IMG/VR virus record: IMGVR_UViG_3300045741_000127
Coordinates: 1 to 40,336 of that record
DNA: 40,336 bases
From: a virus
Direction: 5' to 3' (one strand)
This document shows, one piece after another, positions 1-40,336 of this stretch. The notes below the pieces were generated by a model. The model searched no databases. It saw only the letters and a program-made list of their open reading frames with translations, and had not been told where the DNA came from. A program made the position numbers and the translations under genes. Positions within the stretch are counted from its first letter, which is position 1. Every line of letters begins with the position of its first letter.

Positions 1-127
1 CAGTGATCGCGCCGCCGGAGCTCGACGGTGTCACGGTGCCGAGCGCGCCGGTCGCGACGAGACCGGTCAGGGTGGCCGAAATCGACACGCCGATCGCGCC
101 CAGGGCGCCGAGCGCCTCCTGGCCCGC
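1..127. repeat. 127-bp terminal direct repeat (left copy)
   Basis: Bases 1-127 are identical to bases 40210-40336. The length matches a common assembler word size, and the reading frame of the repeat-protein gene continues through the join. This is therefore best read as the overlap of a circular contig, not as a packaged terminal repeat. The genome without the duplicate is 40,209 bp. Confidence 0.95.
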
Positions 128-925
128 CAGGGCGGGCGAGATCGTGGGCGTCGGCGATCCGAGCGCCCCGGTCGCCTGCTGCCCGGTCAGGGCCGCCGTG
201 ATAACGATGCCAAGCGTGCCCAGGGCGCCGAGCGCCTCCTGGCCGGTCAGTACGATTGCGCCCGCGACCACCGGGGTGACCGTGCCCAGGGCGCCGGTTG
301 CGGCCTGCCCGGAGAGCGCCACCGAAATACTGGCCGCCAGGGCCCCCAGCGCGCCAGTGGCGGCGAGCCCCGTCACGGAGAAGGTGATCATGAGCCCCGG
401 CGTTCCGACGCCTCCTGAGGCCTGCAAACCGGTCAGGGCGGGCGCGATCGCCGGGGTTATGGTGCCGAGGGCGCCGGTTGCGGCCTGTCCCGCCAGGGCG
501 GGCGAGATCGCCGGGGAGACGGCACCGAGCGCGGCGGTTGCAGCGAGGCCGGTCAGGGCCGCGTATCGCGTGGGCACCACGGTGCCGAGCGCGCCGGTCG
601 CTGCAAGGCCGGTAACCGGCGGCCAGATCGCGGGCGTGAGCGTCCCGAGCGCCCCGGTTGCGGCTTGCCCGGTCAGGGCCACCGATCCCGCGGCCGCCTC
701 GTCCAGGTTGCCGCCGACGACGTTGTCGCCGCCGACCACGCTGAGGTCACTTGAGGTCTGGCCGACGTTGACGATCGGCGCCGTGTCTTTCAGGGGGTCG
801 GCGCCGTTCAACGAACCCGTGGCGACTAGGCCCGTGAGAGGAACCTTGACGTCTCCGCCGACCGGGGTGACGACCCCCAGGGCGCCGGTCGCCTGCTGAC
901 CTGTCAAAGGGATCGAAGTGCCGCC
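1..925 (-). repeat. Tandem about 60-bp coding repeats (TGALG units)
   Basis: This stretch consists of degenerate units of about 60 bp, each encoding one TGALG unit. Some neighbours are nearly identical at DNA level: the string around cagggcgccgagcgcctcct ends at 120 and again at 240, a 120-bp higher-order period. The array continues across the join to about 40150. Arrays like this allow slippage or recombination and often break assemblies, which fits the contig ending here. Confidence 0.85.
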
Positions 926-1582
926 GGACGGCGTGAAAGTGACCGCGAGGGTCACGTAGCCCTGGGTCGCAACGCTGTAGGTGACCGCTGCCTGCTGGCC
1001 CGCGTTGCTGCCGGACCGGATGTGATAAAAAATCTGAACCGCGTGCGAGGTGGTGGTGTTCCCCTCCTGCACGAGTTGAGTGAAGGCTGGCGTGCCGCCA
1101 GTTGGCGGGTTCGTCCACGATCCCGGAGTGCTTTCGTCGGACCCAGCGTTGTAAAGGACCAGCGCATTCGGATCGGTGGGGGCAACCGATGGTGACGTGA
1201 AGGTGGTGTTGACCGAGGTGCTGCCGTTGACCTGTAGGTCGAAAGCCCCTGAGGCCGGGCCCCCCGTCCACTCATCTACCGATGCCGCGCCGAACCCACT
1301 CGTAGATGTCGTCAGGCTTACGGAGGTGATGGTGTTCGGCGCGTTTTCTCGGAACGCGATGACGGCGACGTGAAGCGTGCTGCCGTTGAAAGAGTTCTTT
1401 TTGACCGTCCACGCGGTAGAGGTTGAGTCCTGGACGGTAGACGTGCTGTCGGTTGTACTGCCGTCGTTCCACCCGATAGCCAGAGTAAGAAGGCGACCTG
1501 ATGCCGCCGGGGTGTACGTTACCTGCGGGCTGGTTGTAGCCTGAAAGAGGAGCGTCGTGCCGCCCGCACGCGCCCAAGTCAT
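1..1582 (-). CDS. TGALG-repeat virion protein, 5' part (677 aa in all, continues across the join)
   Basis: The ATG at 1582 overlaps the upstream stop (TGATG). The frame stays open to base 1 and continues at 40209 to a stop at 39758, giving 678 codons including the stop. Residues 1-219 look like a beta-rich, Thr/Ser-rich domain of the kind seen in exposed phage structural proteins. From about residue 220 to 547 there are 14 copies of a roughly 20-residue unit with the core LTGxxATGALGTV and a Pro-containing linker. Unit 2 carries an insertion of about 30 residues. Repeats of this style occur in phage proteins, but I know no assigned function. The place in the late unit, between fibre-like genes and the scaffold, suggests a virion surface or tail component (inference). 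The repeats may vary in number between isolates. Confidence 0.85.
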   Translation of the reverse strand, partial: MTWARAGGTTLLFQATTSPQVTYTPAASGRLLTLAIGWNDGSTTDSTSTVQDSTSTAWTVKKNSFNGSTLHVAVIAFRENAPNTITSVSLTTSTSGFGAASVDEWTGGPASGAFDLQVNGSTSVNTTFTSPSVAPTDPNALVLYNAGSDESTPGSWTNPPTGGTPAFTQLVQEGNTTTSHAVQIFYHIRSGSNAGQQAAVTYSVATQGYVTLAVTFTPSGGTSIPLTGQQATGALGVVTPVGGDVKVPLTGLVATGSLNGADPLKDTAPIVNVGQTSSDLSVVGGDNVVGGNLDEAAAGSVALTGQAATGALGTLTPAIWPPVTGLAATGALGTVVPTRYAALTGLAATAALGAVSPAISPALAGQAATGALGTITPAIAPALTGLQASGGVGTPGLMITFSVTGLAATGALGALAASISVALSGQAATGALGTVTPVVAGAIVLTGQEALGALGTLGIVITAALTGQQATGALGSPTPTISPALAGQEALGALGAIGVSISATLTGLVATGALGTVTPSSSGGAIT

Positions 1583-1995
1583 CAGAACACCTCAACGACG
1601 ATCGAAGTGTCCAGGGCCACCGTATTAGTGAGAACTGCACGCACACGGCGTTGGAGGCTCTGAGGGTCTCCGGGCAGACCGATCTCTAAAACTGAAGGCG
1701 CGTCCGGGTTCCCTTTCCACGCGATCTGGCCACCCATGAGGTCGACGTCAACCGCAGTGGCCTCTCCTGGGACGGAAGCGCCGAAGGTCGCACCACCGTC
1801 GAGAGAAAACTGAAACGCGAGGTGCGCGACGCTCTGGCCCGAGTTCGGCCACACGAATCGGTTGATCGTGATCCTCGCGCTCGTCGATCCAACTGGAACG
1901 GCGACCCCTCCTGCGGAGACCGGAACAGTACGCGTCCCCGCAGGGACCGTAACGCGCGCAAGTTGCGTAAGGACGGTCACGTCCACCTCTGCCAC
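1582..1995 (-). CDS. Hypothetical structural protein, 137 aa
   Basis: The start is a GTG at 1995, and the frame overlaps the end of the upstream 368-residue gene by 19 bases. The protein is beta-rich with the pattern LTQLARVTVPAGTRTVPVS near the N terminus, a FQFSLDGGATFG segment in the middle and no membrane segment. The stop overlaps the start of the repeat-protein gene, so the two are probably translated together. The SD sequence is weak. I do not recognise the family. Position within the late unit suggests a small virion or tail-fibre associated protein. Confidence 0.75.
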   Translation of the reverse strand: MAEVDVTVLTQLARVTVPAGTRTVPVSAGGVAVPVGSTSARITINRFVWPNSGQSVAHLAFQFSLDGGATFGASVPGEATAVDVDLMGGQIAWKGNPDAPSVLEIGLPGDPQSLQRRVRAVLTNTVALDTSIVVEVF

Positions 1996-3083
1996 GAGGG
2001 CGCCATGTTGATGCCGATGTAGTCGTGGTCGACGTTGCGCGCCGCCGTCGTGAGCGTGTGTGTCAACGTTCCAGGGGTCACAGACGCGCCGGCTGCAGGA
2101 AGGTTCGTCGAGTGCTCGAAGGACAACGCACCGTTCAGGCCGAATTGGTAATTGCCGTTCTGCTTGCGCAGGATGTCGAGCTGGTAGTTGTTGCCCGCGG
2201 TCACTGCGGTTCCCGTGGCGTTGCGCGTGCTCGTGCTAGCAGCTCGGGTGACGCACGCCCAGTTGGCCGAGGTCGCGGGCACGAACTCCCAGAACGCGCC
2301 GTCGGTGCCGAGCGAAGCGGACGCGGCGTCGTTGAGCGACTGACCCAAGCCGAACTTCGCGGCCATCGTCGTGATGGTTGGGATCGCGACGACGAAGCGC
2401 GTGCGGATGATCTTGCCGGCGGGCACGTTGGCGTTGAGGCCCATCTGCGTGTTGTTGCCGCTCGTGGCCCCGGTCGACGTGCGCAAGATGCCCGGGTTGT
2501 TTGCCGCGTTGGCCTGCGAAGTTGGCGCCGCCAGCGTGCCCGACGCTGCGAGCGAGAAGCCAAATTCCGCGCCGTAGCTGCCCTGGCCCGTTGCCGCAGT
2601 GGCGCTGAGACTCGACGCGAAGAAATCTTCCTGGTAGTCGAACAGGTCCAGGATGATGATGCGGCGGTCCTTGAGGTTGTTGGTGCCGACGCTCGCGCTC
2701 GCCCCAGGCACGAAGACCTGCGCCAGGATCAGGCTGTTCGCAGGGAGCGAAGGCGGCACGGGCTTCGCCGCCGCGGTGCCCGCGACCCGCGAGAGCACGC
2801 CGTTCCAGTCGACGCACACCAGATCGATGCGGTCGAGCGACGCGTGGGCCGCGAATCCAGTCACGTTCCCGGCGACCACGTAGCTGAAGAACCCGTTGCA
2901 CTTGACCAGCCCGGCCGCCACCGCGACGGTCGTGTCCGGGGTGCCCTGGGGCGTGACGGCACAGCCCGAGAGCACGCCGTCGCCGCGCGACGCGTTGTTG
3001 ACCATCGCGGCGATGTCGCACGCGTACCAACCCGCTTGGCGCGGGAAGGTGACGTCGGCGGCGTTCAGGAGATCGAAGGACAC
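1977..3083 (-). CDS. Putative tail fibre / receptor-binding structural protein, 368 aa
   Basis: The GTG start at 3083 lies three bases after the upstream stop and has no clear SD, so coupling is likely. Residues about 38-130 match a pattern I know from phage fibre and baseplate-type proteins: a VTPQGTPDTTVAVAAG segment, then an ASLDRIDLVCVDWNGVLS segment, then KPVPPSLPANSLILAQVFVP. The remaining 230 residues are Gly/Ser/Thr/Asn-rich and beta-rich with a FWEFVP and DILRKQNGNYQFGLNG pattern, compatible with a concanavalin-like or other jelly-roll lectin domain (inference). It is likely displayed on the virion and may contact host surface sugars. Confidence 0.7.
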   Translation of the reverse strand: MSFDLLNAADVTFPRQAGWYACDIAAMVNNASRGDGVLSGCAVTPQGTPDTTVAVAAGLVKCNGFFSYVVAGNVTGFAAHASLDRIDLVCVDWNGVLSRVAGTAAAKPVPPSLPANSLILAQVFVPGASASVGTNNLKDRRIIILDLFDYQEDFFASSLSATAATGQGSYGAEFGFSLAASGTLAAPTSQANAANNPGILRTSTGATSGNNTQMGLNANVPAGKIIRTRFVVAIPTITTMAAKFGLGQSLNDAASASLGTDGAFWEFVPATSANWACVTRAASTSTRNATGTAVTAGNNYQLDILRKQNGNYQFGLNGALSFEHSTNLPAAGASVTPGTLTHTLTTAARNVDHDYIGINMAPSWQRWT

Positions 3084-3086
3084 GGC

Positions 3087-3551
3087 TTACGGCCCGGTGA
3101 TGCGAAGGAGCGCGTTGGCCGCGTCGTTGGTGGGCATCGTCAGCTTGAAGTTGGCGGCGCTGACGGTCTGGGCGGTGAAGGTCTTTGCCAGGATTGCCTT
3201 GTTCGACGCGGTCACGTTGAAGAGCAGCACGCAATCGAACGACGTGGCCAGAGTGACCGTGCCGAAGTCGATGTCGGCCGTCGGTGTGAAGAACGCGGTC
3301 TTGCCGCTCGAGTTGACGCATCCGGCGCCGTGCGTGACCACCACGCCGCCCGGAGAGTACCCCGAGCCCGATACCTCACCGGTATCGGCCGCCGATCCGA
3401 TCGTGCCCCCGTAGGTGGCCTTGGTGTTGTCGAGCGTAGCGGTGGCGAGATAAAGCGCCGCGCGCAGCGTGTCGCCTGCGTTGTCGATGTTGTGGACCTT
3501 CTGCAGCAGCTCCTTCAAGAAGCTCGTGGCGATTGCACTGGTGTTGGCCAT
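3087..3551 (-). CDS. Hypothetical virion protein, 154 aa
   Basis: The ATG at 3551 has a strong SD (AGGAGG, five bases away). The protein begins MANTSAIATSFLKELLQKVH and then has a beta-rich body with a GGVVVTHGAG segment. Proteins with this opening occur in the structural region of many phages, often near portal and fibre genes, and I know no assigned activity. The strong SD suggests abundant expression, as expected for a virion component. It lies between a small acidic protein and the fibre-like protein. Confidence 0.75.
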   Translation of the reverse strand: MANTSAIATSFLKELLQKVHNIDNAGDTLRAALYLATATLDNTKATYGGTIGSAADTGEVSGSGYSPGGVVVTHGAGCVNSSGKTAFFTPTADIDFGTVTLATSFDCVLLFNVTASNKAILAKTFTAQTVSAANFKLTMPTNDAANALLRITGP

Positions 3552-3564
3552 CTCGGCCTCCTGT

Positions 3565-3885
3565 TCAGGTGAATGCGATGGTGTGCTCGAGGCCCTTCTT
3601 CAGGTGAAGCTCGAGCGAACGCTTCACCATCTTTCCCTGCCGGTAGTACTCGATCGCGTACCACCTCTCGTCTTCGTTGTCGCCGAAGCACTCGACCATC
3701 GACAGCTCAGCGCGCGGGACCCACTCGAGTTTTCCGTCGATATCGCACACCACGTAGCCCATCTTGCTCTCGTCTTTACTCAGATCCTGCTGAGAGCTCC
3801 GGACTACGGGCATGGGCTCCTGCCTTAGATCGACAGCAACGTTGGAGGCGGAAAGGTCGGTGCCCACCGTGTTGTTTCGAGTCAT
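3565..3885 (-). CDS. Hypothetical protein, 106 aa
   Basis: The ATG at 3885 overlaps the portal stop (TAAATGA) and has a GGAGG SD inside the portal gene, so it is translationally coupled to the portal. The protein is polar and mixed-charge with no membrane segment. The second half has a MGYVVCDIDGKLEWVPRAEL stretch followed by a Tyr/Lys-rich basic region. I do not recognise the family. Fixed coupling to the portal suggests a head or connector accessory protein. Confidence 0.7.
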   Translation of the reverse strand: MTRNNTVGTDLSASNVAVDLRQEPMPVVRSSQQDLSKDESKMGYVVCDIDGKLEWVPRAELSMVECFGDNEDERWYAIEYYRQGKMVKRSLELHLKKGLEHTIAFT

Positions 3886-6201
3886 TTACTGAACCTCCGA
3901 GATGTTGCCGGCGCCATCGCGCACGATCTTCAGTTTGCGCGGCTTCGACATGGATTGGTGAAGTGCGTGAACAGCCGAGGCGACCCCTTGCAGGGCCTGG
4001 GCGTGCAAGTCACTCACCCCGTTGTCCATCGGAATCGCGACGATGCTCGGTGGGGCGGGCGGCGGGGGCGCGGACGCTGCGGCTTCGGCACGCGCTTTCG
4101 CCTGCTCGCCGTGCGCTTTGCTCAGGGCCTCGACCATTTTGGCGACACCCTTCATGCGCGACTCGATCGCCTGCCCATGCGCCTTCATCTGGTTGGCCTG
4201 GGCGTTGACGATCTGGCTCTGCTCTTCGATCGCGGCGAAGACCTGTTTCGTCTGCGCCTCGGTCTGGGCCTTCATCGTGGCCTTGAACATCTCCAGGTTG
4301 CTCTCGACCTGGATCTTGTATCGCTGCAGGGCGTCGTTCATCTGCGCGATCTGCACCTGGGCCTGCACCTGGGCTTGCGCTTTCACCACCTCCGGTGACG
4401 GCGGCGGGCCTTTGGCCTGTTGCTGCTGAATCAGCGCACGCCACTTGCTGATCAGCGCCTGCGGAAGCGGCGCGTAGTCGAGGATGTCGGGCGGGACCGG
4501 GAAGCCCGAGCTCTGCATCGCTGGGATCAGGCCGCTCATCACCGCGAACGTCTTCGCCTTTTGGTCGGGTGCGTTGCTGTTGGCGTCGACCACCACCGTG
4601 TAGTCGAGCGTCTCGGGCATCTTCATGAGCTGCACGGCTTGCGGCGTGCCCTCGGGCCCGTTGATCTGGATGATGCGTCCATCGCTGATGTACTTGACGA
4701 TGAGATCCGCGAGCACGCGGCCCTGCACCTTGCGGTACTGGCGCATTGACCCGAAGAGCGGCGCCAGGATCGTCATGGCGCTTTCTTTGCGCTGGATCTC
4801 GAGGATGCCCGGCTGGTTGCGATCGGCCATGCCGAGCACTTCCAGGTTGACGCCGGTCACGTCGCGAATGCTGGAGACCGCGAACTCCATCATCCGCTCA
4901 GGTCCGGCTGGGATGTCTTGGATCGGCTTCGGCTGGATCTTGCCTCCGGTGAGCGCGCCGTCGTTGACCTTGATGACGCCGTCCATCGAGGCCCACTTTT
5001 TCTCCAGCTCGCGCATGTTGTCGACCGCACTCTCTTCGACGAGCAGACCGCCCTTCGAGTTGCTGCGGAACATCGCTTCGAGCTGGGATAAAAACTTGTT
5101 GGCGAAACGCTGCGGGTCGCGCATCGGACGCACGACCCCGTACCACTCGCCGGTCTTGCGTTTGCGCCGGCCCGTGATGCAGTTGAACGTGAACCCCTTC
5201 TGCGTAATCGAGTCACGTTGTTCGAGCAAAAGCTTGCCGAGCACGTACGCGCATTTATAGACGCGCTTGCGTTGCTTCACGGCCTTGGATGGCGCCTGCA
5301 CCAGACCCTTGGCGGCCGCCTGCTTCAGCATCTCGTACTGCTTTTCGTCGAACTCGACGATCTGGCCGGTCTGGTCGTCGAGCACGCGCCAGAAAGGAAC
5401 GAGCTCGATCCACTCGTGAACGATCACGATGCGACGCCTCTCATCGTCATCGCCTTCGCTCTTTCCACTTTGATCGTTTTTGTAAAGCGGGGCCTCGGCG
5501 GCGTTGTGGGGTTCGCCTGAGGCGGTGTCATCGAGTGTGTTAGTGGTGAACTCGAGCGCGATCTCGTCCTTCTTTTCAGGCCACTCGGCCTCGATCTCCG
5601 CCTTCGTCATCATCCGATCGCACTGGTTCCAGGTGCGATCGCTGAGGTTGCGCTTGCGCGCTGCCGGGTCCCACCGCATCAACAGAGGGTCGACGCGATC
5701 GATGAGGATCTCGCCGTCCGGGTTGCTGTCGTAGTCCATCTTGGTCTCGGTCCAGCCGAGACCCGACGTCAGCATGTCTCCGAACGCGTCACTGTCCTCA
5801 TCCTCAGCGTCACATTGGTCCCGGACCCATTCAGATGCCCCGTTGAGTAACTCAGATTCCTGAGTACCCGCCGGAGCATTACGGGGGAGGTAAGTAACCG
5901 CTGTGCGATTGTTGATCTCGTGCCCGCAGATCGACTCGATGGTCGGCTCGATGCGGTTGAACACGATGTCGAGGCGGTCCTTCTCAGCGAACTTGGCCTT
6001 CTCTTCGTCGGTCCATTGTTCGCCGGACCGGAAGTCGAAGTCGAGCTGCGCCTCTTTGCGCCACGTGGTCTGGGTTCGATCCGCAGACTTTCGAGCCTTC
6101 AATACGCGTTGGACAAGGTCATCGGGTTGGAGCGCCGACAGGGGCTCGTTGTCCGGTAGGCCCGTGTCCTCTTCGCTAGTGGCCAGATCGAGCGGTTCCA
6201 T
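3886..6201 (-). CDS. Portal protein (P22-like), 771 aa
   Basis: This is the head-vertex ring through which DNA is packaged and ejected. Residues about 30-110 carry the typical P22-type portal opening: an ADRTQTTWRKEAQLDFDFRSG segment followed by QWTDEEKAKFAEKDRLDIVFN and IESICGHEINNRTAV. The length fits the long portal class of podoviruses. Residues about 600-715 are an extended Gln/Ala-rich helical region predicted to form coiled coil, equivalent in position to the helical barrel of P22 gp1. I chose the ATG at 6201, which overlaps the upstream stop (TGATG) and has a GAGG SD, over a GTG one codon earlier. Terminase lies upstream in the same unit. Confidence 0.92.
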   Translation of the reverse strand: MEPLDLATSEEDTGLPDNEPLSALQPDDLVQRVLKARKSADRTQTTWRKEAQLDFDFRSGEQWTDEEKAKFAEKDRLDIVFNRIEPTIESICGHEINNRTAVTYLPRNAPAGTQESELLNGASEWVRDQCDAEDEDSDAFGDMLTSGLGWTETKMDYDSNPDGEILIDRVDPLLMRWDPAARKRNLSDRTWNQCDRMMTKAEIEAEWPEKKDEIALEFTTNTLDDTASGEPHNAAEAPLYKNDQSGKSEGDDDERRRIVIVHEWIELVPFWRVLDDQTGQIVEFDEKQYEMLKQAAAKGLVQAPSKAVKQRKRVYKCAYVLGKLLLEQRDSITQKGFTFNCITGRRKRKTGEWYGVVRPMRDPQRFANKFLSQLEAMFRSNSKGGLLVEESAVDNMRELEKKWASMDGVIKVNDGALTGGKIQPKPIQDIPAGPERMMEFAVSSIRDVTGVNLEVLGMADRNQPGILEIQRKESAMTILAPLFGSMRQYRKVQGRVLADLIVKYISDGRIIQINGPEGTPQAVQLMKMPETLDYTVVVDANSNAPDQKAKTFAVMSGLIPAMQSSGFPVPPDILDYAPLPQALISKWRALIQQQQAKGPPPSPEVVKAQAQVQAQVQIAQMNDALQRYKIQVESNLEMFKATMKAQTEAQTKQVFAAIEEQSQIVNAQANQMKAHGQAIESRMKGVAKMVEALSKAHGEQAKARAEAAASAPPPPAPPSIVAIPMDNGVSDLHAQALQGVASAVHALHQSMSKPRKLKIVRDGAGNISEVQ

Positions 6202-6428
6202 CACTTCACCTCAGGGTCGCATTGCGTGGTGTTCGTCGAGCGGCACGCGCTGTCGCCCGCCCCGCAGCCAGAAAGAGACGATGCCAGGGCCGCCACGACC
6301 AGCAACACGGCGATCGATGCCGCAGTCGCTATCAAGACTTGGCCCACGAGCCACCGATTAAGCCGGCGCTCGCGATGGGCGCAGAAGCGCCCCTGGTTGC
6401 AGCTCTGGTCACAGGGCGGGCAGGGCAT
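6201..6428 (-). CDS. Small membrane protein or lipoprotein with lipobox, 75 aa
   Basis: The N terminus is Cys-rich (C3, C6, C10, C16) and basic, followed by a hydrophobic segment at about residues 28-51. This ends in L52-S53-G54-C55, a good lipobox. The remaining 20 residues are polar and hold two more Cys. It could be an inner-membrane protein with one helix or a lipoprotein with an unusually long N-region. It overlaps the portal start by one base. An outer spanin (Rz1-like) role is possible but unsupported by position, since the lysis genes lie elsewhere. Confidence 0.6.
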   Translation of the reverse strand: MPCPPCDQSCNQGRFCAHRERRLNRWLVGQVLIATAASIAVLLVVAALASSLSGCGAGDSACRSTNTTQCDPEVK

Positions 6429-6435
6429 GGCGTGA

Positions 6436-6915
6436 TCACTTGAACACGAACGTGTGGGTCGACACCCCGAGCGACGCTCGGTTCGGGTCGCTCGCGAGCG
6501 CCGTGTCGATCGTGACGGTCGCCGTCAATGCGGACCCGCAGTTGTTTTGAACGGTTGGCAGAGCCGCCCCCAAACCAACCCAACCCGTCGAGCCATAACC
6601 CGGACCCATGTTCATAGCCCACACGCAACTGCCCCACGGACCGCCGGCGGTGTCGGCCTTGTAGACGTAGCTCTGAAAGTTTGCCGGCGGGCTGTAAGAG
6701 ATTGGCTCACACGCGTTGTACTCCGTGAAGGTGCCCAGCGGGTTCTTGTACATCTTGATGCATACGTTCCCGTTGATCAGGCTCTGCCCCAGGTAGGTCG
6801 GTTGCCAGTAGTTGAGTGCGATCGTGAACGTCTTGTCGGCGACTGCTTGCGCGCCAACGCCGAAGGACAGCGCCAGCATCAGCGCACCCGCGAAAACCAT
6901 CAACATCTTCTTCAT
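6436..6915 (-). CDS. Secreted four-cysteine protein, 159 aa
   Basis: The ATG at 6915 has an AGAGG SD ten bases upstream and begins a clear signal peptide: MKKML, then a hydrophobic core, then AQA at residues 22-24 as signal peptidase I site. The frame stays open further upstream to 7383, but that part overlaps two other genes and is not coding in this frame. The mature part of about 135 residues has four Cys (NVCIK, NACEP, SCVWA, NNCGS), enough for two disulfides, and is rich in Gly, Asn and Tyr. I do not recognise the family. A periplasmic or surface role in the infected cell is likely. It is unusual to find such a gene between terminase and portal. Confidence 0.75.
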   Translation of the reverse strand: MKKMLMVFAGALMLALSFGVGAQAVADKTFTIALNYWQPTYLGQSLINGNVCIKMYKNPLGTFTEYNACEPISYSPPANFQSYVYKADTAGGPWGSCVWAMNMGPGYGSTGWVGLGAALPTVQNNCGSALTATVTIDTALASDPNRASLGVSTHTFVFK

Positions 6916-6980
6916 GATCACGTTTCCTCTCTGATGTGTTGAAATGAAAGCGCGCCGCTTCGCGCGCCGTTTGCAGGGCA

Positions 6981-7277
6981 TCACTTGGCCTTCGGCTCGA
7001 CCATCGCGGCGTCGTACCAGGACGCGACGCTGGTGCCGTAGTTGCTGCCGCCCATGCCTGCGTCGACATGGCCGTTGAACGTGGCGCTGTAGACGTTGTG
7101 CTGGTTCGCGGGCGTGAACTCGCGAACCGCATTCACCATCGAGTTGGCGGCCGCAACGCACGTGTCGATCAACTCCTGCGTCGGGCGCACGTCGGGGTGA
7201 ATCTCTTCGAGCGCCTTCTTCGCGGCGGCGATCGCCTCCTCGAAGGTCTTGCCGCTGCCGGATACGCTGTAGCTCAT
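6981..7277 (-). CDS. Hypothetical protein, 98 aa
   Basis: The ATG at 7277 has a GAGGAG SD seven bases upstream; a GTG one codon earlier is less well placed. Residues about 8-55 look helical (FEEAIAAAKKALEEIHPD, then a TQELIDTCVAAANSMVNAV stretch). The rest is Gly/Asn/Ser-rich with an AGMGGSNYGTSVASWYDAA segment. No membrane segment or known motif is seen. It lies directly downstream of the large terminase gene in the late unit. Function unknown. Confidence 0.7.
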   Translation of the reverse strand: MSYSVSGSGKTFEEAIAAAKKALEEIHPDVRPTQELIDTCVAAANSMVNAVREFTPANQHNVYSATFNGHVDAGMGGSNYGTSVASWYDAAMVEPKAK

Positions 7278-7298
7278 CACTCATCTCCTCAGTTTTGC

Positions 7299-8816
7299 TC
7301 ATGAAGCCCATGAGCTGGTTGACCGGTGAGTCGGTCGATAGCGGTCCTTTTTCTCGTTGGCGTCCTTCATCTCTTTCGGCCACACCAACGAAAGCTCGGG
7401 ATCTGGCTCGGCGATACGTGCCATGGCGTCCAAGCCGTCGTCGTGGCGCGAGCCGGGGAACGCGAGGAGCTCCTCCTCAACAAACTGGTCGATCATGTTG
7501 CGTGTAACGCCGTCGTGCATCGTGCGGTGGATCGAAGTCGGCAGCCACATGCGGTGCTGTTCGAAGATCGGAATCATCCGGCGGATGCGCTGCTCTTTGA
7601 CCACCGCGCCGCCCACAGGCGTGATCGCGAAGCGGTAGTTCTTGAGGTTCTGCACATAGCGGATGTGCTCGATGTCCGCCTGCATCCCGTACTCCTCGTA
7701 ACGGGTCTGCAGAGGCTTCCACTTCGCGTGCAAACGGAAGAGCTCGGCGGTGCGCTCAGTGAGGTTCAACTTGTCTCGCACGAGGTCGAGCACGTAGTAG
7801 TTCTTATCGGCGCCCAGGCCGAGCACCCACATCGTGGTGTAGTCGTTGCCCTTGTCCTTGCGCCGGCCGCTCGCCGGGTCGACGAGCAGGTACTTGTTGG
7901 TGCCCTCACCAACCTCTTCCGGATCGGCCTCGTAGTACTCGATCCAGTCGCGTTTGAATTCGCCACCACCGGGCGCTACGGGCTGTTGCATGTACAGCGA
8001 GAGCCACTGTCGAGAGTCGGTGTTGGCCTTGATGCGCTCAAGAGCCGCGCGGTCGTAACGCTGAGGCCAGGGAGGGTTGTCGAGATCAGCGGGTATGTTG
8101 ATGACGGTCCACTGATCCTTGCCGTCTTCCGACATTGCATCGAGCAACCGCCCGACAAGATCGTTGACGTGCATGCGGTGCTGAATGACGACGATGGCGC
8201 CGCCGGGTCGGATGCGGTTGTAGAACGTGCCTCGGTAGAAGGCCCAGACCTTGGCCTGCTGCGCGGCTGACTGGGCGTCTTCCCAGTTAGCGAACGGATC
8301 GTCGATGACGCCCAGGTCAGCACCGCGACCCATGACAGCGCCACCGATGCCCGTGGCGAAGTAGCCGCCGCCTTCTCGCGTCTGCCATCGGCCCTTGGCG
8401 TTGGTGTCTTCACTGAGTCGGACCCGGGGGAAGAGGCGCTGGTACTCGGGGCTCGAGATGCAGTTGCGAACAGCACCACCGAACTCTTCGGCAAGCGGAC
8501 TCGCGGCGCTGACGCCGATGACGTCCCAATGCGGCTTGCGACCGAGGATGTATGCCGGCATGCGCCGACTGGCGATCGTGGACTTGCCGTGCTGCGGTGG
8601 ACATAGCAGCAGGACCCGATCAATCTCGCCGTCAACAACTCGGTCGAACGTGTTGCATATGGTTTCATGCATCGGCCCCGGGCGCCATCGAGGTGTCGTG
8701 TACTCAATGAACCCGAGAGCCGTCTGTCGGCCCTGCGATCGTCGCTGCATCTCCAGGAGAAGCGTCTCCTCCTCGAGCAGCGCGGATAGCGGAGAGACGG
8801 GTCCGGAGCTGTTCAT
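7299..8816 (-). CDS. terL: Terminase large subunit, 505 aa
   Basis: This is the ATP-driven packaging motor with the nuclease that cuts concatemers. Walker A is CPPQHGKST at residues 72-80 and Walker B is VIDD at about 170-173. The motif IVVIQHRMH at about 208-216 fits the ATPase coupling region. The RNase H-like nuclease domain has LLVDPASG (D313) and SRHDDGLDAMARI (about 456-468), giving the expected acidic triad. The length is normal for the family. The ATG at 8816 overlaps the small-subunit gene by 113 bp. The N-terminal helix before the FIEYTTPRWRPGPMH segment is typical of TerL proteins, so this start is preferred. Confidence 0.93.
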   Translation of the reverse strand: MNSSGPVSPLSALLEEETLLLEMQRRSQGRQTALGFIEYTTPRWRPGPMHETICNTFDRVVDGEIDRVLLLCPPQHGKSTIASRRMPAYILGRKPHWDVIGVSAASPLAEEFGGAVRNCISSPEYQRLFPRVRLSEDTNAKGRWQTREGGGYFATGIGGAVMGRGADLGVIDDPFANWEDAQSAAQQAKVWAFYRGTFYNRIRPGGAIVVIQHRMHVNDLVGRLLDAMSEDGKDQWTVINIPADLDNPPWPQRYDRAALERIKANTDSRQWLSLYMQQPVAPGGGEFKRDWIEYYEADPEEVGEGTNKYLLVDPASGRRKDKGNDYTTMWVLGLGADKNYYVLDLVRDKLNLTERTAELFRLHAKWKPLQTRYEEYGMQADIEHIRYVQNLKNYRFAITPVGGAVVKEQRIRRMIPIFEQHRMWLPTSIHRTMHDGVTRNMIDQFVEEELLAFPGSRHDDGLDAMARIAEPDPELSLVWPKEMKDANEKKDRYRPTHRSTSSWAS

Positions 8817-9216
8817 CAGACATCTCTTCTATCGGTGTGGCCTGAGTAATGCTCAGATCTACCTTGTCGCCATAGTTGCGGGGCAGTAGCTTACTCAGAA
8901 GCCACTGACGCGCAGCAATCCTAACCTGCCGATGTCGCGGGTCAGTGCGCTCATCAGCGATTTGCAGGATCTCGTGGGATAGGAGCTCGATGCCCAGGCG
9001 CCGGGCGTGCGCGACTTGGTCTCGGAAGTCGGCGTCCTTGGCGTGCAGCGACCAGAAGCGTGGCCCAGCATCGCCCATGGACGCAAGGATCTCGGGGAGC
9101 GCGACGCCCATCGCGAAGCCTTCGAGCACGCGCTGCTTGAGCTGCGTGTCGTCGAGCTCGGTAGCGGCGGGCGCTTGTGGCGGCCAGTCGCTGTCGCCGT
9201 CGGGCCAGTCGAGCAC
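8704..9216 (-). CDS. terS: Terminase small subunit (putative), 170 aa
   Basis: The GTG at 9216 is the only in-frame start after an upstream stop, with an AGG SD element about nine bases before it. The protein is mostly helical. The pattern VLEGFAMGVALPEILASMG followed by RFWSLHAKDADFRDQVAHAR is the DNA-binding region seen in small terminases of the bacterial-phage type. The later RQWLLSKLLPRNYGDKVD segment, placed after an ARQ helix, is also typical. It lies directly upstream of terL in the same unit. It should recognise the packaging site, which I cannot locate. The last 113 bp are read in two frames. Confidence 0.8.
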   Translation of the reverse strand: MLDWPDGDSDWPPQAPAATELDDTQLKQRVLEGFAMGVALPEILASMGDAGPRFWSLHAKDADFRDQVAHARRLGIELLSHEILQIADERTDPRHRQVRIAARQWLLSKLLPRNYGDKVDLSITQATPIEEMSDEQLRTRLSAIRAARGGDASPGDAATIAGPTDGSRVH

Positions 9217-9234
9217 CGCGAGATCCTCACCGCC

Positions 9235-9315
9235 TCAGCACTTGCCCGGGGGCGTCTGGCCACGCTTCGTCGGGCCGGGGCCCTTCTTGCGTTCCGGTTT
9301 GCGCTTGTCACCCAT
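9235..9315 (-). CDS. Small basic peptide, 26 aa
   Basis: The ATG at 9315 has an AGGAG SD eight bases upstream and the recurring CAACCAACC leader. It encodes MGDKRKPERKKGPG followed by TKRGQTPPGKC, a short, highly basic, disordered peptide ending in Cys. Short basic peptides just upstream of terminase occur in other phage genomes. The strong ribosome site and leader argue for real translation. It would be the first gene of the leftward late unit. Confidence 0.55.
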   Translation of the reverse strand: MGDKRKPERKKGPGPTKRGQTPPGKC

Positions 9316-9365
9316 CGCTTGGCTCCTGGTTGGTTGGAAAGGGTGCGGACTGACCGCGCGCGGAT

Positions 9366-9393
9366 GATGTACCCGCGGTGCGGGGTAGGTCAA
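9366..9393 (-). promoter_or_regulatory. Candidate late-unit promoter
   Basis: On the minus strand TTGACC (9393-9388) is followed after 16 bases by TACATC (9371-9366). It lies about 50 bases upstream of the first leftward late gene, and the transcript would carry the CAACCAACC-AGGAG leader. It is the only sigma70-like pair I could find between the primase gene and terminase. The -10 is imperfect. Confidence 0.4.
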
Positions 9394-9458
9394 TCGACGA
9401 TCAGACTTCGGCACGGGCTGGCCAATGACGCGGTGCGCAAAGACTGAGTAAAACACTG

Positions 9459-9623
9459 GGAACGTTCGATTACCCCATACGTTCCCAAAAGGGTCGCACG
9501 CGAACGTTCCTCCGTTCCGGGTATTAACCCCGGAACGGATGGAACGCTCGTCTCGCTCGGGTCCGGAACGTTCCCGGCGTTCCGGAACGTTCCGGAACGT
9601 TCGGAACGCTCACCTCGGGAACG
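9459..9623. other. Candidate replication origin: GGAACG/CGTTCC repeat cluster
   Basis: The gene-free stretch 9316-9662 holds eight GGAACG (9459, 9532, 9541, 9565, 9584, 9594, 9603, 9618) and six CGTTCC (9480, 9505, 9513, 9569, 9578, 9588) within 165 bp. Several are paired as the palindrome GGAACGTTCC, and the densest run is 9561-9608. A perfect hairpin lies inside the cluster and an AT-rich stretch (9625-9660) flanks it. Iteron clusters next to an AT-rich unwinding region beside a replication gene are the classical form of an origin; here the cluster directly follows the primase-helicase gene. It could instead be a multi-site operator. Confidence 0.6.
9511..9539. other. Perfect 11-bp stem hairpin in the repeat cluster
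   Basis: TCCGTTCCGGG (9511-9521) pairs perfectly with CCCGGAACGGA (9529-9539) around the seven-base AT-rich loop TATTAAC. Each arm contains one copy of the cluster hexamer. It could extrude as a cruciform at an origin. No T-run follows on either strand, which argues against a simple terminator. Confidence 0.6.
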
Positions 9624-9629
9624 CTCAAT

Positions 9630-9659
9630 TGTCAATTTAACCTTCCTTTTCTCTTGACA
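9630..9659. promoter_or_regulatory. TGTCAA...TTGACA inverted repeat with 18-bp spacer
   Basis: TGTCAA (9630-9635) and TTGACA (9654-9659) are inverted and preceded on the right arm by TTTTCTC. This resembles the TTTCTCTTGACAA core of the rightward promoters near 18170 and 21320, but the spacing is 18 instead of 7. No good -10 follows on either strand. It sits in the AT-rich flank of the candidate origin and just after the primase-helicase stop. Confidence 0.4.
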
Positions 9660-9662
9660 AAG

Positions 9663-11660
9663 TCAGGCCAGCCAGTCGCCTTCGAGCGCGTTCTGGCCCA
9701 GCTTCAGGCCCCTCCTGGCACCCTGATCCACCACCACCCCGTCGGCGATGAGCGCGTCGATCAGGGCCCACACGTCGCGCTTGCGGCCACCCACCGCGCC
9801 GTACACGTCGGTCCGGGTGGGGCTCTCGCCTGCTGCGCAGGCCTTGGCTATCGCGTCGATGATCTTCTGCTTCAAGGGGTCCTCCGGTTGGGTTGCGTCC
9901 TGCACGTTGATGCCGTCGGTGATCGCGAGCGAGGTGACCGGGTCGCCCTGGTCGTCCACGATGCCCAGGTCCACCACCTTGGTCACGAGTGAGCGAGGCG
10001 CAGGCGCCTCACCCTCCTTCATCTTCTGGCACTCCAAGCGCACGTGCAGGGGCGCCAGCTTCTTGCACTCGTACTCGAAGTCGACGGCCGCGCGCAGCAC
10101 CGTGCTGCCTCGGATCTCACCTTCCTTGTTGGCGTGGTGCACGAAGCCCACCGAGATGCCTGGGAACGCGTGCCGAATCCGATCGGCCGCAGCGACCATC
10201 GCGTTCATGTCCTGCTGGCTGTTCTCGTCGCCGCCCATGTTGCGGGCGACCGTGTCGATGATCACCAGCACGGGCAGCTTCTTCGCCTTGGCGATCGCCT
10301 GGATCACGCCCTCGACCGACTCCGGGTCGTCGAGCGCTATACGGCCCTTGGAAACGCCCAGGCGGCCTTCAGGGGCCGGCTCGACGTGGTTGGCTAGGCA
10401 CCATGCCCGGATGCGGTTCTTGAGCCCCCTGCGGCCCTCTCCGGCGATGATGAGCACGTCGCCCTGGTGGCAGTCGTGCCCGAGCCACGGCACGCCCCAG
10501 GCGATCGCGCAGGCCCACGAGACCGCGACAAAGGACTTGTAGCTGCCGGGCTCGCCCCAGAGCACGCCCACCGAGTCGCGCTCCAGGTACCCGCGTATCA
10601 GCCAGACCGGTGCGGACGGCTCGACGTCGGTGAGCCACTCGAAGAGCCCGCGGTCGTCTTTTGCAGCCGGGCGCTGCAACTTCTGCATGTGCTCACGCCA
10701 CAGCCGCGCGGTGCGCTCGTCCATCTCGGTCGAGGGGAAGTCCTGCGGGACCTGCTCGCGTGCCAGCGTGCGCTCGATGAAGTGCAGGCCCGACTTGCCG
10801 GGCGTGGGGATGAAGGTGTCCCAGCGATCGCTGTCGCCGTTGCGCCACTTCACCGAGGTCTGCGACCACGCCACCCATAGATCGAACGCCCACGGCCTGC
10901 CGCCCGCCTTCAGGTGGTGCCCGACGTTGATCCAGGTCTCGCGGTCATCGGCGTCGAGCCACTCGAGGGCGCGCACCAGGGCCGGCGGGGCCTCGGCCTG
11001 CGCGTAGCTGTCGTAGTGCGTGATCGGCACCGCCTTCGCGCGGCGCAGGAGCGTGCTGCCGGCGGTCGTGGCGACAGCGCGCTCGCGCGGCCGGTACCCG
11101 AGCTCGAGGGCGAGCCCGTAGACCGCATCAACGATCGCCCTGGCCTTAACCTCGTCGACCAGGGGCAGCTCGTCACGCTCGACAGCGAGCGGGTTGCGCG
11201 TGAGCCATTCGTAGGGTTTGCCGGTGTCGGGATGCTCACCGAACGCGGCGAGCTGCTGACCGTCGCCCAGGAATTCGATCTTCTCGATCGCGCCGTCGGG
11301 CGAGACCACGCTGCGCTGGATCTTCGGGAACGGCTTGTTGGTCTGGAAAAGCAGCGCGAAGCGCGGCGCCCGGCCGACCCGCACCGGGTAGCCGGTCAGA
11401 CCGAAGCGCGACTGGAGCGTCGCCTCGATGCGCTCGCGTGCCTCGGGGTGCTCCAGGTCGATGTCGAGTGCGGGAGTGGTTCGGGTCAGGAGCCCGACAT
11501 TGCACTCTGAGTGCCGCTGCAGGTCACGAGGGGAGAGCGCGTAGTTCACCCACCCATCAGTGAAAGCGGCCTTACCTCTAAGAGGTACTACCCTGTAGCC
11601 GTGATCAGTGAGGCGCTGCGCCAGCTTGCCGAAGGCGCCGGCTGTTGTGCTAGGATTCAC
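9663..11660 (-). CDS. Primase-helicase (Prim-Pol + RepA-type AAA ATPase), 665 aa
   Basis: It would lay primers and unwind DNA at the phage fork. Residues about 1-170 fit the bifunctional primase-polymerase domain, with the catalytic DID at 66-68 and the GDGQQLAAFGEHP segment at about 132-143. Residues about 225-300 fit a PriCT-like linker (LEWLDADDRETWINVGHHL). Residues about 350-560 are a RepA/RecA-like helicase with Walker A GEPGSYKS at 369-376, Walker B VLVIIDT at 464-470 and a VGFVHHANK motif. The C terminus looks like a winged helix. The GTG at 11660 has an AGAGGAAGGA SD. It is the only replication enzyme on the minus strand, and the candidate origin follows it directly. Confidence 0.88.
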   Translation of the reverse strand: MNPSTTAGAFGKLAQRLTDHGYRVVPLRGKAAFTDGWVNYALSPRDLQRHSECNVGLLTRTTPALDIDLEHPEARERIEATLQSRFGLTGYPVRVGRAPRFALLFQTNKPFPKIQRSVVSPDGAIEKIEFLGDGQQLAAFGEHPDTGKPYEWLTRNPLAVERDELPLVDEVKARAIVDAVYGLALELGYRPRERAVATTAGSTLLRRAKAVPITHYDSYAQAEAPPALVRALEWLDADDRETWINVGHHLKAGGRPWAFDLWVAWSQTSVKWRNGDSDRWDTFIPTPGKSGLHFIERTLAREQVPQDFPSTEMDERTARLWREHMQKLQRPAAKDDRGLFEWLTDVEPSAPVWLIRGYLERDSVGVLWGEPGSYKSFVAVSWACAIAWGVPWLGHDCHQGDVLIIAGEGRRGLKNRIRAWCLANHVEPAPEGRLGVSKGRIALDDPESVEGVIQAIAKAKKLPVLVIIDTVARNMGGDENSQQDMNAMVAAADRIRHAFPGISVGFVHHANKEGEIRGSTVLRAAVDFEYECKKLAPLHVRLECQKMKEGEAPAPRSLVTKVVDLGIVDDQGDPVTSLAITDGINVQDATQPEDPLKQKIIDAIAKACAAGESPTRTDVYGAVGGRKRDVWALIDALIADGVVVDQGARRGLKLGQNALEGDWLA

Positions 11661-11692
11661 GCGTTTCCTTCCTCTCCGGGTTGGGAGCTCCC

Positions 11693-11729
11693 AAGGGGCG
11701 ACGGGTCACACCGTCGCCCCTTTCCTTTT
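11693..11729 (+). terminator. Terminator-like hairpin with T-run (plus strand)
   Basis: AAGGGGCGACGG (11693-11704) pairs perfectly with CCGTCGCCCCTT (11711-11722) around a six-base loop, followed on the plus strand by TTCCTTTT. This is the form of a Rho-independent terminator for rightward transcription, yet no rightward gene precedes it. It may stop antisense transcripts. It lies between the leftward regulator and the leftward primase gene. A second perfect palindrome, TTGGGAGCTCCCAA (11681-11694), abuts it and shares two bases. Confidence 0.6.
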
Positions 11730-11731
11730 GG

Positions 11732-11929
11732 TCACGCGTTTCGCGCCAGCAACGCCTCCTCGACCAGCATCGAGATCACCTTCGACACCGTGCGGTCCTC
11801 GGCCTTCGCAACGGCCGCGACGCGATCGGTGAGCGAGGCCTTTGCGATGAACGACACCTGACGGGTCGACTCCGGTGCCGCCTTCTTGGCCGGCTTGCGC
11901 TTGATGCTGCTCTTCTTGGAAGTGCTCAC
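11732..11929 (-). CDS. Ribbon-helix-helix DNA-binding regulator, 65 aa
   Basis: The GTG at 11929 has an AAAGGAG SD. The first 22 residues are a basic, Lys/Pro-rich tail. Residues about 23-31 (RQVSFIAKA) form the DNA-contacting strand, about 32-46 the first helix and about 47-64 the second (VSKVISMLVEEALL), matching the ribbon-helix-helix fold of Arc/CopG-type regulators. It is divergent from the first rightward gene, and a near-palindrome overlaps the promoter between them. It is likely to repress the rightward unit and perhaps itself. This is inference from fold and position. Confidence 0.75.
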   Translation of the reverse strand: MSTSKKSSIKRKPAKKAAPESTRQVSFIAKASLTDRVAAVAKAEDRTVSKVISMLVEEALLARNA

Positions 11930-11961
11930 GAGGAATCTCCTTTGCGGGGTTAAAGAGTTTA

Positions 11962-11978
11962 CGCGCCAACTTGACGCG
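11962..11978. promoter_or_regulatory. 17-bp near-palindrome, candidate operator
   Basis: CGCGCCAA-C-TTGACGCG reads almost the same on both strands, with one mismatch between arms. It overlaps the -35 (11971-11976) of the rightward promoter and lies 32 bases upstream of the regulator gene. Dyad operators of this size suit a ribbon-helix-helix dimer or tetramer. Confidence 0.55.
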
Positions 11979-11999
11979 AAAATCAGGGTACCGTAATGT
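11971..11999 (+). promoter_or_regulatory. Main rightward (early) promoter
   Basis: TTGACG (11971-11976) is followed after exactly 17 bases by TAATGT (11994-11999). The first rightward start codon is at 12035, and the leader contains CAACCAACCAATCCGGAGA. The spacing and both boxes fit sigma70. The -35 lies inside the candidate operator. Confidence 0.65.
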
Positions 12000-12034
12000 G
12001 ATCGTCCTTTCAACCAACCAATCCGGAGAACCTG

Positions 12035-12445
12035 ATGCAGTTCACCTTTACCTCCGCAGAGCCCAAGGACAACCTCGTGATGCTCAAGAACATCATCGAA
12101 GTCCTCCTGGCTCGCGAGCCCGGCAAGCCCGCCAACGAGACCCCGCAAAGCGCCATCAAGGCTGACGTGCTCGCCCCCACGACGACTGCGGCGGGCCCTG
12201 GCAGCACCGCGCACGTCCCGGTCGAGCCGAAGGCGACGAAGGCCACGAAGCCCAAGGCCAACGGCGCTGATAAACCGGCCCCGGTGCCCACGCTCGACGA
12301 GATACGTCTCGTCCTGATGGGAAAGTCGAAGGACGGCAAGGAAGAGCAGGGCAAGGCGTTGCTCGGCGAATTCGGGTGCGTGAAGCTTTCGCAGATCCCG
12401 GAGGACCGCCGAGTCGAATTCATGGCGCGTGCGCAGGCACTCTAA
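12035..12445 (+). CDS. Hypothetical protein, first gene of the rightward unit, 136 aa
   Basis: The ATG at 12035 follows a CGGAGA SD. There is a short N-terminal helical part (residues 1-30) and a Pro/Ala/Lys/Thr-rich linker (about 31-85). The C-terminal 50-residue helical domain opens with LDEIRLVLMGKSKDGKE and holds a LLGEFGCVKLSQIPEDRR stretch. That C-terminal domain resembles a small repeat found at the end of phage early proteins; I know no proven function. The low-complexity linker suggests two tethered modules. Confidence 0.75.
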   Translation: MQFTFTSAEPKDNLVMLKNIIEVLLAREPGKPANETPQSAIKADVLAPTTTAAGPGSTAHVPVEPKATKATKPKANGADKPAPVPTLDEIRLVLMGKSKDGKEEQGKALLGEFGCVKLSQIPEDRRVEFMARAQAL

Positions 12446-12454
12446 GCCGCGACG

Positions 12455-13564
12455 ATGAGTGCTGGTCACGCAGTACTGGCGCCTTCGGCGTCACTGCGGT
12501 GGATGCTTTGTCCCGGCAGCGTTCGCCTGACGAGGGATCTACCTGAGACTTCGAGCGCGGCCGCTGACGAGGGCACGCTCGCTCACTCCATCGCGGCGGT
12601 GTGCATCACGTCGCGCACGCCCGTCGACCATCACCCGATGGCGGGCGATCTCGAGGACCTGTGCGAGGGCAACATCGAGGCCCTGCAGACCTACGTCGAC
12701 TACGCGATCTCGCTAGTCGACGAGCCGGGCGTCATGCCCTACGTCGAGCAAACCTTTCGGCTCGATCACGTGCTCGGCGAGGAGGCGTTCGGCACGAGCG
12801 ACCTGTGCGTCGTGAAGGGTAAGCAGGCGCGCGTGGTCGACTTGAAGTTCGGCAAGGGCAACGTCGTGTACGCGAGCTATCGCATCAATGGCGTGATGCG
12901 CCCGAACCCGCAGCTCGTGCTCTACGGCCTGGGCGTGCTCGAGAAGCTCGCGTGGCTGGTAGAGGACGTCGACGAGGTGGTGCTCGAGATCTTCCAGCCG
13001 CGTCGCAACCACCGCAGCGAGGTGATCGTGCCGATCGCCGAGATGCTCGAAGAGAAGGGGCGCTTTGCCAAGGTGGCCGAGGTCACGCGCAGGCCAGACG
13101 CGCCGCTCATCCCTGGCGAGGCGCAATGCCAGTGGTGCCCGGTGCGCGCGACCTGCGCGGTGCGCTCGGAGTGGGTGATCGAGTCCTTCCAGACCGAGGT
13201 CGCGTTCATGAACCCGCACGAGCTCGCGCATCACCTGGAGAAGGTCGACGCGATCCGCGCATGGTGCAACGACCTCGAAGAGCTCGCGACCGCGCGCCTG
13301 CAGCGCGATCCGAAGTCGATCCCCGACTGGAAGCTGGTCGAGGGCATGAGCCGGCGCAAGTGGCGGCCCGATGCGATGTCGATCCTGAAAGACCACGACG
13401 ATCTCTTCGTCCGTCAACTCGTCACCCTCGGCGCCGCCGAGAAGTTGATGGGCAAGGACAGCACGCTGCTCGCCAGCGCGCTGGAGAAGCCCCGCGGAAA
13501 GCCGACCCTGGCGCCCGCGTCGGACCCCAGGCCGGCGTTGATCGATACGCCGCTCTTTGACTAA
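12455..13564 (+). CDS. DUF2800 family, Cas4/RecB-like PD-(D/E)XK nuclease, 369 aa
   Basis: The protein has the RecB-nuclease order of motifs: ADEGTLAH at about 37-44, GTSDLCVV with D116, the catalytic DLK at 129-131, and QLVLYGLG at about 153-160. Four Cys are placed as in Cas4/AddB iron-sulphur nucleases: one early (C19) and three late (C225, C228, C234 in CQWCPVRATC). An iron-sulphur cluster is inferred. In phages this family sits beside a DUF2815 protein and a family A polymerase, as here, so an exonuclease role in replication or recombination is likely. No strong SD precedes the ATG nine bases after the upstream stop. Confidence 0.85.
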   Translation: MSAGHAVLAPSASLRWMLCPGSVRLTRDLPETSSAAADEGTLAHSIAAVCITSRTPVDHHPMAGDLEDLCEGNIEALQTYVDYAISLVDEPGVMPYVEQTFRLDHVLGEEAFGTSDLCVVKGKQARVVDLKFGKGNVVYASYRINGVMRPNPQLVLYGLGVLEKLAWLVEDVDEVVLEIFQPRRNHRSEVIVPIAEMLEEKGRFAKVAEVTRRPDAPLIPGEAQCQWCPVRATCAVRSEWVIESFQTEVAFMNPHELAHHLEKVDAIRAWCNDLEELATARLQRDPKSIPDWKLVEGMSRRKWRPDAMSILKDHDDLFVRQLVTLGAAEKLMGKDSTLLASALEKPRGKPTLAPASDPRPALIDTPLFD

Positions 13565-13577
13565 CCTAGGAGAAGTT

Positions 13578-13934
13578 ATGCGCGAACTCATCACCCACAA
13601 AGGCCCGACCAACTACCCGCTCACCGTTACCGTCGTCGACGAGCCCGGCCCCGGCGGCGCGCACCATCACTACGTCATCGACACGCTCGACGGTAAAGCC
13701 CTCGGCGAGGTGAAGTTCCAGAAGGGCCCGCTGAAGGAAAGCAGAGTGAACGGTGTCACGCACGAGGCCCTGCTCGCGATCGTGGCCGACCGCCTCGTGT
13801 CGTTCCAGAAGGGCCCCTTCGCTTGCATCGAGAACGAGCAGGCCCTGGCCAACGTGCAGAAGGCCCTGTCGATCCTGCACGGCCGCACGCTCTCGCGCGC
13901 CAATCGCGGCGTGGAAGGGACCCACAACCTCTAA
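13578..13934 (+). CDS. Conserved phage protein of unknown function, 118 aa
   Basis: The ATG at 13578 has an AGGAGA SD. The frame is open further upstream only through a TTG that overlaps the previous gene. The protein has a beta-rich first half with an Asp/Glu/Gly/His-rich loop (GPGGAHHHY) and FQKGPLKESRVNGVTHEALL. The second half is helical and ends in HGRTLSRANRGVEGTHNL. The RT-x5-RGVEGTH ending is familiar from small phage proteins in replication regions, for which I know no proven role. Placement between the DUF2800 nuclease and the ssDNA-binding protein suggests an accessory replication or anti-host function. Confidence 0.75.
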   Translation: MRELITHKGPTNYPLTVTVVDEPGPGGAHHHYVIDTLDGKALGEVKFQKGPLKESRVNGVTHEALLAIVADRLVSFQKGPFACIENEQALANVQKALSILHGRTLSRANRGVEGTHNL

Positions 13935-14013
13935 GCCCGCATCGTCGGCTCGGCGGATTGAATGTAGTAAGTAGGGCCGTCTCACTTTCTCACTAACTCT
14001 CCGGAGTTCACTT

Positions 14014-14553
14014 ATGAGTACTCAGATCAAGTTGAAGAACGTGCGCTTCTCTTACGCCCACCTGTGGAAGCCGCGCGTCGTGAAGGGCTCGACCAACGGC
14101 CCGTCGTTCAGCGTGGCGCTGATCATCCCGAAAGACCACCCCCAGGTGGCCGAGATCAAGGAGGCGATCAGGACCGAGATCGCTGACCGCTGGCCCGACC
14201 CGAAGAAGCGCCCGCCGAAGCTGCACAACCCGCTGCGCGACGGCGACGCGGAGAAGGAAGGCGACGAGGTGTACGCCAACGCCTACTTCATCAACGCCCG
14301 CAGCGGCGTCGACTACCCGCCGATGGTCTACGACGGCCAGCGCAACAAGGTGGAGAACAGCTCGTTCTGGGGCAGCGGCGACTACGGCAACGCTGCGTTC
14401 GATCTGTACCCGTTCGATGTCGGCACCAACCGCGGCATCGGCGTAGGCCTGAAGCAAGTCCAGTTCGTCCGCAAGGGTGAACCGCTCGGCTTCAGTAACG
14501 CGGCCCCGCTCTTCGATGTCGAAGAGGGCGGCGAAGAGTCGATGTACGACTAA
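14014..14553 (+). CDS. DUF2815 single-stranded DNA-binding protein, 179 aa
   Basis: The ATG at 14014 follows a CCGGAG SD. The protein shows the DUF2815 pattern: KNVRFSYAHLWKP near the N terminus, FSVALIIPKDHP at about 31-42, a PPKLHNPLRDGD segment, YANAYFINARS and a GSGDYGNAAFDLYPFD segment. It ends in an acidic tail (FDVEEGGEES). The beta-rich fold and acidic C terminus are like T7 gp2.5-type ssDNA-binding proteins, where the acidic tail contacts replication partners. Neighbouring nuclease and polymerase genes support this role. Confidence 0.85.
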   Translation: MSTQIKLKNVRFSYAHLWKPRVVKGSTNGPSFSVALIIPKDHPQVAEIKEAIRTEIADRWPDPKKRPPKLHNPLRDGDAEKEGDEVYANAYFINARSGVDYPPMVYDGQRNKVENSSFWGSGDYGNAAFDLYPFDVGTNRGIGVGLKQVQFVRKGEPLGFSNAAPLFDVEEGGEESMYD

Positions 14554-14565
14554 GGGAGTAAGACC

Positions 14566-14961
14566 ATGAGCGATAACTTCGTGAACCTGGAGCGGTCGAT
14601 ACACAGCAGGTCTGGCCTCGGCCTCCAGAACGCGCAACAATCGATGGCCGGCGGAAACGCCAACGGCTACGGCAAGATGGTCGACGTGGCTGGCCAGGGC
14701 GTGGGTCGGCAGATCGCGCCGACGCAAATGGTGCTCGACGAGCAGGAGCGCGATCTCCACAGCTTGCTCGAAGCCTTGACGGGTCTGCGTGAGCGCCTGC
14801 AGTGGACGTGCCGCCCCTCAGAACCGACTCCCGGCCCCGTCGGTGGTATGAAGGGCGTGACGTCGGTGTCCGCATTAATCGAGCGCATCCACGCCAACAC
14901 GGGGCTCGTCTCTTCGGCCTTGCGGGTCGTTCACGACCTGCACGAGCGGCTCGACATCTGA
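14566..14961 (+). CDS. Hypothetical protein, 131 aa
   Basis: The ATG at 14566 has a GGGAG SD 13 bases after the previous stop. The first 50 residues are Gly/Asn/Gln-rich and probably disordered. The remainder is helical, with an LDEQERDLHSLLEALTGLRE helix, a Pro/Gly-rich turn and a VSALIERIHANTGLVSSALR helix. No catalytic motif or membrane segment is visible. Function unknown. It is the last gene before a structured leader and the outer membrane protein gene. Confidence 0.7.
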   Translation: MSDNFVNLERSIHSRSGLGLQNAQQSMAGGNANGYGKMVDVAGQGVGRQIAPTQMVLDEQERDLHSLLEALTGLRERLQWTCRPSEPTPGPVGGMKGVTSVSALIERIHANTGLVSSALRVVHDLHERLDI

Positions 14962-14972
14962 TCAGGTCCGCA

Positions 14973-15025
14973 CGGGGCCGACCATTGGCTAGGTCGCGAT
15001 AGCCAACGCCAGGGCATCGGCCCCG
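14973..15025 (+). ncRNA. Nested hairpin in the leader of the outer membrane protein gene
   Basis: The outer stem CGGGGCCGA (14973-14981) pairs with TCGGCCCCG (15017-15025). Inside it TTGGCTA (14985-14991) pairs perfectly with TAGCCAA (15000-15006). A competing pairing of GCCAGGGCA (15008-15016) with TGCCCCTGGC (15028-15037) would break the outer stem. No T-run follows. It lies 36-90 bases before the ATG at 15062 and could control that gene or protect or process the mRNA. Confidence 0.45.
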
Positions 15026-15061
15026 TATGCCCCTGGCAACCAACCAAACTGGAGAGGAAGA

Positions 15062-15724
15062 ATGAAGAAGATCGTGTTCGGCGCCGTCCTGGCGCTGGTG
15101 TCTTTCGCGGCCGCCGCGTTCGACAAAGAAGTGTTCACGTCGTTCGATCGGGTGCGCTGGTTCGAGTGCGGCACCAATGGGTGCTGGAGACAGCCTCCGC
15201 TGCCCTACAAATTCGATTTGAAGACGCACGGCTGGCGTGCTGGCGCGCGCCTGGGCGAGATCGAAATTGCGTACGAGGACCACGGCAAGGCCTCAGTAGA
15301 TGGCACCTTTGTCACTGACGACAACTACGACTCCCCGAAGGCCAAGGTGCGTGAAGGGTCGCCAACCGTTCACGCGCGCGCCTCGCAAACGCAGACCGGC
15401 CTGAGTGTCGCCTGGACCCCGCGGGCCGAGAGCGGCGGCATGTACCTGCAGCCGGCGATCGGCCTGCTGTACTACGAGCAGGTCGAGACCATCCAGTGGC
15501 TCGACGCGAAGGGCGCGGTCTATCAGGAGGGGACGCTCCACAACCGCGGGCACGTCACGCCCATGCTCGGTCTCGAGGTGGGCGTGGCCCAGGGCCCGGT
15601 GCGGGTAGGCGTCGGCGCTCGTGCGTACTGGCGCCCGCGCTACCGCGACTCGGTTGCCGGCGGCGGCGAAGAGCACACCGTCGGTATGATCACTTGGGGC
15701 GCAACCCTGCGCTACGCGTTCTAA
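15062..15724 (+). CDS. Phage-encoded outer membrane beta-barrel protein, 220 aa
   Basis: The ATG has a GGAGAGG SD and the CAACCAACC leader. Residues 1-19 are a signal peptide (MKKIVFGAVL core, cut after AAA before FDKE). The mature part of about 200 residues alternates polar and hydrophobic residues in strands separated by Gly/Asp-rich turns. It ends in ITWGATLRYAF, an aromatic-terminated strand that is the hallmark of Omp barrels recognised by the BAM machinery. Two Cys lie close together near the mature N terminus. It is probably placed in the host outer membrane during infection; receptor masking or superinfection exclusion is an inference. It sits in the middle of the replication region. 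Confidence 0.75.
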   Translation: MKKIVFGAVLALVSFAAAAFDKEVFTSFDRVRWFECGTNGCWRQPPLPYKFDLKTHGWRAGARLGEIEIAYEDHGKASVDGTFVTDDNYDSPKAKVREGSPTVHARASQTQTGLSVAWTPRAESGGMYLQPAIGLLYYEQVETIQWLDAKGAVYQEGTLHNRGHVTPMLGLEVGVAQGPVRVGVGARAYWRPRYRDSVAGGGEEHTVGMITWGATLRYAF

Positions 15725-15747
15725 CCTTCACCTGTGCGAGGTACTTT

Positions 15748-16017
15748 ATGGCAGCGGAAATCAAGATCATCTCCGACCCGACGACGATCGTTAATTTCCC
15801 GTCGTGGCCGATCCCAACCATCCCTCTGCAGGCCGGCGTCAGCAAGTTCGATCTGTCGACCACGCTTCCGGCGGGGGTCCCGTCCGGAGGAGTCTACGGA
15901 ACGCAAGGCCCGCTCCCAGCCGGGCTGCACTTGACTACGACCGGTCTGCTCAGCGCAGACGCAGGGACTCCGGCGGGAGCTATCGCCGGGGTCGTCTTCA
16001 CGTACACCCTGCCTTAG
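15748..16017 (+). CDS. Small Ig-like (putative-Ig) protein, 89 aa
   Basis: The ATG at 15748 has a GAGGT SD 23 bases after the outer membrane protein stop. The protein has no signal peptide. The segment GPLPAGLHLTTTGLLSADAG (about residues 54-73) followed by an AGVVFTYTL strand matches the He_PIG/cadherin-like pattern of short Ig-fold modules in surface and virion proteins. At 89 residues it is a single module. A structural-type protein among replication genes is unusual. It may decorate virions or partner the outer membrane protein; both are inference. Confidence 0.65.
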   Translation: MAAEIKIISDPTTIVNFPSWPIPTIPLQAGVSKFDLSTTLPAGVPSGGVYGTQGPLPAGLHLTTTGLLSADAGTPAGAIAGVVFTYTLP

Positions 16018-16052
16018 CCTGGAGGGCGAACCCACCCAACCCGGAGAGTTGA

Positions 16053-17900
16053 GTGAAGAGAATCCACCTGGACTTCGAGACCGCGAGCGACGTCGAGCTC
16101 GACGAAGTCGGCCTTCAGAACTACCTGCATCACCCGAGCACGCGCGTGCTGCTCGCGTCGTGGTGCGACCCCGAGGATGGCGCTGGCGTCGTCCAGCGCA
16201 CCTACGAGGACGGCTGGGACTACCTGCGTGCGGTGGTCTCGGTGTCCGACGAGATCCACGCCTGGAACGCACCCTTCGAGTGGGGCGTGATGACCGTGGT
16301 GCTCGGCTGGCCCGTGCCGATCGAGCGCATGCGTTGCTCGATGGCGCACGCCCTCTACAGGGCCTTTCCTGCGTCCCTGGACGAGTGCTGCGCGGCGATG
16401 GGCATCCCAGGCAAGTCTCCTGAAGCGACGCGCCTGTTGAACCTCTGGGCCAGCGGAAAGGGCAAAGCTAAGCCGGGGGACTGGGAGAAGTTCTGCGCCT
16501 ACAACCGCAACGACGTCGTGATCGAGATGGGCACGGCCGAGGTGCTGAAGCCCTTGCCCTGGCCCGAGAACGAGCGCCAGATCTGGATGCTCTCCGAGCA
16601 GATCAACTGGACCGGCACGCCGATCGACGTCGAGGCGGCCGCAGCGGCGGCCGCGCGCCACGAGCTCGAGACCGGCCGCGCGCTCGAGGAGATGCAACGC
16701 CTGACCGGCGTATCCAACGCCAACAGCCCTCAGCAAATCGCGAAGTGGCTCGGCGTGAAGTCGCTCGCCAAAGAACACCTTCCCAGCATGCTGAAGGGGG
16801 CCACCGGCGATCGCCGACGCGTGATCGAGCTGCGCCAACAGGTCGCGCTCTCGGCGCCGAAGAAGTACACCACCGCGCTGCGCCAGCACTACCAGCGGCG
16901 CATGTTCAACATGCTGCAGTACTCGGGCGCCGGCCGCACGCACCGCTGGAGCGGGCGCGGCCTGCAGCCCCAGAACCTGCGACGCGGGTGGAAGAAGGAC
17001 GCGAAGATCCAGGAGGCCTGGGACGCGATCTTCGTCAACGCGGCGATCGACAAGCCCTTCGACATGCTCGCCGATCTCGTGCGCTCGATCATTCGCGCGG
17101 AGAACGGCGGCCTGCTGTGCGTGGCCGACTACTCGTCGATCGAAGTAGTGATGCTGCACTGGCTGTGCCAGGACCAGCCGACCCTCGATCTCATCCGCGC
17201 CGGCCTCGACACCTACAAGCAGCTCGCTGCCCAGCACTTCGGCCTCCCGATCGAAGAGGTGACCGACGAGCAGCGCACCTGGGCGAAGCCCGTGCGGCTC
17301 GGCTGCGGTTACGGCCTGGGCGCCAAGACCCTCGTCGACTACGCGGCGGGCATGGGCGTCGAGATGGACGAGAGCGAGGCCTATGGCGCGGTCTCGACCT
17401 ACAGGCAGAACAACCAAGCGGTGGTCGAGCATTGGTACGGTCTCGAGAGCGCGATGCGCCAGACGATCCAGACCGGCAAGTCGAAGAAGTTCGGCCGCAT
17501 CCTCTATCGGATGGTGGGCAAGGCCTGCGTCATGGTTCTGCCCAGCGGTGCCGAGATCACCTACTGGGATGCGGTGGTCGATGGTGATGGGTCGATCAGC
17601 TACATGGGGGTCCACCAGTACACCGGACAATGGACCCGCATCCGTACCTGGGGCGGCAAGGTCATCGAGAACGCGGTGCAGTCGATCTCGCGCGACGTCC
17701 TGGTGTACGGCATGCGCAAGGCGGCCAACGCCGGTCTGCGCATCGTGCTGCACGTTCACGACGAGCTGGTCACCGAGGATCGACACTCGGTGTTCAACGA
17801 CCTGGAGATCCTCATCGCCTGCATGGTCGCGCCGCCCTGGTGCTTCGATGCGCCGATCAAGGCAAACGGTTTCCGCTGCCCCCGCTACCGAAAGGACTGA
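16053..17900 (+). CDS. DNA polymerase, family A with 3'-5' exonuclease, 615 aa
   Basis: The GTG at 16053 has a CGGAGAG SD. The exonuclease domain begins at once, with Exo I LDFET (D7, E9), Exo II in HAWNAPFEW (about 69-77) and Exo III in YNRNDVVIE (about 150-158). The polymerase domain has SGAGRTHRWSGRGLQPQNLR at 291-310, motif A ADYSSIE (D359), motif B RTWAKPVRLGCGYG (K412 and Y420), and motif C HVHDE (D570, E571). All catalytic acids are present. The length is that of compact phage PolA enzymes without a 5'-nuclease domain. It is the main replicase, acting with the ssDNA-binding protein and primase-helicase. Confidence 0.93.
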   Translation: MKRIHLDFETASDVELDEVGLQNYLHHPSTRVLLASWCDPEDGAGVVQRTYEDGWDYLRAVVSVSDEIHAWNAPFEWGVMTVVLGWPVPIERMRCSMAHALYRAFPASLDECCAAMGIPGKSPEATRLLNLWASGKGKAKPGDWEKFCAYNRNDVVIEMGTAEVLKPLPWPENERQIWMLSEQINWTGTPIDVEAAAAAAARHELETGRALEEMQRLTGVSNANSPQQIAKWLGVKSLAKEHLPSMLKGATGDRRRVIELRQQVALSAPKKYTTALRQHYQRRMFNMLQYSGAGRTHRWSGRGLQPQNLRRGWKKDAKIQEAWDAIFVNAAIDKPFDMLADLVRSIIRAENGGLLCVADYSSIEVVMLHWLCQDQPTLDLIRAGLDTYKQLAAQHFGLPIEEVTDEQRTWAKPVRLGCGYGLGAKTLVDYAAGMGVEMDESEAYGAVSTYRQNNQAVVEHWYGLESAMRQTIQTGKSKKFGRILYRMVGKACVMVLPSGAEITYWDAVVDGDGSISYMGVHQYTGQWTRIRTWGGKVIENAVQSISRDVLVYGMRKAANAGLRIVLHVHDELVTEDRHSVFNDLEILIACMVAPPWCFDAPIKANGFRCPRYRKD

Positions 17901-17903
17901 ACG

Positions 17904-18161
17904 ATGAAGCCCCGTCTCCGATTGCAGCATGTCGCTGCGAACCCGGAGATCCGCATGAGCAGAGCATCTAAGCCCCTCCCTGGGCCTTCGATCGCGGATC
18001 AACTCCGCGCATGGATGAAAGCCCCCGGCATGGCCCTGCCTCCCCCGTTCCTGCGAGGTGAGGGCGTAGCGCATCGGTACGTCGATCCGAAGGCCTTCGC
18101 AGCCAACCCCTGGCCCCCGAAACGCAAGCCCCGCGCCAAGCCGGCGGGCTGGCTGGACTAA
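17904..18161 (+). CDS. Hypothetical basic protein, 85 aa
   Basis: The ATG at 17904 lies three bases after the polymerase stop, with an AAAGGA SD inside the polymerase gene. The protein is basic and Pro/Ala-rich. It has a short helical part (SIADQLRAWMKAPG) and the tail PPKRKPRAKPAGWLD, and is probably largely disordered. No motif is recognised. The next gene has its own promoter starting at the stop of this one, so it ends the polymerase transcript segment. Confidence 0.6.
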   Translation: MKPRLRLQHVAANPEIRMSRASKPLPGPSIADQLRAWMKAPGMALPPPFLRGEGVAHRYVDPKAFAANPWPPKRKPRAKPAGWLD

Positions 18162-18163
18162 CC

Positions 18164-18205
18164 TGTCAAATTTCTCTTGACAAGCCGGTTGGTCGTCGCT
18201 ACTGT
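18164..18205 (+). promoter_or_regulatory. Rightward promoter with TGTCAA-N7-TTGACA element
   Basis: TTGACA (18177-18182) is followed after 17 bases by TACTGT (18200-18205). TGTCAA (18164-18169) lies seven bases upstream of the -35 and is its inverted repeat, with ATTTCTC between. The same arrangement occurs at 19189 and 21312. The gene starts at 18232 with an AAAGGAG SD. Confidence 0.7.
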
Positions 18206-18231
18206 GGCGACTCACACCAAAGGAGATCCAC

Positions 18232-18627
18232 ATGAAGCTCGGCACTGAAACCAACAGCCTCGTCAACCACCTGATGTCGCGCGCCGTGATCGGCCAGCCG
18301 GAACCGGCGGTCGGGATGGGGGTCACGTTCCTGCACTGGACCGACCGCAGCGCCGGCACCATCGTCGACGTGGTCGTGAAGAATGGCAAGATCGTGATTT
18401 TCGGCGCCAAGGAAGACAAGGCCACCCGCGTCGACAAGAACGGCATGAGCGAGGACCAGACCTACGTCTACGAGCGCGACGACGGTGCCCGGCTGCTGCG
18501 CTACAAGCTCGACCGCAAGGGCGTGTGGCGCGGCGTCAGCCTCAACGCCGACGGCCGCTGGGTGTTCAACGGCGGCCCTGGCGTGCAGCTCGGTGTGCGC
18601 AACGCCTACCACGACTTCTCGTTCTGA
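18232..18627 (+). CDS. Hypothetical protein with own promoter, 131 aa
   Basis: The ATG has an AAAGGAG SD and a dedicated promoter. The opening residues LGTETNSLVNHLMSR followed by PEPAVGMGVTFLHWTDRSAG are a pattern I associate with conserved phage proteins of unknown function. The rest is beta-rich and ends in a VRNAYHDFSF tail. No membrane segment or catalytic motif is seen. A strong promoter and SD suggest high early expression. Confidence 0.75.
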   Translation: MKLGTETNSLVNHLMSRAVIGQPEPAVGMGVTFLHWTDRSAGTIVDVVVKNGKIVIFGAKEDKATRVDKNGMSEDQTYVYERDDGARLLRYKLDRKGVWRGVSLNADGRWVFNGGPGVQLGVRNAYHDFSF

Positions 18628-18633
18628 CCACAA

Positions 18634-18653
18634 GGGGCCCCTCGAGGGGCCCC
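18634..18653 (+). other. Perfect 20-bp palindrome between genes
   Basis: GGGGCCCC-TCGA-GGGGCCCC lies seven bases after a stop codon and 18 bases before the next ATG. It would form an eight-pair all-GC stem with a TCGA loop. There is no T-run, so intrinsic termination is unlikely. It could be an mRNA-stabilising or processing hairpin, or a partial block to downstream transcription. Confidence 0.55.
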
Positions 18654-18671
18654 ATCTAACCCGGAGATAAC

Positions 18672-18863
18672 ATGGACTTCCTCTTCACCAACCACGGCAG
18701 CGTCTGCCTGCTCCAGCCCCTAAGCGAAGCGGCTGGCGAGTGGGTCGACGAGCACCTGCCGGAAGACAAGCAGATGTTCGGCAGCGCCGTTGTCGTCGAG
18801 CCCCGCTACGTGGGCCCGATCATCGACGGCATCATCAACGACGGCCTTGAGGTGCGCTCATGA
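18672..18863 (+). CDS. Conserved hypothetical protein, 63 aa
   Basis: The ATG follows an AACCCGGAGA leader. The pattern of an MDFLFTNHGSVCLLQPL opening, then EWVDEHLPEDKQMFGSAVVV, then IIDGIINDGL is shared with many small proteins in phages and mobile elements, for which I know no function. It is a compact, acidic alpha/beta protein. The stop overlaps the next ATG (18860), so the pair is translationally coupled. Confidence 0.75.
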   Translation: MDFLFTNHGSVCLLQPLSEAAGEWVDEHLPEDKQMFGSAVVVEPRYVGPIIDGIINDGLEVRS

Positions 18864-19141
18864 AGAACCCCTTCGGCAAGTCCCGGCCTGTTGGCCAGGG
18901 TTACGTCAAGTTGGTCGACCCCCGCACGGGGTGGGAGTACGAGGTGCTGAAGCTCTACAAGGCGCCTGCGGCCTCCCTCAGCGACCCGTACGCTCGCGCG
19001 CTCTGCAGCGTCCACGGGTTCGAGCACGACATCGGCGACTGCTACGTCAACGACGTGTGGGGCCTGCGGCAGTGGCTCCTCAAGCATCTGGGTGAGGAGG
19101 TCGCCCGGATCGCGATCGAGAAGGCGGCCAGCCATGCCTGA
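18860..19141 (+). CDS. Hypothetical protein, 93 aa
   Basis: It starts within the last codons of the previous gene (ATGA). The protein is mixed in character: an N-terminal Lys/Gly part, a beta segment (KLVDPRTGWEYEVLKLYK), two Cys (ALCSVHGF and GDCYVNDVW), and a C-terminal helix (LRQWLLKHLGEEVARIAIEK). No known motif. It probably acts with the 63-residue protein, given the coupling. Function unknown. Confidence 0.7.
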   Translation: MKNPFGKSRPVGQGYVKLVDPRTGWEYEVLKLYKAPAASLSDPYARALCSVHGFEHDIGDCYVNDVWGLRQWLLKHLGEEVARIAIEKAASHA

Positions 19142-19205
19142 CGATATCCACCGCAACCCGCCGCCGGTCAAGCTGCGCCCGAGCCCGGTGTCAAATATCG
19201 CTTGA
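19134..19205 (+). CDS. Possible 23-residue peptide
   Basis: An ATG overlapping the end of the previous gene opens a frame of 24 codons encoding a Pro-rich peptide (MPDDIHRNPPPVKLRPSPV, then SNIA). It runs into the following promoter and stops within its -35. The GAGG-type SD is weak. It may be a chance frame, though the coupled start is suggestive. Confidence 0.25.
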   Translation: MPDDIHRNPPPVKLRPSPVSNIA

Positions 19206-19230
19206 CAAGGGTTTCGGGCGTCGGTAGCGT
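19189..19230 (+). promoter_or_regulatory. Second TGTCAA-N7-TTGACA promoter
   Basis: TGTCAA (19189-19194) and TTGACA (19202-19207) are spaced by seven bases (ATATCGC). After 17 bases comes TAGCGT (19225-19230). The leader to the ATG at 19268 contains CCAACCAGTCCGGAGA. Layout and spacing match the copy at 18164. Confidence 0.7.
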
Positions 19231-19267
19231 GGAGTCCTCGCCTTATCCAACCAGTCCGGAGAACACG

Positions 19268-19906
19268 ATGCAACTTCGCGATGTCGACACCTCCGCCGAG
19301 CTCATCGCCGCCATGCCGGCCGCGATGGTCGAAAACCTCGAGGCCGCTGCCCGGCTGTTCGCGGCCCGGCCCCGCCAGGACGACTTCACGGTGCGCTCGA
19401 TCGAGGCCTGCATCTCGATCGCCGACTACCTGCGCCGCTACAAGCGGTTCAACTCCGACAAGCAGGCCGAGTACGCGGGCAAGCTGATTGCCTGGGCGAA
19501 GCCCCGCGTGCAGGTCGCCCCCAGCTCGACGTTCGGTCGCACCCCGACGATCCGCCTGCCCAAGCTGCACCTCGTCATGCAGCGCCTGGGAGACCTGCAC
19601 CTGGGCGCCCTGAAGATCTCCCGCAAGAACCAGTCGACCCTGTGCTGGCTCCTCTGGAACGGCGCCCTGGTCGGCAAGATCGACGAGGAGAACGTGGCCC
19701 AGATCTTCCCGAAGAAGGTCGTCGAGGCCGGCACGAGCGCCGCCGAAGTCGAGCGCGTGCTCGTCGAGATCGAGAAGGACCCGTTTGAAGCGGCCAAGCA
19801 GTACGGCCGCGACAGTGGTCGCTGCGCCGCCTGCGGCCGCGACCTGACCGACCCGGAGTCGATCGCCAACGGCATCGGCCCGATCTGCGCGAGCAAGTTC
19901 GCGTAA
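19268..19906 (+). CDS. DUF6011-type zinc-finger protein, 212 aa
   Basis: The ATG at 19268 follows a CGGAGA SD; the frame is open upstream but crosses the promoter. The first half is helical (ELIAAMPAAMVENLEAAARL). The C terminus has GRCAACGRDLTDPESIANG followed by IGPICASKFA, the Cys pattern of DUF6011 small zinc ribbons found in phage and mobile-element proteins. Between them is a beta-rich stretch (RLPKLHLVMQRLGDLHLGAL). The Cys cluster should bind zinc; a nucleic-acid-binding role is inferred. It has its own promoter. Confidence 0.75.
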   Translation: MQLRDVDTSAELIAAMPAAMVENLEAAARLFAARPRQDDFTVRSIEACISIADYLRRYKRFNSDKQAEYAGKLIAWAKPRVQVAPSSTFGRTPTIRLPKLHLVMQRLGDLHLGALKISRKNQSTLCWLLWNGALVGKIDEENVAQIFPKKVVEAGTSAAEVERVLVEIEKDPFEAAKQYGRDSGRCAACGRDLTDPESIANGIGPICASKFA

Positions 19907-19933
19907 CGCACCACCCTCAACCTGGAGAACCGT

Positions 19934-20272
19934 ATGGCCCTCATCATTCACGAAGTGTCCGTCGCCGATGTCGTCGACAACCTGGGCGCCCTGAAGTCCC
20001 AGCAAGCCGATCTCACCACCAAGGCCGACGGCCTGAAGGCCGAGATCATCGCGGCCGCTGTCGGCGCCAACGTGGCGTCCTTCGACGGCCAGCTCTTCCG
20101 CGCCACGGTCACCTTCGCCAACAAGACCGTGGTCGACTACAAGGCGGTGATCGAGGCGCTGGTCACCCTCGGGGAATTTCCGCACGAGATCGTCGACCAG
20201 ATCATCGCGACCCACACCAAGGTGGCCGAAGGCGTGCCGACGGTGCGCGTCTCTGCTCGCAAGGAGGGCTGA
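19934..20272 (+). CDS. Conserved hypothetical coiled-coil protein, 112 aa
   Basis: The ATG has a CTGGAGA SD with an AACC leader. Residues about 10-45 are a coiled-coil helix (LGALKSQQADLTTKADGLK). They are followed by a beta segment (ASFDGQLFRATVTFANKTVV) and a helix, then IIATHTKVAEGVPTVRVSAR at the end. This arrangement of helix, FDGQLFRATV and THT-TVRV is common in phage early regions. No activity is known to me. Confidence 0.7.
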   Translation: MALIIHEVSVADVVDNLGALKSQQADLTTKADGLKAEIIAAAVGANVASFDGQLFRATVTFANKTVVDYKAVIEALVTLGEFPHEIVDQIIATHTKVAEGVPTVRVSARKEG

Positions 20273-20275
20273 ACC

Positions 20276-20461
20276 ATGATGGCTCTCGTCTACAGCCCGA
20301 TGGAGCACGGCTGGTGGGATGGTGTCGGCTGGAGCGTCGAATACCGCGCCGCCCAGGCGTTCGACGACCCGGTGAAAGTTGCCAGGGTCTGCGACGAGAC
20401 CGGCGACGCGACGGCCCGCATCCTGTGGGTCAACGCCGACGACGCGCCCGAGGGAGTCTGA
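20276..20461 (+). CDS. Hypothetical protein, 61 aa
   Basis: Two adjacent ATG codons (20276 and 20279) follow a GAGGG SD. The protein is a small acidic alpha/beta type with a WWDGVGWSVEYRAAQAF segment and VKVARVCDETGDATARILWV. No motif is recognised. It is tightly packed between its neighbours (gaps of three and two bases), so it is part of the same message. Confidence 0.65.
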   Translation: MMALVYSPMEHGWWDGVGWSVEYRAAQAFDDPVKVARVCDETGDATARILWVNADDAPEGV

Positions 20462-20463
20462 TC

Positions 20464-20706
20464 GTGCCCAACTCCTACCGACCGATGGTGCAGGTCAATG
20501 GCAACTGGGCGGGGAACGCCCTGCGCTTTGCCACGTACAAGGAAGCGACCGACAACGCCCAGGACCTGATGCAACGCTGGCTCCTAGTCACCGACATCCG
20601 CGTCGACGAGAGAGAAGACTCCCCCAACTACCTCTGGGTGAACGGGCAACTGGAAAGGATCACGGATGCCGAAGTACCGGGACATGGCGGACCGGCTGTT
20701 GGCTAA
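20464..20706 (+). CDS. Hypothetical protein, 80 aa
   Basis: The GTG at 20464 has a GAGGGAG SD upstream and lies two bases after the previous stop. The frame is open further upstream but overlaps the previous gene. The protein has a beta-rich N terminus (MVQVNGNWAGNALRFATYK), then a helix with NAQDLMQRWLLVTDIRVDE and a YLWVNGQLERI strand. The last 41 bp are shared with the HNH gene in another frame. Function unknown. Confidence 0.65.
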   Translation: MPNSYRPMVQVNGNWAGNALRFATYKEATDNAQDLMQRWLLVTDIRVDEREDSPNYLWVNGQLERITDAEVPGHGGPAVG

Positions 20707-21010
20707 CTCGATCGTCGACCCAGAGACCGGCTGCTGGATCTGGGTCGGCCCGAAGTTCGGTAAGGTGACGATCTACGGATACGTCACTGTGAAGCGCAAC
20801 GGGAAACCGGTGCACAAGGCGGCCCATAGGATGAGCTACGAGACCTTCATCGAACCCATCCCCGAAGGATTCGAGCTCGATCACAAACTCGAGCTCCCGT
20901 GCCGCGGGGGCCTGTGCATCCACCCGAACCACGTCGAGCCGGTGACCCGGAGCGAGAACGAGCAACGTAAGGCGGCGCGTCGCCGCCAGCCAGGAGAAGA
21001 CGATGAGTGA
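20666..21010 (+). CDS. HNH endonuclease, 114 aa
   Basis: This is a free-standing nuclease of the HNH_3-like type. It has ETGCWIWVG at about 20-28, AHRMSYETF at about 53-61, the core FELDHK with D72 and H73, and a CRGGLCIHPNHVEPVTRSEN segment in which H86/H89 and N98 supply the remaining HNH positions. Such genes can be homing nucleases or have a role in DNA processing at packaging. The ATG lies inside the previous gene with an AAAGGATC SD region. It overlaps the next gene by eight bases. Confidence 0.85.
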   Translation: MPKYRDMADRLLANSIVDPETGCWIWVGPKFGKVTIYGYVTVKRNGKPVHKAAHRMSYETFIEPIPEGFELDHKLELPCRGGLCIHPNHVEPVTRSENEQRKAARRRQPGEDDE

Positions 21011-21365
21011 GTGGACCGAAGAGCAGTGGTGCAAACGGTACGCCGAGGAGTCGGGCGGGGCCCTGCTGAAGCTGCTGCCGTTCGCGGTACGCGGCCTTCC
21101 AGACCGTTTGCTGCTGCTGCCCAGGGGGTTGGTCTGCTTCGTCGAGATGAAGGTGCTACGGGGCGATTTGAGGCCTTCCCAGGGCGTTTGGCGCAAGAGG
21201 CTCCTCCGCATGGGAATGAACTACGCGGTGGTGCGCTCGAAGGCCGACTTCCTGGAGGTCTGTCGGTACCTGATGCTCGGGCATTCGATTCCGACCAGCC
21301 TGCAGGACGATCGTCAAATTTCTCTTGACAAACTCCCGCCCCGCAAGCCACGATTGAGGCTCTAA
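21003..21365 (+). CDS. VRR-NUC domain nuclease, 120 aa
   Basis: This is a stand-alone VRR-NUC (PD-(D/E)XK superfamily) nuclease. It shows RGLPDRLLL with D34, the catalytic FVEMK with E48 and K50, then LRPSQGVWRK with Q60, followed by the typical GMNYAVVRSKADF segment. Stand-alone VRR-NUC proteins of this size are common next to SNF2-type helicases in phage replication modules, as here. They may act on branched DNA. The C-terminal coding part contains the next promoter. Confidence 0.88.
   Translation: MSEWTEEQWCKRYAEESGGALLKLLPFAVRGLPDRLLLLPRGLVCFVEMKVLRGDLRPSQGVWRKRLLRMGMNYAVVRSKADFLEVCRYLMLGHSIPTSLQDDRQISLDKLPPRKPRLRL
21312..21354 (+). promoter_or_regulatory. Third promoter of the TGTCAA-N7-TTGACA type (intragenic)
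   Basis: CGTCAA (21312-21317), ATTTCTC and TTGACA (21325-21330) match the other two copies, with one change in the left arm. The -10 is poor: CACGAT at 18-base spacing (21349-21354) is the best. It lies within the end of the VRR-NUC gene and would serve the helicase genes that start at 21380. Confidence 0.55.
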
Positions 21366-21379
21366 CCCGGAGGACAATT

Positions 21380-21568
21380 GTGGAACTCAAACAACTGAAA
21401 GTCGGCGACCGAGTGCAGATGCACCCCGCCACCAACGCCTGGATGCGCGGGGACCGGTTCGGCGAAGTCGTCGCCATAAACACCCGTCGCGGCACGGTTC
21501 GCGTGTTGTTGTGGAAGTCCGAGCGCAAGATCGTGTTCAGACCGATCAACATTCTCGAGGTGCTCTGA
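21380..21568 (+). CDS. Small SH3-like protein, 62 aa
   Basis: The GTG at 21380 has a GGAGGA SD and an AACCCGGAGGA leader. The sequence MELKQLKVGDRVQMHPAT followed by GEVVAINTRRGTVRVLLW alternates short beta strands. This resembles KOW/SH3-like small barrels that often bind nucleic acid or protein. The stop overlaps the helicase start (TGATG), so the two are coupled and may work together. Confidence 0.7.
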   Translation: MELKQLKVGDRVQMHPATNAWMRGDRFGEVVAINTRRGTVRVLLWKSERKIVFRPINILEVL

Positions 21569-23022
21569 TGGAAGCGTTCAACCCCCGCCCGTACCAGCTC
21601 GACGCGATCAAGCGCGGACTGGCCCTGCCGGCGTTCGCGCTGTTCCTGGACCCCGGCATGGGAAAGACCAGTTCGACCCTGGAGATCGTGCGCGAGCTCA
21701 TCCAGTCGAAGCAACATAAGTCGGCCCTGGTGATCGCGCCGATCCGTCCCGCGCGCTATACGTGGCCCGCCGAGACGCAGAAGTGGGCACAGTTCAACAA
21801 CCTGCGCGTGTCGCTGGTGCTGGGGTCGCTCAAGCAACGCCGTGCCGCCCTGCGTGCGCCGGCCGAGATCTACGTGATCAACCCGGAGAACGTGCAGTGG
21901 CTCTACGACGAGCTCGCCGCCGAGCAGGACCCGGCCGCGCGCCGCCAGTGGTTCACGCCGACCATCCTGGTGGTCGACGAGTCGACGAAATTCAAGAACC
22001 CCCAGGCGAAGCGGTTTAAGGCCCTGAAGGACATGCTGCCGCTCTTCAAGCGGCGCTACATCCTGACCGGCGCGCCGGCCCCGCAATCGCTGCAAGATCT
22101 CTGGTCGCAGGTCTACCTTCTCGACGCTGGCGCGCGCCTTGGCCGCTCGATCACGGCGTTCCGAAAGCGCTTCTTCGATGAGGTGATCCCCTTCCCTGGC
22201 GCGTCGTTCAGCGAGTGGGTGTTGCGCGAGGGCGCGGACGTGGAGATCTTCGATCGCATCGCGCCGTTGTCTATCCGCCTGGATTCTCGCGAGCACCTCG
22301 CGATGCCCGAGCTCGTGATCAACAAGGTCGACGTCGAGCTCCCCGAAGGCGCCGCCCGTGTGTACGCGAAGCTAGAGCGGGACTTCGTTGCCGGCATCGC
22401 CGACGGCAAGGTCACCGCTGCGAACGCGGCCGCCGCTTCGATGAAACTGCGCCAGATCGCGAACGGCACGGTGTACTACACCGACGAAGAGGCGGGCCAA
22501 GGTGGCGCAGTCGGAGAGGTTCACGACGCGAAGATAGAGGCCTTGGTGGATCTGGTCGAAGAGCAGAGCGGCCAGCCGCTGCTGGTCGCGGTGGCGTTCA
22601 AGCACGAGGTGGTGCGCATCCGCGAGGCGATCGGCGGCGACGTGCCGTACTTGGGTGGTGGGGTTCCGACGAAAGAGGCCGACGACATCATCGCTAGCTG
22701 GAACCGCGGCGAGATCCCGGTTCTACTCGCTCACCCGACGAGCGTGGCGCACGGCCTGAACCTGCAGAGCGGTGGCCACAGCCTCGCGTGGTTCGGCCTG
22801 TCGTGGTCGCTCGAAGAGTACATCCAGATGAACGGGCGGGTGTGGCGCCAAGGCCAGAAAAGCCCGATGGTGATCGTGCATCACATCATCGCCCGCAACA
22901 CCATCGACGAAGCGATCGTCGCCGCGCTCGATCGCAAGGACGCAACCCAAGCCGGCCTATTCGCAACGCTGAAGAGGTACGCCAATGGCAAGCAAGAGGG
23001 GGCGGCCCGCGCGGCCGCGTAA
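21568..23022 (+). CDS. SNF2-type DNA helicase/translocase, 484 aa
   Basis: The ATG at 21568 overlaps the previous stop. Motif I is DPGMGKTS (28-35), preceded by the Q-like RPYQLDAI. Motif II is VVDEST (135-140), motif III LTGAPAP (166-172) and motif VI GRVWRQGQ (423-430) with the arginine finger. The C-terminal RecA lobe has the HPTSVAHGLNLQSGG segment of motif V. This compact SNF2 form is a standard neighbour of VRR-NUC, DUF2800 and DUF2815 genes in phages. It probably remodels forks or recombination intermediates. The last 38 bp overlap the next gene. Confidence 0.9.
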   Translation: MEAFNPRPYQLDAIKRGLALPAFALFLDPGMGKTSSTLEIVRELIQSKQHKSALVIAPIRPARYTWPAETQKWAQFNNLRVSLVLGSLKQRRAALRAPAEIYVINPENVQWLYDELAAEQDPAARRQWFTPTILVVDESTKFKNPQAKRFKALKDMLPLFKRRYILTGAPAPQSLQDLWSQVYLLDAGARLGRSITAFRKRFFDEVIPFPGASFSEWVLREGADVEIFDRIAPLSIRLDSREHLAMPELVINKVDVELPEGAARVYAKLERDFVAGIADGKVTAANAAAASMKLRQIANGTVYYTDEEAGQGGAVGEVHDAKIEALVDLVEEQSGQPLLVAVAFKHEVVRIREAIGGDVPYLGGGVPTKEADDIIASWNRGEIPVLLAHPTSVAHGLNLQSGGHSLAWFGLSWSLEEYIQMNGRVWRQGQKSPMVIVHHIIARNTIDEAIVAALDRKDATQAGLFATLKRYANGKQEGAARAAA

Positions 23023-23200
23023 CGAGAGGCTTCGGCAAGTTCTCAAGACCCGCAAGGTCTCGCAAACGCAGCTCGCGGAACTCGAGGGGGTCACCAGAGA
23101 GGCGGTGCGCCAGTGGTGCCTCAAGGGTGTGCCGCACTATCGCATCGCCCAGGTGGCCGAGCACCTGTCGGTACCGAAGTCCTGGTTGACGGGGCTTTAG
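22985..23200 (+). CDS. Helix-turn-helix DNA-binding protein, 71 aa
   Basis: The ATG lies inside the end of the helicase gene, with an AAGAGG SD. Residues 1-15 are basic. Residues about 24-65 (VSQTQLAELEGVTREAVRQW, then a VPHYRIAQVAEHLSVPKSWL stretch) form a Cro/XRE-like helix-turn-helix. It could regulate the rightward or late promoters. It is located far from the divergent control region, so it is more likely a delayed-early regulator than an immunity repressor (inference). Confidence 0.75.
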   Translation: MASKRGRPARPRNERLRQVLKTRKVSQTQLAELEGVTREAVRQWCLKGVPHYRIAQVAEHLSVPKSWLTGL

Positions 23201-23332
23201 ATGGCCTACAGAGAAAGGGAACTGGTCAAAGATTGGCTCGAAGTGCAGAACCGTCGAGCTCTACGTAACGAGGCGATCCTGTGGGCAGTCATCTCGATGT
23301 CCCTGGTCGCCTGGATCATAGGAGGGATGTGA
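23201..23332 (+). CDS. Small single-pass membrane protein, 43 aa
   Basis: The ATG directly follows the previous stop. The N terminus is charged and helical (MAYRERELVKDWLEVQNRR). Residues about 27-43 form one transmembrane helix (AILWAVISMSLVAWIIGG). The stop overlaps the next ATG (TGATG). Small early membrane proteins of this form may act on the host membrane or on incoming DNA of other phages. The function here is unknown. Confidence 0.6.
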   Translation: MAYRERELVKDWLEVQNRRALRNEAILWAVISMSLVAWIIGGM

Positions 23333-23607
23333 TGAAGATCGAGATCAAAACCGAAGGCGACCGGATCGTCGCCTACTTCGTCGAGGGCGATGCGAACCCG
23401 GTGCCGGTGTTCATGTCATCGATCAACAAATTCCTTGTGATCGCGGACCCGGTCGCATTCGACAAGTGGAAACTTCTGCTTGCTGAACACATCGCGCGCG
23501 CGATCATCAAGGCAGATCCGCAAGCGAAGGTGACCGCGGAAGAGCAGCCCGCGCAGCCGTCGATCGCAGTGCCCGACCAAAAGCTGATCGTACCCAGGAG
23601 TCACTGA
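23332..23607 (+). CDS. Hypothetical protein, 91 aa
   Basis: The ATG at 23332 overlaps the stop of the membrane peptide gene and has a GGAGG SD. The protein has an N-terminal beta part (MKIEIKTEGDRIVAYFVEG), a helix around FDKWKLLLAEHIARAII, and a Pro/Ala/Glu tail. No motif is recognised. Spacing to the next gene is one base, so the two are probably co-translated. Confidence 0.65.
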   Translation: MKIEIKTEGDRIVAYFVEGDANPVPVFMSSINKFLVIADPVAFDKWKLLLAEHIARAIIKADPQAKVTAEEQPAQPSIAVPDQKLIVPRSH

Positions 23608-23608
23608 G

Positions 23609-23902
23609 ATGAAAGGCAACAACACCCTGAAGTTGAACCAGAACACGATGGTCGCGATCGTGCAGCGGTGGGTCAATGCGGAGATACCGAACGCGAAGCC
23701 TGAGGTCTCGTCGGTGCTGGCCGCGCCGGACGGGGCTTTCGTGATCAACGTGAAAGAGCGGCCACGCCAAGACACCGAGGCCCTGCTGGCGAAGCACCTA
23801 ACCGGGCACTGGCGCGGCGAGGACGACGGCAACGGCCGCACGACGTTTCGCGTCGACGGGTCCCTGGATCTCGACGCGCTTTTGAACGAGGGGAAAAGAT
23901 GA
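23609..23902 (+). CDS. Hypothetical protein, 97 aa
   Basis: The ATG follows a CCAGGAG SD. The protein begins MKGNNTLKLNQNTMVAIVQ and continues with an amphipathic helix, a FVINVKERPRQDTEALLAKH segment and a Gly/Asp loop. It is soluble and slightly basic. Family not recognised. The stop overlaps the next start (ATGA). Confidence 0.65.
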   Translation: MKGNNTLKLNQNTMVAIVQRWVNAEIPNAKPEVSSVLAAPDGAFVINVKERPRQDTEALLAKHLTGHWRGEDDGNGRTTFRVDGSLDLDALLNEGKR

Positions 23903-24132
23903 AACGCATGAACGGCTTCACGCATCTGCACGAGGCCGAGAACGACCAGGAACATGCCCGCCGCTTCGGCAGCGGGATGTCTTTCACTGGGTGGGTGGCA
24001 AGTCTGCTTGCGGCGGCATCAAGGCCCAAATCGTCGCCGGAACCGTCCCAGCTTTCACTAGCTTTTCGAGAGCCGGTAGGCCCCCTTCCGCCCACGCCTT
24101 CAAACCCTGCATCAGGCCAGGGTGAGGGGTGA
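23899..24132 (+). CDS. Hypothetical last rightward gene, overlaps the converging unit, 77 aa
   Basis: The ATG overlaps the previous stop (ATGA), with a GAGGGG SD. The first 30 residues (MKRMNGFTHLHEAENDQEHA) look like a real polar protein. The rest is Pro/Ser-rich and lies antisense to the end of the leftward 723-residue gene (stop at 23984), so the C-terminal half may be shaped by the other strand. It marks the meeting point of the two transcription units. Confidence 0.5.
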   Translation: MKRMNGFTHLHEAENDQEHARRFGSGMSFTGWVASLLAAASRPKSSPEPSQLSLAFREPVGPLPPTPSNPASGQGEG

Positions 24133-26155
24133 GTTCGCCGTTGCCGGCCATCTCGTGATACCGGCTGTAGAGCTCGCCCATCACCCTTCGCGTGGCCTCG
24201 CTGTCGGCGTGCTCGCGTAGCTTCGGCGCGGCGGGGTTGTTGAGTTGTTCGAGCATGTAGCTCGTGCCGCTCGCAGGCCCCTGATTCCACGGGATCTCGG
24301 CGTACTTCGACGTCGGGCCGCGCACGCCGGCAGCCGGCGGCTCGCTGTAGGGCGTCACGGCCTCGAGATCGCGCGACACCGCGTCAAACCGCTTCGCGAA
24401 ATTCTTACCCGGTGCAGTGGCGTTGCCGCCGATGTCGAGGATGCGATAGCCCTGAGGCGTCGGCACGATCGCCCCGCCGATCGAGTCTGCGATCGACTGC
24501 ACCGGCAACCCGAGCTCGGGCGGCAAGGTCTTGCCGGTGCGTATGTCGATCGTGTCGACCTTGCTCGCTGGCAGGTTCGCGGGACGCGCGACGTTGTGAT
24601 ACGCGTAGGCGTCTTGGCCGAGCGCCCAGGCGCGCAGTGCTTCGGTGGCGTTCACTCGAGCGTCGGTCGTGGGGTCGAAGCCCGCCGAGGTGTGGTAGCC
24701 GTAGCTCTGGCTCTGCACGCCCGGCGTGACCTTGCCGCCGAAGATCCCCGGCCCGTCGAACGCTGGTTGCTGCAGGCGGCCACCCATCGCGGAGACCAGC
24801 GAGTCTTTGCCCGTGGTCGGGTCGATGATCGCGCCCTTGACGTTGGAGAAGTACCTCTGCGTGAGAGCCGGGTCCTGCGCCACCTCCGGCGCGTGACCCA
24901 GGTTGGCCCCTGGCGCGGTCTCCCAGGAGTGCTGGATGCGAAACTTGCCCTCCACATCAGGCCAGCCCTCCGCGGCCGCCCTGAAGGCTTCTGGGGGCGT
25001 TCCTGCGACCTGTTTGCGGATCTGGAACGGCGCAGTGCCCGGCTGCACGTCCGCGCCGCGGGCGACCGCCCAGTTGAGTTCTTGGCCGCCCAGGGTGTCG
25101 AGTGGCGGCAGGTCCGGGTGGGCCTTGTTGTACGCGGCGATTGCGCGGGCGCGCACGTCATCCATGAACGCGGTCTGGGTGGGGCCCGGCGTGTCCTTGC
25201 CGTAACCCATCGAACGCGCCTCCCAGATGTCGTTAGGCGCGAGCCCGCGCTGGTCCATCAGGCCGTGCGCGTACCGCTGGGTCTTGTGGCCGATGTACTG
25301 GTCGTCGAGATTGAACGCCGCGGTGGTCTTCGGAGACATCGAGTTCGGGTAGAGACCGGTGGCGATCGGCGCGCCTTGCGCGCCCTGCTCCATGCCGCGG
25401 ATCGCCCAGCCCAGGTTCATGTCGACCGGTGCCGATTGCGAAGTCACGCCCTGGAGCATCGACAAGCGATGCACGTCCTCGGGGCTCTCGGTGACCGCAC
25501 GATTGAAGTCAGCCCCGCGTTGATAGAAATAACCGCGCGGAACTCCCGAGGCCTCGGCCTGGGCGATGCGCGCGGCGTAGTCCTTTACCAAGGCGTCGAC
25601 CTGCTTCGGCGTCGAGATGTCGGGCGGCCCGCCGACCATGCGACCCTTGATCGTCTCGGCCTTCGAGCGGATCGCCACCTCTTTCGCGCGCTCCTTCTGC
25701 AGGTCGCTCGGAGCGAGCAGGCTCGCGTCGGCGATGAAGTTGCCGGTACTCTGCTGCGGCATCGCCGGCAGGTCGCCGGGCGCGGCCGCCGGGTCGCTCT
25801 CGAGCTGCTTCTTCACCAGCTTGCCAGCAGTGCGTCCTTTCGCCACCATGCTGACCACGGGGTACTTCGCCCCGATCACGCCGGCTGCGATCTGCGGCAG
25901 GATCGCGTTGTCGGCGTTGCCCTTCAACGCCTCTGCGACGGTCTTTTCTCCCGTGATGAACGGCAGAGCTTGCACGCCGGCTGCGATCGCCTGAGCCGGC
26001 GGGAACGGCACGAGGCCGAGGCCCTGCAGCGCGGGGTCGTCGGCCATGAACGAGAAGATGCCCTGGCGCCTCTTGCGCTCGAGTTCCTTGCGGTACTTTG
26101 CGTTATCGAGCGTCGGCGCCAACGGGTCGTACTCAGACCCCATCAGTCCTGCCAT
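23984..26155 (-). CDS. Large virion/ejection protein candidate, 723 aa
   Basis: The ATG at 26155 has a GAGGAG SD. Residues about 40-130 are Ala/Gly-rich and partly hydrophobic (LVPFPPAQAIAAGVQALPF, then ILPQIAAGVIGAKYPVVSMV). The middle (about 195-420) is aromatic-rich with GYFYQRGADFNRAVTESPED followed by VDMNLGWAIRGMEQGAQ, and looks like a folded, possibly enzymatic domain that I cannot name. The C-terminal 300 residues are Gly/Pro-rich. It is the last gene of the late unit, directly after the lysis genes. A large internal or injected virion protein is the most likely role. Confidence 0.7.
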   Translation of the reverse strand: MAGLMGSEYDPLAPTLDNAKYRKELERKRRQGIFSFMADDPALQGLGLVPFPPAQAIAAGVQALPFITGEKTVAEALKGNADNAILPQIAAGVIGAKYPVVSMVAKGRTAGKLVKKQLESDPAAAPGDLPAMPQQSTGNFIADASLLAPSDLQKERAKEVAIRSKAETIKGRMVGGPPDISTPKQVDALVKDYAARIAQAEASGVPRGYFYQRGADFNRAVTESPEDVHRLSMLQGVTSQSAPVDMNLGWAIRGMEQGAQGAPIATGLYPNSMSPKTTAAFNLDDQYIGHKTQRYAHGLMDQRGLAPNDIWEARSMGYGKDTPGPTQTAFMDDVRARAIAAYNKAHPDLPPLDTLGGQELNWAVARGADVQPGTAPFQIRKQVAGTPPEAFRAAAEGWPDVEGKFRIQHSWETAPGANLGHAPEVAQDPALTQRYFSNVKGAIIDPTTGKDSLVSAMGGRLQQPAFDGPGIFGGKVTPGVQSQSYGYHTSAGFDPTTDARVNATEALRAWALGQDAYAYHNVARPANLPASKVDTIDIRTGKTLPPELGLPVQSIADSIGGAIVPTPQGYRILDIGGNATAPGKNFAKRFDAVSRDLEAVTPYSEPPAAGVRGPTSKYAEIPWNQGPASGTSYMLEQLNNPAAPKLREHADSEATRRVMGELYSRYHEMAGNGELTPHPGLMQGLKAWAEGGLPALEKLVKAGTVPATIWALMPPQADLPPTQ

Positions 26156-26170
26156 GTAAGTCTCCTCAGA

Positions 26171-26701
26171 TTACCGGCGAGCCAGGATGTCATCCTTGCT
26201 TCGACTTGACATGCTCGAACCGAGCCAGAAGCCTGTGATCGCGCCAAGCACGCCCGTGATGACGGCGGTGATCACCAGCACCTTGATCTCGTTGTTGAAG
26301 GTCTCGGGCGTGGAGAACAGAACGCGCGCAACGACGAGGTACACCAGCGGGAGCAGTGCCCCAGAGACCCACAGGGCGGGGTTCATGTAGGGCGGCTTGT
26401 CGGCTTGCGCTTTCACAGCCGCCTCACGCGCCTTTTCGATACCTCCACCGATCTCAGTGAGCTCGAACCAACGGTCCTGCACGCCCTTCTGGAAGGCCTG
26501 CAGGAGCTCGGGGCTCGAGCGCAACGCGTTGATCGCACCCTCGACAGTGTCGGTACCGGCGACGTTCTTTGCCACGTTGGCGACGATCTCGGCGGCTTGC
26601 GCGTTGCGCTCGGACACTTGGCCACCGCTGCCGAACACGCGGATGAGTGCGGGCGCCATCTCCATCAGCGCCGGGATTGCGGCTGCGATCACGGGAAGCA
26701 T
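26171..26701 (-). CDS. Possible internal translation product: free holin, 176 aa
   Basis: Within the fused gene the ATG at 26701 (residue 158) is preceded by AAAGAGGA nine bases upstream, a better SD than that of the full-length start. The product would begin MLPVIAAAIPALMEMAPAL and contain the whole holin-like domain with both transmembrane helices. It would be in frame with the fusion. This is a prediction from the ribosome site and domain boundary only. Confidence 0.45.
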   Translation of the reverse strand: MLPVIAAAIPALMEMAPALIRVFGSGGQVSERNAQAAEIVANVAKNVAGTDTVEGAINALRSSPELLQAFQKGVQDRWFELTEIGGGIEKAREAAVKAQADKPPYMNPALWVSGALLPLVYLVVARVLFSTPETFNNEIKVLVITAVITGVLGAITGFWLGSSMSSRSKDDILARR

Positions 26702-27172
26702 AGGTTTTTCCTCTTTGGGTGGGGTTGGTGCCGGGGCGGCACGTGGGACGCTGGTCGCCCCCGTAAAGAGAGAGACGGCATCCTCGTAGTCCGCCCCGGC
26801 GATCTGCGCGGCGTCTGCACCGTTTTCGTGGTGCGCGATCGCCCGCGCAAGATCCCGATACACGTCAGGCGTGTCGGGCAGGTGTTCATCGGGTTCGGCC
26901 CCGAGCTCCCGCGACACTGCATCGACGTACGCGCTGGTGACGTTCTCCTTCGGAGGCGCCCAGCGATTGATGATCCCGCGCACTGTCGCCAAGCCGTGCG
27001 CGGTGCGATAGGCCTTGAGCAAACGCATCAAGGCCAGGAGGCCGAGGGCCATCGAAATGAAGGTGGCGAAGCGGCCCTCAGGTTCAGGGCCTGCGTAGCC
27101 CGCGCAGCTCTGGGTGAACGACCCGGCTTCGATGTTGCCGGGGTTCCTGTTTCGAATTCCGCGCGCGCTCAT
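26171..27172 (-). CDS. Muralytic enzyme fused to a holin-like membrane domain, 333 aa
   Basis: Residues about 1-115 match the PRD1 P5-like/lysozyme-type domain of phage lytic transglycosylases: GIRNRNPGNIE, then GRFATF, then the AYRTAHGLATVRGIINRWAP stretch leading into PKENVTSAYVD. A Pro/Lys linker (about 145-157) leads to a second domain that resembles three-segment holins of the gene-transfer-agent type. That domain has a hydrophobic start (MLPVIAAAIPALMEMAPAL), a long helical middle, two transmembrane helices at about 267-287 and 298-317, and a charged tail. The ATG overlaps the upstream stop (ATGA). Having both lysis activities in one chain is unusual; an internal start (26701) could release the holin alone. 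Confidence 0.75.
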   Translation of the reverse strand: MSARGIRNRNPGNIEAGSFTQSCAGYAGPEPEGRFATFISMALGLLALMRLLKAYRTAHGLATVRGIINRWAPPKENVTSAYVDAVSRELGAEPDEHLPDTPDVYRDLARAIAHHENGADAAQIAGADYEDAVSLFTGATSVPRAAPAPTPPKEEKPMLPVIAAAIPALMEMAPALIRVFGSGGQVSERNAQAAEIVANVAKNVAGTDTVEGAINALRSSPELLQAFQKGVQDRWFELTEIGGGIEKAREAAVKAQADKPPYMNPALWVSGALLPLVYLVVARVLFSTPETFNNEIKVLVITAVITGVLGAITGFWLGSSMSSRSKDDILARR

Positions 27173-27420
27173 TGCCGAAACCGGCCGCCGTTAGCGGCCC
27201 ATCCGCTCTGGTCGAGTAGATCTTGCATGTGTTTGACGCGATCGTCGAGCATGTTCACCTGCTTCTGGAGGCCTTCAATCTGGGCAGATTGTCTTGCATC
27301 AGAAGAACGGATCTCGGTGTACAGGCCGCCGAGAGACCCGAGGATAGTGATAACGTAGATCAGCTCACGCACCCCCAAGCGAGCGGCGGCCAAGTCGCTT
27401 TCCTTTTCGACAGCGTTCAC
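27169..27420 (-). CDS. Spanin-like membrane/coiled-coil protein, 83 aa
   Basis: The GTG at 27420 has only a weak SD. Residues about 18-36 (RELIYVITILGSLGGLYTEI) form one membrane helix. Residues about 40-72 form a coiled coil (AQIEGLQKQVNMLDDRVKHM). This is the arrangement of an inner spanin (Rz-like), and the stop overlaps the start of the endolysin-holin gene. No outer spanin is seen next to it. The alternative is an XhlA-like or holin-accessory protein. Confidence 0.6.
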   Translation of the reverse strand: MNAVEKESDLAAARLGVRELIYVITILGSLGGLYTEIRSSDARQSAQIEGLQKQVNMLDDRVKHMQDLLDQSGWAANGGRFRQ

Positions 27421-27435
27421 TTTCAGAGTCCCCGG

Positions 27436-27591
27436 ATGAGTACGTTCATGTTGGTGTTCGCGCGACCCTTCTTCTACTTCGCCATCGCTGTCCTCGTGCT
27501 GCTGCCGGCGCGCATGGCAGTGCAGAGGTGGATGAGAGACGGCGCCTTGAAGCGTCTCCTACTTCGTGAAATCCATCGCCGCGCCAATTGA
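27436..27591 (+). CDS. Small membrane protein encoded antisense in the lysis region, 51 aa
   Basis: A plus-strand frame of 51 codons fills the 138-base gap between two leftward genes and overlaps the end of the 618-residue gene by 33 bases. It encodes MSTFMLVFARPFFYFAIAVL followed by VLLPARMAVQRWMRDGALKR and a basic LLLREIHRR tail: one transmembrane helix with a positively charged cytoplasmic end. It looks like small proteins seen in other phage lysis cassettes. The SD is weak and no promoter is evident on this strand. If real, it is the only rightward gene in the late region. Confidence 0.45.
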   Translation: MSTFMLVFARPFFYFAIAVLVLLPARMAVQRWMRDGALKRLLLREIHRRAN

Positions 27592-29415
27592 CGCGAGCGG
27601 CAAGTACGACGTAGCGGCGCCCCGCTGTTCAAAGAGAAGCTTCGCCAGGGTGTTGCTCGGCAGCGCCCGCGGTGCCGACTCCTTTGCGGCCTTCTCCATC
27701 AACTGCTTCGCCAGGGTGGGGTTGAGCATCGCCTCACCGAGCACGCCTTGAATGCGGGGCTCTCCGGTCTGCATCGCCCATTGCAAGGGCCGCATTGCAG
27801 TCTGGCCTAAAGTGCTGCCCGCGGCGCGCTCGACCGCCCCTTGCGGCAGGCCTAGAGGGCCCGCGAGTTGGCGCAGGAAGTTCTGGCTGACCAAGTTCTG
27901 CGCCGTGTTCGACCCGGCCGACATGCCGCGCGTGGTAGCCGCCGTGCGGTTGGCGAGCTCGCGAGCGACGTTCTGGATCACCTCGAGTTGCGCGGGGTCC
28001 ATGACGTTGGCCATCGTCGCCCCGTCGAACCCAGTAGCCTTCTGCGCCACCTTGTCGCCGTTGCGCAGAGCCTCCGCGTATCGGTTGGCCAGCAACTTGG
28101 TGTTGTCGCCGAAGTCCGCGAGCGCCGGCAGTAGCTTGTCCTTCAAAGCCTGGGCGACGTCGATCTGGTTGATCGGCCGTGACAGGGCTTCGTATTCGGC
28201 ACGCGCCTTCGGGTACGCACCGCCCTTGCTCACCTTGTCCATGACTGCGAGGAGCTCTTCGCGCGTGCCGGAGATCGCGCGCTCCTGCAGCTTTCCGATG
28301 CCAGTCTGCGAGGCGTTTCCGAGCATGTCGTCGAGCGCCTTCTTCACGTAGTGCAGGCCCTTCATCGACCCCACGTCAGAGAGCTGCTGGCCTTCCTCCG
28401 CGGCGATCTCTTTCGCCTTGCCGATCGCAGCCTGTACCGACGGGCGCTGCATCAGGGCCTCGATGTTCGGCTGGTACTTGGCCAGGGCCTTCTCGTTGAA
28501 TCCTGCGCTCCAGGCCTTGGCGTACATCGTCTCGCCGGTCTGCCGACGCATCTCCTCGAAGAACGCCCGCTTGCCCTGGTCGGTCATGCTGTCGATCGCC
28601 TCGACGACCGCGGCGCGGTTGTTCTTCGCCAGCTCGCCGAACCGGGCGATGAGCTCCGGTTGGTTTTGCATCACGCGCTGGAGCTGCGAGATGCCGGCGT
28701 TGTCGGTCGACTCCGCAAGAGTCCGAACGACCCCCGGGGTCAGTGCCTGGGCGCCGCCGGCCTCGATGTCCTGTATGACCTTGGCGGCCGCTTGGGGGCC
28801 TCCGGCGAAGGCCTGGAGCGTGCGGCCCGCGATCCGTTCCTGGCCGCCCTTGAAAATGGGCTCCAGGACCGCTTTACCGGCCCCGTACGCCGCGCCGACC
28901 GCGCGCCCGGCTACCACAGCGGCCGGGCCCGCCGCAGCGCCTGTGAACGTGTTTTGAAGCGTCTCGCCACCGCTTGCCGAGGGGGCCGCCAACCCCAGGC
29001 CCGCCCCGATCGCCGTCGCCCCTTTCAAGGTCGCCCCGCCCGGGATGAACGCCAAGGGCGCCGTGGCGGCGACGTTGCCCACCACGCTACCGACCTTGCC
29101 GGCGGTGGTGTCCATCAGGGGTGCGTCCAGGCGGCGCGACTCCGCGATGTCGGCGTAGCTAGGTCCGCCAGGGAAGAGCTGGGCCACGCCGCGAGCGACG
29201 TCGGTCATGCCCTTGCCCACCCCCGCCAGGAACGGACTGCCCTCGTCGGCGGGGTTCGGCGCGTCGTAGTGCCCGGTGTCGGGGTTCATCCCGAGCGACT
29301 GGCGCTTCGCATAGATCGCCTGCGCGAGAGCGGTCGCGGCACGTTCATCGCCGGCTTGATGCGCACCGACCAGGGCGCTCTCGAGATCCGACAGCTTGAG
29401 CATTGCCTCAGCCAT
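27559..29415 (-). CDS. Internal virion / ejection protein candidate, 618 aa
   Basis: The ATG at 29415 overlaps the upstream stop (TGATG) with a GAGGGG SD; a GTG one codon earlier is less likely. There is a helical N terminus. Residues about 100-185 are Gly/Ala-rich and hydrophobic (VGSVVGNVAATAPLAFIPGG, AAAGPAAVVAGRAVGAAYGA) and could insert into membranes. A long helical body rich in Ala, Gln and Lys follows. Large, helical, partly membrane-active proteins in this position are typical of proteins ejected ahead of the DNA by podoviruses. Assignment is by composition and position only. Confidence 0.7.
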   Translation of the reverse strand: MAEAMLKLSDLESALVGAHQAGDERAATALAQAIYAKRQSLGMNPDTGHYDAPNPADEGSPFLAGVGKGMTDVARGVAQLFPGGPSYADIAESRRLDAPLMDTTAGKVGSVVGNVAATAPLAFIPGGATLKGATAIGAGLGLAAPSASGGETLQNTFTGAAAGPAAVVAGRAVGAAYGAGKAVLEPIFKGGQERIAGRTLQAFAGGPQAAAKVIQDIEAGGAQALTPGVVRTLAESTDNAGISQLQRVMQNQPELIARFGELAKNNRAAVVEAIDSMTDQGKRAFFEEMRRQTGETMYAKAWSAGFNEKALAKYQPNIEALMQRPSVQAAIGKAKEIAAEEGQQLSDVGSMKGLHYVKKALDDMLGNASQTGIGKLQERAISGTREELLAVMDKVSKGGAYPKARAEYEALSRPINQIDVAQALKDKLLPALADFGDNTKLLANRYAEALRNGDKVAQKATGFDGATMANVMDPAQLEVIQNVARELANRTAATTRGMSAGSNTAQNLVSQNFLRQLAGPLGLPQGAVERAAGSTLGQTAMRPLQWAMQTGEPRIQGVLGEAMLNPTLAKQLMEKAAKESAPRALPSNTLAKLLFEQRGAATSYLPLASIGAAMDFTK

Positions 29416-30725
29416 CACTGCCCCCTCTTACCGTACTGCAGGACCAGGTCATTCACGCTCGGCAGGTCGCCGGTTGGGTTGAGGTTTGGAGCGGCCCCCG
29501 GGGCGCCCGGCGCCGTCACGGGGTTCGCGTTGGCGCGGTTCGATAGGACGGTCCCGGGAGCGGCTTTCGTGAGCACCAGGGAACTCGAGAAGAAGTCGCG
29601 CAGTTGCGAGAGCTTGTACTGCGCGCTCTTCACGGTGTCGAGAGGGCCGGGCATCAACCGATCGGTCATGCGGTCGACTTCGGTCTGCGGCACGGCCGCG
29701 CCCGACTCCAGGCGAAGCCGTGCTTCGACTGCGTTGCGCAGGGCCGTTCGCACGGTCCTCGCGTCCTCGCCCAGGCTGCCGACAGGCGAATTCACGTTCG
29801 AGAGCAGCGCGCGGTTGAGCCGCAAGATCCCTCCGGTCTGCGGGTCTTTGACGAAGATCTTCGCCTCGGCGTCTGCGATGTTTTGCATGCCCTGCTGGAG
29901 CATCGCCACTTGCGCGGCTTGCGGAGGCGACAGGGACGTGTCCTTGGCCTCGGGCGGCTTGATGGCGGGGGTGTTGGTGCCCGGGATCGTAAGCACCTGC
30001 GAGGGTGCGCCGGGCCGGGTCGGCGGCTGCAGGTAGCCGGTCCCGCCGCCATTGGGGAGGGTGATCGGCAGGGGCGTGCCGTAGTTGTTGACGCTGACCT
30101 GGGGCTGGTGCGTCGAGTTCTTGGTGATCCAGTCCTTCATCGCGGCCGCGTAGGCGGGCGTCCCGCGGCCATAGATCCCTGCGACCGTCTTCTCGAATTG
30201 GTCGGTCTTGCCACTGCCCTCAGCGAGCAGCGCGAGAGTGTGCGGGTCGCGCAGTTGCTCGTCGGCGCCGATCTTGATCGGGGCGTTCGCGGCCTTGATC
30301 TTCGCCTGCAGGTCGAGACCGAGCATCGGATTGATGCCCATCACCTTGTTGGCGAACATTTTCTCGTCGAACACGTCGGTGTTCGCGGGCAGCTTGTCGA
30401 AGACCTGCCCGGCCTGCACCGTCGGTCCCGCGCCACCTGAGAGCGCCACGCCGGTGCGACCGAGCTGACTCGCCCTCGCGGCGTCGCGGACTTGCTGCTG
30501 CTCGGTGAACGCGCGCTGTGCTTCAGCGAGCTGCATCGCACGCATCTGCATCTCTTGCTGGTGCATCTGCTGCTCGAGTTGCATGCGACGCGCGGCTTGC
30601 AGCGTGGCCATCGCGCCAGAGCCGGCCCGGGCGACCGCGGGACCCACGGGACCCTCGTTGCCCATCAGGCCCAGGCCCAACGCCATCAACGCTTGCGAGC
30701 TCGGATCTTCAAAGATGCCTGCCAT
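29415..30725 (-). CDS. Internal virion / ejection protein candidate, 436 aa
   Basis: The ATG has an AGAGGTG SD. Residues 1-40 are Gly/Met-rich. Residues about 42-85 form a Gln/Met-rich coiled coil (RRMQLEQQMHQQEMQMRAMQ). The middle holds a helical GKTDQFEKTVAGIYGRGTPA region and Pro-rich linkers. The C-terminal part (about 280-395) is again helical. The pattern resembles helical internal virion proteins of podoviruses. It overlaps the next gene by one base and belongs to the block of five large proteins between tail and lysis genes. Confidence 0.7.
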   Translation of the reverse strand: MAGIFEDPSSQALMALGLGLMGNEGPVGPAVARAGSGAMATLQAARRMQLEQQMHQQEMQMRAMQLAEAQRAFTEQQQVRDAARASQLGRTGVALSGGAGPTVQAGQVFDKLPANTDVFDEKMFANKVMGINPMLGLDLQAKIKAANAPIKIGADEQLRDPHTLALLAEGSGKTDQFEKTVAGIYGRGTPAYAAAMKDWITKNSTHQPQVSVNNYGTPLPITLPNGGGTGYLQPPTRPGAPSQVLTIPGTNTPAIKPPEAKDTSLSPPQAAQVAMLQQGMQNIADAEAKIFVKDPQTGGILRLNRALLSNVNSPVGSLGEDARTVRTALRNAVEARLRLESGAAVPQTEVDRMTDRLMPGPLDTVKSAQYKLSQLRDFFSSSLVLTKAAPGTVLSNRANANPVTAPGAPGAAPNLNPTGDLPSVNDLVLQYGKRGQ

Positions 30726-30729
30726 CGTT

Positions 30730-31683
30730 TCACCTCTGCGACATGCCGTAACCCGTGAGCAACGAACCCACGAGAGTGAGCCACGGGTTCGAGCCCGGCC
30801 CGGTCGTCGTGGTGTTGGTTGACGAGTTGCCTTGGTTGCCTACTGCGCCTGCCCCCTGGTTAATCGAAGTCCAGTCCGCGAGCCCCGAGCGATAGAGAAT
30901 GTTGCTCGCCGTGTCGGCCGCCGTGAGACCGAGTGTGGCCTGCGTGTTGCCGTTGTTGATGTCCTGCTGGCGCTGCGCCAGAGCGGCGTTAAGGAATGCG
31001 TTGTTCTGGTTGATGTCCTGGCCCTGGGCCGTGAGGAAGTTGCCGGCGTTGGTCGTCTGAGCCTGCTGCGCGCGATTCAAATCCGCTTGAGCCACACCCT
31101 GGGCGTTAGTGAACCCGCTCGACAGTAGGTTAGCCATCGTGCTGGAGCGATTGCGCGCGTACGTGTCGTTGAGCATCGAGTCCGCGACCGCCTGCCGATC
31201 CCCGCCGAACGCGTGCGCGGCCATCGCCTTGTCGGCGTTGCCAGCAAGGTCGATGCTGTGCTGACGGTCGAGCTCGGTCAGCGCTGAATCGATCACCGAG
31301 CTCTGATAAGGGTTCATGTACTTACTCAGGTCAACCTGAGGAAGACTCGGCACGCCTGTGGTGAGCGCACTGACCGGGAGGTTTGGCACGCGGAAGCCTG
31401 CGAACGGGTCGCCCCCACCACCGGTCACCGGAGGGGCTGCGCCCGGCATCATGCTGCCCGGCGTCGTGAAGCCTGTTGACGGGTCCATCGAGACCGGAGG
31501 CTGGTCCCCGGCCACGGGTCCGGTCGACTGCACGGGGCGAGGGGACCCGACCCAACCGGGATTGCTGTTGGGGGGTGGCACGGCGCCGGGCGTCTGTTGA
31601 ATGCGCGCCCACATTGACGGGTCGAATTGCAGGCCGCCGCTCATCATCCCGCTGGGAAGGCCATTCTGAGTCGTGTATGCCAT
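30730..31683 (-). CDS. Virion structural protein, tail/ejection block, 317 aa
   Basis: The ATG has an AAAGGT SD. The first 105 residues are Pro/Gly/Met-rich and probably disordered. Residues about 118-175 carry YMNPYQSSVIDSALTELDRQ, then AMAAHAFGGDRQAVADS. This is a pattern I recognise from structural proteins of podovirus tail and internal-protein regions. The rest is Asn/Gln/Ala-rich helix. The C terminus is Gly/Ser/Thr-rich and ends in WLTLVGSLLTGYGMSQR. Function in DNA ejection is inferred. Confidence 0.75.
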   Translation of the reverse strand: MAYTTQNGLPSGMMSGGLQFDPSMWARIQQTPGAVPPPNSNPGWVGSPRPVQSTGPVAGDQPPVSMDPSTGFTTPGSMMPGAAPPVTGGGGDPFAGFRVPNLPVSALTTGVPSLPQVDLSKYMNPYQSSVIDSALTELDRQHSIDLAGNADKAMAAHAFGGDRQAVADSMLNDTYARNRSSTMANLLSSGFTNAQGVAQADLNRAQQAQTTNAGNFLTAQGQDINQNNAFLNAALAQRQQDINNGNTQATLGLTAADTASNILYRSGLADWTSINQGAGAVGNQGNSSTNTTTTGPGSNPWLTLVGSLLTGYGMSQR

Positions 31684-31693
31684 CTCTGACCTT

Positions 31694-33073
31694 TCAACCG
31701 AAGAGGCCGCGTGGGCGATACGAACCCATCACGCCGTTGCCGCCGATCACCTGGGGCGCGGAAGCCATGCCGCCAGGGATCGCTGCAGCCTGGGAAGCGA
31801 GTTGCGCCATCTGTTGCGCGCGCATGCGATCTCGCGCGACGTACTGCGGCAGCATGGCGCTGACGAATTTCGCGATGTCGGTTTGCGCGCCGGTTACCGC
31901 GGGGTCGCGCGTGGTGGTCGACGTCGAGCTCGAGCTCGTGCCTCGGCCGCTGAAGCCGCCGCCGAGAGCGGTCAGCGCTGTCGGCGCAAGCCCCACCAAG
32001 AGCCGCGCAGTGTCAGGGTCAAGGCCCATGTCGGTCAGGCTCTTGACGAAGGGGTTGGGCGCCTGGGCGCCGCCCGTAGTCGGTCCTGGCGTCTGCGAGG
32101 TGTTGGTCGCCACGTTGCTCTCCGGGCCAGTGAATGGGCTCTGGTTCGACGGGCCGCCGGGCGCGCTCGAGTTCGACGGCGTCGGCGAATTGGTGTAGCT
32201 CGGCGAGCCGTAGCTGCCAGTCGCTGGCGCCCCGCCTGCAGTGACGCCAGCGGGAACGAGCGACCCGTACGTACCGATGCCGGCGGGCGCGATCGCGGCC
32301 CCCGTGCCCACGCCCGCACCAGTGCCCGAGAACCCGCTCCCCAGGCCACTGGTGAAACTGCCGCCCATGTCGCCGACGCCGTAGAGACCGGTGCCGAGTC
32401 CACCGTCGACGATCGGGACCTGCCCGACGGTCATGTTGCCGAGGTTGCCGAGCGTCGCCCCGGTCTCGGCCGTCGGTGCAGCCGCAGCGGCGGCAGCGCC
32501 GCCACCTTCAAGCGCGCCTCCGGCCGCCGCGCCATAGATGCCACCGATCGCGGGCGCCATCAGCGAGCCGATCGTGATACCGGTCTGCCAGTTGTCGCGA
32601 CCCACGCCGTTGTCGAACGGGCTCCCACGACCACCCAGGATGCCCTGGTCGACCATGGGGACGTAGTACTGACCCGTTGGGTCGAGGCCGTAGGTCCACG
32701 TCTGGCCGTGCATGCCACCGGTCTTGATTCCGAAGTTGAAGTACTTCAGCGGGTCGGTGGTCGAGGCGTCCGGCGGCGCCATCAGCGCCATCGTCGTGGG
32801 GTTGAAAAGGTTTCCGCTCCACTCCCCGGTGCTGTGCATCGGGCCTTGCGCTTCGTTGCGGATCGCCCAGGCGCCGGGCGCCCCGTTGTCGACCTGCGTG
32901 CCTTGTGTCGACTCCGTCGTGCCCATCGTCGGGTCGACGGGCGGGCGATAGTAGATGTCGCTCGCGTTAAAGATCGGCATCTGCGACGGCACCAGCGAGC
33001 CGCCGAAGGTGTTGTAGTAGTTCGAACCCCAGAGACGAGCGGGGTCGACGTAGCTCGGGTAGTTGGTGGGCAT
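31694..33073 (-). CDS. Gly/Ser/Thr/Pro-rich virion protein, 459 aa
   Basis: The ATG at 33073 has a GAGGT SD; an in-frame TTG six codons earlier is less likely. The N-terminal 150 residues are aromatic-rich (PARLWGSNYYNTFGGSL, IYYRPPVDPT) and look folded. Residues about 170-215 are a Gly/Ala stretch able to span or insert into a membrane. Residues about 215-340 are low-complexity Gly/Ser/Thr/Pro. The C terminus is helical (DIAKFVSAMLPQYVARDRMR). It is likely an internal or ejected virion protein. Family not recognised. Confidence 0.7.
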   Translation of the reverse strand: MPTNYPSYVDPARLWGSNYYNTFGGSLVPSQMPIFNASDIYYRPPVDPTMGTTESTQGTQVDNGAPGAWAIRNEAQGPMHSTGEWSGNLFNPTTMALMAPPDASTTDPLKYFNFGIKTGGMHGQTWTYGLDPTGQYYVPMVDQGILGGRGSPFDNGVGRDNWQTGITIGSLMAPAIGGIYGAAAGGALEGGGAAAAAAAPTAETGATLGNLGNMTVGQVPIVDGGLGTGLYGVGDMGGSFTSGLGSGFSGTGAGVGTGAAIAPAGIGTYGSLVPAGVTAGGAPATGSYGSPSYTNSPTPSNSSAPGGPSNQSPFTGPESNVATNTSQTPGPTTGGAQAPNPFVKSLTDMGLDPDTARLLVGLAPTALTALGGGFSGRGTSSSSTSTTTRDPAVTGAQTDIAKFVSAMLPQYVARDRMRAQQMAQLASQAAAIPGGMASAPQVIGGNGVMGSYRPRGLFG

Positions 33074-33080
33074 GCTTACC

Positions 33081-33311
33081 TCAGGCGGCAACAGTTGAAA
33101 GCCCGCCCGCGTCGCTCACCACGATCGCGTAGCGCGTGCCGTTGGGGCTTGAGAGAATCAGGCGCTCGTTGCGCGTGGCGCCCGAGACGGTGCTGCGAGC
33201 GAGCTCGATGTCGCCGACGCCGCGCTTGCGGTCGAGCTCGCTCTCGACAGCTCGATTAACGCGGGCCTGATACTCCGAAGTCCAGCGTTCGTGGGGTTCG
33301 GGTAGTTTCAT
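33081..33311 (-). CDS. Hypothetical protein, 76 aa
   Basis: The ATG at 33311 overlaps the upstream stop (ATGA), which fixes the start. A longer frame reaching 33362 overlaps the upstream gene. The protein has a helical basic N-terminal half (ERWTSEYQARVNRAVESELD) and a beta-rich C-terminal half (NERLILSSPNGTRYAIVVSD). It is probably a small tail or head accessory protein coupled to the stabilisation protein. Confidence 0.7.
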   Translation of the reverse strand: MKLPEPHERWTSEYQARVNRAVESELDRKRGVGDIELARSTVSGATRNERLILSSPNGTRYAIVVSDAGGLSTVAA

Positions 33312-34789
33312 CGTTCGTTCCCACTGTTTTGTACGTTGAGTCGCGGCGTACCCCAGCGCCAATCACCTAACCGCGCGCCCTGCACTCGGATGCGCGTCTG
33401 GCGGGCCTGAAAGCGGACCGACGTCGGGTTCGCGGTGGAGTAGGTGCGCGTGGCGACTTCAGGCTTGTTCGGGTAGAGACGGTTCTTGAACACCACCGCA
33501 CAGTCGCCCTGCGTTTTCTCGTCAGGCACCAACCCGTCGACATCCATCAGCGTGTCGCCGTTGCCGAGCTCGAAGGGGCCGCTCTCGACGAAGAGAGTCG
33601 CCCCGCCGTAAGTGAAGCCGCTCTCGTGGGCATAGAGCAGGCCGTCGGTCCCCACCATCAGCGGATTTATGAACGCACCGCGATCGGCACCGCACGTACG
33701 CGCCAGGGTGCCGATCGTCCAGTGATTCTCGAGACGGTTGTAGACGACGTAGCGATCCACCTCAAGCGAGCTGCCGCTGGGGTACAGCCACCAGATCTCG
33801 GAGCTCGCGGCGCTGTTGACGAACGCATAGACCTTGCTCTTCTGGTCCTCGTTGAGGTCGGTGAACACATAGTCAGCGACGTCGCAGGGGATCTGGTGCA
33901 TCGTGCCGTCGTACATGAAGAACGCGCCCAGGCCCATCCACACCGCGATGCCGTCGATCTCGGCGGCCGCGTGCGGGCCGATCACACCATTATTGCTACC
34001 GATCCGATCGAACCCGTACACATAGGGCATGCCCACGTACGTCATCAGGTGGGCATCGAGGTCAGTGAGTACGAGGTTCCCGCTCTTCACACGCAGGCCA
34101 CACTCGATGGTGCCCTGGGTCACGAGGTTCCACGAGCCGGCGCGATTGCTTGAGCTCGGCGTCCACTGGTTACGGTTCTCCTGGTCGCTCCACTGGATCT
34201 TGCGACGATCACCGCCCGCACCCAGCGCGACCAGGATGCGCTCGGCCGTCACCAAGACCGCGCGGTTGCCGGTAGGTGCGCCCGTGACCGCGGTGGCCAC
34301 GCTCACCGGGCTGAGGTTCCACTCGTAGAGCTTGCCGTCGATGTTGTGGCAACCGACCCAGAGCTCACCCCAGTTGTCCATCTGCCAGGACGCGGCGGGA
34401 ATGATCGAGCCGGTGTCCGGGCGCGGCACCCCGTAGGCGCCCGACCCGTAGATCGAGGCGCCATAGCCCACGTTGCTCTGCGCGTTGTCGTTGCCGGCGG
34501 TGAAGGCTGCCGGCGTGATGTCCGCGATGCTGTAGGCCTCGTTGACGGCGTACAGCTTGCTGCTGGTGCCGATCACGACGTGGCGCGCGTTCGCGTTGTC
34601 GCGCCACGCGACGATCCCGCGCGCCTTGCCGGTAAACGCGGCCGCTGTGCGCGCCACCCACCCGCCGATCGGGCGAATCACGCCCTGCACCCAGCGCACG
34701 AGGTTGGCATCCCACCAGCGGCTGGCCGATTGGTACTCGGTACCGTTGCGCCAGACGCCGGGGGGCAGCTTGATCGGAACGAGGCCCAT
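33308..34789 (-). CDS. Packaged-DNA stabilisation / tail hub protein (P22 gp10-like), 493 aa
   Basis: The ATG has a GAGG SD. The opening (MGLVPIKLPPGVWRNGTEYQ, then RWWDANLVRWVQGVIRPIGG) and the succession of beta blades are typical of the propeller-like tail proteins that plug the portal in P22-type phages. Blade-like segments include HVVIGTSSKLYAVNE, AVLVTAERILVALG, GIAVWMGLGAFFMYDGTM and EIWWLYPSGSSLEVDRYVVY. Gene order next to the adaptor and fibre supports this. It should close the DNA channel after packaging. I base this on fold pattern, not on a full alignment. Confidence 0.8.
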   Translation of the reverse strand: MGLVPIKLPPGVWRNGTEYQSASRWWDANLVRWVQGVIRPIGGWVARTAAAFTGKARGIVAWRDNANARHVVIGTSSKLYAVNEAYSIADITPAAFTAGNDNAQSNVGYGASIYGSGAYGVPRPDTGSIIPAASWQMDNWGELWVGCHNIDGKLYEWNLSPVSVATAVTGAPTGNRAVLVTAERILVALGAGGDRRKIQWSDQENRNQWTPSSSNRAGSWNLVTQGTIECGLRVKSGNLVLTDLDAHLMTYVGMPYVYGFDRIGSNNGVIGPHAAAEIDGIAVWMGLGAFFMYDGTMHQIPCDVADYVFTDLNEDQKSKVYAFVNSAASSEIWWLYPSGSSLEVDRYVVYNRLENHWTIGTLARTCGADRGAFINPLMVGTDGLLYAHESGFTYGGATLFVESGPFELGNGDTLMDVDGLVPDEKTQGDCAVVFKNRLYPNKPEVATRTYSTANPTSVRFQARQTRIRVQGARLGDWRWGTPRLNVQNSGNER

Positions 34790-34799
34790 CAGGGTCGCC

Positions 34800-35927
34800 T
34801 CAAGTCAGCTTTACGATGTGCGCGCGGTTGTTCGCGCCCGCGACCACCTTGAAGGTCGCCGTCCAAGTGACGCTCGAAGAGAATGACGCGGTTTCGCCGT
34901 TGGCCATGAAATCCAGGCCGGTGACTACGTACAGGACGGTCGTGGCGTCGAGCTGAGAGCACGCCTGCTTACCTACGATGCGGCCGCCTGACGTGATGGT
35001 CAGGTCGAAATTGACTGTGGCCCCGCTGGCGTTGGAGATGTTCACTGCGTACATGAACATGCGCCAGCCGGCGCCAGTGGCGGTGTAGACCCCGTTTGCG
35101 GTGTTGTGTTCGTTCGCGGTGTCGCGACTTTCGGTGTTCCACACCACCGTGGCCGGCGCACCAGTCTGGTCGATGTTGCGGCTGGCCACCACCGAGGGTT
35201 GGTTCGACAGTGCGATCGACGTCGGGTTGGCAAGCATGTAGCCCGAAGGAGCCACACCCCCAAGCGCGTTTGAATCGCTCGCCAGGGTCGCGGTAGCCGC
35301 GTTGCCGGTACACGAGCCGGCGGTGGTCGCGCTAGTTGCCGTTGTCGCGCTGGTCGCGGTTGCGGCGTTCCCGCTGCAGCTTGCAGCGGTCGTGGCGCTC
35401 GCCACGTTGGAGTTGACGGTCGCAACGTTGACGCCGCCGATGGTCGGCGTGCCGGTGAACGCGGGCGACGCAAGCGGGGCCTTGCCGTTGAGTTGCGTCT
35501 GGATGTTGCTCGACACCGTGTCGAGGAACGCGAGCTCGGCGTCGCTGATCGTCGCGCCGTTAGCCGTGATAGCGGCACCGGCACCGAGGGCGAGGGTCGC
35601 TGCCGCCGAGATCGTGACCGTCCCGGTGAACGTCGGTGACGCGCTCGGGGCCTTGCCGTTGAGCTGCGTCTGGATGTTGCTCGACACGTTGTCGAGCATC
35701 GAGAGCTCGGTGGGCGAGATCGTCGCGGCGTTGGCGACGATGTTGCCGGCGAGGTTCAAGGTCTTGCCGGCGCCGACGTTCAACCCGACGCTCGTTCCCG
35801 ACCCATCGGTCTTGAAGACCAGATCGACGGCATCGAGGTCTGCGTTGAGTTTGGTCCCCCAGGTGTCTGACGAGGCCCCAACCTCAGGCTTCGTCAGAGT
35901 CAGGTACGTGGTGAAGGTGTCGGCCAT
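34800..35927 (-). CDS. Tail fibre protein, 375 aa
   Basis: The ATG has an AGGA SD. The first 40 residues (MADTFTTYLTLTKPEVGASS, then DTWGTKLNADLDAVD) are the conserved virion-attachment start of many phage tail fibres. Two 57-residue repeats follow, each with ELxxLDxVSSNIQTQLNGKA and SPxFTGT, forming the triple-helical shaft. Then comes an Ala/Thr/Ser collagen-like stretch. The last 130 residues (VYTATGAGWRMFMYAVNISN onwards) look like a C1q/TNF-like jelly-roll head and are the likely receptor-binding tip. Confidence 0.85.
   Translation of the reverse strand: MADTFTTYLTLTKPEVGASSDTWGTKLNADLDAVDLVFKTDGSGTSVGLNVGAGKTLNLAGNIVANAATISPTELSMLDNVSSNIQTQLNGKAPSASPTFTGTVTISAAATLALGAGAAITANGATISDAELAFLDTVSSNIQTQLNGKAPLASPAFTGTPTIGGVNVATVNSNVASATTAASCSGNAATATSATTATSATTAGSCTGNAATATLASDSNALGGVAPSGYMLANPTSIALSNQPSVVASRNIDQTGAPATVVWNTESRDTANEHNTANGVYTATGAGWRMFMYAVNISNASGATVNFDLTITSGGRIVGKQACSQLDATTVLYVVTGLDFMANGETASFSSSVTWTATFKVVAGANNRAHIVKLT
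35476..35711 (-). repeat. Two DNA-level repeats in the tail fibre gene
   Basis: About 65 bases starting at 35476 (ggggccttgccgttgagttg) recur with few changes from 35647, a spacing of 171 bp or 57 codons. They encode the VSSNIQTQLNGKAP shaft unit. Similarity at DNA level suggests recent duplication or ongoing recombination. Confidence 0.75.
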
Positions 35928-35930
35928 CGC

Positions 35931-36551
35931 TTAGTCCTGGGCTTGAACGTACCCGCTACCCTGTCGACCTGCGGACTTGCGACGCAGTGCGCGCAGAGCG
36001 TTCTGCTCGGACACGCCCATCGCTGCCGCTTTGTCGGCGTTGTTGAGGTAGTGCAGGTACAGGTTTTTCTTCGCGCAACAGCGCACGAGCTGCTCGGCGT
36101 TCGCCGCCCAGGTCTCGACGTCGAGCGCCTTGAGGTAGTACAGCGAGATGAGGTAAGCGTTGTTCGGGATCGGGTAAAGAAGAAGTTGGTCCCCGTACCA
36201 TGCGTAACGCTCCGGATAGCCCGTGAGACCCGCCGAGTTGTACTCGACCAGTAGCGTGTTGGGGTCCTCTTCGTCGAGCTCGTTGATGCGGCTGTTGATC
36301 GTGATCAGCGCCGTATCCACCTCGTAGATGCCCACCGGCAGCGTGCCCGGCGAGGCTGTGGCCTCCGAGTACAGGCCTAAGGTTGCGATCGTCGTGAAGG
36401 CGCCGGTCTTCTCGTTGAAGACGCAACGTCGCCCCGCGAGCTCGCTATACGCGTCGGCGATGGCGTTGGTGATCGGTCCGAGGATGTCAGGGTCGTCCGC
36501 GCGATTTACCTCGAGCGCGATCCTGGTCACCATGTCGCTGGCTGCTGTCAT
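35931..36551 (-). CDS. Head-tail adaptor / tail accessory protein (P22 gp4-like), 206 aa
   Basis: The ATG has an AAGG SD. The N-terminal helices (MTAASDMVTRIALEVNRADD, ILGPITNAIADAYSELAGRR), the middle beta part (GIYEVDTALITIN) and the YPERYAWYGDQLLLYPIPNN segment are the pattern of the adaptor that binds the portal ring in P22-type podoviruses. The C terminus is helical and basic (SEQNALRALRRKSAGRQG). It precedes the fibre and the DNA stabilisation gene, the usual order. The assignment is by pattern and context. Confidence 0.78.
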   Translation of the reverse strand: MTAASDMVTRIALEVNRADDPDILGPITNAIADAYSELAGRRCVFNEKTGAFTTIATLGLYSEATASPGTLPVGIYEVDTALITINSRINELDEEDPNTLLVEYNSAGLTGYPERYAWYGDQLLLYPIPNNAYLISLYYLKALDVETWAANAEQLVRCCAKKNLYLHYLNNADKAAAMGVSEQNALRALRRKSAGRQGSGYVQAQD

Positions 36552-36596
36552 CGGGCACCTTCACCTGAACGCTGGGTTCCTGACGAGTCGGCAAGG

Positions 36597-36620
36597 CCTC
36601 CGAGGCCTGGGCCTCGGAGG
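36597..36620 (-). other. Perfect 10-bp GC-rich hairpin between capsid-side and tail genes
   Basis: CCTCCGAGGC (36597-36606) pairs perfectly with GCCTCGGAGG (36611-36620) around a four-base loop, in the 121-base gap between the adaptor gene and the 135-residue protein gene. No T-run follows on the minus strand. It could reduce read-through or set an mRNA end, so that capsid genes are expressed more than tail genes. A weak 60-codon frame crosses the same region. Confidence 0.5.
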
Positions 36621-36672
36621 TCTGCTCTAGCGGTGCCTTGCGCACCGCATAGGCTTGGCGTCGCCGCACGGG

Positions 36673-37080
36673 TTACAGGTCGTTGTCGACCGTGAACGCG
36701 ATGTTGATCGTCGCCTTGCCCGCCGTCGCCGCGCCACCCGTCTGGGTGTACTTGGCGAACACGTCGGTCTCGGCCGCGATCTGGTCGACCCGACGGAAAT
36801 TCGTCGGGAGAACGCGGTATACGCCCGGCGTGGCCTCGGTGATGTCGCTCGAGCCCGAGCCCGAGATGTCATTGAAAGCCGCACCGGTCACGCCGAACTC
36901 CAGCACGTTCGTGGTGCCGGCGTTGAAGCCCACCTGAACGTGCACGACCGCGTCAAGGATCGCCGTGCCAGCGGGCAGGGTGCCCACCTTCACGCCGGTC
37001 GCGACGTTCGCGTCGTTGAAGTTGACGGTTTTGCGCAGGTAGTGAACCTGCTGGGTGTGGTACTGACGAGCTGCAGTCAT
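36673..37080 (-). CDS. Small head protein, possibly decoration protein, 135 aa
   Basis: The ATG has a GGAGA SD eleven bases upstream. The protein is almost entirely beta-strand in character, with an HTQQVHYLRKTVNFNDAN opening, an ILDAVVHVQVGFNAGTTNVL segment and a TINIAFTVDNDL end. It directly follows the major capsid gene. In related phages this place is held by head decoration or stabilising proteins, which is the likely role (inference). Confidence 0.7.
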   Translation of the reverse strand: MTAARQYHTQQVHYLRKTVNFNDANVATGVKVGTLPAGTAILDAVVHVQVGFNAGTTNVLEFGVTGAAFNDISGSGSSDITEATPGVYRVLPTNFRRVDQIAAETDVFAKYTQTGGAATAGKATINIAFTVDNDL

Positions 37081-37139
37081 GAAAATCTCCTATGGGTTCC
37101 GTTGATATCTGAGGAGGCGAGGCCTCCTCAGATCTCAAC

Positions 37140-38198
37140 TTAGTGGGCTACGGCCCAGGTCGAAACGACGACCGTCGAAAAGTCCTTCGAGTTGAACTGC
37201 AGCTTCTTCATGCCCGAGATCATGCCGGCGCTGACGCCGAGCTGGTTCTCGTAGTCGAAGAGCTCCTCGACCCACGACATCTCTTCGGCCGCGTTCTGGT
37301 TCTGGCCGTAAGCGAAGGCTGCCGCCTGGGCGCCGCAAAGCACAGCGCGCCGGGTGCTGGCCGTGACGCTCGGGACCCGGGTGCTCTCGAGAAGCAGCAC
37401 GCCGTTGTAGATCCCGACCATCGAGCCGCCCGTGAAGATCGGCGACTCCTTGTCGCTCTTGAACCCGCCGATCACCAGGGCCTTCTGCAAGTCCATCCAC
37501 TGGCCGGTCGACGTCGCCGCCTTCAAGTCGGTGACCTGGAAGGGGTGCATGAACATGACATACAGTTTTTGGCCGCGGATCATGGCCGGGCGGATCATCG
37601 GCGAATTGGTCTTCGCGCGCTCCACCGCCGCATCAACGTACGACAGCGTGTTGAAGAGGTCGGTGCTGATCAGCGCCCCCTCGTTCGCGCGGTTGGTGGC
37701 GCGCAGCCAGTTGGTGGTATCCGTCGGAGCGATCGTGGCCTGATTGCCGGTGTAGCGCGTGTCGACCACGCCCGTGTTGCCGGAGACTTGGTTGAAGAAC
37801 CAGTTGTCGAGCCGGTTCGCCCACCAGTCCTGCAGGCCCAGGCGGGCCTCGTTGCGCACCGAGAACGGCACGCGCTGCTCGCTCATCTTGCCGGCGCTGC
37901 GCACCGCGTGTCGGAGCTGGTCGATCGTGACCGCGTCGTTGAACGTGGTCAGGGACTCTTCGTTGCCTTCCAGAGTGCCGTCGCCTTGCACGCCGTCGCC
38001 CGAGAGCTGCATGCGCAGGCCGATCGTGACCTTGTCGCCTTCCGACTTGCTGGTCTCGCTGCGGATCTGGATGACGCTGTCCGATCCCGTGCCCATGAGC
38101 TCGGAATAGAACGTCTGCTTCAGGGCTTCGGCGAAGAGCTTCTTCGCCCAGAGTTTGACTGCGAGGGGGTGGTTTACCCCGTAGCTGGTGGTTGCCAT
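37140..38198 (-). CDS. Major capsid protein, N4-gp56 family, 352 aa
   Basis: The ATG has a strong GAGGAG SD. The N-terminal stretch (AVKLWAKKLFAEALKQTFYS), the segment IQIRSETSKSEGDKVTIGLR, then a VTIDQLRHAVRSAGKMSEQR stretch, and the later KLYVMFMHPFQVTDLKA are characteristic of the N4-gp56 (DUF4043) capsid family, an HK97-fold shell protein. The length is normal. The scaffold gene lies directly upstream and a decoration-like gene downstream. Confidence 0.92.
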   Translation of the reverse strand: MATTSYGVNHPLAVKLWAKKLFAEALKQTFYSELMGTGSDSVIQIRSETSKSEGDKVTIGLRMQLSGDGVQGDGTLEGNEESLTTFNDAVTIDQLRHAVRSAGKMSEQRVPFSVRNEARLGLQDWWANRLDNWFFNQVSGNTGVVDTRYTGNQATIAPTDTTNWLRATNRANEGALISTDLFNTLSYVDAAVERAKTNSPMIRPAMIRGQKLYVMFMHPFQVTDLKAATSTGQWMDLQKALVIGGFKSDKESPIFTGGSMVGIYNGVLLLESTRVPSVTASTRRAVLCGAQAAAFAYGQNQNAAEEMSWVEELFDYENQLGVSAGMISGMKKLQFNSKDFSTVVVSTWAVAH

Positions 38199-38301
38199 CT
38201 AAGGCTCCTCAGAAAATTCAGACGATGAAAGAGACACCGACCCGTTCGCCGGTCAGTTGCCGCGTCATCGCACAGTTTTCCGAGGGTGCGACCTCGAGCT
38301 A

Positions 38302-38318
38302 CGGGGATTCCGTCCCCG
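38302..38318 (-). other. Small hairpin in the scaffold-capsid gap
   Basis: CGGGGA (38302-38307) pairs with TCCCCG (38313-38318) around TTCCG. It lies in the 160-base gap between the scaffold stop (38359) and the capsid start (38198). I saw no other gene or clear promoter in the gap. The hairpin and long leader may help set the high capsid output. Confidence 0.4.
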
Positions 38319-38358
38319 ACGGTCAAGCAGCGCCGCGTTGCGCACGCGGCCAGCGAGT

Positions 38359-39297
38359 TCAACCGCCCATCAGGGCCTTGAAGTCCTCGTCGGACATCTT
38401 CTGAAAGGCCTTGATGGGGAGCTTCGCAGCGTCTTCCATCGACATGGCTCCAGGCGATGTGGGCGCTGAGGATCGCGCGCCCTTCGTCGACTGCTGGCCC
38501 TTGGATACCTGATCCAGTTTGGCCGCAAGCGACGCCTTAGAGCCAGCATACCCCTCGACTTTGGCCAACGCAAACAGGCGCTCCGCGGGGTTTGCGCCGG
38601 CCTGCAGGCTCTGCAGGCCGAACCTCTGCAGGTCCTGCTTCACGGCCACGTTGAGCATGTTGGCCGGTACGCCCAACACCTCGAATTTCGCGCGCAGTTT
38701 TGATCGAACGAAATCCACCGCCTCGTAGTAGTCGGGGTTCTTTTCGACGAAACCGCGCTCCAGGTCCTCCACCGAACGCGTCGCTTGGTTGAAGGCCTCG
38801 ACCTGCTGCTGGAGCTGCTGCTGCTGGACCTGTTGCTGCTGGACCGTCTGCAGAGCGGAATTGAGCTGGTCGATCGAGTGCCGCACGTACCCCGCGGGGT
38901 CGGTGTTCCAGTCTGGCGCCTGGGGCGCGGGTTCATCCGCCGGGGCCTGAGGCATCAGACGTTGCGTGATCTGCGCCAGGGTCGTGGCGAGCTGGCGCTG
39001 CTGTTCCATCTGCGTCTGAGCCAAGGCTTCGGCCTGACGCCGACGCTCGCGCTCGACCCGAAGCGGCACGCGTAGGTCGCCCTTAGGGTCCTCCTCTTCG
39101 CCCTCCGGGGGCGTCGTGGCGATGTTCGGGGCCGGCGTCTGGTTCGCCTCGGTCCCTTCGCCCGTGGTCTCGCCTTCGTTGATGCCCTCGGAGTCGCGAT
39201 CGGCGTCGAGCAGTCGATCAACGTTCTCCATCGTGAGGGGCTCGCTCGGAGCTGTTGCCGGGGCGTCGCCGCCGGTTTGGGGTGCTGCGTCGTTCAT
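38359..39297 (-). CDS. Capsid scaffolding protein, 312 aa
   Basis: The ATG at 39297 overlaps the upstream stop (ATGA) with a GAGG SD. The N terminus is acidic and disordered (to about residue 80). It is followed by a charged helix (LRVERERRRQAEALAQTQME) and a striking Gln-rich coiled coil at about 151-168 (QTVQQQQVQQQQLQQQVEAF). The C-terminal part is helical with a short final segment (LPIKAFQKMSDEDFKALMG) of the kind that binds capsid protein in scaffolds. Position immediately before the capsid gene is diagnostic. Confidence 0.85.
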   Translation of the reverse strand: MNDAAPQTGGDAPATAPSEPLTMENVDRLLDADRDSEGINEGETTGEGTEANQTPAPNIATTPPEGEEEDPKGDLRVPLRVERERRRQAEALAQTQMEQQRQLATTLAQITQRLMPQAPADEPAPQAPDWNTDPAGYVRHSIDQLNSALQTVQQQQVQQQQLQQQVEAFNQATRSVEDLERGFVEKNPDYYEAVDFVRSKLRAKFEVLGVPANMLNVAVKQDLQRFGLQSLQAGANPAERLFALAKVEGYAGSKASLAAKLDQVSKGQQSTKGARSSAPTSPGAMSMEDAAKLPIKAFQKMSDEDFKALMGG

Positions 39298-39761
39298 AGG
39301 AAGCCTCGTTCTCTAGCCGCGTGAAGGATGAGCATCAACTCTTCGTCTTCTCGCGTGCGGCGTTTCCGCTGTTCCTCGTAGGCGTTGAGGGCCCACAAGA
39401 CCACCTCCAGGTGATCGGTGATCACCTTGAAGTCCAGCCGCAGGAGCGACCTGCGCTTGGCCGAATCAGCGCTAAGTAGCGTCTTCTTTGCTGCTTGCGC
39501 GCGTGTTTTTGTTACCGGCTCGCCTTCGAGAGCGGCGATCGCGGCGTTGACCCTCTTGCGAAGGTCCTGTTGATCGGCGATCGGTAGGTACTCGAGGTCT
39601 CCCTGGTGACGGATTCTCGAGCGCCAGCGGCGCAGGAGCGTGCGCCCGGCAATCGTGACGCCGATGCCTGGAATGTCGAAGAAGGCCTGAGTGACCCTCG
39701 CGAGCTGGGGGCTTGCCGGTACCTCAACGTAAGTCTGAGTGACGCGGGCGATCTCAGTCAT
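39294..39761 (-). CDS. Hypothetical structural protein, 155 aa
   Basis: The ATG at 39761 overlaps the repeat-protein stop (ATGA). The N terminus has two copies of an ARVTQ motif (IARVTQTYVEVPASP and LARVTQAFFDIPG), a pattern found in phage structural proteins. The C-terminal 110 residues are helical and basic (DLRKRVNAAIAALEGEPVTK, HLEVVLWALNAYEEQRKRR). It is coupled to both the repeat protein and the scaffold. The role is not known; a head-to-fibre linker is possible. Confidence 0.7.
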   Translation of the reverse strand: MTEIARVTQTYVEVPASPQLARVTQAFFDIPGIGVTIAGRTLLRRWRSRIRHQGDLEYLPIADQQDLRKRVNAAIAALEGEPVTKTRAQAAKKTLLSADSAKRRSLLRLDFKVITDHLEVVLWALNAYEEQRKRRTREDEELMLILHAARERGFL

Positions 39762-40336
39762 GCGGCCTCGAACTCCATCCAGCCTGCGGTGTAGCCGGCG
39801 GCCGCGCGGAAGGCATCAACTTGCCCGGAGGTTAGCGTCTGGGTAAACGTGGCAAGGGCGGCAGGCGCAGGCGCGTGAACATACTCGACGATAGTCGAGG
39901 CCCCGGCACCGATGCGGGCCTTGATCGTGCCTGCGCCGTTGCCCCGGATGCGGTACGTGAAGCGGTGGCCGTAGTTCACCAGCGGGTCGACCATCGGCCC
40001 CAGGTTGACCCGCATCGTGCTCACCACATCGGTCGAGTCGAAGTCCGAGTCGTCGAGGTCATCGATCATCGCGAACAGGGGTTGGCCGGCAACGCTGGGT
40101 TGCCACGCGCCCGCAAGCGCGTCCGAGGTTGGGAACGTGCGGGCCACCGCGTAGATGTCGGTTCCGAGCGTCCCCAGGGCGCAGGTCGCCTCGAGGCCTG
40201 AAAGGGGGACAGTGATCGCGCCGCCGGAGCTCGACGGTGTCACGGTGCCGAGCGCGCCGGTCGCGACGAGACCGGTCAGGGTGGCCGAAATCGACACGCC
40301 GATCGCGCCCAGGGCGCCGAGCGCCTCCTGGCCCGC
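39758..40336 (-). CDS. TGALG-repeat virion protein, 3' part
   Basis: This is the C-terminal end of the 677-residue protein that begins at 1582. Bases 40210-40336 duplicate bases 1-127. It carries the last repeat units and then a non-repetitive C-terminal domain of about 130 residues, including the acidic run DDLDDSDFDSTD and a beta-rich stretch. An ATG inside the duplicated part (40297) gives an apparent 179-residue gene, but this is an artefact of where the contig was cut. The stop overlaps the next ATG as ATGA (39758-39761), so translation is probably coupled to the 155-residue protein downstream. Confidence 0.85.
   Translation of the reverse strand, partial: AGQEALGALGAIGVSISATLTGLVATGALGTVTPSSSGGAITVPLSGLEATCALGTLGTDIYAVARTFPTSDALAGAWQPSVAGQPLFAMIDDLDDSDFDSTDVVSTMRVNLGPMVDPLVNYGHRFTYRIRGNGAGTIKARIGAGASTIVEYVHAPAPAALATFTQTLTSGQVDAFRAAAGYTAGWMEFEAA
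40210..40336. repeat. 127-bp terminal direct repeat (right copy)
   Basis: This is an exact copy of bases 1-127. It lies inside the leftward repeat-protein gene and should be trimmed before the molecule is treated as circular. Confidence 0.95.

Follow-up and report, generated by a model that had tools for sequence, protein, structure and literature searches.

A putative iteron origin directly 3' of the primase-helicase gene in a phage genome, with counterparts in related phages

Results

Replication origins are unknown for most phages. The locus considered here raises the question of whether a dense cluster of short repeats beside a primase-helicase gene is the place at which a phage begins to copy its genome. 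The phage is represented by IMG/VR record IMGVR_UViG_3300045741_000127, and the whole of this 40,336-base stretch, hereafter the window, was analyzed. The ends of the record (1-127 and 40210-40336) overlap exactly over 127 bp, indicating that the assembly is circular or permuted and that the true genome is 40,209 bp long; a 127-bp end overlap is typical of the k-mer overlap that an assembler leaves on a circular or permuted genome. The phage encodes a P22-like portal, an Sf6-type small terminase subunit (TerS), and a large terminase, and the repeats lie between the primase-helicase and small terminase genes, both of which are on the minus strand. The features discussed below are as follows.

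8704..9216, minus strand: small terminase subunit (TerS), Sf6 type; neighbor of the array and basis of the packaging-site alternative
9459..9623, no strand: iteron array, 14 copies of GGAACG/CGTTCC (8 forward and 6 reverse by the plus strand)
9511..9539, no strand: perfect hairpin TCCGTTCCGGG-TATTAAC-CCCGGAACGGA, two inverted iterons with an AT-rich loop
9562..9596, no strand: second iteron inverted repeat with 13-bp arms, an alternative fold
9624..9663, no strand: AT-rich stretch (67.5% AT), candidate DNA-unwinding element
9663..11660, minus strand: primase-helicase, 665 aa, with Prim-Pol, PriCT_2, RepA-like (AAA_25) helicase, and C-terminal winged helix; proposed initiator
9666..9908, minus strand: codons of the C-terminal domain (residues 585-665), a predicted winged helix and the proposed iteron-binding domain

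A preliminary description of this DNA had proposed a candidate phage origin here, citing 14 hexamer copies in 165 bp, a perfect hairpin inside the cluster, an AT-rich stretch beside it, and a position directly after the primase-helicase gene. All four observations held on reanalysis. The 14 copies of GGAACG/CGTTCC, whose extended form in this phage is CGGAACG(T), contrast with simulation: across 200 first-order Markov genomes matched in dinucleotide composition, no 165-bp stretch had more than 4. The highest count of any 6-mer per 165-bp stretch elsewhere in the genome is 6. The hairpin has a perfect 11-bp stem (9511-9521 paired with 9529-9539), and the array region folds far better than its shuffles (z = -7); because the stem is made from two inverted repeat copies, hairpin and repeats do not count as independent features. 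No 40-mer in the entire genome is richer in AT than 9624-9663, which fills the gap between the array and the primase-helicase stop codon. The array stops 39 bp short of that codon and, since the gene is on the minus strand, is situated 3' of it. One part of the description did not survive: the copies were said to be joined in many cases as a palindrome, and the full palindrome GGAACGTTCC is present only twice, at 9565 and 9584.

Multiple copies of a short word in noncoding DNA and an adjacent AT-rich region are general marks of iteron origins, and this locus has both, the latter as judged by composition. No DnaA boxes were found anywhere in the window with up to one mismatch allowed. GC skew does not switch at the array, either in the window or in Rhizobium phage RHph_N65 (a relative described below), and gave no usable signal for origin placement.

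We examined the protein encoded beside the array. Pfam assigns Prim-Pol, PriCT_2, and AAA_25 domains to it. A profile built from 32 relatives matches the RSF1010 RepA helicase (1g8y, E 7e-16), and the top PDB matches of the AlphaFold model of the primase-helicase (1nlf, 1olo, and 1g8y) agree with this assignment. The last 80 residues are predicted to form a helix-helix-helix-strand-strand arrangement (595-654), with block pLDDT values of 84-92 across residues 601-640 of the full-length model. When folded alone, the C-terminal domain has a mean pLDDT of 75 (AlphaFold), and the isolated model resembles DNA-binding proteins of the winged-helix class, DtxR and LexA among them (Foldseek, probability 1.00, E ~2e-3). 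These models predict a C-terminal winged helix at residues 595-654, as in origin-binding initiators of this type, and mark it as the putative reader of the iterons.

To survey other phages, relatives of the primase-helicase were gathered by protein similarity alone, with array presence playing no part, and were collapsed to 63 families at 60% identity, of which 62 were covered by a 3' test and 58 by a 5' test. An array was scored when a single 7-mer occurred at least 5 times within 350 bp 3' of the gene, and 701 3' regions of other genes from the same loci served as controls. Arrays were found 3' of the primase-helicase gene in 28/62 families versus 12/701 control regions (Mann-Whitney p = 2e-17) and hairpins of at least 10 bp at the same position in 17/62 families versus 22/701 controls (p = 4e-10), although these p values overstate the evidence somewhat, since common ancestry among several CGGAAGT families leaves the set less than fully independent. 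None of the 58 regions covering 350 bp 5' of the same genes reached 5 copies. Twenty-five of the 28 array-bearing families match the RepA-like helicase region, and the array regions of the 28 are AT-rich, with a median at the 96th percentile within their own locus. About half of the families have no array by this simple 7-mer score; by eye, some of these clearly hold diverged arrays and others hold none.

The repeat word itself varies by lineage, from CGGAACG in this phage to CGGACAT, GCGGAGAT, CGGAAGT, CGGAACT, and CGGAGGT, and further to GCGAGGGT, TGCAAGT, TGACGACA, GAGCGTGCA, GGTGGCAC, and TGGTGCCA, with CGGA common to many of them. Across lineages, the position of the array, the AT-rich stretch, and the hairpins recur while the word changes. 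The cluster that the preliminary description had suggested looking for beside related primase-helicase genes is thus conserved in position and form but not in hexamer sequence, and this diversity of motifs at one fixed position is a more robust point than the p values.

The collections searched held no close relative, and a near-identity search in phages returned no match, which leaves the GGAACG array without a direct counterpart for comparison. An exact search for GGAACGTTCCGGAACG in IMG/VR returned ten loci, but no similar array or setting was seen at any of them, which indicates that the motif itself is not shared. The closest full-length relative (L136; 31%, or 36% in the aligned pair) is on a contig of an alphaproteobacterial MAG and has, directly 3' of its primase-helicase gene, an AT-rich stretch followed by eight copies of CCGGACA(T). 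Rhizobium phage RHph_N65 carries 12 copies of GGCGGAGAT and EBPR siphovirus 5 carries 9 copies of CGGAAGTA, starting no more than 10 bp from the stop codon. In Escherichia coli phage vB_EcoM-611R5, AGGTGAC occurs 9 times (the AGGTGACG array) directly after the primase gene.

Motif similarity tracks protein similarity, with Spearman coefficients of 0.41 for the helicase domain and 0.38 for the C-terminal domain. In partial Mantel tests, the correlation of motif with C-terminal domain given the helicase was 0.07 (p = 0.16), and the reverse was 0.18 (p = 0.014). This test does not allow motif specificity to be assigned to the C-terminal domain as opposed to other parts of the protein.

A rearranged locus bears on how protein and array change. 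L005 (IMG/VR 2833015273_000006) contains at 7000-8830 three tandem modules, each composed of a C-terminal-domain segment and an array, with the motifs GGTGGCAC, GGTAGCA, and AAGGTGACG, respectively. An intact primase-helicase gene is followed by GGTGGCA (8 copies), a fragment of the C-terminal segment, GGTAGCA (8 copies), a third fragment, and AAGGTGAC (5 copies). The repeated segment DNA is 75-77% identical, and neither of the first two motifs occurs in the array of the other. The domain-coding segment and the array were therefore duplicated together and now differ together. The vB_EcoM-611R5 protein shows 34% identity, and its C-terminal segment scores best against module 3 over the whole fragment (163 versus 117 and 71), with module 3 nearly tied with module 1 over the part common to all three modules (88 versus 85); this sequence comparison is only suggestive of a closest relationship to module 3, whose motif the phage shares.

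Two other elements were observed near the arrays of relatives. A conserved non-iteron element, TAAGTCATTGAAATCATTGA, lies between differing iterons in the 350 bp that follow the primase-helicase gene in L146, L153, L158, L178, L206, L211, and others. It was counted 56 times across 3' regions from 226 loci, versus 41 times in 1.74 Mb elsewhere (some contigs were counted twice). It is absent from the window and is perhaps a host-factor site. Separately, a gene of about 200 aa is located downstream of the primase-helicase gene in L264 (4899-5525) and also in L267, L292, L301, L309, L291, L228, and L303. Its product has a C-terminal domain with homology to the corresponding primase-helicase domain (27-42% identity) and is possibly a regulator that binds the same origin.

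Discussion

Three other functions for the array were weighed against an origin. The small terminase subunit, encoded 240 bp beyond the array, might bind it as a packaging (pac) site. The genome assembles as a circle, which headful packaging would lead one to expect, a pac phage would be consistent with the portal (P22-like) and TerS (Sf6-type), and the array is placed between the primase and terS genes. A headful pac site would be expected to stay with the terminase genes in relatives, however, and there the arrays follow the primase-helicase gene and are usually far from terminase. In RHph_N65 the terminase is 8.6 kb from the array, and in L136 TerS is 1.8 kb off, behind other genes, and belongs to another Pfam family. 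Among 27 array-bearing relative loci, matches to the L136 TerS were found only in L136 and at the edge of L211, and the window TerS was matched in 0/27. We regard a packaging site as very improbable. An operator is a still fainter prospect, whether for a transcription regulator such as the small ribbon-helix-helix (RHH) protein encoded upstream of the primase-helicase gene or for repression of the terminase operon. The palindrome GGAACGTTCC is operator-like, an RHH-like domain is present (below the Pfam cut-off), and there is one weak promoter-like site downstream (9393-9364), but 14 copies per 165 bp are not operator-like, and the gene downstream of the array varies among phages. The RHph_N65 array lies between two convergent genes and so serves no promoter. 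No protein like the RHH protein was found near the arrays of the 27 relative loci, which makes it, by these comparisons, a poor candidate array binder.

The hairpin might instead be the functional element, as a stem-loop origin or a terminator, with the repeats as a by-product. In pRN1 the origin is an iteron-free stem-loop located 3' of the replication gene, and BPP-1 has a stem-loop as well (PMC4234260); hairpins are enriched at the 3' position in our survey. Many families nevertheless hold long direct-repeat arrays in a single orientation with no long stem (in L158, 11 copies are forward and 0 are reverse), no intrinsic terminator was found, and an Rfam search gave no match, leaving this explanation improbable. 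The iteron-origin interpretation put forward in the preliminary description is thus supported by the enrichment of arrays in relatives, by the predicted winged helix, and by the failure of the packaging explanation in those relatives. From the sequence evidence, we consider it very likely that the array is a phage replication origin read by the phage's own primase-helicase.

We infer the following steps of binding, melting, and initiation at such an origin. The C-terminal winged helix would bind the CGGAACG(T) iterons that directly follow the 3' end of the gene encoding it, and several primase-helicase protomers would assemble on the array. The AT-rich stretch at 9624-9663 would then open, RepA-like helicase rings would load, and the Prim-Pol domain would begin primer synthesis, perhaps at the hairpin in the manner of RSF1010 ssi sites.

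Parts of this arrangement are known from other elements. SaPI Rep recognizes iterons directly downstream of its own gene via its C-terminal domain, and the C-terminal domain of SCCmec Cch2 binds repeats downstream of its gene (PMC7581432). The present array is likewise directly downstream of a helicase gene, with iteron and protein specific to each element, but SaPI and SCCmec are satellites with D5-like helicases (PMC7581432), whereas here a RepA-like helicase (RSF1010) is fused to Prim-Pol in an autonomous phage. Iterons are used with a different initiator in the PLE satellite (PMC7145576). As cited in one study, P4 alpha combines a primase of the TOPRIM type and a helicase with a C-terminal winged helix that binds origin repeats (ori and crr) (PMC4234260). 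The primase here is a Prim-Pol, and the likeness to P4 alpha lies in the C-terminal winged helix, which in this phage comes from predicted structure (AlphaFold and Foldseek). To our knowledge, the P4 alpha helicase is not RepA-like.

RSF1010 has a matching helicase, RepA, and an origin with iterons, an AT-rich stretch, and hairpins, a likeness to the array described here. It differs in having three separate proteins (RepA/RepB'/RepC) and a separate oriV, where this phage has one polypeptide and a putative origin 3' of its gene. The domain order Prim-Pol, helicase, and C-terminal winged helix with an origin 3' of the gene is shared with pRN1 ORF904 and BPP-1, the latter also having PriCT_2. Those two have an SF3 helicase and a stem-loop 3' of the replication gene for which the authors state no iteron structure (PMC4234260), in contrast to the 14 iterons and RepA-like helicase here, and we found no array 3' of the replication gene in BPP-1. 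Of the tested relatives, ORF904 comes closest in domain order, and it did not bind its own 3' region specifically (PMC4234260). The present system would work in the manner of SaPI and P4 at the pRN1 position with a RepA-type helicase, without belonging strictly to any of these groups.

The architecture is known from SaPI, SCCmec, and P4 (with iterons) and from pRN1 (with a stem-loop), and its variant in phages is apparently widespread. We found no description of such a system for these phages in the open-access literature, and a literature search on the palindrome returned no relevant paper. We lean slightly toward a broader view, in which these phages make up a large replicon class where a single polypeptide unites Prim-Pol with a RepA-type helicase and a winged helix that reads iterons, and the matching array sits just 3' of its gene. 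The cassette formed by the C-terminal segment and the array would differ in specificity between lineages and could be duplicated, as in L005 with its three cassettes and three motifs, and phages could alter origin specificity by changing or swapping it. The L005 cassettes suggest a way for related phages to avoid a common origin within one cell. If the rule of a repeated word just 3' of the primase-helicase gene holds, the sequence would suffice to locate origins in dozens of phage lineages, and the paired protein and iteron sequences would provide natural data on how winged-helix DNA specificity changes.

Three observations concern other parts of the window. A 26-codon lysine-rich frame, MGDKRKPERKKGPGPTKRGQTPPGKC, lies at 9238-9316 on the minus strand just upstream of the small terminase gene and is preceded by the promoter-like site at 9393-9364. 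The listed 245-aa ORF at 11732-12469 is probably overextended, with the RHH domain forming its last 65 residues (about 11732-11929). Imperfect 60-bp periodic repeats are present at 12-678, inside the minus-strand ORF at 2-1582, and may be compared with those of fibrous tail or collagen-like proteins.

Follow-up and report, generated by a model that had tools for sequence, protein, structure and literature searches.

A predicted outer-membrane beta-barrel encoded among the replication genes of a virulent-looking phage

Between its genes for single-stranded DNA-binding protein (SSB) and DNA polymerase, a phage genome recorded as IMGVR_UViG_3300045741_000127 carries a gene for a 220-residue protein (P0001) that is very probably an outer-membrane beta-barrel. 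The window that we analysed, meaning the whole stretch of DNA, is 40,336 nucleotides long. As the best overall explanation, to which we attach a rough probability of 0.35, we propose by analogy with known phage proteins that P0001 would be a barrel made early in infection, the product of an accessory gene of a virulent-looking phage, and that it would alter the surface of the infected cell.

Results

Sequence signals and calibration of the filter

The segment at 15062-15724 is a real coding gene. It starts with ATG, and its GC content at the three codon positions (0.65/0.49/0.85) resembles that of the neighbouring genes, which led us to take the frame as coding. The initial annotation had ascribed to the product a signal peptide and an aromatic-terminated last strand, and both are present in the sequence (Table 1). 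The signal peptide, MKKIVFGAVLALVSFAAAA followed by F, is cut between residues 19 and 20, before F20, as read by eye; sequence and filter (see below) agree on a cleavable Sec signal peptide that has no lipobox. P0001 is not a lipoprotein, since the first of its only two cysteines is residue 36, and the lipoprotein-type profile LPAM_1 gave E 0.31, below the cut-off. The second cysteine is residue 41, and the pair may possibly form a disulfide in the first surface loop. At the other end, the chain terminates in ...ITWGATLRYAF, with F, Y, L, A, W and I at positions 1, 3, 5, 7, 9 and 11 counted from the end, an aromatic and alternating last strand by both sequence and filter. Such a C-terminal F-x-Y-x-L-x-A-x-W pattern is recognised by BAM in other outer-membrane proteins (OMPs).

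Table 1. Features of the P0001 gene and its surroundings; positions are those of the window.
Feature	Position	Strand	Remarks
Primase-like gene	9663-11660	-	
Gene for ssDNA-binding protein	14014..14553	+	upstream border of the slot; Enc34_ssDNA-bd E 6.5e-39
Gene for 131-aa protein of unknown family	14566..14961	+	opens the slot
Inverted repeat in the leader	arms 14963-14981, 15017-15035	+	arms 79% complementary; not followed by a T run
Shine-Dalgarno-like GGAGAGGA	15051..15058	+	sequence 5' of the P0001 gene
P0001 gene, predicted outer-membrane beta-barrel	15062..15724	+	220 aa, stop codon included
Predicted Sec signal peptide of P0001	15062..15118	+	residues 1-19; sequence and filter
C36-GTNG-C41	15167..15184	+	the sole two cysteines of P0001; sequence
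Last strand of P0001, TVGMITWGATLRYAF	15677..15721	+	C-terminal F-x-Y-x-L-x-A-x-W pattern
Gene for 89-aa protein	15748..16017	+	after the P0001 gene, same slot; He_PIG (Ig-like) E 0.085, below cut-off
Family A DNA polymerase gene	16053..17900	+	borders the slot downstream; phrog_17 E 7.2e-87, DNA_pol_A E 2.1e-20

The filter for OMPs had two parts, a signal peptide and an OMP-type last strand, and was applied to open reading frames (ORFs) of at least 80 aa. Across 51 viral loci, P0001's own window included, it passed a single ORF out of 2,907, and this was P0001; the last-strand motif taken alone also singled out P0001 among the same 2,907 viral-locus ORFs. Six loci of E. coli K-12, picked for holding OMP genes, gave five passes among 452 ORFs (OmpX, OmpW, PagP, OmpC and LamB), all of them annotated OMPs, i.e.: no false positive in that set. 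It missed OmpA because the barrel there does not form the C-terminus. As positive controls we included lambda-type Lom in two copies, and both passed. The Omp-type barrel of the initial annotation is thus backed by the sequence signals and by a calibrated filter, but neither a confident fold nor a homologue was obtained.

Strand pattern and structure models

The mean strand alternation of mature P0001 was higher than in shuffled sequences (p 0.0032; 5,000 shuffles), and three other measures of alternation gave p values of 0.08, 0.08 and 0.14 (again with 5,000 shuffles). We give alternation little weight because the measure separates OMPs poorly from other proteins: YfaP, a beta protein that is not an OMP, scored at OMP level (z 3.5), while OmpX (z 0.6) and PagP were low. 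We accordingly dropped the score as an OMP discriminator.

With its strands placed by eye, the mature chain would most likely fold as an eight-stranded barrel. The strands fall roughly at residues 24-35, 48-64, 66-75, 103-119, 126-145, 164-177, 179-194 and 206-220, joined by short turns at 64-66, 120-126 and 177-179 and by four longer loops, and we read in this an arrangement of four long loops and short turns like that of OmpX/OmpA-type barrels. Structure prediction had been proposed as a check with the initial annotation. AlphaFold2, run on the single sequence, returned strands at low confidence, with a pLDDT of 34.6 with the signal peptide and 34.5 without it, too poor for use; in both models the strands lie in the C-terminal half and the signal peptide is the sole helix. 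A Foldseek search with the poor model lacking the signal peptide found nothing at E 0.001, and among the 50 matches listed for it there was no outer-membrane protein, the best of them being a levivirus coat protein (E 0.072); we attach little or no importance to a search made with such a model.

Search for relatives

At the level of sequence, P0001 is without detectable relatives within the collections that could be searched. No homologue was found by tblastn against phages (at E ≤ 1 and at E ≤ 10), where the sole match, a levivirus maturation gene at E 6, was not credited as one; against plasmids, a single match (E 0.7) that partially overlaps an annotated gene was dismissed as chance. Peptide scans of IMG/VR virus contigs, with the whole of P0001 and with its C-terminal half, and of GTDB genomes with P0001 returned no relative by a method that finds close kin only. 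A second scan of genome contigs, with the helicase as query, gave none either. In 23 related virus records no P0001 match was seen at E 10, in a search that had no positive control. By phmmer, no homologue was found among PDB sequences, the only matches being E2 envelope or structural-polyprotein chains (E 0.4-0.9), which we rejected. A DNA pattern derived from residues 48-65 hit 18 loci, and no frame read there resembles a relative. The literature searched held no description of the protein encoded at 15062-15724.

Profile collections were equally silent: P0001 had no match in Pfam, PHROGs, NCBIfam or PADLOC. A search against Omp families, also proposed with the initial annotation, came back empty in Pfam, at E ≤ 1 for the whole protein and at E ≤ 10 for pieces of the mature chain, which leaves P0001 outside the Ail/Lom/OmpX, OMP_b-brl and other OMP families of that database. 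PF13505 was absent from the whole genome at E 10 and present in 6 of 14 control genomes. A candidate match to phrog_24410 (E 0.22) was traced in relatives and then dropped; this profile matches 13 of 14 control genomes too, and its hits fall in unrelated frames.

Genome and replication operon

An exact direct repeat of 127 bases, a length that may be the assembler's word length, joins the two ends of the record (1-127 and 40210-40336), from which we take the record to be probably a complete genome, assembled as a circle of about 40,209 bases (~40.2 kb). Tyrosine and serine integrases (PF00589, PF00239) were absent from the record at E 1, and the same profiles matched 14 of 14 and 13 of 14 control genomes. 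Lacking both, the phage looks virulent, as judged from these integrase families only, and neither integrase type accompanies the gene in this genome, as one would be expected to do for a lysogenic-conversion gene of a temperate phage.

The minus strand carries the virion genes, those for capsid, portal and terminase among them. Two further minus-strand frames drew our attention. Among the genes scored, the one at 34800-35927 encodes the protein with the highest hydrophobicity alternation (z 4.2), which also matches a tail fibre weakly (E 0.00079). A frame of 677 aa, possibly for a fibre-like protein, spans the record ends between a point 452 bases short of the end and about position 1582, and is thus interrupted in the window.

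The initial annotation had placed the gene among replication genes, which is where it stands: exonuclease and SSB come before it, and DNA polymerase and helicase after it, all on the same strand. The plus-strand module as a whole comprises exonuclease (DUF2800), SSB, DNA polymerase A, HNH and resolvase-like genes and helicase, and its order is common to Thiohalocapsa phage LS06-2018-MD04 and Burkholderia phage BcepC6B.

A gap of 100 nt (14962-15061) precedes the gene, and for this leader a structure of its own had been claimed. It does contain the longest inverted repeat within 11600-24000. It folds at -39.9 kcal/mol, modestly better than shuffles (z -1.84, with 4 of 200 as good), but such energies are common in this GC-rich genome, the 100-nt windows that start in the leader ranking 1,227th to 3,249th among 4,024 genome windows. 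The leader was therefore dropped as an unusual RNA. Rfam had no match within the window.

A variable slot between SSB and DNA polymerase

In this genome the accessory slot between SSB and DNA polymerase spans 14554-16052 and contains, besides the P0001 gene, those for the 131-aa and 89-aa proteins. We found no relatives of the former; the latter has no signal peptide and no relatives, its phage search giving no match. Searches with proteins of the window placed both SSB and polymerase in 17 loci or records of related phages, and the slot is variable in both size and content across them. The shortest slot measures 80 nt (L038) and the longest about 4.0 kb (L024), and some are nearly empty, with only 80-250 nt. 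Others hold a class II ribonucleotide reductase (L005), a C5 methylase (L024), a NUMOD4/HNH gene (L019), or an HNH-like gene together with a 55-aa membrane-like frame (L002); L018, where SSB was not located, has a Dam methylase. In BcepC6B the slot carries a DNA methyltransferase, and BcepC6B/BPP-1-like phages have accessory genes in the very place that the P0001 gene occupies here. The filter passed no ORF in any of 18 relatives' slots, a set from which the near-duplicates L006 and L015 had been excluded, and so the conservation in related phages that the initial annotation had wanted checked was not seen: no relative found has an OMP-type gene in that place.

Discussion

We infer the steps that lie beyond an outer-membrane barrel as follows. 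P0001 would be made early, alongside SSB and polymerase, exported by Sec and inserted by BAM in the outer membrane with its four loops outside. The surface of the infected cell would thereby change, further phages, of its own kind or rivals, would bind less, and released progeny would stick less to the altered cell or to its debris. As no sigma-70-like promoter was matched in the region, the early timing is read from the position of the gene. The surface and exclusion step is an analogy, since it is modelled on other superinfection-exclusion proteins. The components of this proposal differ in strength. That P0001 changes the infected cell's surface at all has, in our view, about even odds. That it acts specifically in exclusion or receptor masking is the function we favour, but as a tentative suggestion drawn from the same analogy. 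The most particular version, in which a virulent phage uses a replication-time barrel of an unseen family to remodel or mask the receptor surface, exclusion being achieved by a barrel within the membrane instead of a periplasmic lipoprotein, is somewhat unlikely.

The same signals could belong to a barrel of the Lom/OmpX type that converts the surface of the infected cell, or of a carrier state, conferring adhesion or resistance to stress or serum, and that is unrelated to other phages. The phage-encoded barrels found here are only Lom-like: a search with OmpX matched 96 of 50,697 phage records, mostly of E. coli phages, and many of the matches listed are annotated as Lom. Lom is described as residing in the outer membrane, with a link to adhesion, and as expressed in lysogens (PMC3342100). 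When P0001 was aligned pairwise with 11 proteins, OmpX was the best, slightly above shuffles (z 2.5, with 8 of 400 as good; one of 11 comparisons, uncorrected). Conversion of this type is nevertheless unlikely in a genome that has closed ends and no integrase, for a gene that belongs to the replication operon instead of a tail region and whose product has no Pfam match to Ail_Lom or to the OMP families.

Another candidate role is help at the envelope, in which a small pore or membrane-loosening barrel would feed nutrients to replication or prepare lysis. In its favour, relatives carry ribonucleotide reductase in the slot, which makes metabolic support one of its themes. Eight-stranded barrels, however, usually have no open pore, and no lysis gene was identified adjoining the P0001 gene, so that we hold this role to be improbable. 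Just as improbable is that P0001 is no integral barrel, but a soluble beta protein that is secreted, or a component of the virion, whose terminal F is coincidental: the want of a confident barrel model, the Foldseek result and the high alternation of YfaP would fit this, but the filter gave no false positive in E. coli and no other pass in the viral loci, and the virion genes form a separate module on the other strand.

Should the preferred reading of an early surface-altering barrel hold, a barrel without detectable relatives, in a replication operon and with no integrase, would show that lytic phages too insert barrels in the host surface. It also singles out the region between SSB and polymerase, in this group of phages, as a site worth screening for accessory genes.

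Among known systems, T5 Llp and Rtp45 of phage Rtp act at outer-membrane receptors and bring about superinfection exclusion, and exclusion proteins are said to be expressed early by many phages (PMC9586334, PMC12685063). Llp and Rtp45 are small periplasmic lipoproteins, whereas P0001 lacks the lipobox cysteine of Llp, Rtp45 and Cor and resembles an integral barrel; the comparison is therefore one of how the proteins may work only. The closest known phage barrel to P0001 is Lom, an eight-stranded barrel of the Ail/Lom/OmpX type. Both are phage-encoded, have about 200 aa, a signal peptide and an OMP-type last strand, and pass the same filter, yet there is no detectable sequence relation between them (z 1.44; 37 of 400 shuffles as good). 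Their genes also differ in place: that of Lom, which adjoins the J tail fibre gene in two lambda-like phages, lies between tail gene J and a tail fibre gene, and that of P0001 between SSB and DNA polymerase. Phage barrels of the Lom/OmpX type are already known, and what is new in P0001 is its lack of detectable relatives and its place in a replication operon.
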